Shown one piece after another: positions 1 to 64,000 of a DNA stretch of 64,000 nucleotides (its first letter is position 1; each line of letters starts with the position of its first letter). The position numbers and the translations under genes were made by a program. Origin of the DNA: Croceicoccus marinus (GTDB lineage: Bacteria; Pseudomonadota; Alphaproteobacteria; Sphingomonadales; Sphingomonadaceae); assembly GCF_001661675.2 (NCBI RefSeq), contig NZ_CP019604.1:124001-188000 (forward strand), in the 5' to 3' direction. A model generated the notes under the pieces. It saw only the letters and a program-made list of their open reading frames with translations. It had not been told where the DNA came from and did not search any database.

Positions 1-500
1 GACAAGAAATTTCCGAGAGTCTTCTCCTCGTCAAGGAGCATTTCAGGCTTAATATCGAACATCGTGGTTGTCGATGCTTGCGGATCACAGTCAATCACAA
101 GCACCTTGTAGCCGTGGAGCGCAAGGTAATCGGCGAAATGCTTGGTAATCGTCGATTTGCCGACGCCGCCTTTAAAGTTCTGGACGGCTATAACCACCGC
201 GTCTTCGTGATCGGCTTTCCCGGGATGTATTCCCAAAGATTCGCGGATCTGAGTCAAATCCTCAAGCGTGTAGAAACGTCGGCCGTTGGCTAATTGTTTT
301 GGGGCCGCCAGACGGCCTTCCTTCTCTGCCTTGGCCAGAGCTTCAGGCGTACGCCCGACCAGTTCGGCGGCGACACCCGGCCCGAATGTCATGTCGAGAA
401 CTTTCCGTTCCTCAGGATCAAATACGATTTTTTTGACCCGATCGCTCATCTCTTCGCATGAACGGGTAATTCCGCGCAACGTGTTTACGATGTACGACAT
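1..500 (-). CDS. Plasmid partition ATPase RepA/ParA (3' end off window)
   Basis: Translating the minus strand from the ATG at 498-500 gives about 166 residues that run off the left edge. The N-terminal part resembles the DNA-binding region of repABC-type RepA proteins (NGRRFYTLEDL at about residues 72-82). It is followed by a deviant Walker A motif FKGGVGKST and the ParA signature LVIDCDPQAS. In this family the ATPase segregates low-copy plasmids together with a ParB-like partner, which would lie beyond the window edge. The ATG at 500 gives the longest frame; an internal ATG 17 codons later is an alternative. This gene is the main evidence for a plasmid backbone. ParA homologues also occur on integrative elements, so replicon identity remains an inference. 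Confidence 0.85.
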   Translation of the reverse strand, partial: MSYIVNTLRGITRSCEEMSDRVKKIVFDPEERKVLDMTFGPGVAAELVGRTPEALAKAEKEGRLAAPKQLANGRRFYTLEDLTQIRESLGIHPGKADHEDAVVIAVQNFKGGVGKSTITKHFADYLALHGYKVLVIDCDPQASTTTMFDIKPEMLLDEEKTLGNFL

Positions 501-862
501 CGGCACTTGGCTCCCTGTGAATCAGTTCCGATGACTCGGTTTGGATTTAGACAGCAGGAATGGGTCCGAAAGTCAAACCTGTGCTATTTGGGGTGTTGAA
601 AAGCAAACGAGGAGCCAGACCAAACGTCGTCTGCCAACTTGGAAGATCTGCGAGCCCATACTAGCGATTGAACGCGCGTCCCGATGCCGATGTGCGAACG
701 CTACAGACGGAGGCATCGGTGGCTTTAGGCGGTGCTGGTGGAATTGAGCGGGGCCGCTGGCATTAAATGGCGTATGATGAGATCGCCAATTGCGGCTGTG
801 TTACTCATAATCGCGAAGCCGCTTTAAGACGCGTTTTGCTGACGTTTCCGGCTCTCAGCCTG
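501..862. other. Intergenic region upstream of the partition gene
   Basis: This 362-bp stretch lies upstream of the partition ATPase gene and downstream of sbcC. The short plus-strand frames here have no recognisable protein character. I looked for obvious iterons or a clear palindromic partition site and saw none. The promoter of the partition gene should lie near its right part, but no convincing -35/-10 pair was picked out. Confidence 0.4.
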
Positions 863-3800
863 CTACCCAGAAACAACCTCCAACCGACTGCGTCCCGGTG
901 AAAGCTCCTCAACCAGAATCTTCACAGGAATACGCTCTTTCAATTCCTCGACATGGCTGATGACACCGACGCGGCGCCCGGTCGCGTGCAGGTTTTCAAG
1001 GACTGATAATGCTTGCCCCAAACTTGCCGGATCGAGCGAGCCAAAACCCTCGTCGATAAACAGGCTCTCGATCCGGACACCGCGTCCGCTACTCATTTCC
1101 GCAAGGCCCAGCGCAAGGGCGAGACTGACGAGGAAGCGTTCGCCGCCCGACAGATTGTGAAGGCCGCGAACCTGGCCTGCCAGATCGTGATCCACGACCT
1201 GGATCACCATATCGCCGCCGCCGCCGCGCTGCAGGGCATAGCGTGGCTTCAGATCGGACAATCGCGCATTGGCGGCGACAAGCAGACGGTCCAGCGTCAG
1301 CCCTTGTGCATAACGGCGGAAGCGGTTGCCGTTCGCATCCCCGATCAAGCTGCCCAGCTTGAGCCAGGGTTCAGCCTCTTTTTGCCAAGCGGCATGCCGG
1401 GCGCGCAGCGCTGCAGTGCGGCTGCGCAGACTATCGTCGCTGGCGATCCTGCCGTCGATTTCGCTTTTGCGTTCTTCCGCGGCACGACGCTCGGAATTGG
1501 CCTGCTGAAGGGCTTCGATCAGAGCATCCCCCAAGAGGGCAGGGCGGTCGCTTGCCTTGTGCAGAGCCAGATCGCCCCGGCGCCCTTGCAGCGCAGCCTG
1601 CGCGCCGGTGACCGCATCCGAAAGGGCCTGAAGCGCTAGCTCCTCCGCTTCCCGGTCGCCTTCGTTCGCACCGGCAGATTCAATCTCTGTGGCGGTCAGC
1701 TCACTGCGTGCCAACGCAGCGGAGAAGTCGGTGGATTGCTGCTCGGCACTATTGCTGAGCCGGGCGGCTTCGTCACGAGTGACCTCCACTGCCGACTTGG
1801 CCGAGGCCTGTGCCGTTTGCACCTCGCCCAGCTTCTGACGAGCCGTATCCCGATCATTAGTAGCGGCGGATACGCGATTTTGCAGATCGCTTTCCACCTC
1901 GACAACCGCTTTGCCCGAAAGCAAAGGTGCGCGCTCCTCCTCAAGCGCCCGCTTGTCCGCACTGACGCTGTCGCCTTCGCCTTTCTGACTGTCCTGCCGC
2001 GTGCGCGCCACGTTCAGTGCAGTCTGCGTCTCTTCGCGCGCTGCACGAAGGCGGGGGAGGGCGCTCGCGGCGCTCTCGTGCGCAGCCTGAGCGTCATTCC
2101 ATGCTGAAATCTGGCCTTCCAGCCAGCTTTGCGCATCGCCCAGTTGTTGCCAGCCTGCTTCCATGCCGGGCAGGATGTTCAACCTTCGATCCAAGTCTTC
2201 ATCAATGCGCGCGAGCGCTGCCCTGTTCTGCGTTTCGCGCCCTGTCAGCGTAATGACGCGAGCACTAATGGCCTGAAGGGTCCTTTCCGCGTCCTCGGCG
2301 ACGGCACGGGCCGTTTCCAGCGCGGCCAATGCGGCTTGCTCCTTGCTGCGCGTCTGCTCCACGGCCTGCTGCAATCGCCTACCATTTGCCAATTGCTCCG
2401 AGACATTCTTTGTCTGGGATGCAACCAGCGCGTGCAAGTCGTCGTGCTCAGGCTCGATTCCGCAAGCGAGCGTGGCGTTGGCCAGCTGTTCCCATGCCTC
2501 GTCGCGCGCCTTGCCGAGCCTGGCAAGCCGTTCGCCATATTGCGTCACATCGGTCGCCAGCTGCGCGGCCTGGCTCTCGAAAGCGGTGATTTCGCTTTCG
2601 AGCGCGGCGTCGCGCCGTTCCATGTTCTTGAGTTTTGCCTCCAGTGCGTCGGCATGGCCGATGGCTTCGGATACGGGCGCATTTAAGAGTGCGGTCAGCG
2701 TAGCGGCTTCATGTTCGCTCGATCCGCATACAGGGCAAGGCTCTCCGGGTACCAGCGTATCGCGCAAATGCGCCGCAGCCGCATCGCCTGCCAACGACAC
2801 TCGGTCCGCGGTGGTGCGCGCACCCCGGGCCTCTGCTGTGAGCGCTGGGATGCGTTCTGCGAATATGGTCCTTTCATCGCGCGTATCGGCCAGTTTCTGC
2901 GCGGTTTGTTTCTGCCGGTTGCGGCGTTCGTCCAGCGCCTGACTGGCCTCGGACAGCTGGTTTGCAGCACTCTCCACCCCCCGAATGGCGGCGGGAATGA
3001 TCGAGAGGCGCCGATCCCGCTCGCGCAGCTCCTCAAGATGCTGTTCATTCGGTGCTGCCGCTTCAGCGTCTGCCAGCGCATGGCGGTCCGCAGCCAGCGC
3101 CTCTTGCGCCGCGCTCCGTGCCTCGGCGGCCTGCTTCGCACGCGTCTCATTCTGCTCAAGTTCGCTGCGCGCGTTGGCAAGTTCGGACCCGCTGCGCGCC
3201 AGCTGCTCCGTCAATTCGCGATGTTCTGCCAGATCCGCCCGGATTGCATCGCCTTCTCGCGCCAGACTGCGCAGCGCTTCGTGCTCGGTGATCCACTGAG
3301 TGCGGTTAGCCAGTTCGGCTTCGCAGTCCGCGAAAGCTGTATCGGCCGCGGCGAAATTCTCCTCCGCGTCCTCCAGATCCTTGGCCAGCGCGCGGCTGCG
3401 TTCATCGCTCTCGACTACGCGGCGGGTGAGATCGGCGATCCGCTCGTCCAGCGTCCGCGCCTTGGCGATTTCCGGTCGGAGGGCGTCGACTTCAATTTGT
3501 ACCTGCGCCAGAGCGGTCGTCGCCGTGTCTTCAGCTGTGACCGCAGTTTCCAGGGCAAGCGATTGTTTCGCAAGCCTCGCCTCTGCAATTCCGATCCGCT
3601 CCTTCGCCTCTCGCGCTTGGAGCGCCGCCTGCTGCATGGCGCGCCAAGATGGCACCAGCTGGGCTGCGCGCTTCGCTGCCGCTAAGGCGACCCGTCGCGG
3701 TTCAGCCTCGTCCTGCGCCTCTTGCGCGGCCGCTACGGCCTGCTCGGCATCCCGCACGGCGCCAGCCAGCTGCGTGCCGGTCTGATCCCAGCGCTGGGCT

Positions 3801-4564
3801 TCCTGCAAAGTCTCCAGCGCCTGTTGCGCGGTCGATAGTGCTTCGGCGGCCTCGGCGGCGCCGGCTTCGAGCTCGGCGCGTTCCACATCGTTTAGCCCGT
3901 CGAGCGCGCGGATCTGCTCGAGGATGCCGCGCTCCTCCAGCTTCAACTCACTGGCCTTCTGGCCCGCGAGCCGCCCCAGGCGGCTGTAGATGTCGGTACC
4001 GGTGAGTGTTTCCAGCAGTTCGGCCCGCTCGGAATCATTGGCGTTGAGGAATTTCTCGAACTCGCCTTGCGCCAGCACGACAGCGCGCCCGAACTGGTCG
4101 GGGGTAAGTCCGATCAACTTCTCGATCTTGTCCTTGATTATCGTGAGCTTGTCAGGACCGCCTTCGCCGCTCTCGAGATTGATGAGCGAGCGCTCGCGCT
4201 GCTTCAGCGTCCCCGTGCGGGCGCGTTCCACCGACCAGCGCGCCCGCCAGCGCGTTCCGCGCACTTCGAAGTCAGCCTCGGCAAAACAGGAATCGGCGCC
4301 GTGCCGCATGATGGCGCGCACGTCATTGGCCGACAGCTCGTCGCCCGTGCCGGTAATCTTCGAACCCGAACTGGTCGGCCCAAGCCGGGCCATCGTGTCA
4401 AACAGCGCCAGACCCATCGCATCGAGCAGCGTCGACTTTCCTGCACCGGTCGGGCCCGTGATGGCAAAGATCCCGGCGCTTTCCAGCGGCTCGGCGGTAA
4501 AATCGATGTCGAAGGGGGCTTCAAGGCTGGCGAGATTCTCGCCGCGGATGGCCAATATACGCAT
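863..4564 (-). CDS. sbcC: SbcC, ATPase subunit of the SbcCD DNA exonuclease
   Basis: This 1233-residue SMC/Rad50-like protein powers the SbcCD (Mre11-Rad50-type) nuclease, which opens DNA hairpins and processes protein-blocked ends. The N-terminus carries Walker A GPTGAGKST near residue 38. Two long Ala/Glu/Arg-rich coiled-coil arms flank a zinc-hook CPVC at residues 610-613. The C-terminus has the ABC signature LSGGERF and Walker B LFIDEGFGSLD. The length fits the family (about 1000-1250). The ATG overlaps the last base of the sbcD stop, so the two genes are translationally coupled in the usual D-then-C order. No disruption is visible. The antisense frames across it reflect strong third-position GC bias and are not genes. 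Confidence 0.97.
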   Translation of the reverse strand: MRILAIRGENLASLEAPFDIDFTAEPLESAGIFAITGPTGAGKSTLLDAMGLALFDTMARLGPTSSGSKITGTGDELSANDVRAIMRHGADSCFAEADFEVRGTRWRARWSVERARTGTLKQRERSLINLESGEGGPDKLTIIKDKIEKLIGLTPDQFGRAVVLAQGEFEKFLNANDSERAELLETLTGTDIYSRLGRLAGQKASELKLEERGILEQIRALDGLNDVERAELEAGAAEAAEALSTAQQALETLQEAQRWDQTGTQLAGAVRDAEQAVAAAQEAQDEAEPRRVALAAAKRAAQLVPSWRAMQQAALQAREAKERIGIAEARLAKQSLALETAVTAEDTATTALAQVQIEVDALRPEIAKARTLDERIADLTRRVVESDERSRALAKDLEDAEENFAAADTAFADCEAELANRTQWITEHEALRSLAREGDAIRADLAEHRELTEQLARSGSELANARSELEQNETRAKQAAEARSAAQEALAADRHALADAEAAAPNEQHLEELRERDRRLSIIPAAIRGVESAANQLSEASQALDERRNRQKQTAQKLADTRDERTIFAERIPALTAEARGARTTADRVSLAGDAAAAHLRDTLVPGEPCPVCGSSEHEAATLTALLNAPVSEAIGHADALEAKLKNMERRDAALESEITAFESQAAQLATDVTQYGERLARLGKARDEAWEQLANATLACGIEPEHDDLHALVASQTKNVSEQLANGRRLQQAVEQTRSKEQAALAALETARAVAEDAERTLQAISARVITLTGRETQNRAALARIDEDLDRRLNILPGMEAGWQQLGDAQSWLEGQISAWNDAQAAHESAASALPRLRAAREETQTALNVARTRQDSQKGEGDSVSADKRALEEERAPLLSGKAVVEVESDLQNRVSAATNDRDTARQKLGEVQTAQASAKSAVEVTRDEAARLSNSAEQQSTDFSAALARSELTATEIESAGANEGDREAEELALQALSDAVTGAQAALQGRRGDLALHKASDRPALLGDALIEALQQANSERRAAEERKSEIDGRIASDDSLRSRTAALRARHAAWQKEAEPWLKLGSLIGDANGNRFRRYAQGLTLDRLLVAANARLSDLKPRYALQRGGGGDMVIQVVDHDLAGQVRGLHNLSGGERFLVSLALALGLAEMSSGRGVRIESLFIDEGFGSLDPASLGQALSVLENLHATGRRVGVISHVEELKERIPVKILVEELSPGRSRLEVVSG

Positions 4565-5784
4565 CAGGCGTCCTCCTGCCGGGCCGCATCGACCAGTTCG
4601 GCAAAGGCAGACAGAAGCTCAGCGCCGGGATCGCCATGCCCCTGGCCGCGGTAGAGGGCAGAGAAGATCTCGGCGGGTTCCAACTCCTCGATCTGCTTGC
4701 CGTCCCACGGGGAGGGTTCCGCAGACTGATGGACCGATTGCCGCACGATCCGCGTCAGCCGTACAGGCAGGTCGCGGATGGCCTGGTGAATCTCATGCTG
4801 CAGGAACGGCTGCGGCCCATCGGTCGCGACGGTGATTTCGAGGAACGGCCAGAACTCGCGCGGCGTATCGGGATCGAGCTTAGCCGAAAGTGCGTGAAGC
4901 TCTTCCAGCACTTCGCTTAGCGGGGCGCTACCGCGATCCGGAACGGCGATGAACGGGGCAGGGCGGGGGATCGGCTCAAGCTCTACTTCTGCTGCACCTT
5001 CTGCGATGCGCACCACGGCGATGGAGTGGCGATATTCGCGCTCGGTTGCAGAAAAGGGGAAGGGCGAACCCGAATAGCGGATAGGGCAGGGGCCCTTGAT
5101 CTGCTGCGGGCGGTGCAAGTGCCCGAGCGCGACATAGGCGCAGCGACCATCGAACAGGCTCGATGCCTGCGCTTCCTCTCCGCCAACCAGAATATTGCGT
5201 TCCGATCGTTCGGAAATCTCGCCGCCGGCGACGTGTAAATGACCCATGACGATCAGCGGTAGACCGTCAGCGCGGCGGCAGCCCTCTTCGATGATGGCGG
5301 AATAGAGCCCGGACAGGCCCGCCGCGCCATAATCGCCGGGGCGGCAGAACGGCACGGCTGCCACAAGGGCAGAAGGGTCTCCGTTTGAGCCTGCTATCTG
5401 CGCGAAAAGGCGGTCGTGATCCACTTCGCCATCGCGGCGCGGCAGATTGCCGACAAGGTGGAGGCGCTGGCTGTCCACAAGCGCGCCGGGCAGGTCGACG
5501 CGGGCCGCACTGTCGTGATTTCCGCCGGTGATGACAATCTGCAGATCTGGCATCCGTGCCATCGCATCGCGCAGGAAGCGGAACAGGCGCTGGATCGCCG
5601 CGGTGGGCGGATTGGCCACGTCATAGATATCGCCTGCGATCAGCAGGCAATCGGCGCCCAACGCCTCGAGCCGGTCGAGCAGCCAGGCAAGAAACGCGTC
5701 ATGCTCCGCTTCGCGCGGATGGGCGTGGAGTTCGTGGCCGAGGTGCCAGTCTGAAGTGTGAACGATCGTTAGCGGTGTGGTCAT
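4564..5784 (-). CDS. sbcD: SbcD, nuclease subunit of SbcCD
   Basis: This is the Mre11-like calcineurin-fold metallophosphoesterase of the SbcCD complex, about 406 residues. Metal-binding motifs occur in the family order: TSDWHLGH near the N-terminus, IAGDIYD, GGNHDS, then MGHLHV and LGHLHRPQ. The start at 5784 gives MTTPLTIVHTSDW and is preceded by AGGA; the frame can be extended 14 codons upstream, but that part is not conserved in type. The stop overlaps the sbcC start by one base. The upstream region is shared with a divergent HEPN-like gene. Chromosomes usually carry sbcDC, so its presence beside a plasmid-type RepA is a little unusual and may point to a chromid or an integrated element. 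Confidence 0.96.
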   Translation of the reverse strand: MTTPLTIVHTSDWHLGHELHAHPREAEHDAFLAWLLDRLEALGADCLLIAGDIYDVANPPTAAIQRLFRFLRDAMARMPDLQIVITGGNHDSAARVDLPGALVDSQRLHLVGNLPRRDGEVDHDRLFAQIAGSNGDPSALVAAVPFCRPGDYGAAGLSGLYSAIIEEGCRRADGLPLIVMGHLHVAGGEISERSERNILVGGEEAQASSLFDGRCAYVALGHLHRPQQIKGPCPIRYSGSPFPFSATEREYRHSIAVVRIAEGAAEVELEPIPRPAPFIAVPDRGSAPLSEVLEELHALSAKLDPDTPREFWPFLEITVATDGPQPFLQHEIHQAIRDLPVRLTRIVRQSVHQSAEPSPWDGKQIEELEPAEIFSALYRGQGHGDPGAELLSAFAELVDAARQEDA

Positions 5785-5985
5785 TCCTGTCCTTTCGCCG
5801 CTCCGTGTAGGATTGCAAAACGACAAAACCGGTCATGCCCGCCGCTATGATGAATTTTCCACGAACTTATGCGGTAACGAGAGCATGTTCCCCCTTAAGC
5901 TGCGGAAATTTGGGCCTACCCCTTGGGATGTGCTGGAAATCGTACGCCTTTTGGCGCAATTTCCGGTCGCAAGGGGGAGTTGGAA

Positions 5986-6657
5986 TTGCCGCAGACCTAT
6001 CCGGCGGGACACCCGCTGCACGCCGCTAGTCTCAAGACAAAGCAGCGCGAACTCCGCGCCGGTTTTGCCGAGCCGTTGACGCTTCGCGTCCATCGCGCGC
6101 TTAGTTGGCTTCTGCGGGCCGAAAATGAAAACGACGATCAGGACGTACGCTTCATCTTGCTATGGATCGGCTTCAATGCTGCCTATGCAGGCAATCTCGA
6201 CGAGGCGCGCGAGCGCGACCATCTGCGCAACTTCTTCGAGACGATGGTGAAGCTCGATGGACAGAGCCGCATCTACAACATGGTGTGGCAGCGTTTCAGC
6301 CAGGAAATCCGCGTGCTGCTGGACAATAAGTACGTGTTCGCGCCGTTCTGGTCTTATCACAACGGTGCCGATGAGCATGCCGATTGGGCGGAGAAATTGG
6401 ACCGTGCCTACCATAATAGTCGACATGCGCTGGAGGCGCAGGACACGCCGCGGATTCTCTCCATCGTGTTCGACCGGCTTTATGTCCTTCGCAACCAGCT
6501 GGTGCACGGCGGGGCGACGTGGAACAGCAGTGTCAACCGCGATCAGGTCCGCGATGGTGCGGCGATTCTAAGCTGCTTGCTGCCGGTGTTCATTGATTTG
6601 ATGATGGACAACCCGGACGAGGAATGGGCGATGCCGCACTATCCGGTAGTAGAGTAA
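5986..6657 (+). CDS. HEPN-like domain protein, function unknown
   Basis: This is a predicted soluble protein of about 223 residues. Near the C-terminus it has the motif RNQLVHGG, which matches the Rx4-6H active-site pattern of HEPN ribonuclease domains and lies in a helical context. HEPN proteins are common as RNases in toxin-antitoxin and antiphage systems; whether this one is active is unknown. I chose the TTG at 5986 because GGGGGAG lies six bases upstream. A TTG at 5980 and one at 5923 are in the same frame, so the true start is uncertain. The next gene follows after 15 bp, so the two are probably co-transcribed. Confidence 0.6.
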   Translation: MPQTYPAGHPLHAASLKTKQRELRAGFAEPLTLRVHRALSWLLRAENENDDQDVRFILLWIGFNAAYAGNLDEARERDHLRNFFETMVKLDGQSRIYNMVWQRFSQEIRVLLDNKYVFAPFWSYHNGADEHADWAEKLDRAYHNSRHALEAQDTPRILSIVFDRLYVLRNQLVHGGATWNSSVNRDQVRDGAAILSCLLPVFIDLMMDNPDEEWAMPHYPVVE

Positions 6658-6672
6658 GAAGAGGGCTCGGCA

Positions 6673-7092
6673 GTGACCCAAATCTTACGGGATAGGCTCG
6701 CCCGCATGGCGCGCTTCGCGGACATTTTTCGCCGCAACGATTTCCAGTTTGGTGAGGAGAGCGAAGCTGCCTTCTCGGAGGACGGTGTGTCGATGATGTC
6801 GGCGAGCGATCTGACTCCGCATGCGATGGCATTCGTACAAATTTGCTATGACGATGATTGGATCCGGTCTGATATCGACTGGCCGGAATGGATGGATGGT
6901 GACGAGGCTGAAACCCTTCTCGGCAACCCGGCCTCGATCGCGAATTCATCAATAAATCAGCTGGAGCACATTCTGACGGCGTTGGTTCGCTGCGACCGGT
7001 TCAACGATGGCACGCTGGAGAGTGCCTTTCGGCGAGGCATACTGGCCGCGGTGGTTGTGCGTTGCGCCGAACTGGCAGTCGAGCAGAGCTGA
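6673..7092 (+). CDS. DUF6508-like hypothetical protein
   Basis: A 139-residue acidic protein starting with GTG behind a GAGGG ribosome-binding site. The central FVQICYDDDWIRSDIDWPEW and the later LVRCDRFNDGTL resemble the layout of DUF6508 proteins (an aromatic-rich core followed by VR-DRF-GxL). I recall that family from memory and did not search for it. No catalytic motif or membrane segment is visible. It sits 15 bp behind the HEPN-like gene and before a ParDE pair, so it may be an accessory or antitoxin partner of the HEPN protein, but nothing in the sequence proves this. Confidence 0.55.
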   Translation: MTQILRDRLARMARFADIFRRNDFQFGEESEAAFSEDGVSMMSASDLTPHAMAFVQICYDDDWIRSDIDWPEWMDGDEAETLLGNPASIANSSINQLEHILTALVRCDRFNDGTLESAFRRGILAAVVVRCAELAVEQS

Positions 7093-7106
7093 GGCCAAAG
7101 CTCATC

Positions 7107-7135
7107 TTGCCAAATATTGCCAAACCGCTCATATT
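7107..7135 (+). promoter_or_regulatory. Probable sigma70 promoter for the first ParDE module
   Basis: TTGCCA at 7107-7112 and CATATT at 7130-7135 are separated by exactly 17 bp. They lie just before the ParD start. The match to consensus is moderate. Confidence 0.4.
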
Positions 7136-7143
7136 CCGCACTA

Positions 7144-7368
7144 ATGGGAACGATGAACATCTCTCTACCCGATCAGCTGCGTGACTGGGTCGATGGTCAG
7201 GTCCAGGCGCGTGGCTATGGCAACACCAGCGAATATGTCCGCGAGCTGATCCGCCGCGACCGCGAACGCGAACGGCTGCGCGGGTTGCTGCTCGATGGTG
7301 CGCAGTCGCCGATTGGGCCGGTCGCAGACGAAGCTTTCTTCGACGGCTTGCGCGCCCGCGCATCCTGA
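7144..7368 (+). CDS. ParD-family antitoxin (module 1)
   Basis: A 74-residue ribbon-helix-helix antitoxin. MNISLPDQLRDWVD near the N-terminus forms the DNA-binding strand and helix. The segment GYGNTSEYVRELIRRD is the hallmark of the ParD/CopG antitoxin family. The variable C-terminal tail should bind and block the ParE toxin encoded 3 bp downstream, and the complex normally represses its own promoter. ATG codons at 7144 and 7153 are both possible; the first is used here. Confidence 0.88.
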   Translation: MGTMNISLPDQLRDWVDGQVQARGYGNTSEYVRELIRRDRERERLRGLLLDGAQSPIGPVADEAFFDGLRARAS

Positions 7369-7371
7369 CGA

Positions 7372-7710
7372 ATGGCCACGCGTCGCGTCGTCCTGCGCGA
7401 AGCGGCGCGCGGCGATCTGGAACAGGCAACCGACTGGCTGATGAGTGAATCAGGGCGCAATACAGCGGTCGCTTTCATCGATGCTGTGCAGGCCGCGATG
7501 CGCCGGATTATAGAACGTCCCGGAACCGGCTCTCCGCGGTGGTCGCATGAGCTGAACCTGCCCGGTCTGCGATCCATGCGGGTCAAGGGGCATGACTGGA
7601 TGGTCTTCTACATCACCCGTCACGACCATATCGATGTATGGCGAGTGCTGCATGGCGCGCGCGATATCGGCGGCGTCTTGGGCGATCCGAGTGAGGGTGC
7701 GGAGCACTGA
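7372..7710 (+). CDS. ParE/RelE-superfamily toxin (module 1)
   Basis: A 112-residue toxin of the ParE/RelE fold. It begins with the family-typical pattern RVVLREAARGDLEQATDWL. In the middle it has ERPGTGSPR, and near the end LRSMRVKGHDWMVFYI followed by a strand pattern ending in VLHGARDI. ParE toxins inhibit DNA gyrase. The gene lies 3 bp behind the antitoxin, the normal order for parDE. It is full length with no visible damage. Such modules stabilise plasmids and islands, which fits this region. Confidence 0.85.
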   Translation: MATRRVVLREAARGDLEQATDWLMSESGRNTAVAFIDAVQAAMRRIIERPGTGSPRWSHELNLPGLRSMRVKGHDWMVFYITRHDHIDVWRVLHGARDIGGVLGDPSEGAEH

Positions 7711-7791
7711 TCGATCCACTGAATCAGTTGGTCCGCACTGATTCAGAATTCCCGTTGGCCAAGCCCGCTGCCACTCGGCACCATCGCCCGC

Positions 7792-8058
7792 ATGGACCTG
7801 TGGGAGGACATCACCATTTATTGGGAAGCGCGTGATCCGGCGCGAAACATGACGCGGTTCTACCGTGTGTCCGTGTCGACCGACCTGTTCGGCGTAGCTA
7901 TTGTAGAGCGTGCGTGGGGTCGCTGCGGATCACGGCCCCGCAATATGCGGCAATCGTTTTCTTCGCGTGCCGATGCAGAGGCGGCAATGCGGCAGGTCTA
8001 TGCTCGAAGGGCAAGCGCACGGCAGCGGATCGGCACCGATTACAAAATGGTGGCGTGA
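7792..8058 (+). CDS. Stand-alone WGR-domain protein
   Basis: An 88-residue protein made almost only of a WGR domain. An FYRVSVSTDLFG strand is followed by VERAWGRCGSRPRN, which contains the diagnostic W-G-R, and then by FSSRADAEAAMRQVYARR. WGR domains bind nucleic acid ends or RNA in PARP proteins, and occur alone in bacteria. The gene lies 56 bp upstream of the tandem AAA+ ATPase on the same strand, so it may be a DNA-sensing or accessory subunit of that cassette. Similar single WGR proteins are also common beside repA or mobilisation genes, so the link is an inference. Confidence 0.8.
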   Translation: MDLWEDITIYWEARDPARNMTRFYRVSVSTDLFGVAIVERAWGRCGSRPRNMRQSFSSRADAEAAMRQVYARRASARQRIGTDYKMVA

Positions 8059-8114
8059 AGCGCCGAAAGTGAACTACGACCGGTTCTGCCGTCAGTCTGC
8101 GTCAAACCCGACCT

Positions 8115-10127
8115 ATGACGAATCGACATGCCTTGGACTGCGCTTCCCACGATCTCGAAAAGGCGGAGCTGGACATCCTGCTCTTAACGATCGCCGAGAC
8201 GATTGAACGGATGGGGACATACCAGCGCCATGTCGTGGGCAAATCCCTCCTGTGCGAATTGTCGGACAGGTTCGGAATCGATGCAGGCTGGCTTGGCCTG
8301 CATGATCGGCACAAGACCAGCGCCAGGGCGGCGCAGATTCTCCAGCTTGTCCCCGCGATTATTCGCGCGCGGAAGCTCCGGCGCAGGTCCAATGCGCTGG
8401 ACAAACGGATGGATTGGTTGGGGCGGGCCTTCGGGCTCGACCGGGTCGAACGGGATGGGCTGAATATTCTGGCCAGGTTAGAGCTGTTTCCCGAATGGCG
8501 CTCGCTCGTCGAATCCATCATTCGGTCGGGTCATCTTACCCTTGATTTGCTGGCGAAGATGACGGGGCATGGCAAGGGCGTCCTTGACCAAAGATTCCAC
8601 GCAGGGTCGCGTTTGGTTCGGGCTGGTCTGATCCACAGCGATGCCGATGGCGACATCCGTGTCGGCCAATTTCTTGCCAGGCTCACGCGCATGAGGCTGT
8701 CGCGGCCCGAGGCGTTGACCGAAAGGTTGATGCCTGAAGCAGGGCCGTCGCGATTGGGCCATCACGACTTCGCGCACCTTGGGCGTGAGGCGGAGTTGGC
8801 TCTTTCCCTTGTCGCAGCGCGCAAGGGAGCGTCGATCCTGCTTTATGGCCCGCCCGGAACCGGCAAGACCGAATTCGCGCTGCATATTGTTCGATCCGCA
8901 GGGCTCATACCCGTAATGGCCGGCATGACAGATGAACACGGTGACGAACCCAATCGCAGGGACCGTATAGCTCATGTTACGCTTCTGCGCGAGCTGACCC
9001 GGGGGCAGGAGAGTCATGCGATCATCGCGGACGAGGCCGACGATATCCTGCATTATGACTGGAGCAGCGATTCGCGGAACAGCTTTTCCAAGGCTTGGCT
9101 CAACGCCTTTGTCGATGCCCCCGGACCGCCGACGATCTGGATCGTCAACGATGTCAGTTCGCTTGCCGAAACGACGGTACGGCGGATGGATCATGCCGTG
9201 CGCTTCGATTTGCCTCCCGCCGCCGTTCGTCGCCGCATAGTAGGGCGCCATGCTCGTATTGCGGGACTGGCTTTGACCGGCGTGCAAACATCCGCGCTCG
9301 CCGCGCTTCCCGCTTCGCCGGCGGTGCTAGAAACGGCGGTATCAGGGGCCGCAACGATCGGCGGTGGCATTGAGGATGCGCAGCTTATTGGCAGCGGACT
9401 GGTCGAGGCGTTGACGGGCAGTCCGCCGCCGCCGTTTTCGCTGCCTGCGGCTTATGATCCGGAACTCGCCCGCGCGGATCGCGACCTAACTGATCTGGCC
9501 AGGCGTCTCGCCAGTTCTGCTGACAGGAGCTGGAGCTTGCTGTTCCACGGCGCTTCGGGCACCGGGAAAAGCGCCTTTGCGCATTATGTGGCCAGTGCAA
9601 TGGGCCTGGATATCCAGGTCGAACGGGGTTCCGACCTGCTCGATTCCTATGTCGGCGGGACCGAGCGGTTGATCGCCGCCGCCTTTCACCGGGCCGCCCG
9701 TCAAAAAGCGGTGTTGCTGATCGATGAGGCGGATGACTTTCTTTCGGACCGCCGCGGCGCGGTGCGAAGCTGGGAACGAACGATGGTATCCGAAATGCTG
9801 CGGCAGATGGAGGCGCTGCGCGCCCCTTTCATCGCCACTTCCAATCTTGCCGACCGGCTCGACCCTGCCACGCAGCGCAGGTTCACCCTGCAAGCCGAGT
9901 TTAAAGTGTTGGACGAGGGTCGGGCCAATACACAGTTTCGTAGATGGTTCGGCATCGATTCACCCAGCGCGATGCCGCTCGTGGGCCTTACGCCCGGTGA
10001 TTTCGCGCAGGTTTCGCGCCGCGCCAGATTGCTTGGAGAGAATGGGGCGGACCGATTGGCGCGATGGTTGCTAAACGAGGCGCGCGCACGCGGCGCTGTC
10101 AGACAGCCGCTTGGATTTCGCGCATGA
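8115..10127 (+). CDS. Tandem AAA+ ATPase (two ATPase modules)
   Basis: A 670-residue protein. Residues 1-215 have no recognised domain. They are followed by two AAA+ modules. Module 1 has Walker A YGPPGTGKT at about 245-252 and Walker B IIADEADDIL near 303-312. Module 2 has Walker A HGASGTGKS near 479-486, Walker B VLLIDEADDFL near 533-543, a sensor-1-like ATSNLADRLD, and QRRF as a probable arginine-finger region. Both modules keep the key Lys and Asp-Glu residues, so both look able to use ATP. The layout recalls Cdc48/FtsH-type remodelling ATPases, but the N-terminal domain is different. The stop overlaps the start of a PD-(D/E)XK nuclease gene (ATGA), which argues for a functional complex. 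I infer a defence or DNA-processing role. Confidence 0.85.
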   Translation: MTNRHALDCASHDLEKAELDILLLTIAETIERMGTYQRHVVGKSLLCELSDRFGIDAGWLGLHDRHKTSARAAQILQLVPAIIRARKLRRRSNALDKRMDWLGRAFGLDRVERDGLNILARLELFPEWRSLVESIIRSGHLTLDLLAKMTGHGKGVLDQRFHAGSRLVRAGLIHSDADGDIRVGQFLARLTRMRLSRPEALTERLMPEAGPSRLGHHDFAHLGREAELALSLVAARKGASILLYGPPGTGKTEFALHIVRSAGLIPVMAGMTDEHGDEPNRRDRIAHVTLLRELTRGQESHAIIADEADDILHYDWSSDSRNSFSKAWLNAFVDAPGPPTIWIVNDVSSLAETTVRRMDHAVRFDLPPAAVRRRIVGRHARIAGLALTGVQTSALAALPASPAVLETAVSGAATIGGGIEDAQLIGSGLVEALTGSPPPPFSLPAAYDPELARADRDLTDLARRLASSADRSWSLLFHGASGTGKSAFAHYVASAMGLDIQVERGSDLLDSYVGGTERLIAAAFHRAARQKAVLLIDEADDFLSDRRGAVRSWERTMVSEMLRQMEALRAPFIATSNLADRLDPATQRRFTLQAEFKVLDEGRANTQFRRWFGIDSPSAMPLVGLTPGDFAQVSRRARLLGENGADRLARWLLNEARARGAVRQPLGFRA

Positions 10128-10894
10128 CGCGGTATTGCGGCGTGATGGGGCGCAATGAATATACCGCTGTCGCTGCCTTGCCGCGCAGCTGCGATCTGGA
10201 TCACGTTCGCCGTTGGATGGCGTTGCACCCGAACGGGTATCGTCAGGCGATAAACAAGATCGGCAATGCACCGACGCTTGCAAAGCGGCCCGCCGAAGAG
10301 CTGGGCGATGCGAGACGATGGTTCGGCATAACGGACAGAATTCATCCTTTTGCCTGCGAGACACCGCAATGGCTTAGCCTGACCGAAACGCAAGTCATGG
10401 CAGGCATCAAACATTATTTGAACATGGGGCCACCAGCCAGAACGATTACCTTCATGAAGGCTGCGGCACCGTGGATGGCGTGGCCCGCTATGCTATCGCA
10501 GATCGAGATCTTGACCGAGGTTCCGACCGGCAAAGGCGGGCGGATCGATCTCTTGGTGATGGGGGTTTCCGACGGGTGCGCCTGGGGGCTCGCGGTCGAA
10601 GCCAAGTTTGGTGCAAGCCTCGCTCACAACCCGCTTTCCCATTATAGAAAATGTGCTTCTAAAAGCCTTGGCAGGAAAGCGATCGGGGCCGGTTTTGCCA
10701 ATAGTACCAGGCTCGCACTGATCGTTGCCGCGCCAAAAAAGCAATCGATCATCAAAAGCCGTCTCACTTGGAACAAGGATTGGCGTTTCATGGCGTGGAG
10801 CTCGTTGCTTGCTCGTTTCGAGCGCCTTTTGGACCAGACCGACAACGACGCCGAGTTCGCGCATTTTCGAAAACAGATATGGGATTGCCTGTGA
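10124..10894 (+). CDS. PD-(D/E)XK-superfamily nuclease
   Basis: A 256-residue protein with a PD-(D/E)XK nuclease core. GGRIDLLVMG supplies the Asp at about residue 141, and GLAVEAKFG supplies the Glu and Lys at about 159 and 161, spaced by a short beta hairpin as in the family. LSHYRKC follows, where helix contacts are expected. The ATG at 10124 overlaps the TGA of the AAA+ gene by four bases, so translation is coupled. Its own stop overlaps a GTG start in the same way. The pairing suggests that the AAA+ motor positions or gates this nuclease. Its target (phage, plasmid or self DNA) cannot be read from the sequence. Confidence 0.75.
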   Translation: MTRYCGVMGRNEYTAVAALPRSCDLDHVRRWMALHPNGYRQAINKIGNAPTLAKRPAEELGDARRWFGITDRIHPFACETPQWLSLTETQVMAGIKHYLNMGPPARTITFMKAAAPWMAWPAMLSQIEILTEVPTGKGGRIDLLVMGVSDGCAWGLAVEAKFGASLAHNPLSHYRKCASKSLGRKAIGAGFANSTRLALIVAAPKKQSIIKSRLTWNKDWRFMAWSSLLARFERLLDQTDNDAEFAHFRKQIWDCL

Positions 10895-11466
10895 CCGAGC
10901 CTTTTACCGTACCGGAAACCGTCAGCACTTGTTTCTCCGACAAGGCCCTGACCGCTGCCGTCGAGGAAATCCTCGCCGACAGGAAATTCCCTGCCGCGAT
11001 CGAGTGGGATGAGGTCGAGTCATTTCTCAAGGCACGTGCTTCGGCAGAAGCGGTCCGCTGGGATTATTCGCTCGCGCTCTATCGATTTTTCGAGGCGGTG
11101 TGGGGAGATCGCGCGGACTGGATACGCGATCCGGTGGATATGACAGTATCGGACACGGGCTTCGCGGCTGCAGAGCTTTGGGACGATGGGGAGATTAGCG
11201 TAAGATATACAGACGGCGACAGGTCGATCTATCTGCTGGCCGGTTTTGATTCAGGAGAGACCTGGATCGGCATTTGTCCGATAAACAAAAACGGTAAGGC
11301 GTACGAGGATTGGACGGTTGACGGTTTCGCCTGGGACGAGGACGAAGAATATTTCATGCGCAGTTGGAAGCCGAGTGTCGCCGTCGACGACCAGCTGGCC
11401 ATCCACGTCAAGGACGCCGCTGATAGAGCTTTCGAAATAGTGACAGGTCTCTACAGCTCGTATTAA
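10891..11466 (+). CDS. Hypothetical protein, third gene of the AAA+/nuclease operon
   Basis: A 191-residue acidic protein that I do not recognise. The GTG at 10891 overlaps the nuclease stop (GTGA), so it is the fourth member of a tightly packed cassette. The frame continues upstream inside the nuclease gene, but the overlap favours the GTG. No catalytic motif, membrane span or signal peptide is visible; the mid-part (YLLAGFDSGETWIGICPIN) looks like beta-rich globular protein. It could be an inhibitor, sensor or structural subunit of the operon. An IS66 element lies about 200 bp downstream and does not cut the gene. Confidence 0.65.
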   Translation: MTEPFTVPETVSTCFSDKALTAAVEEILADRKFPAAIEWDEVESFLKARASAEAVRWDYSLALYRFFEAVWGDRADWIRDPVDMTVSDTGFAAAELWDDGEISVRYTDGDRSIYLLAGFDSGETWIGICPINKNGKAYEDWTVDGFAWDEDEEYFMRSWKPSVAVDDQLAIHVKDAADRAFEIVTGLYSSY

Positions 11467-11748
11467 ACCCGCCGGTCGAACACACTAACCCCGCCTTGTA
11501 GTGCATAAAGCCGTGCCGGACGCCGAACCCCATCGTCCTGCCGCGTTTCACCTGTGTCTTCCAGAAAGGCGCGCTCCAACACCTTCCGGCGGAAGGCGTC
11601 GGTCTTGTCTTGCTGGGGTGGGGCGATCTGGCAGGCTCGCTCCACCCCAGCAGCTTTGGAACGTATCCATCCGGCGGGGACCGCCTTGTCTGGGTAGGTA
11701 TTGAGCGCTCTTTAGCGTGCTCTTGTGAGCGCGCTTATGGAGTGGTCG

Positions 11749-12123
11749 ATGGGTCAGGTGACGGTGTTTTCGGGGCCAGAGCGGCGCCGACGTTGGAGCG
11801 AGGAAGAGCGGCTGCGGATACTTTCCGATGCTTTCGCGCCGGGCGCCTGCGTTGCCGAGGTGTGCCGACGTCACGATATTTCTTCGGCGCTGATCTACAC
11901 CTGGCGGCGCAAGCTGCGCGAGGCAGGCGAACGGGCAAGCAGCTTATCCGAGGCGTTGCCGGCGCCGGTGTTTGCCGAAGCGGTGGTGGATGAGGACGCA
12001 GCGGCGACCAGCACGGTCGAGCACCCCGTGATGATCATTGATCTGCCGCGCGGCAAGCGGCTGAGCATTTATCCTGCGGCATCACCGGCGCTGGTTGCTG
12101 CCGCATTGAAGGCTCTGCGATGA
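11749..12123 (+). CDS. tnpA: IS66 accessory protein TnpA (copy 1)
   Basis: A 124-residue helix-turn-helix protein of the IS66 TnpA/IS3-orfA type. It has the pattern RRRWSEEERLRILSDAF followed by PGACVAEVCRRHDISSALIYTWRRKLRE, the DNA-recognition helices. The start at 11749 (MGQVTVFSG) matches the start of the second copy; a frame extension of eight codons is less likely. It overlaps tnpB by four bases. Confidence 0.9.
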   Translation: MGQVTVFSGPERRRRWSEEERLRILSDAFAPGACVAEVCRRHDISSALIYTWRRKLREAGERASSLSEALPAPVFAEAVVDEDAAATSTVEHPVMIIDLPRGKRLSIYPAASPALVAAALKALR

Positions 12124-12461
12124 TCCCTCCGAGCGCGCGGGTGTGGATCGCGCTGGGCCACACGGACATGCGGAAGGGCATGCAGGGCCTGGCCCTGCTG
12201 GTGCAGCAGGGTCTCAAGCGTAATCCTCATAGCGGCGATCTGTTCGTGTTTCGCGGCCGCGCGGGATCGCTGATCAAGATCATCTGGCACGACGGGATCG
12301 GCATGTCGCTCTATGCCAAGCGGCTCGAGAAGGGCCGCTTCGTGTGGCCCGCCGCCAAGGAGGGAACGGTGTCGCTGACCCCTTCGCAGTTGGCCTGCCT
12401 GCTGGAGGGGATCGACTGGCGCAACCCGCAGTATACGTGGCGCCCGGCGAGCGCAGGATAA
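12120..12461 (+). CDS. tnpB: IS66 Orf2 family protein TnpB (copy 1)
   Basis: A 113-residue protein with the highly typical IS66 TnpB core: GHTDMRKGMQGLALLVQQ, then LFVFRGRAGSLIKIIWHDGIGMSLYAKRLEKGRF. It ends in LLEGIDWRNPQ. It is required for IS66 transposition, although its biochemical role is unknown. ATG overlaps the tnpA stop (ATGA), so the genes are coupled. Intact. Confidence 0.93.
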   Translation: MIPPSARVWIALGHTDMRKGMQGLALLVQQGLKRNPHSGDLFVFRGRAGSLIKIIWHDGIGMSLYAKRLEKGRFVWPAAKEGTVSLTPSQLACLLEGIDWRNPQYTWRPASAG

Positions 12462-12521
12462 TCGTCAGAAGGTGGTGTTTTGCCCTTGCGGCAGAGGGTG
12501 GAACATGATTCCATCCCTTCC

Positions 12522-14186
12522 ATGGAAGCCGCCATTTCGCCCCTTCCGGACGATGTCGAAGCGCTCAAGGCGCTGGTGGCGACGATGGCCCGCAGAGCCG
12601 AGGAGGCCGAGCAGCACGCCGCCACTGTCGCAGCCGAACTGGCCAACGCCCATGCCCACCAGAGCGCCATCGAAGCGGTGATCGCCCACCTCAAGCTGCA
12701 GATCGCCAAGCTCAGGCGCGAGCAGTATGGCCCCAGCGCCGAGCGCAGCCGCCGCTTGCTTGATCAGATGGAGCTGCAGCTCGAAGAGCTCGAAGCCGAC
12801 GCCGCCGAGGACGATCTGATCGCCGAGGAAGCGGCAGCCAAGACCACCACGGTCACCGCGTTCGAACGCAAGCGGCCCACAAGAAAGCCGTTCCCCGATC
12901 ACCTGCCGCGCGAGCGCGTCGTGGTGCCCGCCCCATGTTCCTGCCCGGCCTGCGGCGGGGATCGGCTCTCCAAGCTCGGCGAAGACGTCACCGAGACGCT
13001 CGAGGTGATCCCGCGCTCGTGGAAGGTGATCCAGACGGTGCGCGAGAAGTTCTCGTGCCGGGACTGCGAGAAGATCGCGCAGGCCCCGGCGCCGTTCCAC
13101 GTGGTCCCGCGCGGATGGGCGGGCCCCAGCTTCCTCGCCATGCTGCTGTTCGAGAAGTTCGGGCAGCACCAACCGCTCAACCGGCAGGCCGAGCGCTTTG
13201 CCCGCGAAGGCGTGCCGCTCAGCGTCTCGACGCTGGCTGATCAGGTCGGCGCAGCTGCCCATGCGCTGATGCCGCTCTACAAGCTGATTGAAGCGCACGT
13301 CCTTGCTTCGGACCGCATCCATGGTGACGATACCACCGTGCCGGTCATGGCCAGGGGCAAGACCGATACGGCTCGATTATGGGTTTACGTTCGCGATGAT
13401 CGCCCGTTCGCCGGATCTGATCCACCAGCTGCCCTGTTCCATTACTCGCGCGATCGGCGCGGCGAGCACCCGCAGACCCATCTCGCGGCATGGTCCGGTA
13501 TCCTGCAGGCCGATGCCTATGGCGGCTACAACGAGCTCTATCGCGAAGGCCGTGATCCCGGTCCCGTGCTGGAAGCTGGATGCTTTGCCCATGCGCGCCG
13601 CAAGTTCTTCGAGCTGGCCGATGTCGTAAGCTCAGCCCGCAAGAAGAGCCGTGGCCAGCGCAGCAGCATGACCTATCCGATCGCGCTGGAAGCCGTGCAG
13701 CGCCTCGACGCCCTGTTCGATATCGAGCGGGGCATCAATGGCACGGCTCCGGCCGAGCGGATTGCCGTTCGCCAGGAACTCAGCGCACCGCTGATGTCCG
13801 AGCTCCACACCTGGCTCACCGCGCAGGTGGCCAAGCTGTCGCGCGGCCATGATCTGACCAAGGCCTGCCTCTACATGCTGAAGCGCTGGGACGCGTTCAC
13901 CCGCTTCCTTGACGACGGCAGGATCTGCCTCACCAACAATGCTGCCGAACGCGCGTTGCGCTGCATCCCGCTCGGCCGCAAGGCATGGCTGTTCTGCGGG
14001 TCCGACCGCGGCGGGCAACGCGCCGCCATCATCTACACGCTGATCCAGACCGCCAAGCTCAATGACGTCGATCCGCAGGCCTGGCTCGCCGATGTCCTCG
14101 CCCGCATTGCCGATCACCCCGCCACCAGGCTCGACGAGCTTCTGCCATGGAACTGGGCGCCGCTCCCCGACGCAATCGCCGCGTAA
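12522..14186 (+). CDS. tnpC: IS66 DDE transposase TnpC (copy 1)
   Basis: A transposase of about 554 residues. It has an N-terminal coiled-coil/leucine-zipper region, and a zinc-binding segment with CSCPACGG and later FSCRDCE. A DDE catalytic domain follows, containing HGDDTTVPVM, LQADAYGGYNELY and NNAAERALR. The conserved CFAHARRKF is present. The start at 12522 (MEAAISPLPDD) fits copy 2; an ATG 14 codons upstream is in frame. No frameshift or stop interrupts it, so the element may be active. Confidence 0.93.
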   Translation: MEAAISPLPDDVEALKALVATMARRAEEAEQHAATVAAELANAHAHQSAIEAVIAHLKLQIAKLRREQYGPSAERSRRLLDQMELQLEELEADAAEDDLIAEEAAAKTTTVTAFERKRPTRKPFPDHLPRERVVVPAPCSCPACGGDRLSKLGEDVTETLEVIPRSWKVIQTVREKFSCRDCEKIAQAPAPFHVVPRGWAGPSFLAMLLFEKFGQHQPLNRQAERFAREGVPLSVSTLADQVGAAAHALMPLYKLIEAHVLASDRIHGDDTTVPVMARGKTDTARLWVYVRDDRPFAGSDPPAALFHYSRDRRGEHPQTHLAAWSGILQADAYGGYNELYREGRDPGPVLEAGCFAHARRKFFELADVVSSARKKSRGQRSSMTYPIALEAVQRLDALFDIERGINGTAPAERIAVRQELSAPLMSELHTWLTAQVAKLSRGHDLTKACLYMLKRWDAFTRFLDDGRICLTNNAAERALRCIPLGRKAWLFCGSDRGGQRAAIIYTLIQTAKLNDVDPQAWLADVLARIADHPATRLDELLPWNWAPLPDAIAA

Positions 14187-14334
14187 CTTCGGCTACGCCT
14201 CGGCCGGCGTCACACCGCGGCCTTCACCGGATGGATACTTTGGAACATCGTGTTGGCGAACCAACTTCTTTCCGGAAGAGAACATACGATCCCCGTCACG
14301 AAAGCTGATCCCGCGCCCACAATAAGACAATTGG

Positions 14335-14817
14335 CTAGGCGAAAAGCGCGAGGATGGTCCCCGCACTTCCCAGCAGCGCACCGCCCATTGCCACGAACAT
14401 TATAGCTGCCAGGAACCACGCCCGATCCTCGGCAAGTGGGGCCGCTGTCGTCAGGCGGCGCCAGAAGCTATTGCCATCATCGATCTTGTCCATCGTGTTG
14501 GCCGCCTTCGCTAGCACGTGCTCGGTGTATCGGGCGGATGATTCCAGCTGCTGAACACGCGTGATGGTCGCCTCGATGCCGGCCGCCATGACGGGCATGA
14601 GGTCATGCAACTGCTTGAACGAATTCTGCATATCGCGAGCAAGCGCTTGGATGTGCGCATCTCTATTCGTTATCACGAGAAAGTGAATATGGAGTGCGCA
14701 TAGGCAGAGATATGAATCGTCGATTCCCGTCTCGACCAGGCGCGACATCAGCTGGTGTTCCAGTTCGTTCGGTCGCCGGTCAAAAAGGCTCCTCCACAGA
14801 ATCGAGATATTATCCAC
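14335..14817 (-). CDS. Mobilisation-region membrane protein, unknown
   Basis: A 160-residue protein with a long helical N-terminal part and one C-terminal transmembrane segment at about residues 130-158 (AWFLAAIMFVAMGGALLGSAG). The GTG at 14817 overlaps the stop region of the preceding gene (GTGGATAA), which supports it over longer upstream frames. It is the last gene of a three-gene set reading away from the relaxase across the presumed oriT. Small tail-anchored proteins in this position occur in several mobilisation regions, but I do not recognise the family. Inference: an accessory factor for transfer or relaxosome anchoring. Confidence 0.65.
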   Translation of the reverse strand: MDNISILWRSLFDRRPNELEHQLMSRLVETGIDDSYLCLCALHIHFLVITNRDAHIQALARDMQNSFKQLHDLMPVMAAGIEATITRVQQLESSARYTEHVLAKAANTMDKIDDGNSFWRRLTTAAPLAEDRAWFLAAIMFVAMGGALLGSAGTILALFA

Positions 14818-15517
14818 GGCAGTACTCCTCGAGTTGCAGACGGAACGCGCGCAATTCGGAATTGAGCATGAGCTTGCTTCCCGGCTGCGCTGACGTGGCG
14901 ATCGCTTCGCTGAGCGTAGAATGCCTCTGAAAGAAAGTTGATTTGATGTCGCCGCTGAGGCGAGGTAGCGTGACAAACATGCTCGATTTTTGCATGGCTC
15001 CCGTCGGCTTGGTCACGATCAGGGGCACAGGCAAGCCGGCCCGCGCGAGATGCTGTACAATGCGAGGGTCTTCTTCGTTTTCATCAGCCACGTAGATGAT
15101 GTAAACGGGGCGGGCGAGAGTTGCTTCGAGCTTCCGGTAGATTTCATCTACCCGGTGCAAAAGGCCCGGTTCGAACTCGATGATGGTCAGTTCATCAAGG
15201 CGATTAATCCTGATATCGAGGATCTCCGCGATCACCATGTCGGTTGTATTTTGAATGTGGAACCTGGCCCCTTTATGCGCACGGTGCGCGTAACCAGTCA
15301 TGCCTGCGCACTCGATGAAGGTGCCCTTTCGTTCCGCCCCGGCAAGACAGAATATCGTCGATGATAATGTGCTCGCGCCAACTCCGCCCCTACTTCTGCA
15401 GACAAGAATGGTTGCAGACTGCTCCGAGCCTGAGAAGGTCAGTGGGTGCGAGAGTGTTCTCTCCGTTTCCGCAGCAATATGCTGCTGGATCGGGTTGAGC
15501 GGCGTCAATGCGTTCAT
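14810..15517 (-). CDS. ParA/MobB-like protein with an altered Walker A
   Basis: A 235-residue protein with the fold pattern of deviant-Walker ParA-type ATPases. Near residues 39-51 it has CRSRGGVGASTLS, which aligns with the normal KGGVGKST but has Ala in place of the catalytic Lys. Later strands ELTIIEFEPG, YIIYVADENEE and LPVPLIVTKP match the core strands and switch regions. ATP binding may therefore be lost or changed. The start overlaps the upstream stop (TAATG). It belongs to the three-gene mobilisation operon and may help the relaxase or position the plasmid. Confidence 0.65.
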   Translation of the reverse strand: MNALTPLNPIQQHIAAETERTLSHPLTFSGSEQSATILVCRSRGGVGASTLSSTIFCLAGAERKGTFIECAGMTGYAHRAHKGARFHIQNTTDMVIAEILDIRINRLDELTIIEFEPGLLHRVDEIYRKLEATLARPVYIIYVADENEEDPRIVQHLARAGLPVPLIVTKPTGAMQKSSMFVTLPRLSGDIKSTFFQRHSTLSEAIATSAQPGSKLMLNSELRAFRLQLEEYCRG

Positions 15518-16224
15518 TAGAAGAGGTCCTCTTGTTCGATATCTGATTGTTCGTTTTCTCCGCTAAGCGGCGGAAGAATTTCTTGCTCATTCGAGCCTCG
15601 CGCCGAGGACGCGGATTGGCCATGAGGCCAGACGTTCGAACCGGCGTCCGTCGGCTTTTCATTCGCGCTCGAGGGCGCTTCCGATCTCCTTTCTTCGAAA
15701 GTCAGATCTTCCGGTACGCTGCTTTTCGACGGCTGCGTGTCTGGCGTTTCAGCCCCTTCTGCAACAGCGTCGGGGGGTACGGATTGTGACGGTCTGATCT
15801 TCGGTTTTGATTTCTTGGCTCGGGCCTTGGGCTTGTCGTCCGGCGATAGGGTTGTCGCATCGGACGGACCTCGAGCAATTCCTTCAATCTCAGCGAATAC
15901 CGCCACCTCCTCTGCCGCGATTTCGGCGATCAACCGGCATTTCCAGTCGTCCACCATCGCGATCCAGGCCTTGTTCTGCGCCTTTTGCAATCGGCGCTCG
16001 GCGGCTCGCTTGGAAGCTTTCGTCGAAGTGGACATGAGGTCGGGGTGCTTCTTAGCCTGCCTCGCCTGATAGGCCTCACATGCGGCTTCTTTGGTGTTGC
16101 GCTGCTGGAGAGCCTTTGTCTCAAGCTCGTTGTAGCGTTGCCGATATTCAGCCTTCTCGAGCTCGTACTCGGTGACGCGAGCGAGCAAGCACCGTGCGAT
16201 TTCATCTAGTTTCGGTTTCATCAT
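15517..16224 (-). CDS. Mobilisation-region coiled-coil protein, MobC-like position
   Basis: A 235-residue protein. The first 120 residues are charged and strongly helical (coiled-coil prediction by eye). The rest is a low-complexity acidic tail rich in Ser, Pro and Glu ending in EQEDLF. Its position next to the oriT gap and opposite the relaxase gene is typical for accessory relaxosome proteins such as MobC. I see no clear ribbon-helix-helix or other DNA-binding motif, so this role is inferred from context. The stop overlaps the next gene (TAATG). Confidence 0.6.
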   Translation of the reverse strand: MMKPKLDEIARCLLARVTEYELEKAEYRQRYNELETKALQQRNTKEAACEAYQARQAKKHPDLMSTSTKASKRAAERRLQKAQNKAWIAMVDDWKCRLIAEIAAEEVAVFAEIEGIARGPSDATTLSPDDKPKARAKKSKPKIRPSQSVPPDAVAEGAETPDTQPSKSSVPEDLTFEERRSEAPSSANEKPTDAGSNVWPHGQSASSARGSNEQEILPPLSGENEQSDIEQEDLF

Positions 16225-16865
16225 GCAGTGGTTATAGGATGAAATCTCGCGATCACCAAATACCGTTCGAAATTTTTTTGCGACGCGAGATCAGTCGACT
16301 CCGACACCGAGAAAAGGATCGCTACGGCGCCCTTATATTGCGAACCAAAGCGAGATCTTCGTTCGGAATGATGGGTGAAAGTTTTGAACGAAAATTCCTC
16401 TATCGTTCGTGAAGCAGATCTAATCTCTGACGAACCAGAATCCTATTTCGGTTCCGGATTGCTACTTACGAATGCAGAAAATGATTTTGTTCGGATTGCT
16501 CCCGATTAGGCGCAATACCTCAGGAAGAGGCGCAGCTTCGCAGCACCCCTCCCTGTTGCGTCCTTCGCCACTTCGGCTTCGGATAAGGCTCGCGGCGCTC
16601 GCACGTCGACCTCTCGGCCTCCTTCGTTGGGCGGGCTAAAGCCCTCGGGGCGGCGCCTGGCGGTGCCTTGGGGTTTGATTTTTCGAACGCGACGCGCTCC
16701 ATCTTTTATTCGACTGCACGAACCGATCGCCGCGGCATCTCGCTCTCGCTGCCGGCATCCACTCGCAATCAAATCTGGCTTGCTCAAAAACTCGATCACA
16801 ACGTGTCATAGCTGAGTTATAGGTCTGCTTGTCGATTTGCGTTCTCGCATCCTACAACCACTCAC
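16225..16865. other. Probable oriT / divergent promoter region
   Basis: This 641-bp gap separates the relaxase gene from the divergent mobilisation operon, the usual place for an origin of transfer. The left half (about 16230-16500) is clearly richer in A+T than its surroundings and contains many GTTCG/CGAAC words in both orientations, which could be binding sites. The right half holds short G+C-rich inverted repeats such as GGGCTAAAGCCC near 16636. I cannot point to the nic site. No convincing gene is present. Confidence 0.4.
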
Positions 16866-19800
16866 ATGGCAAACCGATACCAAGATCGCGAACTCGACGC
16901 TGCGCGCGAGAGTCTAAAATCACTGAACGACAAGAGCGAACGCTTGCGGACGAAGGGGGGAAACCTTGACCGCGACGGAGAGCCCCGCTTGACCGCAACG
17001 CGTGAAAGTTCATCCTTCACACCATTGTCGTCCGATCCTTCAGCCGCGGCGCGCAAAAGCTTGCGAGGCGCTGATGGTCTGGACATGCCTCCACGGACAG
17101 CGTTCGCGCTCGGCGATCGCCATATCACTGGCGCCGTTGGCAGAGGAGCCGTCCGGCAGCAGAAGTCGGTCGGTTTGCTCGAGCTCGAGGGGCAAAAGAA
17201 AGGCGAAGAGGCTTCGCGTCGTTTCACCAAGCTGAACATTCCGGCCGCGAGGCCGCTCCGCGCTTCGAATGCAGCTGGCGCGACGAGCTTCCATTTTTCG
17301 CACGAGGCGATCAGCAAGACTCGCGCGGAGAAAGTCACCGCCCGCGGCACCAAGAACCGGAAAGGCGCAGCCGCCGATCACGCCAGCTATATCGAACGCG
17401 ACGGCGCTGTCGCCAAAGGCGATCAGACGGAACTCGACAAGATCCAGGCTGAGCTTCTCGAGCAGGCGAAGAACAACCCCGAACTGGCGCGCAGCCTGTC
17501 CCTCGACCCGACGTCAGCCGAGGGAGCCTCGCAGGAGCCCGCTCAGCCACTCTCTGATGATCTTGGCGCCGGAGGTAGGGCGAGCGTCTACATCGAGCGC
17601 GAAAAGGCCCTGGCGCACGATGCAAACGGATCCGCAGTCTTGTTCTCGAACATCTCTGATGATCCTGTCGAGCGCCGCGAATTCTGGAAGCTGGTCGAAC
17701 GAGCCGAAAGCAATCCCTCTGCCGACAAAATGCAACTCCGCATGGCCGGCAACGAAGAGTTCTGGTCGAAGGTTGCTGCTGACAAGGACTGCCCTAAGCC
17801 CGTTCGAGATGCGATCGAAGCGGCCGATCCCAACGAGATCGTCAAGATTTCTACCCGCGATAACGACGCCGTCCGTGCGATCATGAAGCGCCATGGCTGG
17901 AAGCCTCGTGAACGCCGGCCAGCCAATGAAACCGACGACCGGAAAGAGGCCCGCGAAGAACGCGAAGCCGCGGCCAGCTGCGGCGCTAAATTTGAAGACG
18001 GTCGGGGCGGCCGTGTCCAGTTCAGAATTGTCGGCGAATTGCCGCACGAAGTGTCTCACGAAGCCCGCGTTCGGATCCTCAAAGACTTTACACGCGAGTT
18101 CGAAGCGCGAAACCTGCCGCATATCGCGGTCATGCACGCACCAGATCATACGAACGATGATCGAAACTGGCACTTTCATCTCGTTTATCATGACCGGCCG
18201 GTCCGCCGCTTTACTGGACTTGCAGAGGACCACCTTAAAGAGCTCCCACTAAAAGCGGGATCGAAGACCGTCCGCCAACACGAAATCATGGCCGAAGCGA
18301 TCAACGATCCTGCCATCCAGAAGCATGTGGGGTCCTGGGACTTCACCGTGCCTTGGTCATATCGCAAAGCAAACCGTCACACGATGACAACGACACCATT
18401 CGCCCAAATGAAGGACCGAGACTGTAACAAGCGCGATTTCATACCGCTGCTACGTCGCAACCTTGCGCATCTCACCAATCGCGAACTTGAGGCTGAAGGC
18501 ATCGACCGCCGGGTCGACCCGCGTCGATATTCGGTGATGGGGATCCACAAGGAGAGCGACGAGCATCTTGGCACCCAGGCTGCTTCGCTCGAATCGAACG
18601 GCGTGCCCACCGAGATCGGGGTTCGCAACGAGGCGAACCAGTGGGAGTTCATCCAGCGCAAACTCGAGGCACAATCCCGTGCCGACCAGGCGAGGATCGA
18701 CCAGCAGCTCAAGGTCTGGCGCGCTGGCCTCAGCGCTGCCCAGCTATCCGACCAGGATCGTAAAGACGCCGACCGTGAGCTGATCCGCTGGGAGCAATCG
18801 GAACGCGTCGCTGCCGAGCACCGCGCGATCGCAAAGCAGATGGCCGAGAATATCGACCGCCTTCGCTCGCGTGGGAACAAGGTTGCAAAGATGGCGAAGA
18901 AGCATCTGGGGGCCATCGAAGACGGACGCGCGACCAAGCGACAGCAGTCCAGCAAGCCCCGATATCAAGCCAAGCTCACCGAGGCCGAGATGCATCTTGC
19001 CGGTCTCGAGATCATGATGGGCCAAGAGATCTCGCAGATTGCCACCAGCAATGAAGCCGCCATGCGTCATTCGCGCACCGCCGAGACCGCAAAGCTCGTG
19101 ATCGAAGGCCACATCGAACTTGGCGGCCAGTTGCGCAGGTCCAACGAGCAATCTGCAGCGCCAGCCCACGCCAACGACCCCCAGCTAGCAAACGCACAAA
19201 CTGCCGACCCAAAACCGGCAGTCGCTGCTCCTGTGGTCGGCAACTCGACCATCGACAGTTACATCAATAGGATCGTCGAACTCAATCGTCGTCTGGTCCC
19301 AAGCCAGAAGGGCATCGTGCCGCGCGATCGCGTATCCACGGACATGCCGATCATCAACGCGCCAAACTATGCCTCCGCGCAGACGCGCCTCGCCAAGATC
19401 ATGGATCACCAGCAGGCCGCGATCGGCAATCTCCTTTCGGCATTCCAAAGGAACCCGCGCATGGTGCAGTTCCGCCAGGAGCCGACCGACCTACATTACA
19501 TGCTCACCAATGCCGAGCGTTTCAAAATCGGGACGCCCGATCGCGCGATGCAGGCAGCGTTCGTGAACTTTGCTGAAGAACCCGAGATCGTTGCCGAATT
19601 GAAGAAGGCGGAAGCCCGCCTGCTCAATGAACGCGCAGCGAAGTCGGTGCAGGCGTTTATGGCCAAAGCCGCAGATAAAATCGTCCAGCCTTCTGCGTCC
19701 GTTGAAGCTTCAAAACCTCCCCATGCCAAAGCACCCGAGAAGTCGCACGCGCCCAAGCCTGCCCACGATTACTCGCGCATCATCGAAACGATGCGGGCAA

Positions 19801-20678
19801 AACACCTCCGGCCTAAGGTCGCGAAGACAGATGCCGGCATCGAGGTCAGCTTCAGCAAAGCCGACGCAGCGCTATACGACCTGCCTGCGAACCTGGTCGT
19901 TGACGACGCTCGTTCGATTTCACGGATCGAAGGGATCGCGCGAACGCATGATCGAGCAGTCAAGCGCCTGATCTCGTACATGGCGAAGTACCCGTCCAAG
20001 GTCCAAGCAGGCGAGAATGGCCAGGCTCATAAGCTTGCCGCCACAGCTCCTTCGGAACTGCTCGACATCTCGAAGCAATTCTCGCGCGATCCTGAAGTCA
20101 CCCAGGCAATGCAAAATGCTCTCGTCAAAGCGCGCATGGAAGCTCTCGATCGGCGCAAAGCAGCTGCAACCGAAAAGCCCGCGGCGCCCGAACCCCAAAA
20201 GGGCGGGGAAGGGGACTTCGGTCTCTTCAAGATCGAAGACGGCAAGATCGTCATGCCTACCCAGGATCTTCCCGACGTCGAAATTCCCGACTGGCGAACC
20301 TACGAGCCGAGCGGATACGGCAATCGCGCGCCCAGGAAGGACGAGGATCAGAAACCCAAAGAGCGCGAGCGCGCCACCATCAGGATCGACCCGTCGCGCG
20401 CCCACGAACTTGCGAGCTCGAACGAGCCTGCACAGACCCGCACGCTCACGCTTGGTATCGATCCGATCTTCGACCGCTGGATCGAGGTCAACAATTCCGG
20501 CGACCGTGAAGAGCGAGCAAGGCTATCAGCGCTCATCCGGCAGGATGAAAAGCTTCGTGAAATCGCGCAGTCTGTCGAACCTGGCTTCGCCGCGAGCTTC
20601 AAGGCGGACTGGGAGCGCCATGATGACCAGATGCGGAACAGGTTTCCGCTACCGCCGAATCTCGGCCTCGAACTGTGA
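16866..20678 (+). CDS. MobA/MobL-type relaxase, large form
   Basis: A 1270-residue protein that should nick oriT and pilot the strand into a recipient. The three-histidine metal motif of MobA/MobL relaxases is present at about residues 422-445: MHAPDH, then RNWHFHLVYHDRP. It is preceded by the family pattern VQFRIVGELPHEV. The HUH motif lies unusually deep, behind about 400 extra residues. Those residues include ASYIERDGAV near 170, a possible site of the catalytic Tyr. The remainder is long, charged and helical, and ends in a conserved-looking tail (RLSALIRQDEKLREIAQSVEP) that reappears as a fragment at 38.7 kb. No coupling protein or type IV secretion genes are in the window, so mobilisation in trans is possible. 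Confidence 0.85.
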   Translation: MANRYQDRELDAARESLKSLNDKSERLRTKGGNLDRDGEPRLTATRESSSFTPLSSDPSAAARKSLRGADGLDMPPRTAFALGDRHITGAVGRGAVRQQKSVGLLELEGQKKGEEASRRFTKLNIPAARPLRASNAAGATSFHFSHEAISKTRAEKVTARGTKNRKGAAADHASYIERDGAVAKGDQTELDKIQAELLEQAKNNPELARSLSLDPTSAEGASQEPAQPLSDDLGAGGRASVYIEREKALAHDANGSAVLFSNISDDPVERREFWKLVERAESNPSADKMQLRMAGNEEFWSKVAADKDCPKPVRDAIEAADPNEIVKISTRDNDAVRAIMKRHGWKPRERRPANETDDRKEAREEREAAASCGAKFEDGRGGRVQFRIVGELPHEVSHEARVRILKDFTREFEARNLPHIAVMHAPDHTNDDRNWHFHLVYHDRPVRRFTGLAEDHLKELPLKAGSKTVRQHEIMAEAINDPAIQKHVGSWDFTVPWSYRKANRHTMTTTPFAQMKDRDCNKRDFIPLLRRNLAHLTNRELEAEGIDRRVDPRRYSVMGIHKESDEHLGTQAASLESNGVPTEIGVRNEANQWEFIQRKLEAQSRADQARIDQQLKVWRAGLSAAQLSDQDRKDADRELIRWEQSERVAAEHRAIAKQMAENIDRLRSRGNKVAKMAKKHLGAIEDGRATKRQQSSKPRYQAKLTEAEMHLAGLEIMMGQEISQIATSNEAAMRHSRTAETAKLVIEGHIELGGQLRRSNEQSAAPAHANDPQLANAQTADPKPAVAAPVVGNSTIDSYINRIVELNRRLVPSQKGIVPRDRVSTDMPIINAPNYASAQTRLAKIMDHQQAAIGNLLSAFQRNPRMVQFRQEPTDLHYMLTNAERFKIGTPDRAMQAAFVNFAEEPEIVAELKKAEARLLNERAAKSVQAFMAKAADKIVQPSASVEASKPPHAKAPEKSHAPKPAHDYSRIIETMRAKHLRPKVAKTDAGIEVSFSKADAALYDLPANLVVDDARSISRIEGIARTHDRAVKRLISYMAKYPSKVQAGENGQAHKLAATAPSELLDISKQFSRDPEVTQAMQNALVKARMEALDRRKAAATEKPAAPEPQKGGEGDFGLFKIEDGKIVMPTQDLPDVEIPDWRTYEPSGYGNRAPRKDEDQKPKERERATIRIDPSRAHELASSNEPAQTRTLTLGIDPIFDRWIEVNNSGDREERARLSALIRQDEKLREIAQSVEPGFAASFKADWERHDDQMRNRFPLPPNLGLEL

Positions 20679-20755
20679 TGAGCGGTGTCAGGTCAATTTG
20701 AAGCTTCATGATCCGTCGCCGATGACCTGTCGTCAAAGTGAATCAAGGCGAATGG

Positions 20756-20857
20756 CTTGGTCTGGGACATTCCTGCCGGTCGGCGCCGCGACTGGGAACG
20801 TCCGGTTACTCCGACAGCGGCCATTCGTGGATCCGCTTACTCCTCTTCTCCCAGGTC
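20756..20857 (+). repeat. Dispersed ~100-bp intergenic repeat, copy A
   Basis: This stretch lies in the 573-bp gap behind the relaxase gene. It begins with TTGGTCTGGGACATTCCTGC and ends near CTTCTCCCAGGTC. Related copies lie at 25691-25788 and 32773-32875 on the opposite strand. No open frame is shared between copies, so it looks non-coding. The rest of the gap (20679-21251) shows no gene. Confidence 0.7.
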
Positions 20858-21251
20858 CGGGCTGTCGGACGAACCGGAACGGCAGGTTTTAAGGCGCGAA
20901 TTGCGGATAGCGGTCATTCTGGATTGCTGATCGTCCACGGCTGACCGCTAGAAACCCGCCTTGCTACGAGCTCGGCAATGATGCGTCCTGTAATCTGAAC
21001 ACAAAGATTGGTCCGGCCTGCGACGCTTGGTGATTGTTGTCCCATCGAAATACACCGAAAAAGGGCGTCGGCGAGCCTCTCTTGCCTCCCTTTTATTGGT
21101 CACAACCTTCCGCTTGTGAATTTCTGGCCTTCACCGGACGAAAAGACAAAAACATTGGACGAAAAGGCAAAAAGTTTGCTTTCATGCTGTGCCTCGCCCG
21201 CCATTCGGTTAGGATCGTGCGGCGAGACAATAGGGAAACAATCCGCGGTAC

Positions 21252-22706
21252 ATGACCGAACCTGAAGACGAATCCGATCCGCTGACGAACCAAGACGAAT
21301 CGCAGTCGGAGCGAGACGTCGACGAAAACCTGCCCGCTCGGGCCACCGTCAGGATAGGTTCTGGGGTCAATGCGCTGGGTGCCCAGCAGCGCAATTTCGA
21401 TGCGATCAAGAGGGTGACGCAGGTAGGCGCCCTTGCCAAGCTGAGCACCGGCGCCCAGAGGTTGGCCATGGCAGACAAGGTCTCTGCACTCACCAACATC
21501 GGCGTGACGAGCAGGCTTGCCCAGATGCTGGATGAGACAAACCGGCATTCGCTCCATCTGCAGGACATGACCAGCACCGCGCGCCTGCTCGCGCAGAGCG
21601 GTATATTCGCGGAAAATTCAAAACTGGCGGCTCTCGCGAGCGGCTATCCAGGCAGCACGCTGCCGAACTGGGCGATCTTTCAGGACCATTCGGATATCGG
21701 TCGGTTGATGCGCTCACAGCGCTGGGTCGGTCACTTCTCGGCCGACTCCTTAGACCGCGCAACGGGCCGTGCCGCCAGGTTCGCAACCGGTGGGCTTGTC
21801 AGCGAAGAGCTTCGGCTCGTGGCGGAACGCGCAGCCGGCATCAGCGGTGGCTCTGGGATAGACGCGCTGAAGGTCTCGCCAGGGGTCGAGGAGATGCTGG
21901 CCCGCAATGTCCGTATCGGCGATACACTCTCCAAACTTTCGATATTCGCTGGCGCCATCGATACGATCGGCGCTTTCAGCCAGGCCAGCAGCGCAGCCGT
22001 GGATTCGTTGCTTGGCAAATGGCAGACCCGACCTGACCTTCCTGAAGAATTCTGGCACCGCCGTTCGGTCCGTCAGCGTTACTATGAGGAAGCGGAAGTC
22101 GACCGCGGCCTCATCGACACCCGCAACACCGAGATCGTCGAGGTTCTCGTTGAGAGCGGACTTGTCAAAGGCCAGGTTCGCGGAAAGCGCGTCACCGCCG
22201 TGATTGAGGCCGGCCCGCTGAGCGTCGAGGTATCGGCCTCGCGCACGCGCATCGGGACCTATCGCGCGATCACCGGCTTTGAAATCGCGATGCGCGGCCT
22301 CGTCCGACGTGTGCTCGTGCAAGCCCAGATCGACGCTGGCGAAAACCCGGACACGTGGTTCAAACAGCGCGTTCCCGGCGATATTCTACAGCGAGCAAAG
22401 GAGCGCAAGGCAGATGCCGAACGCGCTGGCGAACAGGCTGCCGATCTCATAGCGTTTATCGACCTAGGCGATCTGATCCCTATCGTGACGCTTAAGAAGA
22501 ACTGGCCGGTATTCCAACCGATCTTCGGCAACGCCGAGGATTTTCGGGTGGACATGCGCCGCCTGAACGCGATCCGCAGGCCCGCAATGCACTCCCGTTC
22601 GATCGATCCTGTCCAGTTCACGGAGATGGTCATCGTCATCGACCGCATCAGCTCCATGATAAGGGACAGCTTTGGCTGGATGGCTGAGTGGGACGAAGAG
22701 GACTGA
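21252..22706 (+). CDS. Swt1-like HEPN domain protein
   Basis: A 484-residue protein. Residues 1-300 are mostly helical with no known motif. The C-terminal third resembles the Swt1-type HEPN domain seen in bacterial defence loci: FEIAMRGLVRRVL, then DLIAFIDLGDLIPIVTLKKNWPVF, then MRRLNAIRRPAMHSRSID. The last piece carries the Arg/His pair of HEPN RNases. The ATG at 21252 is the only sensible start. It is a lone plus-strand gene between the relaxase and a minus-strand pair. The family is known from predicted antiphage and stress systems; a nuclease role is inferred. Confidence 0.65.
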   Translation: MTEPEDESDPLTNQDESQSERDVDENLPARATVRIGSGVNALGAQQRNFDAIKRVTQVGALAKLSTGAQRLAMADKVSALTNIGVTSRLAQMLDETNRHSLHLQDMTSTARLLAQSGIFAENSKLAALASGYPGSTLPNWAIFQDHSDIGRLMRSQRWVGHFSADSLDRATGRAARFATGGLVSEELRLVAERAAGISGGSGIDALKVSPGVEEMLARNVRIGDTLSKLSIFAGAIDTIGAFSQASSAAVDSLLGKWQTRPDLPEEFWHRRSVRQRYYEEAEVDRGLIDTRNTEIVEVLVESGLVKGQVRGKRVTAVIEAGPLSVEVSASRTRIGTYRAITGFEIAMRGLVRRVLVQAQIDAGENPDTWFKQRVPGDILQRAKERKADAERAGEQAADLIAFIDLGDLIPIVTLKKNWPVFQPIFGNAEDFRVDMRRLNAIRRPAMHSRSIDPVQFTEMVIVIDRISSMIRDSFGWMAEWDEED

Positions 22707-22754
22707 CGGTGAACCTGCGCACCTGCGGCCGGATGAGGTCGAGGCCTTTGCGGT

Positions 22755-23558
22755 TCAGGTGACCGCCCCATTGCGCGCCCTCTCGCGTTGGCGGACGCCC
22801 TTGACGAAATCGGCGCCGACTCCGTCGTCGGCATCAAGATCGAGCGAGCAGTTGACCAACGCGGCGAAGCTTGCGTCGCTCAGCTTGAAATCGAGCGGCA
22901 GCAGGACCGGCAGGCCTTCGCGCCGGGTTTCGATCGCGGCGAAGATCGCCTTGAGATAGTCGGCGAGACCCTTGCGGTTGGCTTTGGTCGCTGCCTCGGT
23001 AATTTCGTCACTCGCCTCGATCTCCGCCTCCTCGGCATCGCGCCCCAAAACAGCGATGCATTCAGCGATCTGCGGCCAATATTTGAGCCCATAGGTGCGC
23101 GTGGCCTTCAGCGGCTCCCGCACACAGGATTTGTAAAGGTAAACGTCCTCGCCGGCCCGATCGATCAGGTTGAGCGGATGGTATTCGGTGTTGGAATAGA
23201 AGCCTGACTGATTATGCAGTTTCTCGCGCTCGCGAAGAAGTTGAACGAGTTCCGCGGCAGTGTCGGCGATCTCGGCATTGACTTCCTCCAAGCGTGCGCG
23301 TGCGGCGCGCGCCTCGGCGATCGCTTCGGGATCCCAGAATGTGGCCGAGAGAATTACACCGAGAAAGACGCGAATCGCCAGCTCATCGGGGGCGAGCTTC
23401 CTGTGTAGCTCCGAGTAGACGGGTATCATTTCGAGGCGGCGGCTTAACAGCCGCTCGGCCACTGCGCTCTCGCTCGGGACAACGTTGTTTCCGGTATTAC
23501 AGGCGATTTCGCTTCGCAGGATCGCTTCGCAAAATTCGGTCGGGTCAAGTTGCGTCAT
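22755..23558 (-). CDS. Hypothetical protein, unknown family
   Basis: A 267-residue acidic, mostly helical protein. The start at 23558 (MTQLDPTEFCEAIL) follows a GGGCGGAC ribosome-binding region; the open frame extends 26 codons further upstream. A likely coiled coil spans about residues 85-120. No catalytic or membrane motif is seen. It lies downstream of the caspase-like gene on the same strand with a gap of about 540 bp. Codon use matches the neighbours, so I think it is real, but I cannot assign a function. It may work with the caspase-like protein. Confidence 0.6.
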   Translation of the reverse strand: MTQLDPTEFCEAILRSEIACNTGNNVVPSESAVAERLLSRRLEMIPVYSELHRKLAPDELAIRVFLGVILSATFWDPEAIAEARAARARLEEVNAEIADTAAELVQLLREREKLHNQSGFYSNTEYHPLNLIDRAGEDVYLYKSCVREPLKATRTYGLKYWPQIAECIAVLGRDAEEAEIEASDEITEAATKANRKGLADYLKAIFAAIETRREGLPVLLPLDFKLSDASFAALVNCSLDLDADDGVGADFVKGVRQRERARNGAVT

Positions 23559-24100
23559 CTGTCCGCCCTTTTTTGGCAAGTTGGGTGCGAACCACTTTTT
23601 GGCGATCCGCAGCGCACCTGTCGGAACCTGATGCATTGAAAATGAGCAGCATAAAAATACCTGTCCGGTGGCAGTTGCTGTTCACCGAAAATGGCGATCG
23701 TCCTGTAAATCGTGCGCGGGTGCCTTTCATTGCGAAACTTCGGCGGAAACGGCAGCGGTTTTGGACACGGCACCGGTGCCTGACGAAAGAAACTGACGGC
23801 TCCCGACCAGCGCCGGTCGTTCAGATCGACCACCGAAAACGTCTGCTCTTATCAAAAGCTGCCCATGGAATGCCCCGAAGTGGACTCTCACCAAGGCGCC
23901 CGAATATCGGCCATTCTTTCATTAATTCGCCGATCCTAGAAGCGGACGTCCGCCAATGCGATAGGGATGAGGATGTGCTCACCTTTCGCGATCGCAGCTT
24001 CCCGGACGATCTGATTGAGGTGCACCGCACCGACCAGCTGTGGGTGCCAAAGAAGCTGAAGCCAGCGACCGACGTAGGCGCGCCGACGCTGGTCTGAAGA
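23559..24100. other. Gap with a possible decayed coding fragment
   Basis: There is no convincing intact gene. A plus-strand frame ending at 24097 has a protein-like tail (FPDDLIEVHRTDQLWVPKKL), but no credible start or family match. It may be the 3' remnant of a lost gene. No terminator-like hairpin was obvious. Confidence 0.35.
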
Positions 24101-25552
24101 CTATGTCGGCATTCGGCAGGACCAGCCATAAGGGAACCTGACGCTCGCTATGCCCTTGGCAGGCTTGCCATAGCTGAAGGTGAGCAGCCGGCGCGGGATC
24201 ACCAGCTGACGCGCAATCCAGTCCTCGAAATCATCGCGATCCAATGTGCGGTGCACGATCTTGTCGCCCTCTTTGAAATCGGCGTCGACCGAACCGAGCA
24301 CGTTGGCGCCTCCGACGAAAATCTTCTTCACCGCATTGTCTGCCTTGGCGTCGAGCGTCACATCGACGGCGGTCGGCTGTTCCTTGCCCGGCAACACATG
24401 GAAGCGCCCGATTTCGGGCAGGAGGCAGCGCGAGATGAAGGCAAAGCTGTCCGCGAACTCCTTGTGCTTCTGCAGCGCGAACACCTCGTTGAACTTGTCG
24501 TCCTTCGGATCGTCGCGAACCTCACCGGCACTATCAAAGAAGATCTCGAAGAGCATGCCGTCGAGCAAGGCCTTGCGCTTGACGCCCGGCACAGCGGTCG
24601 TGCGATCGGCGAACGCGTTGATGAACCCGACCGCGGAATTCGAATGGCCGCACGCCGACTGATAAATATTGCGGCCCAGGACGAACAGGGAATCGGTGGC
24701 GAACTTCGCCAGCACCGGCCCCTTCAGGGTGTCGATCGCCGGGTTCTGGGTGGGCCAAGTGAGCGACTTCAGCTTCTTGATGGCTTTGTGCGAGGTGCGC
24801 GCCTCGTCAAGCACGAACAGGGCATCGCTCAGTGCGGTCGGACCATATTCGGTGATCAGCTTCGCAATGCCGAGGTTGAAGTAGAACTCACCGGCGAGCG
24901 AAGTGTGCTCCCAAGAGATCTGTTTGCCGCTGGTGGCCGCGCTGAGCGTATTGCGCACGCGCTTGAACATCGCTTCGATCGAGCAGTCCTGCGCGTCGAT
25001 ATGCTCGAGGAGGGCTGCGGTATAGGCGCCATTGCGGCCCTTGCCGTCGTCGGCGAACTGGCCGGGCGAAGTCGAAAAGGCGATCATGGTGCCGCGCGGC
25101 GCGTAGACGGCAGCAAGCCCCCTCGCCACGCCGCGGTGCCAGCTCCGTTCGAATGGATTGTCGCGACAGGCGTCGAGGATGATGATGTTGGTGGAGGTGT
25201 CGGTCTTCTCCATCTGGGCGATCACGCGATTGAGGGACAGCGAGCTGTGCTTGGCATCGATCTCGTCCTCGACCTCGGTATCAACGGCCGCGAGATAATT
25301 GTCGCCGTCGATCTGAAAGCCGTGCCCCGCAAAAAAGAACAGCCCGACGTCTTGGTCGGCGAGCGTCGCTTTGAAACGCTTCAGGGTCTTGTCCATCTGC
25401 CGATGGGTGGCATCGTTCAGAAGTGTGACGTCGAACCCGCAGCGCTCGAGCACCTCGGCGACATCTTCCGCGTCATGACCCGGATTCTTGAGCTTGCTGG
25501 CATGGGCGTATTTCGCGTTGCCGATGACGAGGGCGGAGAGGGATCTGGACAT
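24101..25552 (-). CDS. Caspase-like (peptidase C14) family protein
   Basis: A 483-residue protein with an N-terminal caspase-fold protease. SALVIGNAKYAHASKLKNPGHDAEDVAEVL opens the domain. The catalytic dyad is His77 in FFFAGHGFQ and Cys129 in ILDACRDNPF. AFSTSPGQFADDGKGRNGAYTAALL follows, as in bacterial caspase-like proteins. Residues of about 230-483 form a second domain that I do not recognise. The start at 25552 (MSRSLSALV) fits the domain edge; the open frame extends 32 codons upstream. In bacteria such proteases are often cell-suicide effectors in defence systems. No paired sensor such as a cyclase or STAND protein lies beside it, so activation is unknown. Confidence 0.85.
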   Translation of the reverse strand: MSRSLSALVIGNAKYAHASKLKNPGHDAEDVAEVLERCGFDVTLLNDATHRQMDKTLKRFKATLADQDVGLFFFAGHGFQIDGDNYLAAVDTEVEDEIDAKHSSLSLNRVIAQMEKTDTSTNIIILDACRDNPFERSWHRGVARGLAAVYAPRGTMIAFSTSPGQFADDGKGRNGAYTAALLEHIDAQDCSIEAMFKRVRNTLSAATSGKQISWEHTSLAGEFYFNLGIAKLITEYGPTALSDALFVLDEARTSHKAIKKLKSLTWPTQNPAIDTLKGPVLAKFATDSLFVLGRNIYQSACGHSNSAVGFINAFADRTTAVPGVKRKALLDGMLFEIFFDSAGEVRDDPKDDKFNEVFALQKHKEFADSFAFISRCLLPEIGRFHVLPGKEQPTAVDVTLDAKADNAVKKIFVGGANVLGSVDADFKEGDKIVHRTLDRDDFEDWIARQLVIPRRLLTFSYGKPAKGIASVRFPYGWSCRMPT

Positions 25553-25690
25553 CTGACCTGGCTGCTGATGAGAGGAAGCGGGTTGACTATCATTGCCCAG
25601 TTCGACCCGATCCACCAGTAATGTGGTTATCGCCGCACCTTCCGCCAAGCGCTTGGTAAAATGTCACGCAGCACGCCGAAAGGCATCAGC

Positions 25691-25788
25691 AGATCTTAGA
25701 GAAGGAGCTTAAACGGATCCCCAAGTGACCGGTTTCAAGCATAATCGGACGGTTCCAACTGAGACGCCAATCGGCAGGAAAGTCCCAC
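25691..25788 (-). repeat. Dispersed ~100-bp intergenic repeat, copy C
   Basis: Read on the minus strand it starts GTGGGACTTTCCTGCCGATT and runs to CTCCTTCTCTAAGATCT. It is the most diverged of the three copies (others at 20756-20857 and 32773-32875). It lies in the 558-bp gap between the caspase-like gene and the JAB-like gene. The rest of that gap shows no gene. Confidence 0.6.
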
Positions 25789-26110
25789 GACGCGGCGTCC
25801 GCTTCCGGCAGCTCCCAACCAAGGTCAGTCGTTCACTCCTCCCCGCCGAGCGTCCGTTAGCAACGAAAGCTGTCGACCACGCGCTTTGAAGCGGACGATC
25901 CGCAAGCGCCGTCATCGGCCATTGAACCGAGAAAATGACCTTCCGGCAAGCAGCCAACGATACGGAAAGCACTTTGCCAGGCGTCGTTGGACAACAAGGA
26001 CAACCCCTTGGCGCGAACGGTGGCGGAGTTATCTCGGGTAGTAGAGACCTGACCAAATTTGCTTTTAGAAGGCAATTGCGGATTCTCCCTTGAACGCACA
26101 TTACCCGCGC

Positions 26111-26818
26111 ATGACTGCCCGCTGGTTTACCGATCCCGCCGCAAAGGGCCCATCCGCCATCACGCCGACTTTCACCCCGGCCGAACTTCAGGCCTTCGAG
26201 GAGATCCTGACGTTCGCACGCGATCCCGCCAATGCTGAGATGGAGCTGTTGCTATGCGTGGACGCAGCCGGAACCTGTGAGTACGGAAGGTCGACCGGAC
26301 GAAAGGGAGCGCCGTTCACCCCGGAGATTGATGCGGCAATTGCCGCGAGTTGCGGCGTCCGTCAGTGGCATAACCATCCGTCACAAGATTCGCTGAGCCA
26401 TCATGATTGGTTGTGCGCGGGACTGTCGGACATGGTCGAAGTCCTCGCTCTCAATGACCAAGGATCGATTTTCGTTGGACGGATCGTCAAGTGGGACGAT
26501 CGACTGCACGGTCTCTTGGAATCGCTTCCGAGGCTCGCAGCTGATCTCGAGATGCACGTCGATGGCCTCGCCAAAGATCGAGGCTTTGCTGCCATACATC
26601 TGGTCGCAATGGCCAGCCTGACGGGACATATGCTGAACACTGCCTTGGCCAACACAATGCCGGTACGGTATGCCTACGCCTTGCAAAACGCCGACCAAAG
26701 AACGATTGTTGCAGCCGATGCGCTGTCGATCATCGCAGACGGGATCGCCTTCGCCGAACAGGCCATCCAAGAATGGCTCGACAAGCATGCGCCTGCTTCA
26801 GATGCCGAGCCGTTGTAA
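26111..26818 (+). CDS. JAB/MPN-like metalloprotease-fold protein
   Basis: A protein of about 235 residues. The segment WHNHPSQDSLSHHDW near residue 85 matches the HxH...S..D zinc motif of JAB/JAMM (MPN, RadC-like) proteins. It follows a strand with Glu residues (EMELLLCVDAAG) that could supply the catalytic acid. JAB proteins remove ubiquitin-like modifiers or act in DNA repair. No E1, E2 or ubiquitin-like gene is visible nearby. The ATG at 26111 is used; a TTG seven codons upstream is possible. It converges with the next gene, which ends 12 bp away. Confidence 0.6.
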   Translation: MTARWFTDPAAKGPSAITPTFTPAELQAFEEILTFARDPANAEMELLLCVDAAGTCEYGRSTGRKGAPFTPEIDAAIAASCGVRQWHNHPSQDSLSHHDWLCAGLSDMVEVLALNDQGSIFVGRIVKWDDRLHGLLESLPRLAADLEMHVDGLAKDRGFAAIHLVAMASLTGHMLNTALANTMPVRYAYALQNADQRTIVAADALSIIADGIAFAEQAIQEWLDKHAPASDAEPL

Positions 26819-26830
26819 GCAGCCGAACCG

Positions 26831-27718
26831 CTAGGACGGGAAGAACGGGCGCCGCGGCGCGGGCCAATCGCCGGCTTCCATCTCAGCGGCGAGGTCGCGA
26901 GTCCCGAACCGCCTGACTGTCGAAGCCGCCAGGAACTGGACGCCTAGCGCGAGCCTGACGACCTGCAACCGGTTGAGGCCCGCTGGCGCATATCGGCTGG
27001 CAACATAGGGCGGAAGGTGCGCCACAATATCCGTCGCAGTCGCATCGTCCCGGTGTGGAGTTTCGCGCGCCAGTCTCTCCATCAGCTTTTTGAGATCGTG
27101 GCCTGCCGGGCCCTTGAAGGAATTCGGATCGGCGCCGTTCTTGACCAGCGCCGCCTTCAACGAAAGCTCGGCAGTCATACAGATCGGCTGGAGCATAGAA
27201 TCGACGCTGAAGGTCGTAGGAAGCCCATTCGCGGCGTCGGCAAGGTTAGAAGTCGCCATCTGCCAGAGCGTCAGTTCCGGCCCCAAGCTACCCTTAATGT
27301 CATCGAGGCCGTAAGTAAGGTCGGCAACGTCCGCGAACGCGAAACTCGTGCGAGCGGCCATGTCCCGGTCTTCCCGGCACCAGCGCCACCAGTCCTCAAG
27401 GCTTGAAAAGCCCAGCGCGGCCCAGACATTGATCGGGCCTGGGCTGCCGAATACGACAGGCACGACGAATCGCCGAACCTGATCAACCACCGCAACCAGT
27501 CCGACGCCCATGCCTGGCCAGTTATCATCAACTTCGGGAATCATCTCCGCATATGCATCCATGATTCTTTGGACTTCGGGGTTGCCGCCGACGCCCATTA
27601 CGAATGCCGAGCCAAGGATTTCCATCGCCGCGCGGAAGGGACGCTGGTGCAAGTGCAAGCCTTGCTCAGCGTATTTCAGATCGAGCGCACGAAGCGTCTC
27701 CTTGGTCCATCTGCTCAT
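26831..27718 (-). CDS. Hypothetical protein with a HEPN-like segment
   Basis: A 295-residue protein. Residues of about 178-210 read MTAELSLKAALVKNG, then GHDLKKLMERLA. That pattern of an E-L-x-L-K helix followed by GHDL is typical of non-catalytic or divergent HEPN domains that bind nucleotides or RNA. The first 150 residues are hydrophobic in patches and unfamiliar. The start at 27718 (MSRWTKETL) is a clear ATG. It is convergent with the JAB-like gene and sits beside an IS5 element. Function unknown; a role in defence or stress is only suggested by neighbours. Confidence 0.55.
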   Translation of the reverse strand: MSRWTKETLRALDLKYAEQGLHLHQRPFRAAMEILGSAFVMGVGGNPEVQRIMDAYAEMIPEVDDNWPGMGVGLVAVVDQVRRFVVPVVFGSPGPINVWAALGFSSLEDWWRWCREDRDMAARTSFAFADVADLTYGLDDIKGSLGPELTLWQMATSNLADAANGLPTTFSVDSMLQPICMTAELSLKAALVKNGADPNSFKGPAGHDLKKLMERLARETPHRDDATATDIVAHLPPYVASRYAPAGLNRLQVVRLALGVQFLAASTVRRFGTRDLAAEMEAGDWPAPRRPFFPS

Positions 27719-27856
27719 GCCGTGAACATAGGTAAAAAGCCAGATTGTGACATTCGTTTCTGGCGGCGCGAACGCCGCAGTCTAACAACAACGGTAATTC
27801 GGGTTTTCAAATGAAATTACCCGAACTTAAACGCCAGCGCTTACGGCTCAACCTTA

Positions 27857-28811
27857 GAGTCTGATTCAAAACTAACCGACGTGATTTCATAGCCTTGTGA
27901 TGCGGCGCGTGAGGAGCTGGATCGAGGCGATGAACAGCCACGCGGGTTGCCGAGGCGATGGTCTGCTCGAAGTCCTTTGCGAGACGTCGGTTTCGGTTAA
28001 GCCATGCCAGGGTGCGCTCGACAACCCAGCGGCGTGGGAGAACCTCAAAGCCCTTTGCTTTGTCGGACCGTTTGACGATTTCGACGGTCCACTTACCAAC
28101 CCTGCGCAACGCTTGGCGGAGCTTGTCGCCAGCATATCCGCCATCGGCGAAGACATGCCGTAGCCACGGGAAGCGATGGATGATTTCGGCGAGCACCAGC
28201 GGTGCGCCATCACGATCCTGGATGTCGGCGGTGTGGATCACCGCATGAACGAGATTTCCATCGGTGTCGGTGAGGATGTGGCGCTTGCGTCCCTTGATCT
28301 TCTTGCCTGCGTCATAGCCCCGTGAGCCGCCACTTTCCGTGGTTTTGACGCTCTGGCTGTCGATCACTCCGGCGCTTGGCGACGCCTCGCGGCCTACAGC
28401 TTCGCGCCCGATCAGCAACAGGACATGATTGAGCGACAGCCACAGCCTGTTATCACGCCACAGGTAGAACCAGCGTCGCACCGTCGAGACCGGCGGAAAG
28501 CAGGGCGGTAGCATCCGCCATGGCAGTCCGCCCCGCAGCAGATACAGGATCGCTTCGACAATCCGCCGCAGCGGCCACTTGCGAGGGCGGCCAACATGAG
28601 AAGGTGGCGGGAAGAACGGCTCCAGCACCGCCCATTCGGCATCGGTCAAATCACTTGGCAATGCCAGTTCCGCGCGGGCATACAGTGCGCGAGTGGTGTC
28701 GGTCCACATCGTTGATTTCCTTTGGTTCGTTGCAAAACCGCTGAATCAACGACTTGAGTAAGCGTCAAGCTAACCAGCTGATACCACTCAACTTAATTTC
28801 GGATCAGGCTC
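27857..28811 (-). mobile_element. IS5-family insertion sequence
   Basis: A 955-bp element. The ends are imperfect inverted repeats: GAGTCTGATTC at the left, and GAGCCTGATCC when the right end is read inward. TTA is duplicated on both sides (27854-27856 and 28812-28814), as expected for the family. The right-hand TTA is also the complement of the TAA stop codon of the neighbouring helicase gene, so insertion happened exactly at that stop without truncating the protein. Its transposase gene has a late frameshift. Confidence 0.9.
27887..28709 (-). pseudogene. IS5-family transposase with late frameshift
   Basis: A DDE transposase whose first 250 or so residues are intact. It starts MWTDTTRALYARAELALPSDL, has the N-terminal DUF4096-like part (GRPRKWPLRRIVEAIL), and has catalytic positions in VIDSQSVK, FADGGYAGDK and RWVVERTLAW. 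Near 27944-27946 an extra base in a C run (minus strand) shifts the frame. The normal ending AWLFIASIQLLTRRI is then found in another frame stopping at 27887, while the shifted frame runs on past the end of the element to 27807. All DDE residues lie before the shift, so partial activity cannot be excluded. Confidence 0.85.
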
Positions 28812-30635
28812 TTATGTCACAGGGATGAGAAGGACGCAGACATCGTCCTTGGGCGACATGATTGTCGTTCGGATCTTCGCGCGGGTCACGCTGACGCGGA
28901 AATTCTGGCGCGCCTGTGTCATAGGCCCCGCCCTCACATTGCCGCCAACTATCCGATCTGGGTTACGCTTGATCTCACCTTTGAACCGCGTCGGCCAGCC
29001 TTCGAAGATGATGACCTCATCGAACTGCTTACCCTTGGCTTTGTGCATGTTCATCACGACAACACCTGACTCGGGCTTGTGCGCCGTCGCGAAGTGTTCC
29101 TGAACGAATGATTGGCGGGTAATGGCAAGAGCGTTCTCATAGGCGCCGGTATCGCGCCAATCCTGCGAAAGGCTCTGACGGAGCGACGTGCCTCGCTCCA
29201 ATAGGCGAAGGTTGCGGGCTTCTTCGGCAACCTCCACGAGCCGCTTGCAGTCGCCCGTCTCAAGAACTTCGCGAACCATAGTCCAGTCGAAATCTGGCTT
29301 GCCGGTCAACACCACTGCGTTGGCAGCCTGATAAACTGCAAATGTCGACTGCAAGACGCTGTTGCCGGGCGTTGCCTTTCCTTTGGCAAGACAACCGTTC
29401 CACTTCTCCAGCGCAGACCTGAACCGCGCGGCTTCCTTTAGGTCGCCATTCCTGGGAGTGGCGCCGCCCCGTCCTTCGAAGAAGCTGCAAAGCAGGTCGA
29501 CAAAGTCATCGAAGCAGCCGCCATGGCTGCGCTGCTGCAGGAGGAACGCGATCATTTCAGCAGCAAGAATTGGCCCTTCCATATCGACGGCTGCCGAATG
29601 ATCGATCGGTGGCACGTTACCGAACGGCGCACGCAGATTGTCGGACACGAGACGCGTCATGCGCTTGGTGGGAACTAGAATAGCGAGCGACCACTCGCGT
29701 TGACCTAGTGCTAAGAGCCGCTGTCGGGCCTGAAGTACCTGAGCAACAAGCGAGGCGAAAGCTTGATTGGGGTTCGACGCAAACAATTCGAATCCCACGC
29801 CTTGATAGGGTTTGTCGCGAAACTTGCCCGCAAGGAGATGATTGCCGAAGATAGCAATATCGGTGCCCTTGCTGCGGTGATTGTAGCCGGCAAGGTCGTG
29901 CTCCGACGGAGTGAAGGCGGCCTTGAAGTGGTTCAGCCGCTCGGGATCGGCCCCGATAAAATCGAAGATGCGCTGCTCGGGATCGGCCAGTGCGATCAGC
30001 GTGCTGCTCTTCCCGATCGCCTCGACGGCGCGCCATTGCTCGGCACTGGTGTCCTGAAATTCGTCCAGGATGATGAACGGGTACATGGTCGAGACGAGCT
30101 GGCGCACCTTGACCGAACCATGCAGTAGGGTGGCAACGCGTTCGGCGAACAGGTCGAAGCAGACCTTTCCTTCCTCGGTCGCGAGCCGCATGCGTTCAGC
30201 TATTTCCAATGCTGCTTTCTGCGCTTTTTCGTCGTCCGAAAGCTTTGACGGGGCTTTGAAGCCGCTGCGAATCGACGACAATGCGATTGCTTCGTTCGGC
30301 GGTGTCAGGATCGTCATCCGCCGCGGGAACCCGACCAGGTAGCCGTGGGCCTTGAGGATGCGCCAGAAGAACGAGTGATAGGTATCGACCTCGATCCGTA
30401 TCTTTTCCTCCTTGGTTACTGTCCGCTCTTCGTCGATCGCCTCGAAAACGCGCGAGACGGTCGCGCGCGCAAAACTGAGGAAAAGGATGCGCTGCCCAGG
30501 CCGCAGTCTTTCACGCGCAATCTTCGCCGCCTTCAGGATCGACACTGTGGTCTTGCCCGAGCCGGGACCGCCGACGACGAGCTGGGGCCCGTCGGCGGTC
30601 ATCACTTCCTTTTGCGTCGGCGTCAGGTCGACCAT
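28812..30635 (-). CDS. UvrD/PcrA-like helicase, GajB-like partner of an OLD nuclease
   Basis: A 607-residue superfamily 1 helicase. Walker A GGPGSGKTT is at residues 22-30, motif Ia LFLSFARAT follows, Walker B is IILDEFQDTS, then LIALADPEQRIFDFIGA. Motif V is VVVMNMHKAKGKQFDEVII and motif VI VSVTRAK. The gene starts 8 bp after the OLD-family gene on the same strand with a strong AGGGGG site, the same order as gajA-gajB of Gabija antiphage systems. It is somewhat longer than classical GajB (about 500). Its stop codon lies in the target duplication of the adjacent IS5 and is preserved. I infer that it senses or unwinds DNA for the nuclease. Confidence 0.88.
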   Translation of the reverse strand: MVDLTPTQKEVMTADGPQLVVGGPGSGKTTVSILKAAKIARERLRPGQRILFLSFARATVSRVFEAIDEERTVTKEEKIRIEVDTYHSFFWRILKAHGYLVGFPRRMTILTPPNEAIALSSIRSGFKAPSKLSDDEKAQKAALEIAERMRLATEEGKVCFDLFAERVATLLHGSVKVRQLVSTMYPFIILDEFQDTSAEQWRAVEAIGKSSTLIALADPEQRIFDFIGADPERLNHFKAAFTPSEHDLAGYNHRSKGTDIAIFGNHLLAGKFRDKPYQGVGFELFASNPNQAFASLVAQVLQARQRLLALGQREWSLAILVPTKRMTRLVSDNLRAPFGNVPPIDHSAAVDMEGPILAAEMIAFLLQQRSHGGCFDDFVDLLCSFFEGRGGATPRNGDLKEAARFRSALEKWNGCLAKGKATPGNSVLQSTFAVYQAANAVVLTGKPDFDWTMVREVLETGDCKRLVEVAEEARNLRLLERGTSLRQSLSQDWRDTGAYENALAITRQSFVQEHFATAHKPESGVVVMNMHKAKGKQFDEVIIFEGWPTRFKGEIKRNPDRIVGGNVRAGPMTQARQNFRVSVTRAKIRTTIMSPKDDVCVLLIPVT

Positions 30636-30643
30636 GGCGCCCC

Positions 30644-32518
30644 CTAAGCACCGGACCCAATGCCAGTCTGTTCACCATTCCCCGCCAGAGGCGCGGCCGG
30701 TAGCGGAGGCGCAGGCGGCACTGGCGGTGCTGGGGGCGCGACAGGTGCGGGCGGCGGATCACAGATGGCCTTCAATGTTATGCACGCGTCGCGGATCCAA
30801 GATGGAATTTCGGCCTCGGAACACTGCCCCAGAAAATCGGCGATGCCCCAATTTCCCTTAGCCCACCCGAAATACTCTTTGAGTGCCTGCATCAGATTGG
30901 CCTTGGGATCGGGATAATTGCTGAGAATGTGTGGCGGCCAGTCGAGCGCATTCGAGAACCGCTCGAGCGCCTCCTGGGTCGTATTCTTGAGAATCAGATC
31001 CTCGATCCCCTTTTCGTCGTGCATGAAGAGCCGCTCAACCTGGGCTTCGATCGCCGCCTTCGCGGGATCAGTCTGCTTGTCGCATAGCCCGAAAGTCCGT
31101 TTGCCAAGGCCCTTATATAGCCCCGCGAGGTCGGCGATCTGCGACTCGGTCCCTGCATCGATAATGCAGATGCCCAGCGCCTCGATCGAGGCATAGGTTT
31201 CGGGATTAAGCTCGGACAATCGGCGCGCGGCCACGGGGAAGGCGCTGGCCTCGGTCGCCCCCTCAGCAATCAGCACTCGCCGGGATAGAAGACCCTCGCA
31301 GAAGCGTGTGCGGAACTCCTGACGGTAGCGCTTGTGCTTGACGCTATCAGGCAACGCGATCTGCGCCTGGCTCAATTTGCCCGCACTATCCCGTGACATA
31401 ATTACCGTCTCTTCCAGCTTGAACTCCTCGAGGACGTAGGGCGAATGGGACGTGACGATCGACTGCGCTGCCAGCTTGCGCAACTCGTGCACGATCCGCT
31501 TCTGCGCATAGGGCGGAATCGCCGTCTCGACTTCCTCCATCGCGAAAATGACGTTCTGCTTGTCCTCGGCGATCTGCGACAGCATTGCCAAGACCAGCAT
31601 GTTGATCGTGCCGGTACCCTGCCGGAAGAACGGCGCCGCATGAGTACCGTCGCCGGTCGCGATAAAGGCGGTTACGACCTTGCGCAGATGATCGCGCGTC
31701 AGATTCGACACCTTAAGGTGCGGCTTCACGCCCCATTCGCGTGGCACGTATTTCTTTAGCGACTTGTCGATGCTGTCTAGGACGCCGGAAATGCCGAGTG
31801 CCGGATCGCTTGCCACGTCGATTCCGGCGAGCGTTCCGATAGTGCCTTCCCACATCTGTGGCCGGATTTCCTTCAGGCGCAGGATGATGTCGAGGAGGCT
31901 GCCGTGCTCCAGGCTTAGCGCGCGCGACCCCGTGCGCAGCGAGCGCAGGAAGAGAAAGCCGCAGTGTTGCTTGTCTTTCTTGGTGAAGGGCTCGGATTTG
32001 TCGCCTTCGGTCAGGCTTCGCGAATAGAAAGTACTGCCGGTGAAATCGTCTTCCTCCGGGTCATAAGCGCCGATGAAGGTGACACGCAGCGCGGCCTTGA
32101 TGTCCGCTGCATCCACGCCCGCCGGATTGGCATCGGTGAAGAAATTGCCCGTGGCGACGTTGAGCCATTCTACATGCCCGCCGAACCTGGCCTCCTGCTC
32201 TTCGGAAAGGCCAATGATCGTGACTTCAACCCTGATTTTCGGTGCGTCATCGGGGGCCGCGTCCGTCCCCTCATTGGGCTCAGCACCTTCCTCAGGCGCC
32301 GCTGGAGCTACGGCGAGATAGTTGCCCTCGAAAAAATCATGCTCGTCGACTGGCGGGCGTCGACTCAGTCGATCCGGACCCAGCGCAAGGTCTATAGCTT
32401 CGAGGACAGAGGATTTGCCCGTGTTATTGTCGCCGATGAGGACGGCGTGGTCAGGCAGGACCAGCTTCGTAGAACTGATGCCCCGGAAATTATCGATCGA
32501 TACGGCGTAGATCTTCAA
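30644..32518 (-). CDS. OLD-family ATPase/TOPRIM nuclease, GajA-like
   Basis: A 624-residue protein. The N-terminal ABC-type ATPase has Walker A GDNNTGKSS at about 29-37, a signature-like GTGTINML, and Walker B VIFAMEEVE followed by SIVTSHSPYVLEE. The C-terminal TOPRIM domain begins VLIAEGATEASAF near residue 415, with later CIIDAG and a KQTD segment. A Pro/Ala-rich tail fills the last 40 residues and is unusual for the family. The start is TTG at 32516-32518 behind an AGGGGGGGC site; no ATG fits as well. Class 2 OLD nucleases paired with UvrD helicases form Gabija-type defence. The pair is bracketed by IS5 and IS256, which suggests acquisition by transfer. Confidence 0.88.
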   Translation of the reverse strand: MKIYAVSIDNFRGISSTKLVLPDHAVLIGDNNTGKSSVLEAIDLALGPDRLSRRPPVDEHDFFEGNYLAVAPAAPEEGAEPNEGTDAAPDDAPKIRVEVTIIGLSEEQEARFGGHVEWLNVATGNFFTDANPAGVDAADIKAALRVTFIGAYDPEEDDFTGSTFYSRSLTEGDKSEPFTKKDKQHCGFLFLRSLRTGSRALSLEHGSLLDIILRLKEIRPQMWEGTIGTLAGIDVASDPALGISGVLDSIDKSLKKYVPREWGVKPHLKVSNLTRDHLRKVVTAFIATGDGTHAAPFFRQGTGTINMLVLAMLSQIAEDKQNVIFAMEEVETAIPPYAQKRIVHELRKLAAQSIVTSHSPYVLEEFKLEETVIMSRDSAGKLSQAQIALPDSVKHKRYRQEFRTRFCEGLLSRRVLIAEGATEASAFPVAARRLSELNPETYASIEALGICIIDAGTESQIADLAGLYKGLGKRTFGLCDKQTDPAKAAIEAQVERLFMHDEKGIEDLILKNTTQEALERFSNALDWPPHILSNYPDPKANLMQALKEYFGWAKGNWGIADFLGQCSEAEIPSWIRDACITLKAICDPPPAPVAPPAPPVPPAPPLPAAPLAGNGEQTGIGSGA

Positions 32519-32772
32519 CGCAGCCCCCCCTGGCGCAATTCAGTTCTATTGTTTTCTCTACTCACCGCTACCGCCGATTCGACGCGACGTCACCCGCCAT
32601 TCCAGCAAAAAGCACCGCGAAGACGGACGAATGGTACGGTTTTGAAATGCAGCCACTGCGGCCGATCAAATATCTTTAGGAAGCGTCGGTGACGCTGGTG
32701 CGGCTTGGATAGAAAGGCTGATTATCGTCCATTACAATCCCACAGGACACTCTTGGAAAGTCCAAATAGTGA

Positions 32773-32875
32773 GACCTAGGAGAAAGGGCTTAAGCAAATC
32801 CACAAATGGCCGGTGTCAGCGCAACGCGACGATCCCAGTCGCGACGCCGACTGGCAGAAATGTCCCAGACCAAGT
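32773..32875 (-). repeat. Dispersed ~100-bp intergenic repeat, copy B
   Basis: On the minus strand it begins TTGGTCTGGGACATTTCTGC and ends CTTTCTCCTAGGTC, a close match to copy A at 20756-20857. It lies in the gap between the OLD gene and the IS256 element. The remaining gap (32519-33048) has no convincing gene; a small frame near 32926-33261 overlaps the element and is not supported. Confidence 0.7.
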
Positions 32876-33048
32876 CGCTCAGGCGCACCCATTGATCGAT
32901 GAACGTAAGGCAAGTTTTGAAGGCTTCAGCTTGAGCCTCGAACGGCGGCAATGTCGGCGAGAGATGCCAAAGTTTGGTTGATCCCGAACGTCAGCGTACT
33001 GCTTTCCAGAAATGACAGACCGCTATTCCGCGGCCCGCTTCTGGTCGC

Positions 33049-34486
33049 GGGAATGTCCCGCTTTCTGTTGAAACTCGCCTGAGCGGCGGTGCTTTCTGCG
33101 AGGTTATGCGGCGTTCTTGACTTGGTCAATCTGGTCCTTTTGGCGGTGGTCGATAAGGGCCTGCTTGAGAATTGGCAGCTGCTTGTATGCCTTGAGACGC
33201 CGGAAACCCTTCTTGGCTTCGAACATGCCCGCGGCTGTCCAGCGCAAGGCCATCCTGGCATCCCGCCAGCGTTTCACGTTCCGGCAGACCTGTCGGATGA
33301 CGCTGTTCATGGACTCGATGATATTGGTGCTGGCCAGTGAACGCCTGAGTTCAAGCGGCAGCCCCAGCCTGACCACGGTGAGGATTTCGTCGAGCCCCTC
33401 CAGGATCGAGCGCGAGACATCGGGGGCCTCCTGTTCGAAGCGCCGTGCGAGATTGCGGATCAGGCGTTCGGCCTTTTCAGCATCGTCCATCTCCCAGGCC
33501 TGCTTCAAGGCGCGGCGTACAGCGGCATGATGCTTGGGCGCAAGGCGGTCGGTGATGTTGCGCGCCTTGTGGACCTGACAGCGCTGGATGGGAATGTCCG
33601 CCCCGAAGGTCCGACGCAACGCCTTGCTCAGCGCCTTGGCCCCGTCCACGATGAACAGGTAGCAGCCCTCGGGGTTCACTCCACGCTCGATCAGATTATC
33701 GAGCAGGGCTTGCACCGTTGCTGCGTTCTCTGTCGCCCCCTCGACGACACCCAGAGGGTGCTTTTGCCCGGAAGCCTCAATCCCGACAGCGCCGATCATC
33801 AGCAGATGATCGTCCAGATGCAGCCCGTCGATCTGGATGGCGACCAGATCCAGCTCCGACAGATCGGAGGCCATCCATTCATCGAGCTTGGCCTGTGTCA
33901 GCGCCTTGAACCGCCGGGAGACCGCAGAACTGGATAGGCCGCTGCCCGCGTCCGCAGGTACACCGGCCTCGGGCAGCCGAACGGCACGGCCGAATTTGCG
34001 CGTGGCCATGTTCATCACCATCAGGTTCATGGCCCATTGGTCGAGATACCCACCCGCAGCGATCTCCTCCCAACTCGGCAGCGCCATTTCCTTGCCCGTC
34101 GCCTTGCTGCGAACGCGCGGGCGATCGACCTCGATCTTGCCGCCATGAAAGCCCACTTGGGATTTCGTGCGACCCCAACGGTAGCCGGGCTTACCAGGGC
34201 AATGTTCATAGCGATCCCCCGCCAACCGGGCCACGTCTTCGTTCATCATCTGCGTCAGGCTTTCGATGCCCGCCATCAGGCAGAACTGCTCGAAACTCTT
34301 CGTCAGCGCGCCATAGGCGTCCTCGACAAGCGAAGACCCGACAGGCGCGGTGGCCAGGGCACTGGCAGATGTGGTAGTCGTCTTCATGGTGTTGCTTCCT
34401 TTCTTGGTTTGATCACCCCGAGCCTACGGCTCAGGGGAAGCAACGCCACCCTCTTTCAAAGTTTCAACACTCGCCGGGACATCCCC
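33049..34486 (-). mobile_element. IS256-family insertion sequence
   Basis: A complete 1438-bp element. The left end reads GGGAATGTCCCG and the right end, read inward, GGGGATGTCCCG, one mismatch in twelve. The 9-bp sequence TCTGGTCGC is duplicated outside both ends (33040-33048 and 34487-34495). It carries one intact transposase gene. It sits in intergenic DNA between the OLD gene and the HIRAN gene. Confidence 0.92.
33104..34387 (-). CDS. IS256-family (mutator-type) transposase
   Basis: A 427-residue intact transposase. Family features are GRTKSQVGFHGGKIEVDRPRVRSK near residue 70, the first catalytic Asp in VAIQIDGLHLDDH, the second in YLFIVDGAKALSKALRR, and the CxxH-like CQVHKARNITDRL. NIIESMNSVIRQVCRNVKRWRD carries the conserved Glu and the closing block. 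ATG at 34387. No disruption is visible, so the element may be mobile. Confidence 0.95.
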   Translation of the reverse strand: MKTTTTSASALATAPVGSSLVEDAYGALTKSFEQFCLMAGIESLTQMMNEDVARLAGDRYEHCPGKPGYRWGRTKSQVGFHGGKIEVDRPRVRSKATGKEMALPSWEEIAAGGYLDQWAMNLMVMNMATRKFGRAVRLPEAGVPADAGSGLSSSAVSRRFKALTQAKLDEWMASDLSELDLVAIQIDGLHLDDHLLMIGAVGIEASGQKHPLGVVEGATENAATVQALLDNLIERGVNPEGCYLFIVDGAKALSKALRRTFGADIPIQRCQVHKARNITDRLAPKHHAAVRRALKQAWEMDDAEKAERLIRNLARRFEQEAPDVSRSILEGLDEILTVVRLGLPLELRRSLASTNIIESMNSVIRQVCRNVKRWRDARMALRWTAAGMFEAKKGFRRLKAYKQLPILKQALIDHRQKDQIDQVKNAA

Positions 34487-34593
34487 TCTGGTCGCTCGAA
34501 CATTGAGACGAATGTGCCAGAAATGTGCATAACGCTGAAACCACAGATCGGCCGAATTCTCACACCGCGCCCGCCACGAGGGACGGCAGCCCC

Positions 34594-35688
34594 TCACCTG
34601 CGCGAGAAATCCCGCTGCTGAACAGGTTCGCCGCCAAGCTGAACCTCGATAGTCACCTGCGTGAAGCCGCGCTCTCCCTTGTGCAGATGCAGCACCTTGC
34701 TCGAGCAGCTCTTGCCTTCCTGGTGGATCGCACGTCGCAAGAAGCAATCCTTTGGTAGATAACCGAGCGTCTGCCCGTGCGTATCCGTCACCGCAAGGGC
34801 GAGAGCGTCGTAAGGATTGCCCGCTTCGTGCCAGATACGCACCTCGTCACCCACGCCGATGCCGGCCACCGCCGTGCGGTAGTGCTGCTCGCCAACCAGC
34901 GAGACGGGCAACTTCTTCGTCTGGAGCTGGCGCTCCCTCGTTTCGGCCGCGAGACGGTTGCTCTCGCACATCGCCTCCAAGTATTCTGCTGAGGGCTCGC
35001 GGCCGAGCCGCTCCCGTGCCTCCCGCAGCCAGCGTGTCAGGTTGTTCTCATTCGGCCCCGTGGCGGGAAACCGGATGTGGAAGACCTCGATCTCATCGAT
35101 CAGCTCGGCATAGTGCTTCTGCTTTCGCAACAACGTGGCAAGCCGGCGAATTGCCGACTGGTCACACCATCCGATCTGCTTGTTCTCGATATCCGGGGGA
35201 TGGTTGCGCTCGTGCTCGATGAAGCGCGCATTCGCTTCCCGATATCTGGCGATGGCCAGATCCGGATCGCTCTTCTCCAGCTCCCGCGTGGCGGCGACAA
35301 ACGCCTTGATTTCGTCGCCTTGAGTTCGCCATTCGTCGTAGCGCTTCCAATCAATCCTCGGCTCGCTGCGGCCAACATGCCGCTCGGGCCCGAAGCTGCG
35401 CATGGCGACGCCAGGGTAGATCTTCGAGACGGACGGAAGCTTACGGTTGACGCGTAAAAAAATGAGATCGTCGTCGGTGTATACCTGCAGTTCGCGCGCA
35501 TCCACGGTATTGCGGATATAGGCGGCGAACACTTGATCGATCTGCTCGATCTGTTCGCCCGTGAAGTGGTGCTCGAACTTGCAAGAGGAACAGGTGACCA
35601 CCGTCTCGATCGTCAAACCCATCATTGACGTCGAGAAACGATCGCCACAACTGCACGTCAGCGTGACATCAGGGAGAGACTGGCTCAT
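34594..35688 (-). CDS. HIRAN-domain protein with zinc-ribbon-like N-terminus
   Basis: A 364-residue protein. The N-terminus has Cys pairs (CSCG near residue 12 and CSSC near 33), like a small zinc ribbon. The middle is helical and charged. The C-terminal 90 residues form a HIRAN domain: LPVSLVGEQHYRTAVAGIGVGDEVRIWHE, then NPYDALALAVTDTHGQTLGYLP. HIRAN domains bind 3' single-stranded DNA ends, for example in HLTF and stand-alone bacterial proteins. It is monocistronic, next to the IS256 element, with no clear partner. A role in recognising damaged or foreign DNA is plausible but not shown. Confidence 0.78.
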   Translation of the reverse strand: MSQSLPDVTLTCSCGDRFSTSMMGLTIETVVTCSSCKFEHHFTGEQIEQIDQVFAAYIRNTVDARELQVYTDDDLIFLRVNRKLPSVSKIYPGVAMRSFGPERHVGRSEPRIDWKRYDEWRTQGDEIKAFVAATRELEKSDPDLAIARYREANARFIEHERNHPPDIENKQIGWCDQSAIRRLATLLRKQKHYAELIDEIEVFHIRFPATGPNENNLTRWLREARERLGREPSAEYLEAMCESNRLAAETRERQLQTKKLPVSLVGEQHYRTAVAGIGVGDEVRIWHEAGNPYDALALAVTDTHGQTLGYLPKDCFLRRAIHQEGKSCSSKVLHLHKGERGFTQVTIEVQLGGEPVQQRDFSRR

Positions 35689-36222
35689 TGTTCAATCAAC
35701 TCCCGTATCAGATAAGCGGCGCTTTCGAGCCGTTGATCCCGGGCTCAAAGTATCCACGAGAAGCTCCCAACGTTTCCGACGTTGCGGCTCTCACCTTGCG
35801 CGATCGTCGGCATTTCCCTTCTCCAGCCTTGCCAGAATTGATGTCCAATGCTGCCGGGCACGCTGAGGCTTTGCAAGATGGCGGCAGGTCCTAGGTGATG
35901 GCCACGTGAACGACGGGCAGTTATCCTTCCTCTACGCGCGCAAGTTGCAGGTCGACTACCGGTCCAGTTGCCGTCGCAGAGAAACGGCTGAACCAATGGC
36001 AGCTACCAATGACCGAGCCAAAGGCTGGGAACGACTGCTATGTCGGCGCCTTCCGCCTGGATGATCAGACACATGCCAACGGCAGGTTTCTGCGTGAACG
36101 GACACTCAAGCGTTTGCTGTAGAACGGCTTAAGTTGGTCGGGTGCTGCCGGAAGAACTTGGCGAATAGCCGCTGGCAGCTTCGTTCGATGCGACGTCAGA
36201 GACCGGACGGTCCGCCTCCGGT
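35689..36222. other. Intergenic region without a convincing gene
   Basis: This 534-bp stretch lies between the HIRAN gene and the pRiA4b ORF-3-like gene. Short frames occur on both strands, but none has a ribosome-binding site plus protein-like composition. I see no repeat shared with the dispersed family and no clear hairpin. Confidence 0.35.
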
Positions 36223-36852
36223 TCAGTCGCGGATGTGTCGTTGCCGGTAATCGCCGCGACAGGCCCGCATGGCCTTCGCGATGGCCTTGTTGGTTGCATC
36301 AAGGTCGAAGCGCTCCGGATCGAACGTCTTGCCCGCCCATCGCCGCACTGACTTGTGCTCCTCATGCGTGGAGTCGAGCCATGCTTCCAGGAAGTCGGCA
36401 TAGCCGGGGTATCCACCGACATCTTCTGGCGGACCCGACCGTTCGCCGGCGATGCAGCGGGGATATTTGACCTCCTCTTCGATCTCGGCACGACGCAATA
36501 CCAGCTTGTGCTGCCAATCATCGCCAAAGTCGTATTCATAGGTGATGGTGAGCTTCGCATCGACCTCATAAGGAAATGTCAGATCCTTGAGCTGGACGTC
36601 AGTCGCCTCAAACACCCGTGGGCCATAAGCAGCATCTTCAATAGCCTCGGGCGCGCCGATGGTCAGGCCTCCGACACGGAATTGATGCAAATGGCTGTCG
36701 GTCCACCCGAATGCTGCCTGCAACACCTCGTGAAGCTGTGCAAAATTGAGATCGCTCGGCAGTTCCAGCGTGCGGGTGATCGCTGGCTCGATGCCGACAA
36801 TCCGGGCTTCCAGACGGATGATATAAGCGTAGGGGTCGTGGGGTTTGGGCAT
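36223..36852 (-). CDS. Plasmid pRiA4b ORF-3-like protein
   Basis: A 209-residue protein of the pRiA4b ORF-3 / IS1096 TnpR-like family. It has the typical order of RLEARIVGIEPAITRTLELPSDLNFAQLHEVLQAAFGW, then DSHLHQF, then YEYDFGDDWQHKLVL, and late CIAGERSGPPEDVGGYPGY. The family is common on plasmids and islands; its function is unknown. The start at 36852 (MPKPHDPYAY) matches the family's N-terminus. The open frame extends 64 codons upstream into the ParE region, which I do not accept. The strong YDFGDDW motif makes the family call firm. Confidence 0.85.
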   Translation of the reverse strand: MPKPHDPYAYIIRLEARIVGIEPAITRTLELPSDLNFAQLHEVLQAAFGWTDSHLHQFRVGGLTIGAPEAIEDAAYGPRVFEATDVQLKDLTFPYEVDAKLTITYEYDFGDDWQHKLVLRRAEIEEEVKYPRCIAGERSGPPEDVGGYPGYADFLEAWLDSTHEEHKSVRRWAGKTFDPERFDLDATNKAIAKAMRACRGDYRQRHIRD

Positions 36853-36997
36853 AGCGGGACCATGCCCGTGATGGCAAAAGCTCGCAAGCATGTGGCCAGC
36901 GATGGTGGGGCGACGAACACCCGCGAGGACGAAATACGAATTTTTCTTGAGCCGGATTGGACCCTCGAAGTCGCGCCTGTTGGCGGGTGCTGCCCAT

Positions 36998-37288
36998 TTA
37001 CAGATATCGGCTGAAGTCCCTGTTGTGGTGGAGAACCCGGACAATCAGAATCGCGCTGCCGGCCGGCCGATAAAAGATAACATGGGCCTGCTGCCTGATC
37101 CGGCGCAGACCGGGCGCAAGGTCCTCGGCGCTTCTGCCGAGACCCGGGTTGTCGAGGAGGGATTGAAAACAGGATTGCAGCAGATCGCGGTACTTGCGGG
37201 CCTGTTCGATGCCAAACTCAGCTATCGTGTAATCGGCGATTTCGGCAAGATCGGATGCTGCTCGCCTGCTGATTTGCAGGTCAGGCAT
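36998..37288 (-). CDS. ParE/RelE-superfamily toxin (module 2)
   Basis: A 96-residue ParE-type toxin. The N-terminal ISRRAASDLAEIADYTIAEFG is the classical ParE start. A central LLDNPGLGRSAEDLAPGLRRI and a final strand pair VIFYRPAGSAILIVRVLHHNRD complete the fold. Its ATG overlaps the antitoxin gene by eight bases, the usual coupling. Full length and intact. Codon use matches the region. Confidence 0.9.
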   Translation of the reverse strand: MPDLQISRRAASDLAEIADYTIAEFGIEQARKYRDLLQSCFQSLLDNPGLGRSAEDLAPGLRRIRQQAHVIFYRPAGSAILIVRVLHHNRDFSRYL

Positions 37289-37535
37289 CTGCAGAGGGAC
37301 TATGTTTCTCTGCTGTTGTCCATATATCGTCCAGCGACAGATCGCTCACGCCGCTTTCCAGCCCTTCCGCGATCGCCTGCCTCAGTTCGGCCAAGCTGTT
37401 CTGCCCTTCCTGATCGCGGCGTACGAGATCACGAATATATTCGCTGTCGTTCGTGAATGCCCCGCGTGCGATCTGAGCCTTGATCCAGGCATCCTGACTG
37501 TCGCTGAGCGTGATGGTTTTGCGGATGGTTGCCAT
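37281..37535 (-). CDS. ParD-family antitoxin (module 2)
   Basis: An 84-residue antitoxin. IRKTITLSDSQDAWIKAQIARGAFTNDSEYIRDLVRRDQ is a textbook ParD ribbon-helix-helix start. The C-terminal half with LDDIWTTAE should wrap the toxin. A strong AGGAGAAGC site precedes the ATG at 37535. It overlaps the ParE gene, so the pair is one transcript, probably autoregulated. Confidence 0.9.
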   Translation of the reverse strand: MATIRKTITLSDSQDAWIKAQIARGAFTNDSEYIRDLVRRDQEGQNSLAELRQAIAEGLESGVSDLSLDDIWTTAEKHSPSADA

Positions 37536-37755
37536 GTGCTTCTCCTAAAAAACCGGTATCATACTATCGGTGCGGGCGACAATTATCCTGATAAATTCCT
37601 CGCGACAGATGGGCCATCTCGCTGGTCAGCGACCGGCTCCCGTCTGATTGACTTACGGAACATTCCGCGGCCGTCGAGGTGTGCTATGGCCTCTGGCTTC
37701 CTTGTATCGACGCAATTCGTACCGCATGGTTCGCAGGTTCGTAGCGAGACAGGCG

Positions 37756-38571
37756 ATGCAGAACGAAGCAACGAAAACCGTCCACCGTAACAGCCTCGGC
37801 TTTGTCGTTTCGGATTCCGCGCAGGGCCGAGGGGATTCCGGTGCGAAGATCGTGTGGGGGCTCCGGGAAGACGGCACCAGAGTGTCCATCGACGATGCGA
37901 AACGCGGCGGGGCCGAGCATCTGAAATGCGAATGCGGGGCGGATCTGGTCGCTCGCAAGGGTGAGACCAATACGCATCATTTCGCGCATGCCTCAGGCGG
38001 GGCGCAGGCCTGTCGGCAAGCGCAACTCGCGGCCATGTGCAGTTTTGCTGTAGGAGCCCTCTCGGGCAAAGCGGACGTGCGGCTTCCGGATGTTGATGGC
38101 CGAACCCGTTCGATTGGCTTCGATACAGTGATCGGCGAAGTCTTCGGTGAATTGGCAGGCGTGCGCGCTGCGGCGAGCAAGATTAAATCTCGCCGGGAGG
38201 TGGCGATCGTGTTCATGCTGAAACACCGCCAGCCCTTGCCGGACGTGGCGGAATCTAAAGCTTCGGGCTTGTCCGTAATCGCGATCAATCTGGCGCCGCA
38301 CAGGAACCTGACAGACGAGCAGATTGCCACGGCCATCCGATCCGGTGCCAGCAGGCGCTGGCTATACAATGCGAGGTTTCCAAAAGCGACGACTGATCCA
38401 AGCGCAAAGGAGGGGGCTGGAAGGGCTGAACTTCGCGCGCGCATCAATAAGTCGCACATCGACTTATCCGGGCCATCGCGCATAAAATCCAATATCACGG
38501 ACGAGGAATGGACGTCGCTGGGTCCCGAAGAGCTTCGCAGGCGGCTATTCGGCGACAAATATGAGCGCTGA
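37756..38571 (+). CDS. CoiA-like zinc-finger protein
   Basis: A 271-residue protein. The segment LKCECGADLVARKGETNTHHFAHASG near residues 54-79 matches the N-terminal signature of CoiA-like proteins (a Cys pair, then HFAH). CoiA is needed for competence in streptococci, and relatives on mobile elements carry a nuclease-like part. Here the C-terminal nuclease block is not evident. The start is uncertain: ATG codons at 37726 and 37756 and a frame opening at 37648 are all possible. A decayed copy of its first 100 or so residues lies at 43174-43530. Function unknown. Confidence 0.55.
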   Translation: MQNEATKTVHRNSLGFVVSDSAQGRGDSGAKIVWGLREDGTRVSIDDAKRGGAEHLKCECGADLVARKGETNTHHFAHASGGAQACRQAQLAAMCSFAVGALSGKADVRLPDVDGRTRSIGFDTVIGEVFGELAGVRAAASKIKSRREVAIVFMLKHRQPLPDVAESKASGLSVIAINLAPHRNLTDEQIATAIRSGASRRWLYNARFPKATTDPSAKEGAGRAELRARINKSHIDLSGPSRIKSNITDEEWTSLGPEELRRRLFGDKYER

Positions 38572-38656
38572 TTTTTATCCGTCCTCGCGCAAGCGTGCTT
38601 GAGACGCGTATGTTCGTCCGGGACTAAACGTCGCCGCCATTCTGGACGGCGATGAT

Positions 38657-38791
38657 CGCTTCAAGGTGCTGCGCAGGCTCGAAGAAGAGCGAGCAAGACT
38701 GTCAGCGCCCATTCGGCAGGATGAGAAGCTTCGCGAAATCGCGCAATCGGTCGAACCTGGCCATGCCGCTAGCTTCAAGGCGGACTGGGAA
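38657..38791 (+). pseudogene. Mosaic fragment of relaxase C-terminus
   Basis: On the plus strand, 38684-38791 encodes a near copy of the relaxase tail (RLSAPIRQDEKLREIAQSVEP, compared with RLSALIRQDEKLREIAQSVEP in the intact gene at about 20509-20617). Just before it, 38657-38685 matches the first part of the DnaQ-like exonuclease gene at 44.4 kb (DRFKVLRRLEE there reads NRFRVLRRLEE). There is no start codon and the frame is open only locally. It is a scar of recombination between related plasmid regions, now bordered by IS66 copy 2. Confidence 0.75.
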
Positions 38792-38988
38792 CGATCCGAT
38801 TTCAATGCCAGTCCGGCTGGCCGCGGTATCCAGCGCGATCGTGGGAAGGGGCGAGCGCCCAGATGATCGAGCAAATGACCATCGCCGCGAAGGCTGAAGG
38901 ACCGTACCCATCCGGTGAGGCCCGCCTTGTCCGGCGAGTGAACGACCGGTCTTAAGAGCGCTCGTATGAGCGAGCTTAGGAGCGGAGC

Positions 38989-39354
38989 ATGGGTCAGATC
39001 ACGGTGATGACGGGGCCGGAGCGTCGTCGGCGTTGGAGCGAGGAGGAGCGGATTGAGATCCTCGCCGAGGCCTTTGCGCCGGGCGCCTGCGTTGCCGATG
39101 TATCGCGGCGGCGCGACGTTTCGACCAGCCTGATCTACACATGGCGTCGCAAGTTGCGCGAACAGTCGGCGGCTGCGTCCTTGCCGGTACCGGAGATAAA
39201 TTTCGCCCAGGCCGTGCTCGCCGATGATGAGCAGCCTGCCGATCACGATCCGTGTGCCGCGGTCACGGTCGATCTTGGCAATGGTCGGTGCGTGCGCATT
39301 TCGTCGAATGCGCCTGCCGCACTGGTTTCGGCGACCTTGAAGGCGCTGCGATGA
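38989..39354 (+). CDS. tnpA: IS66 accessory protein TnpA (copy 2)
   Basis: A 121-residue helix-turn-helix protein matching the TnpA of copy 1 in the N-terminal half (ERRRRWSEEERIEILAEAF, then VADVSRRRDVSTSLIYTWRRKLRE). The C-terminal half differs strongly between the two copies. It overlaps tnpB by four bases. Intact. Confidence 0.9.
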   Translation: MGQITVMTGPERRRRWSEEERIEILAEAFAPGACVADVSRRRDVSTSLIYTWRRKLREQSAAASLPVPEINFAQAVLADDEQPADHDPCAAVTVDLGNGRCVRISSNAPAALVSATLKALR

Positions 39355-39692
39355 TCCCATCGGGCGCGAGGGTCTGGATCGCGATGGGCCACACGGACAT
39401 GCGCAAGGGCATGCAGGGGTTGGCCTTGCAGGTTCAGCAGGGCCTGAAGCGCGATCCACATGGCGGCGACCTGTTCGTGTTCCGAGGGCGGACGGGATCG
39501 CTGGTCAAGATCATCTGGCACGACGGCATCGGCATGTCGCTTTATGCCAAACGGCTCGAGAAGGGTCGCTTCGTCTGGCCCTCGGCGAGAGAGGGCATCG
39601 TCTCGCTGACCAATGCCCAATTGTCCTGCCTGCTGGAGGGGATCGACTGGCGTAACCCGCAATATTCATGGCGTCCGCAGAGCGCCGGATAG
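39351..39692 (+). CDS. tnpB: IS66 Orf2 family protein TnpB (copy 2)
   Basis: A 113-residue protein, about 85 percent identical by eye to TnpB of copy 1: GHTDMRKGMQGLALQVQQ, then LVKIIWHDGIGMSLYAKRLEKGRFVW and LLEGIDWRNPQ. The ATG at 39351 overlaps the tnpA stop; longer upstream frames run through tnpA and are not real. Confidence 0.93.
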   Translation: MIPSGARVWIAMGHTDMRKGMQGLALQVQQGLKRDPHGGDLFVFRGRTGSLVKIIWHDGIGMSLYAKRLEKGRFVWPSAREGIVSLTNAQLSCLLEGIDWRNPQYSWRPQSAG

Positions 39693-39765
39693 GGGCTGCA
39701 TTTTCTTCGTTGGCTGGCGCATTTTGGGCTTTGACCGAAGGCCGATCTGTGATTCCATGCCCCTT

Positions 39766-41409
39766 ATGGACACGGCCGCATCGCCCCTGCCGGACGACGT
39801 CGAAGCGCTCAAGGCGCTGCTGGCCGCCGCGCTCTCACGCGCCGATGATGCCGAGGCACGCCTTGCCAAGGCCAGGGCCCGCGAGAGCGCGATCGAGGCG
39901 CTGATCGCGCACCTCAAGCTGCAGATCGCCAGGCTGCGTCGCGAGCAATATGGCGCCAGCGCCGAACGCAGCCGACGTCTGCTCGACCAGTTGGAATTGC
40001 AGCTCGAAGATCTCGAGGCCGATGCCTGCGAGAATGATTGCGCTGCCGAAGCCGCTGCGGCGAAGACGAGCGAGGTTGCCGCGTTCGACCGCAAGCGCCC
40101 GAGCCGCAAGCCGTTCCCCGAACATCTGCCCCGCGAACGCGTCGTCATCCCCGCGCCCTGTTCGTGCCCGTCCTGCGGCAGCGCGCGTCTGTCAAAGCTG
40201 GGAGAGGATATCACCGAGACGCTGGAAGTGATCCCGCGCCAGTGGAAGGTGATCCGGACGGTGCGTGAGAAGTTCTCCTGCCGGGATTGCGAGACGATTA
40301 CGCAGCCCCCGGCGCCGTTCCATGTCGTGCCGCGCGGATGGGCCGGGCCCAGCTTCCTCGCCATGCTACTTTTTGAGAAGTACGGTCAGCACCAGCCCCT
40401 CAACCGGCAGGCCGAGCGCTTCGCCCGCGAAGGCGTAGCGCTCAGCACCTCGACCCTGGCCGATCAGGTCGGTGCCGCCGCCTTCGCACTCATGCCGCTC
40501 TACCGGCGGATCGAAGCCCATGTGCTGGATGCAGCCCGGATCCATGGCGACGATACGACCGTGCCGGTCATGGCGAAGGGCAAGACCGATACGGCGCGCC
40601 TGTGGGTTTATGTGCGCGATGACCGGCCCTTCGCCGGCTCCGATCCGCCAGCAGCCTTGTTCCACTATTCCCGCGATCGGCGCGGTGAGCATCCACGGGA
40701 GCATCTGGCGTCCTGGGCAGGGATCCTGCAGGCCGATGCCTATGGCGGCTACAACGAGCTTTACGCTCCCGGTCGTCAGCCAGCACCCGTGATCGAGGCG
40801 GGCTGCTTCGCGCATGCACGGCGCAAATTCTTCGAGCTGGCCGATGTCGAGGGAGCCGCGCGCAGGAGAAGCCGCGGCGGACGCAACGGCATGATCTACC
40901 CGATCGCGCTAGAAGCCGTGCAGCGCCTCGATGCCCTGTTCGAGATCGAGCGCGGCATCAACGGCAAAACGCCAGGCGAGCGTGTTGCACTCCGGCAGGA
41001 ACGCAGCGCGCCGCTGATGGCGGGCCTGCACGCCTGGCTCACCGCGCAGCTCGCGAAGCTGTCGCGCAGCCATGATATGGCCAAGGCCATCAACTATATG
41101 CTCCGGCGCTGGGGTGCCTTCACCCGGTTCCTCGATGATGGCCGGATCTGCATCACGAACAACGCTGCCGAGCGGGCGCTGCGCTGTGTGCCGCTTGGCC
41201 GCAAGGCATGGCTGTTCTGCGGTTCCGACCGCGGCGGACAGCGCGCGGCCGTGCTCTACACGCTGATCCAGACGGCCCGGCTCAACGATGTCGATCCGCA
41301 GGCGTGGCTGGCCGATGTCCTCGCGCGCATCGCCGGACATCCTGCCCACCGGATCGACGAACTACTGCCCTGGAACTGGGAATCTGGGCGAGCCAGAATC
41401 GCAGCTTGA
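39766..41409 (+). CDS. tnpC: IS66 DDE transposase TnpC (copy 2)
   Basis: A transposase of about 547 residues. It has the coiled-coil start, zinc segment CSCPSCGSAR and FSCRDCE, and DDE blocks HGDDTTVPVM, LQADAYGGYNELY and NNAAERALRC. The ATG at 39766 gives MDTAASPLPDD, matching copy 1; an ATG at 39757 is also possible. Intact. Its stop overlaps the start of the passenger ORF (TGATG). Confidence 0.93.
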   Translation: MDTAASPLPDDVEALKALLAAALSRADDAEARLAKARARESAIEALIAHLKLQIARLRREQYGASAERSRRLLDQLELQLEDLEADACENDCAAEAAAAKTSEVAAFDRKRPSRKPFPEHLPRERVVIPAPCSCPSCGSARLSKLGEDITETLEVIPRQWKVIRTVREKFSCRDCETITQPPAPFHVVPRGWAGPSFLAMLLFEKYGQHQPLNRQAERFAREGVALSTSTLADQVGAAAFALMPLYRRIEAHVLDAARIHGDDTTVPVMAKGKTDTARLWVYVRDDRPFAGSDPPAALFHYSRDRRGEHPREHLASWAGILQADAYGGYNELYAPGRQPAPVIEAGCFAHARRKFFELADVEGAARRRSRGGRNGMIYPIALEAVQRLDALFEIERGINGKTPGERVALRQERSAPLMAGLHAWLTAQLAKLSRSHDMAKAINYMLRRWGAFTRFLDDGRICITNNAAERALRCVPLGRKAWLFCGSDRGGQRAAVLYTLIQTARLNDVDPQAWLADVLARIAGHPAHRIDELLPWNWESGRARIAA

Positions 41410-41627
41410 TGGCGCACGTTAACAAGGTCCATTCGGTCAGCACGATCGCACTCGTAGCGCGTCATCTAAGCGTCGAAGAAGATCTGATTGCTGAACTCGC
41501 GTCGGGCATGGACCCGGAAGACGGGCTGATCTGGGTGTACAGCCTTGATCGTCCGGACGGCGCGATGGCATTTACCGAATACGGCGTCGAAAACCTCACA
41601 ACGCTCATCGCCGACCACGATATATAG
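41409..41627 (+). CDS. Small passenger protein inside IS66 copy 2
   Basis: A 72-residue acidic protein of unknown family. Its ATG overlaps the tnpC stop, and it lies inside the element's right end, so it moves with the IS. Copy 1 has no equivalent; there the right end follows tnpC after about 50 bp. The sequence (LIWVYSLDRPDGAMAFTEYGVENLTTLI) looks like a compact globular protein. It might modulate transposition, but no motif supports that. Confidence 0.6.
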   Translation: MAHVNKVHSVSTIALVARHLSVEEDLIAELASGMDPEDGLIWVYSLDRPDGAMAFTEYGVENLTTLIADHDI

Positions 41628-41681
41628 CACTGCCGCGGCCTTCACCGGATGGGTACGAAGGACCCTCCAGATCAAGCACAC

Positions 41682-41707
41682 AAAAGGGCGCTGGATGGCG
41701 CCCTTTT
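41682..41707 (-). terminator. Strong rho-independent terminator, probably two-way
   Basis: AAAAGGGCGC and GCGCCCTTTT form a perfect 10-bp stem around a 6-base loop. It lies 26 bp past the stop of the double-HTH regulator gene, which reads on the minus strand. The A and T runs on both sides allow termination in either direction. Confidence 0.85.
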
Positions 41708-41732
41708 CATTCAGTCAGAATTGGTTCTGCTT

Positions 41733-42899
41733 CTAGGCCATTTCGATCTGGGAAAGCTTCGCGACCCTAACGTTGCTCTCCTTCGAAAGCGACGATTGCC
41801 ATTCGGGATTGACCTGCGCCAGTTTGAAGCCGCGCCCGGCCGGCCGAGCCGATACGACACGCACCCGCGGGCCATCGATCAGGGCGAGAACCATCTCGCC
41901 TTTCACTTCGGAGCGATCGATCAGTTCGAACACCAGCAGCGCGCTGGTCGGAATGCCCATGCCCAGAACCGGCTTGTCCAGCTTGAGGGCAATGCCCGGT
42001 CCCTCGAAATTGCGCGTGAAGGTCTTCTTCGTTTCGGACAGCATCGTCCAGCCATCATGAGTCCTGCCCTCAAGGACCGGCATGGTCTGGTCGTCCGAGA
42101 CAATATCCGGCTGTTCAGCTGCTGCCACGAGGCTCAGGTTCGACGACCAGTCGACGAGACCCTTTTCGGTCATCATCTTCTCGAGCTTGGCGGCAAACTT
42201 CTCGGCACGCTTGCCCGGCAATTTCTGCACCAGGGCGAGAAGCGAAGCGTTATGCCGTTGGTCCAGCGACTGCTGCGAAAACAGTTCGGCCATCATCGCA
42301 TCGAGACGACCTTCCTGCTCGTATGCCGTAACGCTACGCGCAATATCCCGCATCGATGCGCCGCCCATCATCTTGGCAATCGCCTTGCGGATCTTGTCAG
42401 GCCAACGATGGAAAGGGCGCTCAGCGTTCTCGATACGGCTGGCAGTGGCCGCAGGAATCCCGAACTTCTTTTTTAGATCCGTCGTCGACAGGCCGAGTTC
42501 GCGCCGGCGAATACGCAATGCGGCGCCGATCCTCAAATCTTCGCGCGTTCCGCCGCGGAACGTCAGCGATGCTTCAGTATGATCGCGCGCCCAGCTTTCA
42601 CGATCGAAATCCTTCTCGGCCGTATCAATGAACAGGCTCATTGGATCGACGTTGAGAAGCCTTGCCAGCTCGACGACCTCGTCAGGCCGCGGGAAAATCT
42701 GTCCTCGTTCAATCTTGGCTAGCCGTATGTAGGTGATCTCCTTCAAACCGGTCTCCCGAACGAAATCGGTCAGCGTCTCGTATCCGGCTTTGCGGCGAAG
42801 ATCGCGAAGCTTGTTCGGGAAGACGGTTGAGCGGACAATTCCGCTTTCGACGATATGGACCTGCGGCTGTTCGACAAACTTCGCAGCAACGGGTGCCAC
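41733..42899 (-). CDS. XRE-type transcriptional regulator with two HTH domains
   Basis: A 388-residue regulator. A first Cro/C1-type helix-turn-helix spans about residues 28-92 (NKLRDLRRKAGYETLTDFVRETGL, then KIERGQIFPRPDEVVELARLL). A second spans about 122-170 (IGAALRIRRRELGLSTTDLKKKFGIPAATASRIENAERP). The C-terminal half has beta-rich segments of unknown function. The start is GTG at 42897-42899 behind AGGAG. An imperfect inverted repeat (TTTCCGGAT and ATCCGAAA, 42976-42998) upstream could be its operator. Dual-HTH regulators are typical of plasmids and prophages. Its targets are unknown. Confidence 0.78.
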   Translation of the reverse strand: MAPVAAKFVEQPQVHIVESGIVRSTVFPNKLRDLRRKAGYETLTDFVRETGLKEITYIRLAKIERGQIFPRPDEVVELARLLNVDPMSLFIDTAEKDFDRESWARDHTEASLTFRGGTREDLRIGAALRIRRRELGLSTTDLKKKFGIPAATASRIENAERPFHRWPDKIRKAIAKMMGGASMRDIARSVTAYEQEGRLDAMMAELFSQQSLDQRHNASLLALVQKLPGKRAEKFAAKLEKMMTEKGLVDWSSNLSLVAAAEQPDIVSDDQTMPVLEGRTHDGWTMLSETKKTFTRNFEGPGIALKLDKPVLGMGIPTSALLVFELIDRSEVKGEMVLALIDGPRVRVVSARPAGRGFKLAQVNPEWQSSLSKESNVRVAKLSQIEMA

Positions 42900-43173
42900 A
42901 GCATAATCTCCTATTGCGATGAAGGGGGACTGGGATTCCGCCCGTCACGAAACTCTATGACCCAGCTGCCGACCATTTCCGGATGGAAAAATCCGAAAAG
43001 CCACCAATTGTTTCTATTCCGATAAACCCAGTACAAGGAAGGCTAGCTCAGCAAAAGGTTGCAATCTCGTGCAGATCCATTCCTAGCCGGATAACCAGTC
43101 TCATCCTAAAATTATCTGGATTAAACAAACCTCCTAAAATCTTGCCATTCTTGCTCTGGGCGGATCCGGTAAC

Positions 43174-43530
43174 TGCCCTATGGCCACTGGCGTCCTTGTA
43201 TCGACGCAATTCGCACCGCATGGTTCGCGGGTTCGTAGCGAAATACGCGATGCAGAACGAAGCAACGATAACCGTCCACCGCAATAGTCTCGGCTTCATC
43301 GTTTCGGATACCGGGCAGGGCCGGGGCAATTCCGGTGCGAAGATCGTGTGGGGCCGCCGGGAAGACGGCACCAGAGTGTCCATCGAAGATGAAGCGCAGT
43401 ACCGCCGAATATTTGAAACGCGAATGGGGGGCGGTTCTCCTCGCGCGCAAAGGATAAGACGAGTACGCATCATTTCGCCCACGCTTCAGGCGAGGCGCAA
43501 GCCTGGGCAGCAGCGCCACACTATCGCGGC
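43174..43530 (+). pseudogene. Decayed copy of the CoiA-like gene
   Basis: DNA and protein closely match 37677-38030: LASLYRRNSHRMVRGFVAKYAMQNEAT, then VHRNSLGFIVSDTGQGRGNSGAKIVWG compared with the intact gene. After SIEDEAQ small deletions shift the frame, and the Cys pair of the zinc signature and the HFAH are lost from the frame, although their DNA remnants (catcatttcgcccacgcttc) are still visible. The copy stops where the ParE gene of module 3 begins. It is a duplicated, inactivated fragment. Confidence 0.85.
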
Positions 43531-43835
43531 ATATCGTCCCGAAACCGTTCGGTCTGGTGCATGTGTTCATGTAGCACTGTCACGATGCCGACCGTACCGT
43601 CTGACAATACGCGCCAATAGATATAGTGATGTTCATAGCGGCAGTAATAGCCGTCCACGCCGAATTCGGCCGGGACAGATCGCCACGGGATCTCCCTTGA
43701 GGCTATTTGCTCGAAGCAGCTGAACAGGCCGCGGATATATTGTTCGGCCTGTTCGTCACCCCAGCGCTCGCGGGTGTAGCTATAGATCTCGTCGAGACGA
43801 TGGCCCGCGCGGTCCTGAACGCGAAAAGAGGTCAA
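43521..43835 (-). CDS. ParE/RelE-superfamily toxin (module 3)
   Basis: A 104-residue ParE-type toxin. RVQDRAGHRLDEIYSYTRERWGDEQAEQYIRGLFSCFEQIA is the typical helical hairpin, followed by VDGYYCRYEHHYIYWRVLSDGTVGIVTVLHEHMHQ for the beta sheet. The start is TTG at 43833-43835, three bases after the antitoxin stop; no better ATG exists. Complete in length. Its 3' end overlaps the edge of the decayed CoiA-like copy. Confidence 0.85.
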   Translation of the reverse strand: MTSFRVQDRAGHRLDEIYSYTRERWGDEQAEQYIRGLFSCFEQIASREIPWRSVPAEFGVDGYYCRYEHHYIYWRVLSDGTVGIVTVLHEHMHQTERFRDDMPR

Positions 43836-43838
43836 AAG

Positions 43839-44096
43839 TCAGCGCCGAGCATTCCGCGCGATGACGGTGTCGACGTCAAGAGTGTGATAGGCCGATTCCG
43901 GCACGGCGAAGGCGGTCTTCAATTCAGCTTTCAGCCGCGCGAACTGCTCCGCTTCCAGTCGTTCCTTATCGCGCCTGATGAGATCGCGCACATATTCGCT
44001 GACATTGTCGTAGGCCCCGTCCTCACCGACGTTCCGGGCGACGAAATCCTTGAGCGCGCCGCTAACCCGGACATTGAGGGTCATCATCTCGGCCAT
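43839..44096 (-). CDS. ParD-family antitoxin (module 3)
   Basis: An 85-residue antitoxin. MTLNVRVSGALKDFVARNVGEDGAYDNVSEYVRDLIRRDKERLE is a clear ParD N-terminal domain. GGAGG lies five bases before the ATG at 44096. The gene is followed directly by ParE. A good promoter lies upstream. The pair looks intact. Confidence 0.9.
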   Translation of the reverse strand: MAEMMTLNVRVSGALKDFVARNVGEDGAYDNVSEYVRDLIRRDKERLEAEQFARLKAELKTAFAVPESAYHTLDVDTVIARNARR

Positions 44097-44122
44097 GGAA
44101 GCCTCCAATCAGATTGGTCCAA

Positions 44123-44151
44123 CATATAAGGGATATTGTGGACAGTAGCAA
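44123..44151 (-). promoter_or_regulatory. Probable promoter of ParDE module 3
   Basis: On the minus strand TTGCTA (complement of 44146-44151) and TATATG (complement of 44123-44128) are 17 bp apart. They lie about 27 bp before the antitoxin start, which fits a short leader and autoregulation. Confidence 0.55.
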
Positions 44152-44321
44152 GGCGTGAGTGACTAGAGCACCAACGCGTGAAAATCGAAGGGGTAAGAAA
44201 AGCCTGAACCCGCTGGTCCGCGGTGAAGGTGAGACAGAAGGGAGGAGGGAAAAGGAGGTTACGGCCTCGCATCCGCTCCGCCGGTCTCGCTTGTACCAAC
44301 GACCGAAGGGTTTTGAACTTC

Positions 44322-45215
44322 ATGAATACCGATGCCAATTCCAATCTCGCGGACATCGTCGATCGCGACAACCGCTTCAGGGTGCTGCGCAGGCTCGAAG
44401 AGCCGTGGGGTAAAGAGAGTGATGAGCCCGCAAGAGGCAGAAGAAGAGCGCTGGTACTGGTCGATGTCGAGACGACGGGGCTCGATCCCGAGCATGATGC
44501 GATCATCGAACTCGCGCTGATGCAGGTGGTGGTCGAGAGCGAAGGCGATGACCTCGTTCACAGGATCGTGTCCTGGACGAAGCCGGAGGAATGGCTGCAG
44601 GACCCCGGACGGGAGATCCCGGAACGCATCAGCTTCCTGACGGGGATCACCGACGATGCCGTCGCCGGCCAGCGGATCGACGACGACCGCGTGCTCGAGG
44701 TGCTCTCGAAGGCGGACCTCATCATCGCGCATAATGCGCGCTTCGACCGCGCCTTCATCGAACAGCGCTACCTGGAACTCGGCCCCCGGCCGTGGGCCTG
44801 CAGCATGAACGAGATCGACTGGCTGACCCTGGAGATGGACGGGAAGAACCTGGGCTATTTGCTGATGCAGAGCGGCCGCTTCTACCAGGCGCATCATGCA
44901 GCGAACGATGTCTGGAGCCTGTTCAAATTGCTGACGCACGCGCCGGCGCACTTCCAGCTGCTCGACGCGCGGACCTGTCTCGACCTGCTGCTGGAGGCGA
45001 GCGATGCCGAGAGCTACCGCGTCGAGGCGCTGAACGCGCCCTACGGCTTCAAGGACCGGCTGAAATCCCGCGGCTACAAATGGGATCCGAAGAAGAGGGT
45101 GTGGTGGACCGAGCTGGGCTATCCTGAGTACCTCAGCGAGCGGGACTGGTTTGCCGAGCTTGGCCTGCCGTCGTTTGTGGCAACACCGATCGACGCAACG
45201 CAGCGCCATCTCTGA
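44322..45215 (+). CDS. DnaQ-like 3'-5' exonuclease (DEDDh)
   Basis: A 297-residue protein. The exonuclease core is complete: Exo I LVLVDVETTGLDPEHD (Asp and Glu), Exo II DLIIAHNARFDRAF, and Exo III HHAANDVWSLFKLL (His and Asp). A C-terminal block of about 80 residues (FKDRLKSRGYKWDPKKRVWW) resembles a short extra DNA-binding segment. ATG at 44322; the frame extends 33 codons upstream without support. Its first codons share DNA with the mosaic fragment at 38.66 kb. A good terminator follows. The role could be repair, or defence against foreign single-stranded DNA. Confidence 0.85.
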   Translation: MNTDANSNLADIVDRDNRFRVLRRLEEPWGKESDEPARGRRRALVLVDVETTGLDPEHDAIIELALMQVVVESEGDDLVHRIVSWTKPEEWLQDPGREIPERISFLTGITDDAVAGQRIDDDRVLEVLSKADLIIAHNARFDRAFIEQRYLELGPRPWACSMNEIDWLTLEMDGKNLGYLLMQSGRFYQAHHAANDVWSLFKLLTHAPAHFQLLDARTCLDLLLEASDAESYRVEALNAPYGFKDRLKSRGYKWDPKKRVWWTELGYPEYLSERDWFAELGLPSFVATPIDATQRHL

Positions 45216-45249
45216 TCCCCGAACACCTAAGCCAGCATTCTCTCGAAAG

Positions 45250-45272
45250 GGCCCGCCTCGCGCGGGCCTTTT
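45250..45272 (+). terminator. Rho-independent terminator after the exonuclease gene
   Basis: GGCCCGC and GCGGGCC form a 7-bp GC-rich stem with a 5-base loop, followed by TTTT. It lies 35 bp after the stop codon. Confidence 0.8.
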
Positions 45273-45299
45273 CGTATCTACCTACAGGACAATTTCCAC

Positions 45300-46133
45300 A
45301 TGATCATTCTCGACCGCCAGCACCCGATCCGCAATCCCGATGGCCCCGCCATAGTGCAGGAGGTGGACAAGACCATCGTCGTTGCAGACTTCGAGTTCCG
45401 CCGAGACCTTGAGAAGCACAGCGCCTATGTCAGACGGGACGGACCCTCGGCGTATCCAACGGCGCGTTGGGCCTTCGACGAGATCGTCTGCGGCTCCTGG
45501 GTCGTGATCCGTTTCCCGGCAGGCGAGGTGGAGAAACCCGAGGTCGGGCGCTTCCATTCGCTGTGCCAGCCCGACATGGACGAGATCGACATTGCCGATC
45601 ATTTCTTCCGCCAGGTGCTCGAGCGGCATGTGGACGGGAACGGCGATCCGGCGCGGTTTGTCACCTGGGGCGGTGACTATAAAGACAACGAGGTGCTGCG
45701 GCGCGTGGCGATGTGCTGGGGCGTGACCGTGCCCCCGCAGCTACGCAATACCACTGAAAACTGTCCATTGCGGCTCGACCTTTGCCAGGACTGTTACACG
45801 GACGAGATCAAGGGTCTGCACCTGTCCGAGTATGCGTTTGCGCAAGGGCTGCCCGGCAAGGCCATTCCGGCAAGGCAGGTGACCAAGCACGTGCTTGCCG
45901 GCGATTGGAAACGCGTCGAGGAGCAATGCGCGGGTGATGTTCTGCTGACCGCCATCCTCGCCGTGCGCCGGCTCGCGACCTGCGGCGAGATCGGCCAGAC
46001 CGGCAAGGCGTGCACGCGCGCGCTCATCGACCGCTTCTGCGAGCGGGCGCCCACCGATTACACGCGCATGTGGGCGCGCTGGCGCAAGGAGAACCTCGGG
46101 CATCGGGAAATCCTGACATGCCGCGGCCGTTGA
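45300..46133 (+). CDS. PolB-exonuclease-like (DEDDy) protein, paralogue 1
   Basis: A 277-residue protein. VADFEFRRD near residue 30 offers the D-x-E of Exo I. FVTWGGDYKDNEVLRRVA near 123 is a modified Exo II. A GLPGK motif near 180 and CAGDVLLTAILAVRR near 206 match the closing blocks of the predicted PolB-type 3'-5' exonuclease family. The acidic residues appear kept, so it may be active. AGGAC precedes the ATG. A paralogue lies 570 bp downstream with an HNH gene in between. The family call is from pattern memory only. Confidence 0.6.
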   Translation: MIILDRQHPIRNPDGPAIVQEVDKTIVVADFEFRRDLEKHSAYVRRDGPSAYPTARWAFDEIVCGSWVVIRFPAGEVEKPEVGRFHSLCQPDMDEIDIADHFFRQVLERHVDGNGDPARFVTWGGDYKDNEVLRRVAMCWGVTVPPQLRNTTENCPLRLDLCQDCYTDEIKGLHLSEYAFAQGLPGKAIPARQVTKHVLAGDWKRVEEQCAGDVLLTAILAVRRLATCGEIGQTGKACTRALIDRFCERAPTDYTRMWARWRKENLGHREILTCRGR

Positions 46134-46274
46134 ACCTCGGGGCCGCCATTGTGTTGAGCATCGCGGCCGCGGCGGCACAATTGAAATAGACGCCAGACGA
46201 AGGGGAAGGGGGCTCCGGCTAACGCCGTGGTTCCGGACCCACCTCCTTCTCTCACCATAGCTCCAGGACAGACC

Positions 46275-46628
46275 ATGCCCACGACCAGACGCCGGGCAGC
46301 GCAGCGCCGGGCGCTGCGCTGGGCGCAGTGCGATCTATGCGCAGGGTGCGGCGCATTCCTAACAAGCGGCAAGCGGCTGCCTCGCCATCACCCTGACTCT
46401 CCCACCTTCGATCACGTAATCGCGCGGAGCGCAGGGGGAGGGCGCACGCTCGCAAACGGGCTTCTGAAACACCAGCGCTGCAACCAGCAGCGCGGGCACA
46501 AACCGCCAACAGGCTGCGACCTGCTCTGGGTCGATCTCGTGCAGAGCCGGCTGTCGGCACGGCCGCGGAGTTTCAAGGCGACGTTTTCTGGTGGAGTGCC
46601 CAATCCAGAACTGGCCCGCCAGCGCTAG
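46275..46628 (+). CDS. HNH endonuclease-like protein
   Basis: A 117-residue basic protein with an HNH core: CDLCAGCGAFL (zinc Cys), then FDHVIARSAGGG, LANGLLKHQRCNQQRG. The Asp-His, Asn and final Cys-Asn arrangement fits HNH nucleases. The start at 46275 follows CAGGACA; the open frame begins 16 codons earlier with GTG. It is placed between two exonuclease-like paralogues and has its own terminator, so the three form a small nuclease cluster. Confidence 0.75.
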   Translation: MPTTRRRAAQRRALRWAQCDLCAGCGAFLTSGKRLPRHHPDSPTFDHVIARSAGGGRTLANGLLKHQRCNQQRGHKPPTGCDLLWVDLVQSRLSARPRSFKATFSGGVPNPELARQR

Positions 46629-46660
46629 CGCTGACTGTAATTCCAATGCGCAACCAACTC

Positions 46661-46683
46661 GCCCGCCTTCTTGCGGGCATTTT
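46661..46683 (+). terminator. Rho-independent terminator after the HNH gene
   Basis: GCCCGC and GCGGGC form a 6-bp stem with loop CTTCTT, followed by ATTTT. It lies about 30 bp after the HNH stop and 20 bp before the next start. Confidence 0.7.
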
Positions 46684-46704
46684 CATCATTGAAAGAAAGA
46701 ACCC

Positions 46705-47526
46705 ATGATCACATTCAACCGTCCCCGCCCGGTGGGCGGCACCTCCCGCTTCGACCTGCACAGACAGAGCGCAAAGAGCATCGTCGCCGCCTCTTTTGCC
46801 TATGCCCGCGACGACGCGCGCTACGAGGCCTACTGTAGCGACCTCGGCGAAGCGGCGGCATACCGACTGCGCTGGCCCTTCTGGCGGATCGTGGCAGGCT
46901 CATGGGTCGTGGCCCGCTTTCCCGGATGCCAGGACAGGTCGGTGGTCGAGGCGTTCGAGACACGGATTCAGCCGGAATGCGACGAGACCGATATCGTCGA
47001 CGAACTCTTCGAGGCCCTGACGGCCGAAGCCCCCGACCCGGATCACACCGCCCAGCTGGTCACATGGGGCGCTCCGCATGACGATGTCCTCTCGCTGCGG
47101 CGCGTGGCGCAAATGCAGGGCCGGATCCTGCCGCCGCAATTGCGATCCGCCGAAAGCGCAGCGGCGCATCGGATCAGGCTGAGCGAGCTAACATGCGATG
47201 GACGCGAACAGCTGCATCTGGCCGAATATGTCCGGGGACTGGAACTGAGGGGTATCCCGGTTCCCGGGCACTATCTCCCCCATCTGGTCAGGGAGGAGGC
47301 ATGGGCGAAGATCGCAGAACATTGCGCGGCCAATGCCATGCTCACCGCGATCTGCGCGGCGCGGCATTTCGCGAGCGAGGGCATCGGGCAGGCAGCCGCA
47401 GCCTGCACCGATGGCATCGTCGAGGCATTCTGCAAGCAGCCGCCGACGGACTACGTCCGCACCTTGTCGAACTGGCACCGCAGATACCGATACGATCGCC
47501 TCTTCGGCGAGCCGGGTTATGAGTGA
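46705..47526 (+). CDS. PolB-exonuclease-like protein, paralogue 2, apparently inactive
   Basis: A 273-residue protein similar along its length to the protein at 45300-46133: SWVVARFPG, QLVTWGAPHDDVLSLRRVA, PPQLRSAESAA, HLAEYVRGLELRGIPVP and CAANAMLTAICAARHFA in the same order. At the Exo I position the paralogue's VADFEFRRD is replaced by VAASFAYARD, so the D-x-E pair is lost; the last Asp (GDVLL) has become NAMLL. It looks like a catalytically dead partner that may regulate or scaffold the active copy. The reading frame is intact, so it is likely expressed. Confidence 0.6.
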   Translation: MITFNRPRPVGGTSRFDLHRQSAKSIVAASFAYARDDARYEAYCSDLGEAAAYRLRWPFWRIVAGSWVVARFPGCQDRSVVEAFETRIQPECDETDIVDELFEALTAEAPDPDHTAQLVTWGAPHDDVLSLRRVAQMQGRILPPQLRSAESAAAHRIRLSELTCDGREQLHLAEYVRGLELRGIPVPGHYLPHLVREEAWAKIAEHCAANAMLTAICAARHFASEGIGQAAAACTDGIVEAFCKQPPTDYVRTLSNWHRRYRYDRLFGEPGYE

Positions 47527-47565
47527 GCACTGGACTGCATATACATGCTTAAGGGAACCCGACGC

Positions 47566-47979
47566 ATGACCAGACCTCAAAACGGCTTCGGTCGTGGCAG
47601 CGGAGGCGATCGCTATCCGCCGATCAGCAAGGACGAAGCCGACGCAGGCGCCCGGGCGATCGTCAGGCTCTTTGCCTTGTGGGAATTGACGGATGCCGAG
47701 GCTCAGGCGCTCATGGGTGGTCTCGGCAGCGAGCGCTGGCAGCGCTGGAAACAGGGCAGGGCAGGGGTAATCGAGCGCGAATGCGCGCTCCGCCTTTCGT
47801 TGCTGCTCGGCGTTCATGTCGGGTTGAAAACACTCTTCAGCAATCCGGCAGGCGTGCGTGCCTGGATCAGAACGCCCCGGCGCGACCTTGGCGGCGAAGC
47901 GCCGCTATCGGTAATGATGGCGCGTTCGATCACGGGCCTTGAACAGGTGCGCTATTTGCTGGCCGCGCTTGGCCAATGA
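47566..47979 (+). CDS. MbcA/ParS/Xre-type antitoxin-like protein
   Basis: A 137-residue protein of the MbcA/ParS (DUF2384) antitoxin type. A helical DNA-binding-like part (LFALWELTDAEAQALMGGL, then WQRWKQGR) is followed by ERLSLLLGVHVGL-type helices. The classical toxin-binding end is AWIRTPRRDLGGEAPLSVMMARSITGLEQVRYLL. This family normally precedes a RES-domain toxin (NAD-degrading). Here the next gene, 80 bp on, is a HipA-like kinase instead. The ATG at 47566 has GGGAA upstream; one at 47545 is in frame. Confidence 0.8.
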   Translation: MTRPQNGFGRGSGGDRYPPISKDEADAGARAIVRLFALWELTDAEAQALMGGLGSERWQRWKQGRAGVIERECALRLSLLLGVHVGLKTLFSNPAGVRAWIRTPRRDLGGEAPLSVMMARSITGLEQVRYLLAALGQ

Positions 47980-48059
47980 GGATCAGATGCCCTTGATTGC
48001 GGTACAAACGCAGCGCCACTGCACGGAAGGCGCCTCCGCGAAATTCTGAGAAGACCAAA

Positions 48060-49319
48060 ATGAAAACTGAAATCATCGACCGCCTCGCGGTCCGGTGGGG
48101 TGACTGCCATACTGGTGAACTCGCCCTCGATCGCAATGGCGGCATCAATTTCACTTACGCTGAAAGTTGGCTCCGTGATCCGCAAGCGCTGCCGCTTTCC
48201 TGTGGGCTCCCCTTGCAATCCGAAACGTTCGCAGACCGCGCCTGCAAACCGTTCTTCGAGAACCTTCTGCCCGAAGAATGGCAGCGCGAAGCCGCGGCCC
48301 GCGCGCTAGAGATCTCACCGGGCAATCCGTTCCGATTGCTGAAGGCGCTGGGCGGCGATACGGCGGGAGCGCTAACGTTCTGGCCAATAGATCAGGCGCT
48401 TCCTTCCTGCTTATATGCAGAAACACCCGTCCCGCTGAGCGACGCCGAACTCGTCGATTTGTTCGACCGGATGGCGCGCGCGCCCATGCTGGCGGGGCAG
48501 GGGACCCGCTATAGTCTGGCCGGAGCGCAGAGCAAACTTCCTGTGGTGCTGGTCGATAACCGCATCGCGGTGGCTCCCCCGGGACAGGCGACCACCGATA
48601 TCATCAAGCCTGAGCCCGAGAGGTTTCCGGGGCTGGCTGCAAACGAGGCGTTCTGTTTGGCTTTAGCGAAAAGCATCCGCCTCGGCACGGCTGCCGCCGA
48701 ATGGCGTTCTGCCAGGGGAAGGGCCTTCCTGCTCGTGTCGCGCTATGACCGGATCACCGCAAGCGGAACGACACGGCGGTTGCATCAAGAAGACTTCGCG
48801 CAAGGCCTGGGTGTTCTGCCCTTGAAGAAATATGCGACTGATGGAGGACCGGTTTTTCGCGACTGCTTTGAGCTTGTCCGTCAGGTCACGACCGAACCCG
48901 AAGCAGAAAATCTCAAGCTGATCGATGCAGCGCTTTTCAATCTCGTCATCGGCAATGCCGATGCGCATGCCAAGAACTTCAGCCTGCTGCGCAATGGGGA
49001 TCGGAAAATCGTGCTCGCGCCGCTGTACGATATCATTTCTACCGTGGTGTGGCCCGAGCTCTCGCCCCGTTTCGCCATGAAGTACGGGCGGGCGAGGACG
49101 CTTGAAGAGATGTCCACCGGAAGCTTCGAGCGTTTCGCAGCCGATGCGGGCGTCGATGTCCAGATAATCCGGGCACGCGGTGTTTCACTGTGCGAGCGCA
49201 TCATGCGAAGCATTGAGGCGGGTTTGGAAGTGCCGGGTCTGAGCGAGCGATCTGCTATCTCGGCTCTGGCGGCCTTCATCCACGAACGTGCCGGGCGAGT
49301 ATCGCTGAACCTCGCGTAG
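48060..49319 (+). CDS. HipA-family serine/threonine kinase toxin
   Basis: A 419-residue HipA-like kinase. The N-terminal subdomain has LPLSCGLPL, FFENLLPE and NPFRLLKALGGDTAGAL. The kinase core has YSLAGAQSKLPVVL (glycine-loop-like), IIKPEP (ATP Lys), and NLVIGNADAHAKNFSLL with the catalytic Asp. LAPLYDIIS provides the metal-binding Asp. HipA kinases phosphorylate glutamyl-tRNA synthetase and cause dormancy. The ATG at 48060 matches the domain start; the frame extends 21 codons upstream. No HipB-type Xre antitoxin of usual form is adjacent; the MbcA-like gene upstream may take that role. Confidence 0.88.
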   Translation: MKTEIIDRLAVRWGDCHTGELALDRNGGINFTYAESWLRDPQALPLSCGLPLQSETFADRACKPFFENLLPEEWQREAAARALEISPGNPFRLLKALGGDTAGALTFWPIDQALPSCLYAETPVPLSDAELVDLFDRMARAPMLAGQGTRYSLAGAQSKLPVVLVDNRIAVAPPGQATTDIIKPEPERFPGLAANEAFCLALAKSIRLGTAAAEWRSARGRAFLLVSRYDRITASGTTRRLHQEDFAQGLGVLPLKKYATDGGPVFRDCFELVRQVTTEPEAENLKLIDAALFNLVIGNADAHAKNFSLLRNGDRKIVLAPLYDIISTVVWPELSPRFAMKYGRARTLEEMSTGSFERFAADAGVDVQIIRARGVSLCERIMRSIEAGLEVPGLSERSAISALAAFIHERAGRVSLNLA

Positions 49320-49387
49320 CAAGGGATCTGCGGAAAGAGGCCGGCTGTTCCTTTCCGGCGACCGGACGATAGCGTAAAGTGGCGGCC

Positions 49388-49555
49388 ATGTCGCGGTACA
49401 CGATCCATAAGAGCGGTGGCATAAGTTCAGGCTTGGGAAGCCGGCCGCTTTCCGAAACCGCGCGTGTTCGTAAGCATGGTCGAATCCGCGGCATGGAAGA
49501 GCCGGGCTTGATCGACCGTATCAGATCACTGTTCAGCGGGAGAATGATACGCTGA
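49388..49555 (+). CDS. Possible small basic protein
   Basis: A 55-codon frame (MSRYTIHKSGGISSGLGSRP at the start) in the 374-bp gap between the HipA-like gene and the nucleotidyltransferase-like gene. It is basic, with a plausible amphipathic C-terminal helix (LIDRIRSLFSGR). No clear ribosome-binding site and no family match. The rest of the gap 49320-49693 shows nothing else. Confidence 0.3.
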   Translation: MSRYTIHKSGGISSGLGSRPLSETARVRKHGRIRGMEEPGLIDRIRSLFSGRMIR

Positions 49556-49693
49556 CGGACATCCCGCTTCTCAAGGGTTCAAGTGTCATTTTCGCTTCCT
49601 GTGAATTACATCCACGCGCCTGACAGGCGCGTCGCCGCCGCGAATTGCACCGATAACGGCGTGAATGCTTTATTCGAAGTGAGGCCGACCTGA

Positions 49694-50248
49694 ATGTCGC
49701 TTTGGCGCCCCCAATTTGAAGATGCTTTGAAAATGCTCGCGCAAATCAGCGCGGCGATGGACGAGCGCGGCTACACACCCCCGGTTCTGGTCGGCGGCGG
49801 CGCCGTTGAACTTTATACCCAAGGCATGGTGAACACCGGTGATTTCGATCTGGTTGCGACGCAGCAGGAGGTGCTGGAAGCCATCATGGCCCAGCATGGC
49901 TTTGTTCGGCCTAAGGGTGCGGGCATCTCGCTACGAGGGTGGATCCATCCCGACCTCAAGCTTGGCTTCGAGGTTGTCGGCAGTCGGTTGCTTGATGGTC
50001 TGGCCGATGACGATCACCTGCAAATTGTCGAAATAAGCGACAACGGAGCGGTAGCGGTCATTTCGATCGAAGATTTGATCGCGGACCGGATGGGGCAGTA
50101 TTCGTCTGGATCGGCCGATGAAATGCTCGGGCAAGCCAAAGCCATGTTCACGCTTTCGAAAGAACTCGATCGCGATTATATGGATCGCAGGATCCGTGAG
50201 GAAACGGCACAGGAATATGGCGTTCAAGACCTTGAAGACGAAGCGTAA
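49694..50248 (+). CDS. Nucleotidyltransferase-fold protein (AbiEii/DUF6036-like)
   Basis: A 184-residue protein. VLVGGGAVELYTQG near residue 32 followed by TGDFDLVATQQEV is the G-G-x-A/S...D-x-D pattern of minimal nucleotidyltransferases, as in AbiEii- or DUF6036-type proteins. ISIEDLIADRMGQY near 125 matches the usual helix after the core. Such proteins act as toxins that add nucleotides to tRNA, or as antitoxins that modify a HEPN partner. The next small gene overlaps its 3' end by 32 bases, so the two form an operon and perhaps a toxin-antitoxin pair. Confidence 0.65.
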   Translation: MSLWRPQFEDALKMLAQISAAMDERGYTPPVLVGGGAVELYTQGMVNTGDFDLVATQQEVLEAIMAQHGFVRPKGAGISLRGWIHPDLKLGFEVVGSRLLDGLADDDHLQIVEISDNGAVAVISIEDLIADRMGQYSSGSADEMLGQAKAMFTLSKELDRDYMDRRIREETAQEYGVQDLEDEA

Positions 50249-50399
50249 GGCGATCAGCCTCGTCGCGCTCGGCGAAGAAATCGCCCAGCGGCGCTTTGCT
50301 GTTGGCGAGGTCTTCGTGCCGCGAAATTCCGGAACCCGCCGGACGGTTTCCAAGGCTGCACTACTCGAACAGATCGCGAAGATCGGCGGCAACTGGTGA
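50217..50399 (+). CDS. Small protein coupled to the nucleotidyltransferase-like gene
   Basis: A 60-residue basic protein (MAFKTLKTKRKAISLVALGE at the start, RTVSKAALLEQIAKIGGNW at the end). It starts inside the preceding gene in another frame and ends 151 bp after it. The tight overlap and the protein-like composition support it. I do not recognise the family; a DNA-binding or partner role in a two-gene module is possible. Confidence 0.55.
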   Translation: MAFKTLKTKRKAISLVALGEEIAQRRFAVGEVFVPRNSGTRRTVSKAALLEQIAKIGGNW

Positions 50400-50671
50400 A
50401 TCGGTCTTGCGTTTCCCAAGCGCCGCCCCTTCGCTCGAGCAAGGATACTCCGGCGACGAGCGGGTGGATGGCCTGCGTGTATAGAAGCTGGCTAGCGCAT
50501 GACGGGACAAATCTGCTGAGGACTTTCGGCCTTTAGACGGTGTTTTTACGGACACAGATTCCAACCGTCGCTATTGGTAATGCCTGCAGATTCGTGTGCG
50601 GACAGGACCTGCAAATGGTAGTGAGGCATGTTCGGATCAGCCGCCGACTGGCCTTCCACGGGAGCGCCATC

Positions 50672-51268
50672 ATCTGTAATCTCTATCGCCTGAACAGAGC
50701 TCCGGATGAAGTCGGCAAGATGTTCGGCGCAGCTGCGATCGCCACAAATGCCGGAGAAGAGATCTATCCAGGCTACCCCGGCCTTGTCCTCGCGGGTGCC
50801 CAATTGCGGGCGATGACATGGGGTTTCCCGCTCTCCTTGACGGGGAAGTCGGGACAGAAGCTCAAACCGAAGCCTGTAAACAATGCGCGTGCGGACAAGC
50901 TGGACAGCCTCATGTGGCGCTACAGCTTTGCCGAACGGCGGTGCCTGATCCCGTTGACCGCCTTTGCCGAGGCCGAGGGTGTGAAAGGCCACAAGACGCG
51001 GACATGGATTAGCTTTGCTGACCAGCCTGTGTTCACTGTCGCCGGCATCTGGCGCGAGAGCGATGAATGGGGACCGGTCTATTCGATGGTAATGACCGAA
51101 GAATGTACCGGTATGCAGGGCATTCACGATCGGTCGCCGGTCATCATCGCACCCAGCGATCACAGGCAATGGCAGCACGGTGCGCCCGAGGAGGCACGGG
51201 CTTTATGCAAGCCCTACGCAGGCACCCTACACCTCGATCGGACAGACGAGCCTTGGATCCGGCGCTGA
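50672..51268 (+). CDS. SRAP-family DNA-protein crosslink protein (YedK/HMCES type)
   Basis: About 199 residues. SRAP proteins covalently trap abasic sites in single-stranded DNA through Cys2 after removal of Met1. Here CNLYRLNRAPDEV is clearly that N-terminus, but the codon before the Cys is ATC (50672-50674), not ATG. A GGGAG site lies seven bases upstream, which points to initiation at this rare ATC codon or to a recently mutated start. Other family motifs are present: PVNNARAD, RRCLIPLTAFAEAE (the Glu) and MQGIHDRSPVII (the His). In-frame upstream starts at 50540 would bury the Cys at residue 46 and should block activity. Confidence 0.85.
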   Translation: MCNLYRLNRAPDEVGKMFGAAAIATNAGEEIYPGYPGLVLAGAQLRAMTWGFPLSLTGKSGQKLKPKPVNNARADKLDSLMWRYSFAERRCLIPLTAFAEAEGVKGHKTRTWISFADQPVFTVAGIWRESDEWGPVYSMVMTEECTGMQGIHDRSPVIIAPSDHRQWQHGAPEEARALCKPYAGTLHLDRTDEPWIRR

Positions 51269-51276
51269 ATGCGCAT

Positions 51277-51585
51277 CTAATTGGATGTCAATTCCGCGAC
51301 TTTCGGCGGATATTCGGCGGCCAGCTCGTAAAAATGCCGCCTGTTTCTGAAGGAGCAGACCCAGACGTCGTAGTTAGGCTTATCCTGCCAGGCAATGCCT
51401 CGCCTCTTCAATTGTCGAAAGCGTTCGAGAAGATCCCTATCGAATTTGAAGCGGGCCTGGACATGGCCTTTGGCGGCTTTGATCGACACCAGGGATTCGG
51501 GGGGCGGGTCATCGTGGAAATTCCGTTCGACTTCGGCCCATTTGAGCGCGATCGCGGCTTCGATCACGACTGGTGGCAATCTCAT
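51277..51585 (-). CDS. Hypothetical protein downstream of the orphan ParD
   Basis: A 102-residue protein that I do not recognise. MRLPPVVIEAAIALKWAEVE leads into a basic stretch and an aromatic-rich C-terminus (YDVWVCSFRNRRHFYELAAEYP). It overlaps the preceding gene by 77 bases in another frame, which suggests that a former single gene may have been frameshifted, or that one of the two is not real. It is convergent with the SRAP gene, ending 8 bp from it. Confidence 0.4.
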   Translation of the reverse strand: MRLPPVVIEAAIALKWAEVERNFHDDPPPESLVSIKAAKGHVQARFKFDRDLLERFRQLKRRGIAWQDKPNYDVWVCSFRNRRHFYELAAEYPPKVAELTSN

Positions 51586-51820
51586 GCGCGCGCTTTTCGA
51601 TCCACTGGGATCGCTCTTCCAATTCCTTTGTCTGCCGGGCCTCCAGCGCCTCGGCCTCGGCCATTTGCTGCCTGTCGTCGGCCTCTTTCTGCTGAATTAG
51701 CTGGCGAATTTCTGCTTCTCTATGCTGAAGTCGGTGGCGTAGGAGCGAGGTGGCCACGTCCCATTTGGTGAGACCGTGATCTACGGCGAGCGGTGTAAGC
51801 CGGTAGCTTCGGCCCGTCAT
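51509..51820 (-). CDS. Truncated ParE start fused to an unrelated coiled-coil segment
   Basis: A 103-residue frame that overlaps the antitoxin stop by four bases (ATGA), exactly where a ParE toxin should start. The first 12 residues (MTGRSYRLTPLAV) look like a ParE N-terminus. After that the sequence becomes a charged helical stretch (RHRLQHREAEIRQLIQQKEADD) with no ParE features. This suggests that the toxin gene was cut by recombination and joined to other DNA. It is probably not a working toxin. Confidence 0.45.
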   Translation of the reverse strand: MTGRSYRLTPLAVDHGLTKWDVATSLLRHRLQHREAEIRQLIQQKEADDRQQMAEAEALEARQTKELEERSQWIEKRAHEIATSRDRSRDRAQMGRSRTEFPR

Positions 51821-52068
51821 GCGGGTCCGCTATGGGTTTCGTGCATGCGGGCGAGAAATGCTTCGCGATCGAAGGGTCGTGGATCGCCGGACTGTTCCCC
51901 TGCAATTAGTGCCTCTTGCAAAGCACGCACCTTGGTCTCGTGCTCTTCGAGTAGGCGAAGTCCCGCACGGACCACATCGCTGGCCGAGCCATAACGACCG
52001 GCCTTGACCTGGTCGGTGATGAAGCTGGTGAAGTGATCCCCGATCGTCACTGAGGTGTTGCGTGCCAT
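51817..52068 (-). CDS. ParD-family antitoxin without intact toxin
   Basis: An 83-residue ParD: ARNTSVTIGDHFTSFITDQVKAGRYGSASDVVRAGLRLLEEHE is a near-textbook family N-terminus, and FDREAFLARMHE closes the toxin-binding tail. The ATG at 52068 is clear. The downstream gene has only a ParE-like start, so this is an orphan antitoxin. Orphans of this sort can still neutralise related toxins from other replicons. Confidence 0.88.
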   Translation of the reverse strand: MARNTSVTIGDHFTSFITDQVKAGRYGSASDVVRAGLRLLEEHETKVRALQEALIAGEQSGDPRPFDREAFLARMHETHSGPA

Positions 52069-52297
52069 GGGCAGTCCTTTCGATTACGTATGCCCACCCC
52101 GATATACCAAGAAGTAATACAAAGCAATGGCGGTGCTCGTGTGAGGCATTCAGTGGTGGCGCAATCCAACCAGACAAGAGCCAGTCGCAGGCTCAGGGGG
52201 TCCGATCTCGATGCGACCGGAACTGTCGCAGGTCTGTAGGAAAAGGCAGCATCACTTCAGACGGTCGGAGTCGCGGCCAGAAAGGAGATGCTCCGTC

Positions 52298-52786
52298 ATG
52301 CTGCTCTTGTTGTTCGTCTCGCTTCTCATGTTAGTCCTGCTTGTGGTAGCTGTCATGTCCATGCTGACCGCTGGGGTCGGTAACGCGGTGCAGGCCTCCT
52401 GCAGATCTGCTCTCCGGATCTCAGAAGGAAGTGCCGAGGTAGAAGACGCTTTCGGCTGTGCGCTGGCCTGTTGCCCGGAATATGCCACGCCATTGCTCGA
52501 AGCGCGGTCGCCCTGCGCATTGCTGTTGGCTCGCGCCGCCTCTGGTGATCTCGACGCGATGACGGACCAGATCGTCGACCATCTGCGTAGCCACATTCCC
52601 GCGTTGGTGGCAGCGCACCTCGCCGTCATCGAGAGAGCCCAGCCTGGTCTTCGCCGACAGGCGATGGCCGATCTGGTCGGGGACTTGCGCAACATGGCTG
52701 CCGTGGCGCAGGGGCGGCTCGACTTCCTCGCGGCAAGGCGCAGTGAAATGCGCAGGACTGCCTTGCCTCGCGCGGCCGCGGCCTGA
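52298..52786 (+). CDS. Small membrane-anchored protein, unknown
   Basis: A 162-residue protein. The first 28 residues form one strong transmembrane segment (LLLLFVSLLMLVLLVVAVM). The remainder is helical with several Cys residues early (CRSAL, CALACC) and an Arg-rich tail. The ATG at 52298 follows GGAG ten bases upstream; a frame opening at 52211 is less likely. Its stop overlaps the start of the DUF2779 gene, so the two are co-translated. Function unknown. Confidence 0.6.
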   Translation: MLLLLFVSLLMLVLLVVAVMSMLTAGVGNAVQASCRSALRISEGSAEVEDAFGCALACCPEYATPLLEARSPCALLLARAASGDLDAMTDQIVDHLRSHIPALVAAHLAVIERAQPGLRRQAMADLVGDLRNMAAVAQGRLDFLAARRSEMRRTALPRAAAA

Positions 52787-54201
52787 TGGTGGGACTGTCC
52801 AAATCCCGCATTGCGGCGTTCGAGCAATGTCCGCGTCGGCTCTGGCTTCAGGTCCATCGCCGCGATCTTGCCGAATGGGGCGAGGGAGCCGAAGCGCTGT
52901 TCGTCATCGGCAACGAAGTGGGCGAGGCGGCCTGCGCGCTGCATCCCGGTGGCATCATGATCGAGGCCGAGCCGGACCTGGCTGCAGCGCTGGAAACCAC
53001 CGCGCGCCTGATTGCGGAAGATCATCCCGGTCCGCTGTTCGAGGCGACCTTCATGCACCGCGGCGTTCTTGTCAGGGTCGACGTGATGGAGCGGCTGCCA
53101 GGCGGTGGCTGGCATGTCGCCGAAGTGAAGAGTTCGACCGCGTCCAAGGAGTACCATACGGGCGACCTGGCGACGCAGGTCTGGGTGCTGCAGGGCTGCG
53201 GCATCGATGTCCGGTCGGCTGCGATCCGCCACGTCAACAACCGGTTCGTATTGCAGGTTCCGGGCAAACTGGACGGGCTGCTGCGCGATGCCGACATGCT
53301 CGGGATGCTGGGCGGGATCATCGCGGGTCGCGATGAGGTGGTTGGTAAGGCTCAGGCGGTGCTGGCGGAGGAGGAGCCGCAGACGGCGCCGGGCGATCAT
53401 TGCAGCAGGCCGCATGACTGCGAATTCGCCGCACACTGCCGCAGGGGAGAGCCGCTGCCACCGGAATGGCCGGTGACGGTGCTGCCGCGCGGGGCAGGGG
53501 CCGCATGGCTGGCGCGCGGCTATGACGATCTGCTCGATGTTCCGGCAGACCGTTTGTCGGGCGTGAACGCCATTGTCCACGCCGCAACGGTCAGCGGCAC
53601 GCCCTATCACGACCGCGGCGGTGCCGCTTTCGAGATGATGCAATGGGGCTGGCCGCGGGTGTGGCTGGATTTCGAGACAATCGCCTTTGGAGTTCCGCGC
53701 TGGATCGGTACGCGTCCCCATCAGCAGATTCCGTTCCAATTCTCGCTTCACCTCGAGCAGGAAAACGGCACGATGGCCCATTCCGAATTCCTGTCGACCG
53801 ATGGGAACGATCCGCGCCGCGCCTGTGCGGAGGCGCTTGTCGAGCAGATCCCGGCAGGGGCCGCGATCGTCGCCTATCACGCGCCGTTTGAACGCCGCGT
53901 TCTGCGCTACCTTGCCGAGTGTTTCCCGGATCTTTCCGATGCATTGCAGGACATGGCCGAGCGCTGCGTCGACCTTCTCCCGGTCACCCGCAAGCACTGG
54001 TACCACCGCGACCAGCGCGGAAGTTGGTCGCTCAAGAAGGTGCTGCCGACGATAGCCTCACTTGATTACGGCTCGCTCGAGGTGAAGGACGGCGGCGATG
54101 CGCAGGCTACATATCTCGAGGCAATCGATCCCGCCACTGACCCGGACCGTCAACTGCTGCTGCGCGAAGCCTTGCTAGCCTATTGCGAGCGGGACACCTG
54201 A
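52786..54201 (+). CDS. DUF2779-domain protein, PD-(D/E)XK-like, with premature stop
   Basis: A 471-residue protein. The N-terminus LSKSRIAAFEQCPRRLWLQVHR with RGVLVRVDVMERLPGG and WHVAEVKSST is a Cas4/RecB-like nuclease core (Asp, then Glu-x-Lys). Cys residues near DHCSRPHDCEFAAHC may hold an Fe-S cluster. The C-terminal DUF2779 half has WLDFETIAFGVPRW and IVAYHAPFERR, an RNase H-like exonuclease pattern. The final YCERDT is followed by TGA where the family usually has Trp; the frame would continue 18 codons to 54258. A single G-to-A change therefore probably removed the last helix. Confidence 0.8.
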   Translation: MVGLSKSRIAAFEQCPRRLWLQVHRRDLAEWGEGAEALFVIGNEVGEAACALHPGGIMIEAEPDLAAALETTARLIAEDHPGPLFEATFMHRGVLVRVDVMERLPGGGWHVAEVKSSTASKEYHTGDLATQVWVLQGCGIDVRSAAIRHVNNRFVLQVPGKLDGLLRDADMLGMLGGIIAGRDEVVGKAQAVLAEEEPQTAPGDHCSRPHDCEFAAHCRRGEPLPPEWPVTVLPRGAGAAWLARGYDDLLDVPADRLSGVNAIVHAATVSGTPYHDRGGAAFEMMQWGWPRVWLDFETIAFGVPRWIGTRPHQQIPFQFSLHLEQENGTMAHSEFLSTDGNDPRRACAEALVEQIPAGAAIVAYHAPFERRVLRYLAECFPDLSDALQDMAERCVDLLPVTRKHWYHRDQRGSWSLKKVLPTIASLDYGSLEVKDGGDAQATYLEAIDPATDPDRQLLLREALLAYCERDT

Positions 54202-54556
54202 GCGATGGTGCTGATTGCCCGCGCACTTGCATTAACCCGCCATCGTGATGGGGTCTGAGATCTGCGTCAGATTTCGCAGCATAACAGGCATCAAAACTTG
54301 CCCATTTAGGACATCGGGGAATGACTGGCGTCAGGCATTCTTCAAGCCCGACTGATGAGGGTGCTATCCGCAACATCGAAAACTGGCGGAAAACTGCCAA
54401 TCCATCTCCCACAAATCGCAGGACATGCGGATCGCATCCCCCAAATCCGCAGAAGGCCGTCAAGCACCCGTGCGGGGGGTGAGTATCTGAATTGCGGGTT
54501 CGACGCGTAGCACTGTGGCCCCTCAAACCTTCCGGTGAAACCTCCCGTTCGAGGTC
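54202..54556. other. Gap holding the lost tail of the DUF2779 gene
   Basis: 54202-54258 is the in-frame tail (AMVLIARALALTRHRDGV) cut off by the premature TGA. The rest shows no gene; frames on either strand lack a start and protein character. Confidence 0.5.
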
Positions 54557-54847
54557 TTAGCGCAATAGCTCGCCGACCAACGAAGGCTTCTTGGCAATCA
54601 TCGCCAGCAGGACCTGTGCGGGACCGGTCGGTTGCCTGCGGCCATGTTCCCAGTTGAGCAATGTGCCCTTGGCAACACCGATGCTGCGCGCGAACGCACT
54701 TTGCGACAGTCCGGTCTTCGCCCGGATAGCCGCGACATCCACCACCGGCACTTCGATCGTGTGAATGCGGATGCCGGTCTCCTTGCCCTGGGCGTGGTCC
54801 ATCGCCTCGCTCAGTCCCTGCATGATGCTGTTATAGGCCGTGCTCAT
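54557..54847 (-). CDS. HigA-type (Xre) antitoxin, module 1
   Basis: A 96-residue antitoxin. IRAKTGLSQSAFARSIGVAKGTLLNWEHGRRQPTGPAQVLLAMIAKKP is a complete Cro/C1 helix-turn-helix of the HigA/MqsA-like type. It follows the toxin gene with a 4-base overlap (toxin first, antitoxin second), the HigBA order. The N-terminal 40 residues should contact the toxin. Intact. Confidence 0.88.
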   Translation of the reverse strand: MSTAYNSIMQGLSEAMDHAQGKETGIRIHTIEVPVVDVAAIRAKTGLSQSAFARSIGVAKGTLLNWEHGRRQPTGPAQVLLAMIAKKPSLVGELLR

Positions 54848-55185
54848 GTGTTGTCTCCAAAGCGCGCGATCAGGGTCTTGCTCAGCTCAACCGCTGCTGC
54901 TTGTTCGGCCCTGGTCAGATTATCCTTCTCGTTCTTGGCGAACACGGTGACGAGGTAGATTGGCATATGCCTGCCACCGAAAACGTAGATGATCCTGTAA
55001 CCGCCGCTTTTGCCGCCACCTGCACGCGGGATACGGACCTTGCGCAAACCTCCGCCCAACGACACGCCCGCTTCCGGGTTGGCGGCGATGTAATCAACCA
55101 AGCCCATGCGTTCTTCATCGCCCATGATGGTCTTGGCGCGCCGCTGGAACTCGGGTAGTTCGACAACGGTCTGCAAGATCGCCAT
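54844..55185 (-). CDS. RelE/HigB-type toxin, module 1
   Basis: A 113-residue toxin. VVELPEFQRRAKTI, then AGVSLGGGLRKVRIPRAGGGKSGGYRIIYVFGG and YLVTVFAKNEKDNLTRAE form the phage-derived Gp49/HigB-like RelE pattern. Such toxins cleave mRNA on the ribosome. The ATG at 55185 is used; a GTG two codons upstream is possible. A good promoter lies directly upstream. Coupled to the antitoxin. Confidence 0.88.
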   Translation of the reverse strand: MAILQTVVELPEFQRRAKTIMGDEERMGLVDYIAANPEAGVSLGGGLRKVRIPRAGGGKSGGYRIIYVFGGRHMPIYLVTVFAKNEKDNLTRAEQAAAVELSKTLIARFGDNT

Positions 55186-55193
55186 GCGCACCG

Positions 55194-55220
55194 TATATAA
55201 GCCATTGGCGTATAGGTCAA
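55194..55220 (-). promoter_or_regulatory. Probable promoter of HigBA module 1
   Basis: On the minus strand TTGACC (complement of 55215-55220) is followed by TATATA/TATACG at 15-17 bp spacing. It ends only about 10 bp before the toxin start, so the leader is very short or absent. Confidence 0.5.
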
Positions 55221-55857
55221 TGACGCACTACACCGGCTGACAAGCACAAGGACTTGCCCGTTCCGCATCCGTTGAGCGAAACCTGCCCCATGAACACTGG
55301 GCACGTTCTTGCGATCGGTACACGCAGCATCAGCGCCGCGTACCATTCACAGGCGTGAACACCCGCAAGCCGATGCTGGCTCCCGATGGCGTGGTGCCGG
55401 GCGTTGAATTCTGCAGAAACTTCGGGGCGCGGCGCGCGGCCCGGAAACGCTCTGCGCTTTAGCATGCCGCTGCCCGAACATTAGCGACGGGCGTTCAGCG
55501 TATCGCGTCAAACTATTTTTCAAGAAGCGTTACGGTTTAATCAGCCACTGACGTGACGGACCACCCGCTGGATCAAATGCTCTCGTAAGTCGGTTCTCCA
55601 TTGGCCGTATGCTTCGACGCCTGCCTTGCTTCTTTCACCGGCGGAGAGATCTAAACCGCCAGCAATCCGAGAGCGACCGATGCGGAAGCGGCCGAGGAAG
55701 ACACGGAGCGCAAAGGTGGCAGGCACCTCAGGTGCAACCCATCACACCTCCGGGCGGAAACAGGGTCATTTGCAACACCATCGGCACCATCACTACATGC
55801 CGCTGATCATATAGGATGAGCGGGCTGGCAGGGAATATGGCGTGGCAATGTGCCGGT
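55221..55857. other. Gap between the two HigBA-type modules
   Basis: There is no gene I can support. Two minus-strand frames (55217-55465 and 55541-55726) have some protein-like stretches but no family match or ribosome-binding site. They may be remnants of decayed genes. Confidence 0.35.
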
Positions 55858-56187
55858 TTACGCCACCGCATCCAGCCCGCTGCGCTGGATGATCGAAAGC
55901 AGCCGCAGCGCCGGCCCTCCCGGCCTTTTCGCCCCGCGTTCCCAGTCTGACACAAGGTTTTTCGACACGTTGAGATAGCGCGCAAACACCGGCTGCGAGA
56001 CATGCTCTGCCTCCCGGATCGCCTTGATTTCGTTAGGTGATAGAACCGGCGCAGGCGCTAGAGACGCCTCATCGAACTCGCGCATGGTGCGTTTGTCTAT
56101 GCTGCCCGCGTCGTGCAGGCCTTCCATCATTTCGTGGACGGCGGCCATTGCCTCGCTTTTGTAGGTCTTCGCCTTAGTCTTGCTCAT
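55858..56187 (-). CDS. HigA-type (Xre) antitoxin, module 2
   Basis: A 109-residue antitoxin. LSPNEIKAIREAEHVSQPVFARYLNVSKNLVSDWERGAKRPGGPALRLLSII is a full helix-turn-helix typical of HigA/NadS-like antitoxins. It overlaps the toxin gene upstream by 14 bases. Intact and in toxin-first order. Confidence 0.9.
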   Translation of the reverse strand: MSKTKAKTYKSEAMAAVHEMMEGLHDAGSIDKRTMREFDEASLAPAPVLSPNEIKAIREAEHVSQPVFARYLNVSKNLVSDWERGAKRPGGPALRLLSIIQRSGLDAVA

Positions 56188-56572
56188 CGTTTTTCACCTC
56201 GACCAATCGGCCTGCTTCAACTTCCGTTTCGATCTGGCCATCGCCCAAATCCAGCATGATGCTCGCAGCCTTGCGATATACCTTCAGTTCCGCCGCACTC
56301 AGGTTCGCCTGGTCGCTCTTGGCAAAGGCAAACACGAATATGGCCCGCTCGCCCGAGCGGAAGATCAGGATCGAACGATAGCCGCCCGATTTACCTCCGC
56401 CCCGGCGCGCGATGCGCTGCTTGATGAGCCCGCTGCCAAGGTCGGCATCGATCAGGCCAGTTTCAGCCCGGTGCACGGCATCGGCAAGCGCGGCATCGCT
56501 GATCTTCTCCTTTGCCGCGAACTTGGCGAACCAGCGGTTGGCGTAGATGCGGATGCGTGGGCTCTCAGTCAT
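56174..56572 (-). CDS. RelE/HigB-type toxin, module 2
   Basis: A 132-residue toxin of the RelE/HigB-like type. IYANRWFAKFAAKEKISDAALADAV, then GLIKQRIARRGGGKSGGYRSILIF and AIFVFAFAKSDQANLSAAEL show the family pattern. The ATG at 56572 overlaps the stop of the tyrosine-integrase remnant; an in-frame ATG at 56593 is possible. Its close link to an integrase suggests that it was cargo of that element. Confidence 0.88.
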   Translation of the reverse strand: MTESPRIRIYANRWFAKFAAKEKISDAALADAVHRAETGLIDADLGSGLIKQRIARRGGGKSGGYRSILIFRSGERAIFVFAFAKSDQANLSAAELKVYRKAASIMLDLGDGQIETEVEAGRLVEVKNDEQD

Positions 56573-56708
56573 GCAGCAACGATTTGCTATCATACTTAGT
56601 GTTATGGTTCAATGAACGAGTGCCGTTCATGCTCTGCTCGATCAGGTCGCCGATGCGCAGCGCAGCCCCGATGACGTGACCATCGACAAGATGGGCATAG
56701 CGGGCGGC
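56565..56708 (-). pseudogene. C-terminal stump of a tyrosine integrase
   Basis: Translating the minus strand from the IS21 border gives 47 codons starting AARYAHLVDG and ending in SLLHD before TGA. RYAHL is the conserved active-site tyrosine block of phage and island integrases, and RIGDLIEQSM is the usual helix that follows. The N-terminal part, with the Arg-His residues, is missing because the IS21 element cuts in at 56709. No integrase part is found on the other side of the IS, so a deletion went with the insertion. Confidence 0.8.
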
Positions 56709-56874
56709 TGTCAATCGGCGTTCAATCGGGACCCCCTATCGGCGCGCAAAAGGGACCCCCTTGGTGTTGCATAGATTGATCGATGTTGGGCGCTGGTTTC
56801 GCGCTGCTGGCGGCGTAGGGAGGGCGTAGCCCGACCGGAGGCGTCAGCAGCGCGAAGGCGTTTTTCTGATCGGG

Positions 56875-57603
56875 TCAGCTGCGGTTTTTGAAGCGCCAGC
56901 TGTCGTTGCCGGTCTCGACGATGTCGCAATGGTGGGTGATGCGGTCGAGCAGCGCGGTGGTCATCTTCGGGTCGCCGAACACGGTGGGCCACTCGCCGAA
57001 GGCGAGGTTGGTGGTGATGATGACCGAGGTCTGCTCGTAGAGCTTGCTGATCAGGTGGAACAAGAGCTGCCCGCCGGATCGGGCGAACGGCAGATAACCC
57101 AGTTCATCGAGCACCACGAGATCGAGTCGGCTGAGCTGGGCGGCGATGGATCCGGCTTTGCCGATACGCGCCTCTTCCTCGAGCCGGGTGACGAGATCGA
57201 CCGTGTTGAAGTAGCGCCCACGGGCACCGACACGCACGACGCTGGCGGTGATTGCGGTGGCCAGATGGGTCTTGCCCGTCCCTGTGCCGCCGATGAGCAC
57301 GATGTTGCGGCGACCGGGCAGGAACGAACCTGCGTGCAGGGAACGCACCAGCCCTTCGTTGATAGGGGTGCCCTCGAACACGAAGGCATCGAGGTCCTTG
57401 ATTACAGGCAGCTTGGCCGCGGTCATGCGGTAGCGGATCGAGGCAGCATGACGATGCGCTGCTTCTGCCCGCAGCAGGTCGGTCAGGATCTCGTTGGTCG
57501 TGCGCTTGCGCTGCAGCCCGGTGGTTACCGCCTCGTCGAAGGCTCCTGCCATGCCCTTGAGGCCGAGCGCGCGCATCGCCTCGATCATTTCATGCCGCTG
57601 CAT
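56875..57603 (-). CDS. istB: IS21 ATP-binding protein IstB
   Basis: A 242-residue AAA+ helper of IS21 transposition. Walker A is [12 protein letters not shown], Walker B is [12 protein letters not shown], and the tail [36 protein letters not shown] is highly typical. The start at 57603 ([13 protein letters not shown]) lies within the end of istA, with a 14-base overlap. Intact. Confidence 0.95.
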
Positions 57604-59104
57604 TGAAGCCTCGCACCGTATCGTAGCGCGCGCAGTCCGCGATCGGCGGGTGACTGAGCTTGAGATCAACGACCACGTCCAGAGTGCGCTCGGATGGCGG
57701 GTCCCGGTATCGGGCCAGGATGTTGAGGATCACCTCGTCGCTGACGGCCCCGTTATCGAGCGCCTCCCGGATCGCGGCCTCGACCGCTTCCAGACCATCG
57801 GTCATTACGGCTGCCAGTACGCGCACGAAGCGGCGGTCGGCTTCATCACCGCCGCCCAGCTTGCGCCGCAACCGCGTCAGTGCCGGTGGCAGGTCCCACC
57901 CCTGGAAGGGCGCGCCGTTCCGCAAAGCGCCGGGCTTGTTCGCCAGAACGGGCAGGTAATGCCAGGGATCATAGATCGTCCGGTCACGGCCGAAGTGCCG
58001 GGCATGCTCGGCGATTACCTCGTCGCCGAGGCGCACGACAATGCGGTCGGCATAGGCGCGGACCTGGACGGCCCGCCGCGCAGCCTTGGCCATGACTGAG
58101 TAGCGGTTGCGGTCGAAGCTGATCAGGCACGTGCCGGTCACGGCATGGGCGGTCTCGTGGAAGCCGTCGAAGGGCGCCAACATCGGCTGCAAGGCAGACC
58201 GTTCGAGGTCCAGCGCTTCGGCAACGGTCAGCTCCTTCTGCTCGGGATGCGCGTGCGTTGCGGCCCAGCGCAGGCACTCGGCCTCCAGCCACCCGTTGAG
58301 CTCCTCGATGCTGGCAAAGCGCAGGCGAGGCTGGAAGAACCGGCCCCGGATCGTCTGGACCTGATGTTCGACCTGACCCTTCTCCCATCCCGCCGCCGGC
58401 GAGCAAGCGGTCGGCTCGACCATGTAATGATCGGCCATGACCAGAAAGCGGCGGTTGAACACCCGCTCCTTGCCGACGAACACGGTGGTGACCGCGGTCT
58501 TCATGTTATCGTAGATGCCGCGCAGGGGAACGCCGCCAAAAAAGGCAAAGCCCCGGGCATGGGCGTCGAACACCATCTCCTGCGTCTCGCGCGGATAGGC
58601 CCGGACGTAGACAGCCCGCGACGCACACAGCCGCATCTGCGCCACCTTCACTCGCATCGGCTTGCCCGCGATCTCCACATCCTCGTGGCTCCAGTCGAAC
58701 TGGTAGGCCTCGCCGGGCTTGAACATGAGCGGGATGAACGCGGGCGCCCCATCACCCGCATCCTTGCGCCTCGCTTCCGTCCAGCGCCGGGCGTAGCGCC
58801 GGACCGCGTCGTAGGATCCCTCGAACCCCTCACGGCACAGCAGATCATGGATCCGGGTCATGCGCAGCCGATCACGCCGGTGCCGGGCCTCGTTCTCCGC
58901 CAGCAGCGTGTCGAGCCGCTCCTGAAACGGCCCAAGCCGGGGCAGCGGTTGAACCGTGCGGCGATAATCGAATGCGCCTTCTGGTGCCCGGATCGCCTTG
59001 CGCACCACCTTGCGGGATAACCGCAGATCGCGCGCAATCGCCTTGATCGCCTTCCCGCTCGCGTGCTCCCGCCGAATCCGAACAATCGTCTCCACCACCA
59101 ACAT
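57590..59104 (-). CDS. istA: IS21 transposase IstA
   Basis: A 504-residue transposase. The N-terminal helix-turn-helix ([29 protein letters not shown]) is followed by an rve integrase core with [12 protein letters not shown] (Asp), [12 protein letters not shown] (Asp) and [18 protein letters not shown] (Glu). The C-terminal part with [25 protein letters not shown] binds the ends. Intact, so the element could be active. Confidence 0.95.
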
Positions 59105-59216
59105 CCCGATCTCACCACCTGGAAAACCAGGCGGTCAACTACACCATCAGAATGAAGGGTCCCTTTTAGACGCCGATCACCCCTCTAACAGGGTCCCTTT
59201 TGCACGCCGATCCACA

Positions 59217-60206
59217 GCCATCGCAAGCCGCGGGGTGCTGTTCGTCAGCTTCAACTATCGGGTGGGGCGGTTCGGGTTCTTCGCGTTTCCGCAGTTGACC
59301 GCTGAGGATCCCGACGACGGGTTGCTGGGCAATTACGGGTTCATGGACCAGATCGCCGCGTTGGGTTGGCTGCGGGAGAACGTCGCGGCGTTCGGCGGCG
59401 ATCCGGGCAACGTCACGGTCATCGGCGAAAGCGCAGGTGGCATGTCGGTGCACAATCTGGTGACCTCACCGCTGGCACGCGGTCTGTTCCACAAGGCCGT
59501 GGTGATGTCTGGCGGCGATGCAAAATCAGCCGATGTTACGCTGGCCGAGGCGGAAGAGATCGGGGTGAACTTCGCACGGGCCCAGGGGCTCGATCCGACC
59601 GCTTCCGATGCGTTGCAGCGTCTGCGGCAACTGAGCGCGGAGGAGGTGACCGGCGGGCTGAACCTGTCGCAGCTATCCGGAACTCAAGGGCCGCGGACCT
59701 TCACACGTCCATTCCCGGACGGGACGGTCGCCGTGGACATGGACAAAGCCTATGCCAGCGGTGCCTTCGCGCCGGTTCCAATGATCGTGGGGGCGACCAG
59801 CGCCGATATTGGCGGGCCAGTCGGATACATGATCGCCGGCGCGCGCGAAGCAGCGGGTATGCTGGCCGACAAGGGCGTGCCCGTGTGGCACTACCGCTTC
59901 TCCTATGTCGCGGACGCAATCGGTCAGACCGGTGCGCAGCACGCTTCCGAGATCCCGTTCTTTTTCGACAATACGGCAATCAAGTATGGCACCGCGACAA
60001 CGCCCCAGGACATCGCGATCGGCAGAACGATCGCGGATTACATCGTCCACTTTGCAAGAACGGGTGAGCCGAATGGACCGGACTTGCCATTTTGGCCCCG
60101 ATATACACGCGCCAGCGACATGATCATGGACTTCGCTGAGAGCGGAAGGGCTGAGGTCAAACCCGACCCTTGGGGGGCCGAGATCGATGCAAGCCAAGCA
60201 CGCTGA
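59217..60206 (+). pseudogene. Carboxylesterase (type B) missing its N-terminus
   Basis: The frame begins directly at the IS21 border with VLFVSFNYRVGRFGFFAFPQL, which is residue 120-150 of a normal type-B carboxylesterase. The nucleophile elbow GESAGG, the later LFHKAVVMSGGD and the His block QHASEIPFFFDN remain. The oxyanion-hole Gly-rich loop and any signal peptide are lost. The rest of the gene (329 codons) is open to 60206. It could only be expressed from a start inside the fragment or from the IS; it is unlikely to be active. Confidence 0.88.
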
Positions 60207-60251
60207 GCTTCGTGCTCTTCCGCTTTCGGCTCTTCACAGCCATTGATGCAG

Positions 60252-61532
60252 CTACAGCATTGCAGGCTTTCTGGCGAAGATGCCGAAGCCGGCAATCGCT
60301 GCATAGCACAGCGCGGGCAGGATCAGCGCGACCGCGAGACTGCCGCTCAGATCGGCCAGCATTCCGGTAGCAAGCGGGATCACGGCGCCGCCGAAGATCG
60401 CGACATTGATCAGGCCCGAACCGTCCGCCGCCCGTGACCCCAGGTTTTCGGAGGCGAGACTGAATATGGTCGGGAACATGATCGCGTTTGCCAACCCAAC
60501 CGCCAGGATGCTGTAGGCAGCCAACGTGCCGCCCGAATTGGTGGAAACGCCCAGCAGCACGATTGCACCCGCCGCAGCACAGGCCAGCACCAGCCCCGGG
60601 CTGACGACGCGCAGTACGACGGACCCAAGAAAGCGGCCGACCATTGCACCCGCCCAATAAAGGCTGACCATCCAGCCAACCGCACTTTCAGGAGCGTCGA
60701 GCACACGGTCCTGCATCAGGTAGTTGATAACGAGGGAGCCGATCGAAACCTCCGCCCCGACATATAGAAAGATCGACAATGCGCCGAACCCGAATCGCGG
60801 ACGGCGCAGCAGGTCGAGGCCGCCCAGCATGCTGGAGGGTTCGTGCCGTTCGCCCTTGAGCCGGTTGCGGAACAGCCACACGACCAGCGCCACCACGGCA
60901 ATGGCGGCAGCAAGGCCGACATAGCCGTTCACGATTGCTTGGCTTTCCGCCCGGCGATAGGCATCGAGTGCCGGACCGGAGAGTTCCGCTGCGGACACCG
61001 TCACAAGGCTGCCCAAGATCAGGATGGAGCCGACATAAGGGAAGATCGTGGTGCCCAGCGAGTTGAACGCCTGCGCGAAGGTCAGCCGGCTGTGCGCCGT
61101 TTTCGGATTACCGAGCAGGCTGATCAGCGGATTGGCCACCACCTGCACCAGCACCACTCCGCTCGCCAGCACGAACAGGGCGAACAGGAACAGCGGATAG
61201 GTGGCGCTCTGCGCGGCGGGGATGAACAGCAGGCAGCCAATCATCATTGCGACCAGGCCCACCACCGCTCCACGCATGTACCCGATGCGTTTGACCAGCT
61301 GCGATGCCGGAATGCCGACCAGCAGGTAGGCGGTGAAGAAGCAGAACTGCACCAGCATCGCCTGTGTGTAGTTCAGCGTGAACAGCTCCTTCAGCTTCGG
61401 AATGATCACGTCATTGAGGCTGGTGATCCCGCCGAAGATGAAGAACAGCGCAAAGACGAAGCCCTGCAATCCGGGTGCCTGAATGGGCGCGGCCGATCGG
61501 TCGGCGTGCAGTGCAGAGGGAACGATGGCCAT
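60252..61532 (-). CDS. MFS sugar permease (FHS/GluP-FucP type)
   Basis: A 426-residue membrane protein with about 12 predicted segments. FALFFIFGGITSLNDVIIPKL at the start and FAQAFNSLGTTIFPYVGSILIL in helix 4-5 are hallmarks of the FHS glucose/galactose/fucose proton symporter family. The ATG at 61532 (MAIVPSALHADR) is followed by a short cytoplasmic lead. It lies 28 bp downstream of the amylase gene on the same strand, so it likely imports the sugars released by that enzyme (maltose or glucose). Complete. Confidence 0.9.
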   Translation of the reverse strand: MAIVPSALHADRSAAPIQAPGLQGFVFALFFIFGGITSLNDVIIPKLKELFTLNYTQAMLVQFCFFTAYLLVGIPASQLVKRIGYMRGAVVGLVAMMIGCLLFIPAAQSATYPLFLFALFVLASGVVLVQVVANPLISLLGNPKTAHSRLTFAQAFNSLGTTIFPYVGSILILGSLVTVSAAELSGPALDAYRRAESQAIVNGYVGLAAAIAVVALVVWLFRNRLKGERHEPSSMLGGLDLLRRPRFGFGALSIFLYVGAEVSIGSLVINYLMQDRVLDAPESAVGWMVSLYWAGAMVGRFLGSVVLRVVSPGLVLACAAAGAIVLLGVSTNSGGTLAAYSILAVGLANAIMFPTIFSLASENLGSRAADGSGLINVAIFGGAVIPLATGMLADLSGSLAVALILPALCYAAIAGFGIFARKPAML

Positions 61533-61560
61533 GGGTGCAACCTGATTGGAGAAGGGGAAA

Positions 61561-63414
61561 TTACCGCGCCTGGCAGATGGCGTAGCCCAGCGGGGGCAGG
61601 GTGACGGCGACGCTGCCAGGGGCGCTGACCGTCGGCGCGCACGTGCCGGCAAGGGCAGCAAAGGCGCTGGAGGCGGTCTCCACCTGCACCTGCTGCGTCA
61701 CGGCCTTGGTGGAGGTGTTGAAGACCAGCAGCATTTCACGTCCGCTGGCGGGGTCGAAACGCGAAATCGCCAGCACGCCGGGCGCATCGCCGCGAGCGCG
61801 CAGAACCTGCTGCCCGCGGGTCAGCGCAGCATGGGCGGTGCGGATACGGGCCAGCTCGGCAATTTGGCGGAACAGCGGATGGGCGGTGTCGAAATTGATA
61901 TCGGCGGTGGTCGCATCGCTGCCGAGCAGGGTGTTGTCATTGTAGCTGGCGACTTCGCTGGCGAACATGTCCTCCCGCGATCCCTGGTCGCCGCCATCCC
62001 CGGTAAAGCCCTGCTCGTCGCCTGAGTAGATCGTCGGCACGCCGCGCAGCGTCAGCAGCATGGCGTTTGCCAGCATGGTGCGTTCCAGCAGCTCGGCATC
62101 GCTCGCTTGTGGGAAGGCGCGCCGCAACTGGAAGCCAAAGCGGCCATCATCGTGATTGCCGGTGAAGGTCGGCAGGGTAAGCGCGGTGTCGAAACCGTGT
62201 TCGTATAGTGCATCGCCGTCAAACAGCGTCTCGAATGCATTGGTGCCAGCCGTGCCGGCGACGGTCTGGACCACCGCCTCGCGGAAGGCGAAGTCGAGCA
62301 CGGCCGGTAGCTTGTCGACGCGGGTAAACCTGGCGAGACCCCCCGCATCTAGCGCGTGCAGCGCAACTTCGCCGAAGATGTGAAAATTCGGGATGCCGCG
62401 CGTCCGGGCGCGATCGAGCATTGCGGGGACGAAGGCCTGCCAGAACTCCGGGTTCACATGACGTGCCGTGTCGATGCGAAACCCATCGATGCCGAAGCGG
62501 TCAATCCAGCCCCCAAAGATATCGATCATGCCCGCGACAACCCGAGGATGTTCCGTCATTACGTCATCAAGCCCGAAGAAATCGCCCATGGTGGAGCTTT
62601 CGCCGGCGAAGCTGGTGTTGCCGCGATTATGGTACAGCAGGGGGTCGTTCAGCCATGCAGGGCTCTTGGCGGTCTCCTCGCCGGCGGGAATGTAAGGATG
62701 GTATGCCCAAGCCGGATCTGTCAGCCGCGCCCAGTTGGCCGCAGCGGGATCGGCATTGCCGGTGAAGCCGGGGTTGATCGGCTCACCATCGACCCCGCCG
62801 GAGGTGGTGTAGGGAAAATCCGCCAGACCGCGATAGCTGCAATCCGCGCCCGCTCCCTTGTTGCCATCGCCATCGCATTCGCGATACCGGATCACGTCGG
62901 CCGTGTGATTGACCACGATATCCATGTAGACCTTCAGGCCCCGCCGATGGGCGGCCTCCACCAGCGCGGCGAAGTCGGCATCCGTGCCGAAATGCGGATC
63001 GACATGTTCGAAGTCCGTGATCCAGTAGCCATGATAGCCCGCCGACTGGCGGCCCGGCGGACCCTGCACCGGCTTGTTGCGGAAGATCGGCCCGACCCAC
63101 AACGCCGTCACGCCAAGGGCTTGGAGATAGTCGAGCCGCTGCAGCAGCCCTTTCAGATCACCGCCATGATAGAACCCGGTATCCGCGGGATCATAGCCGG
63201 TGACGGAACGATCGCCGGAGAGACCGCCGCGATCATTGCCCTTGTCGCCATTCTCAAACCGGTCGGGCAGAACGAAGTAGATCACCTCGTCCTGCGGCAG
63301 ACGCTGCTGCAGGGCGGTGGCGGCGGGCGGTACAGCCTGTGCACAGGCGGTAGTGGCGGAGAATAGCAGGGCGAGCGCGGGCAGGGCGGAGCCGATCAGG
63401 CGAGAGGGGGTCAT
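61561..63414 (-). CDS. Secreted GH13 alpha-amylase
   Basis: A 617-residue glycoside hydrolase of family 13. A signal peptide (ALPALALLFSATTACAQA) directs export. GH13 regions are all present: DIVVNHTAD, GFRIDTARH (nucleophile Asp near 315), FHIFGEVAL (acid Glu near 349) and FTGNHDDGR (Asp near 421). A C-terminal beta-domain follows. It should cleave alpha-1,4-glucans in the periplasm or outside the cell. The ATG overlaps the stop of the tryptophan-halogenase-like gene by four bases, so all three genes form an operon, as is common in sphingomonad starch loci. Confidence 0.93.
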   Translation of the reverse strand: MTPSRLIGSALPALALLFSATTACAQAVPPAATALQQRLPQDEVIYFVLPDRFENGDKGNDRGGLSGDRSVTGYDPADTGFYHGGDLKGLLQRLDYLQALGVTALWVGPIFRNKPVQGPPGRQSAGYHGYWITDFEHVDPHFGTDADFAALVEAAHRRGLKVYMDIVVNHTADVIRYRECDGDGNKGAGADCSYRGLADFPYTTSGGVDGEPINPGFTGNADPAAANWARLTDPAWAYHPYIPAGEETAKSPAWLNDPLLYHNRGNTSFAGESSTMGDFFGLDDVMTEHPRVVAGMIDIFGGWIDRFGIDGFRIDTARHVNPEFWQAFVPAMLDRARTRGIPNFHIFGEVALHALDAGGLARFTRVDKLPAVLDFAFREAVVQTVAGTAGTNAFETLFDGDALYEHGFDTALTLPTFTGNHDDGRFGFQLRRAFPQASDAELLERTMLANAMLLTLRGVPTIYSGDEQGFTGDGGDQGSREDMFASEVASYNDNTLLGSDATTADINFDTAHPLFRQIAELARIRTAHAALTRGQQVLRARGDAPGVLAISRFDPASGREMLLVFNTSTKAVTQQVQVETASSAFAALAGTCAPTVSAPGSVAVTLPPLGYAICQAR

Positions 63415-64000
63415 GCGGGCGTCTCCAGTGCGGCAAGGAAGGCTTCGTGCGAGGGCATCCGGTCGACCGTTGCGGCCGAATGGCGCCGTGCGAGGGCAAG
63501 GAACTCGGCCAGTTCGGCAGGGGTAGGGGCATTGGCCAGAGGGTGATGCCGTGCCGGCACGATCCCCTGTCCCACCATCACCTGCAACCAGGCCACTTCG
63601 GTAAACAGGTCGTCGGGGTCGCGCGCGATCTGGCCGGTGGCGCGGAACAGGTCGATACGGTGTTGGAGCCGGTCGGGCAGGGGAGTGGACCTGCGCTCGG
63701 CCCAGAACGGTTCAGGCCGATCATTGGCGTGATAATGCAGGATCAGGAAGTCCCGTACGGCCTGCCATTCGCGTTCCGTCTGCCGGTTGTATTCCGCCGC
63801 CAGGGCAGGTGCGACGTCCGCCGCGGGCAGAAGCTCGAGGAGGCGGGCGATCCCTGACTGGATCAAGTGGATGCTGGTGGATTCGAGCGGTTCGAGGAAG
63901 CCGGCGGCAAGGCCTAGCGCCAAGCAATTTCCGACCCAGGCACGGCGGCGGCGTCCGGCGCGGAAGCGCAGGGGGCGCGGCTGCGAAAGGGGGCGACCGT
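63411..64000 (-). CDS. Tryptophan-halogenase-like flavoprotein (5' end off window)
   Basis: The last 196 codons or so of a flavin-dependent tryptophan-halogenase family protein. WVGNCLALGLAAGFLEPLESTSIHLIQSGI is the conserved core block of the family, and the following EYNRQTEREWQAVRDFLILHYHAN and FRATGQI are also typical. In sphingomonads such genes often sit in carbohydrate-uptake operons near TonB receptors, where their real substrate is unknown. Its start, and probably a TonB-dependent receptor or regulator, lie beyond the right edge. Confidence 0.9.
   Translation of the reverse strand, partial: GRPLSQPRPLRFRAGRRRRAWVGNCLALGLAAGFLEPLESTSIHLIQSGIARLLELLPAADVAPALAAEYNRQTEREWQAVRDFLILHYHANDRPEPFWAERRSTPLPDRLQHRIDLFRATGQIARDPDDLFTEVAWLQVMVGQGIVPARHHPLANAPTPAELAEFLALARRHSAATVDRMPSHEAFLAALETPA

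Follow-up and report, generated by a model that had tools for sequence, protein, structure and literature searches.

The four genes at 7792-11466 of the window, by which we mean the whole 64,000-nucleotide stretch of DNA that was analysed, are three pieces brought together: a nuclease gene with its partner gene (NUC-P3), a promiscuous Cdc48-like ATPase and a separate WGR gene. We divide the cassette in this way because NUC, the ATPase and the WGR gene are each found apart from the set. Judging by sequence, the cassette is probably an unnamed antiviral module, given that relatives of the ATPase adjoin many different defence-type genes. The reading that we prefer, with a probability of roughly 40%, is that three separately evolving pieces form an anti-phage or anti-plasmid effector, in which an exchangeable pair of a basic nuclease and an acidic, inhibitor-like partner is served by a Cdc48-like unfoldase. 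If this is right, an unnamed nuclease-partner pair joins the defence repertoire, and bacteria employ a Cdc48-type protein unfoldase as a common motor for interchangeable effectors.

All four genes lie on the forward strand. The gene for the WGR-domain protein (7792-8058; 88 aa, basic, pI 10.4) is followed after 56 bp by that for the tandem AAA+ ATPase (8115-10127; 670 aa). The latter overlaps the gene for the PD-(D/E)XK nuclease NUC (10124-10894; 256 aa, basic, pI 9.7) at ATGA, with the NUC start codon inside the overlap, and NUC in turn overlaps the gene for its acidic partner P3 (10891-11466; 191 aa, pI 4.2) at GTGA. A check of the open reading frames returned the four genes, their coordinates, the gap and both junctions as a preliminary description of this DNA had given them. 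That description also placed the cassette among toxin-antitoxin and defence-like genes beside a mobilisation region. This setting was confirmed in part, by a ParD-ParE toxin-antitoxin pair (7117-7710, forward strand) directly upstream, which we judged to be outside the cassette, by a gene for a MobA/MobL relaxase (16866-20678) and by a Gabija system in the same window (28812-32518). The host replicon is plasmid-like and belongs to a sphingomonad-type bacterium.

In one other genome, of the same genus (G1300), all four genes were found in the same order, and they overlap at ATGA and GTGA as in the window. The set occupies the same syntenic site there, protein identity is 45-63%, and the DNA at 7104-7928, which covers ParDE and the start of the WGR gene, is 72.5% identical. 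The ATPase, NUC and P3, in that order and without the WGR gene, recur in a genome from outside the window's class (G1108). Relatives of these three proteins keep open frames down to 17-30% identity and, together with the recurrence in G1300 with the same overlaps, this argues that the set is more than chance. Elsewhere the pieces are mostly apart. Across the order (296 genomes), 24 matches span at least 400 residues of the ATPase and NUC was found in two genomes, and in three genomes with NUC-P3 (G761, G554 and G457) the matches to the ATPase are partial and of a generic AAA kind. NUC-P3 thus also lives in genomes that lack this ATPase, and NUC is present at few loci of the ATPase, so the outcome that the preliminary description named as refuting its proposal, ATPase and nuclease mostly apart, is largely what is seen; the proposal is partly supported, the four-gene set having recurred in G1300. 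NUC-P3 is a more deeply conserved unit than the four-gene set.

In all 10 of the loci counted, NUC and P3 are adjacent, in the same order and on the same strand, with the nuclease first. P3 is acidic throughout (pI 4.2-4.9, 10 of 10 loci), and the pI of NUC is 8.7-9.8 in nine loci and 6.9 in L116. The catalytic Asp and Glu-x-Lys reported earlier hold up in the PD-(D/E)XK core fold, with D142, E159 and K161 invariant in the 10 aligned NUC sequences; the score against PDDEXK_4 is 18.8 bits, below the curated cut-off of 22.3. P3 reached no family above cut-off in Pfam, and its fold bears a weak type III-chaperone-like resemblance. Left open between a sensor and an immunity factor in the preliminary description, P3 fits the second role better: its acidity, its pairing with a basic nuclease and the chaperone-like resemblance favour a putative immunity protein or inhibitor. 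Three longer proteins (L088, L089 and L090; 425-468 aa), with weak partial matches to the NUC profile (E 7e-5 to 1e-3) and no P3 in their 11-kb stretches, were left out of these counts, as was G1304 (E 1.5e-4).

The ATPase matches PF00004 with 105.5 bits across two stretches. Walker A and B are intact in both AAA+ modules, as had been noted: in a 31-row alignment that includes the window's row, G245/G248/G250/K251, D306/E307, G479/G482/G484/K485 and D537/E538 are invariant. In 28 of the 31 rows, the window's among them, D2 keeps the pore loop [YWF]-[VLI]-G-x-[TS]-E; L007 and L048 retain the aromatic-V-G part of it, and L074 lacks the aromatic pore loop in this alignment. When the ATPase profile is compared with the PDB, VCP and CDC48 chains come first. 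The protein thus resembles Cdc48/p97 (VCP) in these top matches, in its tandem D1-D2 arrangement, Walker motifs and aromatic D2 pore loop, and in arginine pairs in both modules. A possible difference lies at the N-terminus, where no p97-type N-domain was found among the best 25 of 39 Pfam families and a weak winged-helix match to PF22977 (22.9 bits, below the cut-off of 27) suggests that this region is possibly a winged helix. Cdc48-type unfoldases are familiar chiefly from the protein quality control of eukaryotes and archaea.

The neighbours of the ATPase are varied and include WYL regulators, DUF2779, McrBC, RtcAB, UDG-like proteins, ADP-ribosylglycohydrolase, Sir2 and nuclease-helicases; at 13 of 39 distinct loci a WYL regulator lies no more than 8 kb from the ATPase. 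L002 and L003 amount to a natural experiment, in which a near-identical ATPase and flanks carry two different cassettes. The two flanks of a 1.4-kb slot, located 5' of the ATPase, are 90.7% and 91.4% identical over some 3 kb each; the slot itself has no blastn match between the loci and holds a UDG-like gene in L002 and NUC-P3 in L003. Four or more changes of the NUC-P3 label are required on the ATPase tree, as expected if the pair moves. The tree leaves out the fragmentary L047 and members with less than 60% query cover, and L054, a duplicate of L003, is not counted. L043 and L063 hold a family ATPase and are absent from both the 39 loci and the tree, as longest-ORF calling took antisense frames there; other neighbours may be miscalled.

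It is rather unlikely that the cassette is no single machine, the WGR gene, the ATPase and NUC-P3 being instead separate defence or plasmid genes that accumulated in a defence island and are co-transcribed by chance. Such an accumulation would fit the occurrence of every piece without the others, the further defence genes in the window and the lack of any preference of NUC-P3 for a branch of the ATPase tree, but it sits poorly with overlaps that are kept in G1300 despite the divergence of the proteins, and with NUC-P3 adjoining a family ATPase on separate branches of the tree (the window and L116; L003; L099), where two different gene orders are seen.

Pfam, PADLOC and NCBIfam searches, run on chosen proteins, matched no named system. 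The earlier statement, made with reservation, that no known named antiphage system has exactly this make-up stands to that extent, the matches to IetA and PDC-S26 being partial. Among named proteins the ATPase matches IetA best (PADLOC, 84.4 bits; NCBIfam IteA, 81.7 bits), and IetAS is alike in having a classical AAA+ ATPase gene beside a hydrolytic effector gene. The 81.7 bits, gained over part of the protein, fall short of the IteA/IetA equivalog cut-off of 510, and the ATPase reaches no cut-off among the best 25 of 48 NCBIfam families. Only the AAA stretches match, IetA profiles having 262-395 positions against 670 aa here. The partner of the anti-phage AAA+ ATPase in IetAS is a subtilisin-like protease, whereas here the effector would be a nuclease that pairs with an acidic protein, and Pfam found no protease family in WGR, NUC, P3 or four upstream proteins. 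PDC-S26, a PADLOC candidate with a PD-(D/E)XK protein, shares a nuclease core with NUC relatives (L084, 44.8 bits; L009, 38.3; window NUC, 20.4). Its profiles of 351-415 positions are matched in part (56 of 358 positions by the window's NUC, up to 168 of 400 by L084), whereas NUC is 245-295 aa long across its relatives and is followed by P3. WGR and P3 had no PADLOC match at E 0.1. NUC-P3 is like nuclease-immunity and toxin-antitoxin systems in that two genes, linked at 10 of 10 loci, encode a nuclease that is mostly basic and its acidic partner, and differs in the ATPase gene attached in some loci; neutralisation by P3 is putative. As a candidate new defence system, the cassette gains from the lack of a named match, the nuclease core of PDC-S26, the nearby Gabija system and the recurrences in G1300 and G1108, and loses from the ATPase and the nuclease being mostly apart and from a WGR gene that is not specific to the set.

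A rather doubtful alternative makes NUC-P3 a two-subunit restriction enzyme, perhaps modification-dependent, with P3 as a specificity or assembly subunit rather than an inhibitor, and with the ATPase remodelling protein-DNA complexes for the pair. McrBC and other type IV restriction systems are alike in joining an AAA+ motor to a PD-(D/E)XK nuclease, and in L008 NUC-P3 follows McrB- and McrC-like genes; they differ in that NUC lacks a match to PF10117 and CDC48-type proteins are the nearest to the ATPase.

In the effector module that we prefer, NUC would be a DNA endonuclease that P3 restrains or chaperones in the manner of an immunity protein. The ATPase would act as a double-ring protein unfoldase, hexameric by analogy and tied to the effector by the overlapping genes. 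Once infection is sensed, it may extract or unfold P3 or another bound protein, and NUC would be released or positioned. We suspect that the ATPase is an exchangeable hub, its relatives standing with UDG-like proteins, McrBC, nuclease-helicases, ADP-ribosylglycohydrolases and Sir2. The WGR gene, under its own palindrome, would have been recruited from a common plasmid pool and likely regulates the operon or senses nucleic acid, filling the place of WYL regulators elsewhere. A bolder and unlikely extension is that the bacterial Cdc48-like double-ring family is a general defence hub, an infection-triggered ring that strips exchangeable effectors of their acidic inhibitors (NUC of P3 in this case), so that a single motor could set off nuclease, glycosylase, McrBC or NAD-directed activity according to the cassette in the adjacent slot.

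The WGR gene is a common plasmid gene and is not specific to the set. Its product passes the Pfam cut-off for WGR (PF05406, 51.6 bits against 22), and relatives are encoded in 523 of 72,556 plasmid records, 244 of them typed conjugative. Six WGR neighbourhoods, taken to 2.5 kb on each side, hold no relative of this ATPase. A palindrome at 7720-7745 (TGAATCAGT-N8-ACTGATTCA) begins 72 bp ahead of the WGR gene and is the sole site in the window, where 0.01 is expected. The pattern matches 17 of 124 loci, all 17 of them WGR loci, and is present at 13 of 18 distinct WGR ORFs; a stricter pattern has three sites in 60 genomes, each upstream of a WGR gene. We consider that the palindrome probably serves the WGR gene, and perhaps the whole cassette, as an operator.

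That the set serves plasmid maintenance or conjugation control (e.g., excluding competing plasmids) instead of phage defence, with WGR as the link to transfer, is very unlikely: the relaxase gene 5.4 kb downstream, the frequency of WGR relatives on conjugative-typed plasmids, two NUC-P3 loci on plasmids typed conjugative and mobilizable (L008 and L009) and a WGR gene, listed beside traG, that is upregulated together with the genes for conjugation when rcgR is mutated in Rhizobium (PMC13055273) would fit it, but the neighbours read for NUC-P3 are WYL regulators (L009, L086, L087), transposases (L084) and McrBC (L008) rather than transfer genes.

Upstream of the ATPase lies one more gene, ORF5923 (5923-6657, forward strand; 244 aa), for which no Pfam family was found at E up to 1. 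Its RNQ-x2-H motif is invariant and presumably resembles that of HEPN proteins. ORF5923 is kept upstream of the ATPase on the same strand in 7 of the 39 distinct ATPase loci, relatives also occur in L116 and L100, and it is a possible further component of the cassette.

All four genes lie where the preliminary description had placed them, with the WGR gene ending at 8058, the ATPase gene starting at 8115, the ATPase and nuclease (NUC) genes overlapping in ATGA at 10124-10127, and NUC and the gene for the acidic third protein (P3) overlapping in GTGA at 10891-10894. The contig that carries them (C3, 346,204 bases in total, with the window as G000:C3:124001-188000) is probably plasmid-like, given its size and its relaxase gene, and its nearest named relatives point to a host that is probably related to the sphingomonads. 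This relaxase, a MobA/MobL-type protein of 1270 aa (16866-20678, + strand), is encoded 5.4 kb downstream of P3, and the DNA of the region (16882-20777) is 82% identical in G1306, a genome sharing the cassette site.

NUC, with conserved active-site residues, is followed by P3, a protein of different charge, on the same strand and with the genes overlapping or a few bases apart, in 10 of 10 loci, a count that treats L003 and L054 (G138), whose gene maps agree, as a single locus and leaves out three weaker partial NUC matches without P3, plus a fourth match. These loci are the window, L116 (G1300, same genus), L003, L008, L009, L084 (G761), L085 (G878), L086 (G554), L087 (G457) and L099 (G1108). 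The pair is rare across the sampled genomes and plasmids. Among 296 genomes of the order, 2 hold NUC; the figures are 6 of 398 in the phylum draw (3 of them strong, the window's own included), 3 of 14 in the genus (one a weak match) and 2 of 72,556 for plasmid records. For P3 they are 3 of 385 genomes in the class draw and 2 of 293 in the class of G761.

Two loci with near-identical ATPases (tree path about 0.06), L002 and L003, share 90.7% DNA identity across 3.05 kb of upstream flank and 91.4% across a 2.97-kb stretch starting shortly upstream of the ATPase. Between these flanks, a slot of roughly 1.4 kb gave no blastn match at E 1e-10; it holds NUC-P3 in L003 and a UDG-superfamily-like ORF (25.2 bits, cut-off 24.3) in L002. 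This difference is direct evidence for the exchange of NUC-P3 as a cassette. When NUC-P3 is mapped on an ATPase tree of 42 rows, 5 of which carry the label (L009 among them), a minimum of 4 changes is needed; the label does not cluster significantly, because 80 of 500 shuffles were equally low.

The ATPase, which carries Cdc48-like motor motifs, stands within 1 kb of NUC-P3 in four of the 10 pair loci (the window, L116, L003 and L099). In L009 the ATPase and the pair are 2.9 kb apart and on opposite strands, McrB- and McrC-like genes take its place in L008, and L085 is a 5.6-kb contig from a genome whose three such ATPases are all on other contigs. Searches of G761, G554 and G457 for the ATPase gave partial, generic AAA matches only. 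Since NUC-P3 occurs in genomes without the ATPase, the pair should be able to work with another trigger. The idea of a single conserved four-gene system fails; the reading of the cassette as a defence candidate survives, and the object of greater interest is an ATPase family with swappable neighbours.

Neighbours were counted within 8 kb at 39 distinct ATPase loci (40 minus the duplicate L054), and the counts are lower bounds because the fetched flanks span about 4-8 kb: WYL at least 13, DUF2779 at least 8, relatives of ORF5923 (a 244-aa protein encoded upstream of the cassette) at least 7, ADP-ribosylglycohydrolase-like at least 6 (one a 96-aa ORF), TM0106-type nuclease at least 5, RtcB and NOV_C at least 4 each, RtcA and NUC at least 3 each, and McrB-like at least 2. 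Sir2 is annotated adjoining the ATPase in L007. RNA-repair genes (RtcB and/or RtcA) lie within 1.4 kb of ATPase relatives, on the same strand, in L058, L061, L072, L073 and L009, a linkage for which the nuclease model offers no explanation.

G1300 has the gene order of the window (SbcCD, ORF5923, WGR, ATPase, NUC, P3) and retains both the ATGA and GTGA overlaps. Protein identities are 90% for SbcD and 88.5% for ORF5923 in the flank, and 55% for WGR, 63% for the ATPase, 45% for NUC and 46% for P3. DNA identity is 81% over window positions 1117-6653, 72% over 7104-7928 (the ParDE toxin-antitoxin pair into WGR), 68% for the ATPase, 66% for P3 and 74% for the 144 bp directly after P3; NUC gave no DNA match between the two. 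These identities are lower in the cassette, which has thus changed faster than the upstream flank, by divergence or by exchange. At the same site, WGR is retained in G1306 (97%), together with just the beginning of the ATPase gene. An insert of roughly 0.8 kb (L115 669-1469) interrupts the gene there; its two ends are similar and inverted, and an 8-bp repeat flanks it on both sides. Nothing else of the cassette is present at this site, and NUC is absent from the G1306 genome.

The WGR gene has associations of its own. A palindrome (7720-7745) begins 72 bp upstream of its start, and a form of it lies near the first possible start, from -73 bp to +56 bp, in 13 of 18 distinct WGR ORFs; three of the five without it are short (46-72 aa). 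All 17 fetched loci that match the palindrome are WGR loci, and in a set of 60 genomes, 9 of which have a WGR match, a stricter form has just 3 sites, all of them upstream of WGR genes. The arms, GAATC/GATTC, are GANTC sites (the CcrM methylation motif), and the palindrome is conserved near the starts of small plasmid-type WGR genes (the window and 12 other loci). WGR relatives occur in 523 of 72,556 plasmid records, and the six neighbourhoods read hold partition, replication or toxin-antitoxin genes in five cases and ATPase relatives in none. On a plasmid of Rhizobium, a WGR gene that is listed beside traG goes up together with the transfer genes when rcgR is mutated (PMC13055273). WGR and its putative operator thus probably form a plasmid unit complete in itself, which has come to head the cassette operon.

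In the scenario that we favor, P3 would restrain or chaperone NUC, the Cdc48-like ATPase would act on the NUC-P3 complex, and WGR may sense nucleic acid or regulate; the outcome would be defence.

Other defence-type genes lie in the window. A complete-looking Gabija pair occupies 28812-32518 on the - strand (GajB, 28812-30635, PADLOC 772.6 bits; GajA, 30644-32518, 883.6 bits), and a 515-aa protein (24101-25648, - strand) has a caspase-like match (PADLOC PDLC02987, 43.9 bits). ORF5923 (5923-6657) has relatives 50-89% identical to it in seven other ATPase loci (L116, L003, L002, L005, L052, L042 and L100). This family, without a match in Pfam, has an invariant block, FDRLYVLRNQ-x2-HGGATW, and we take it to be HEPN-like.
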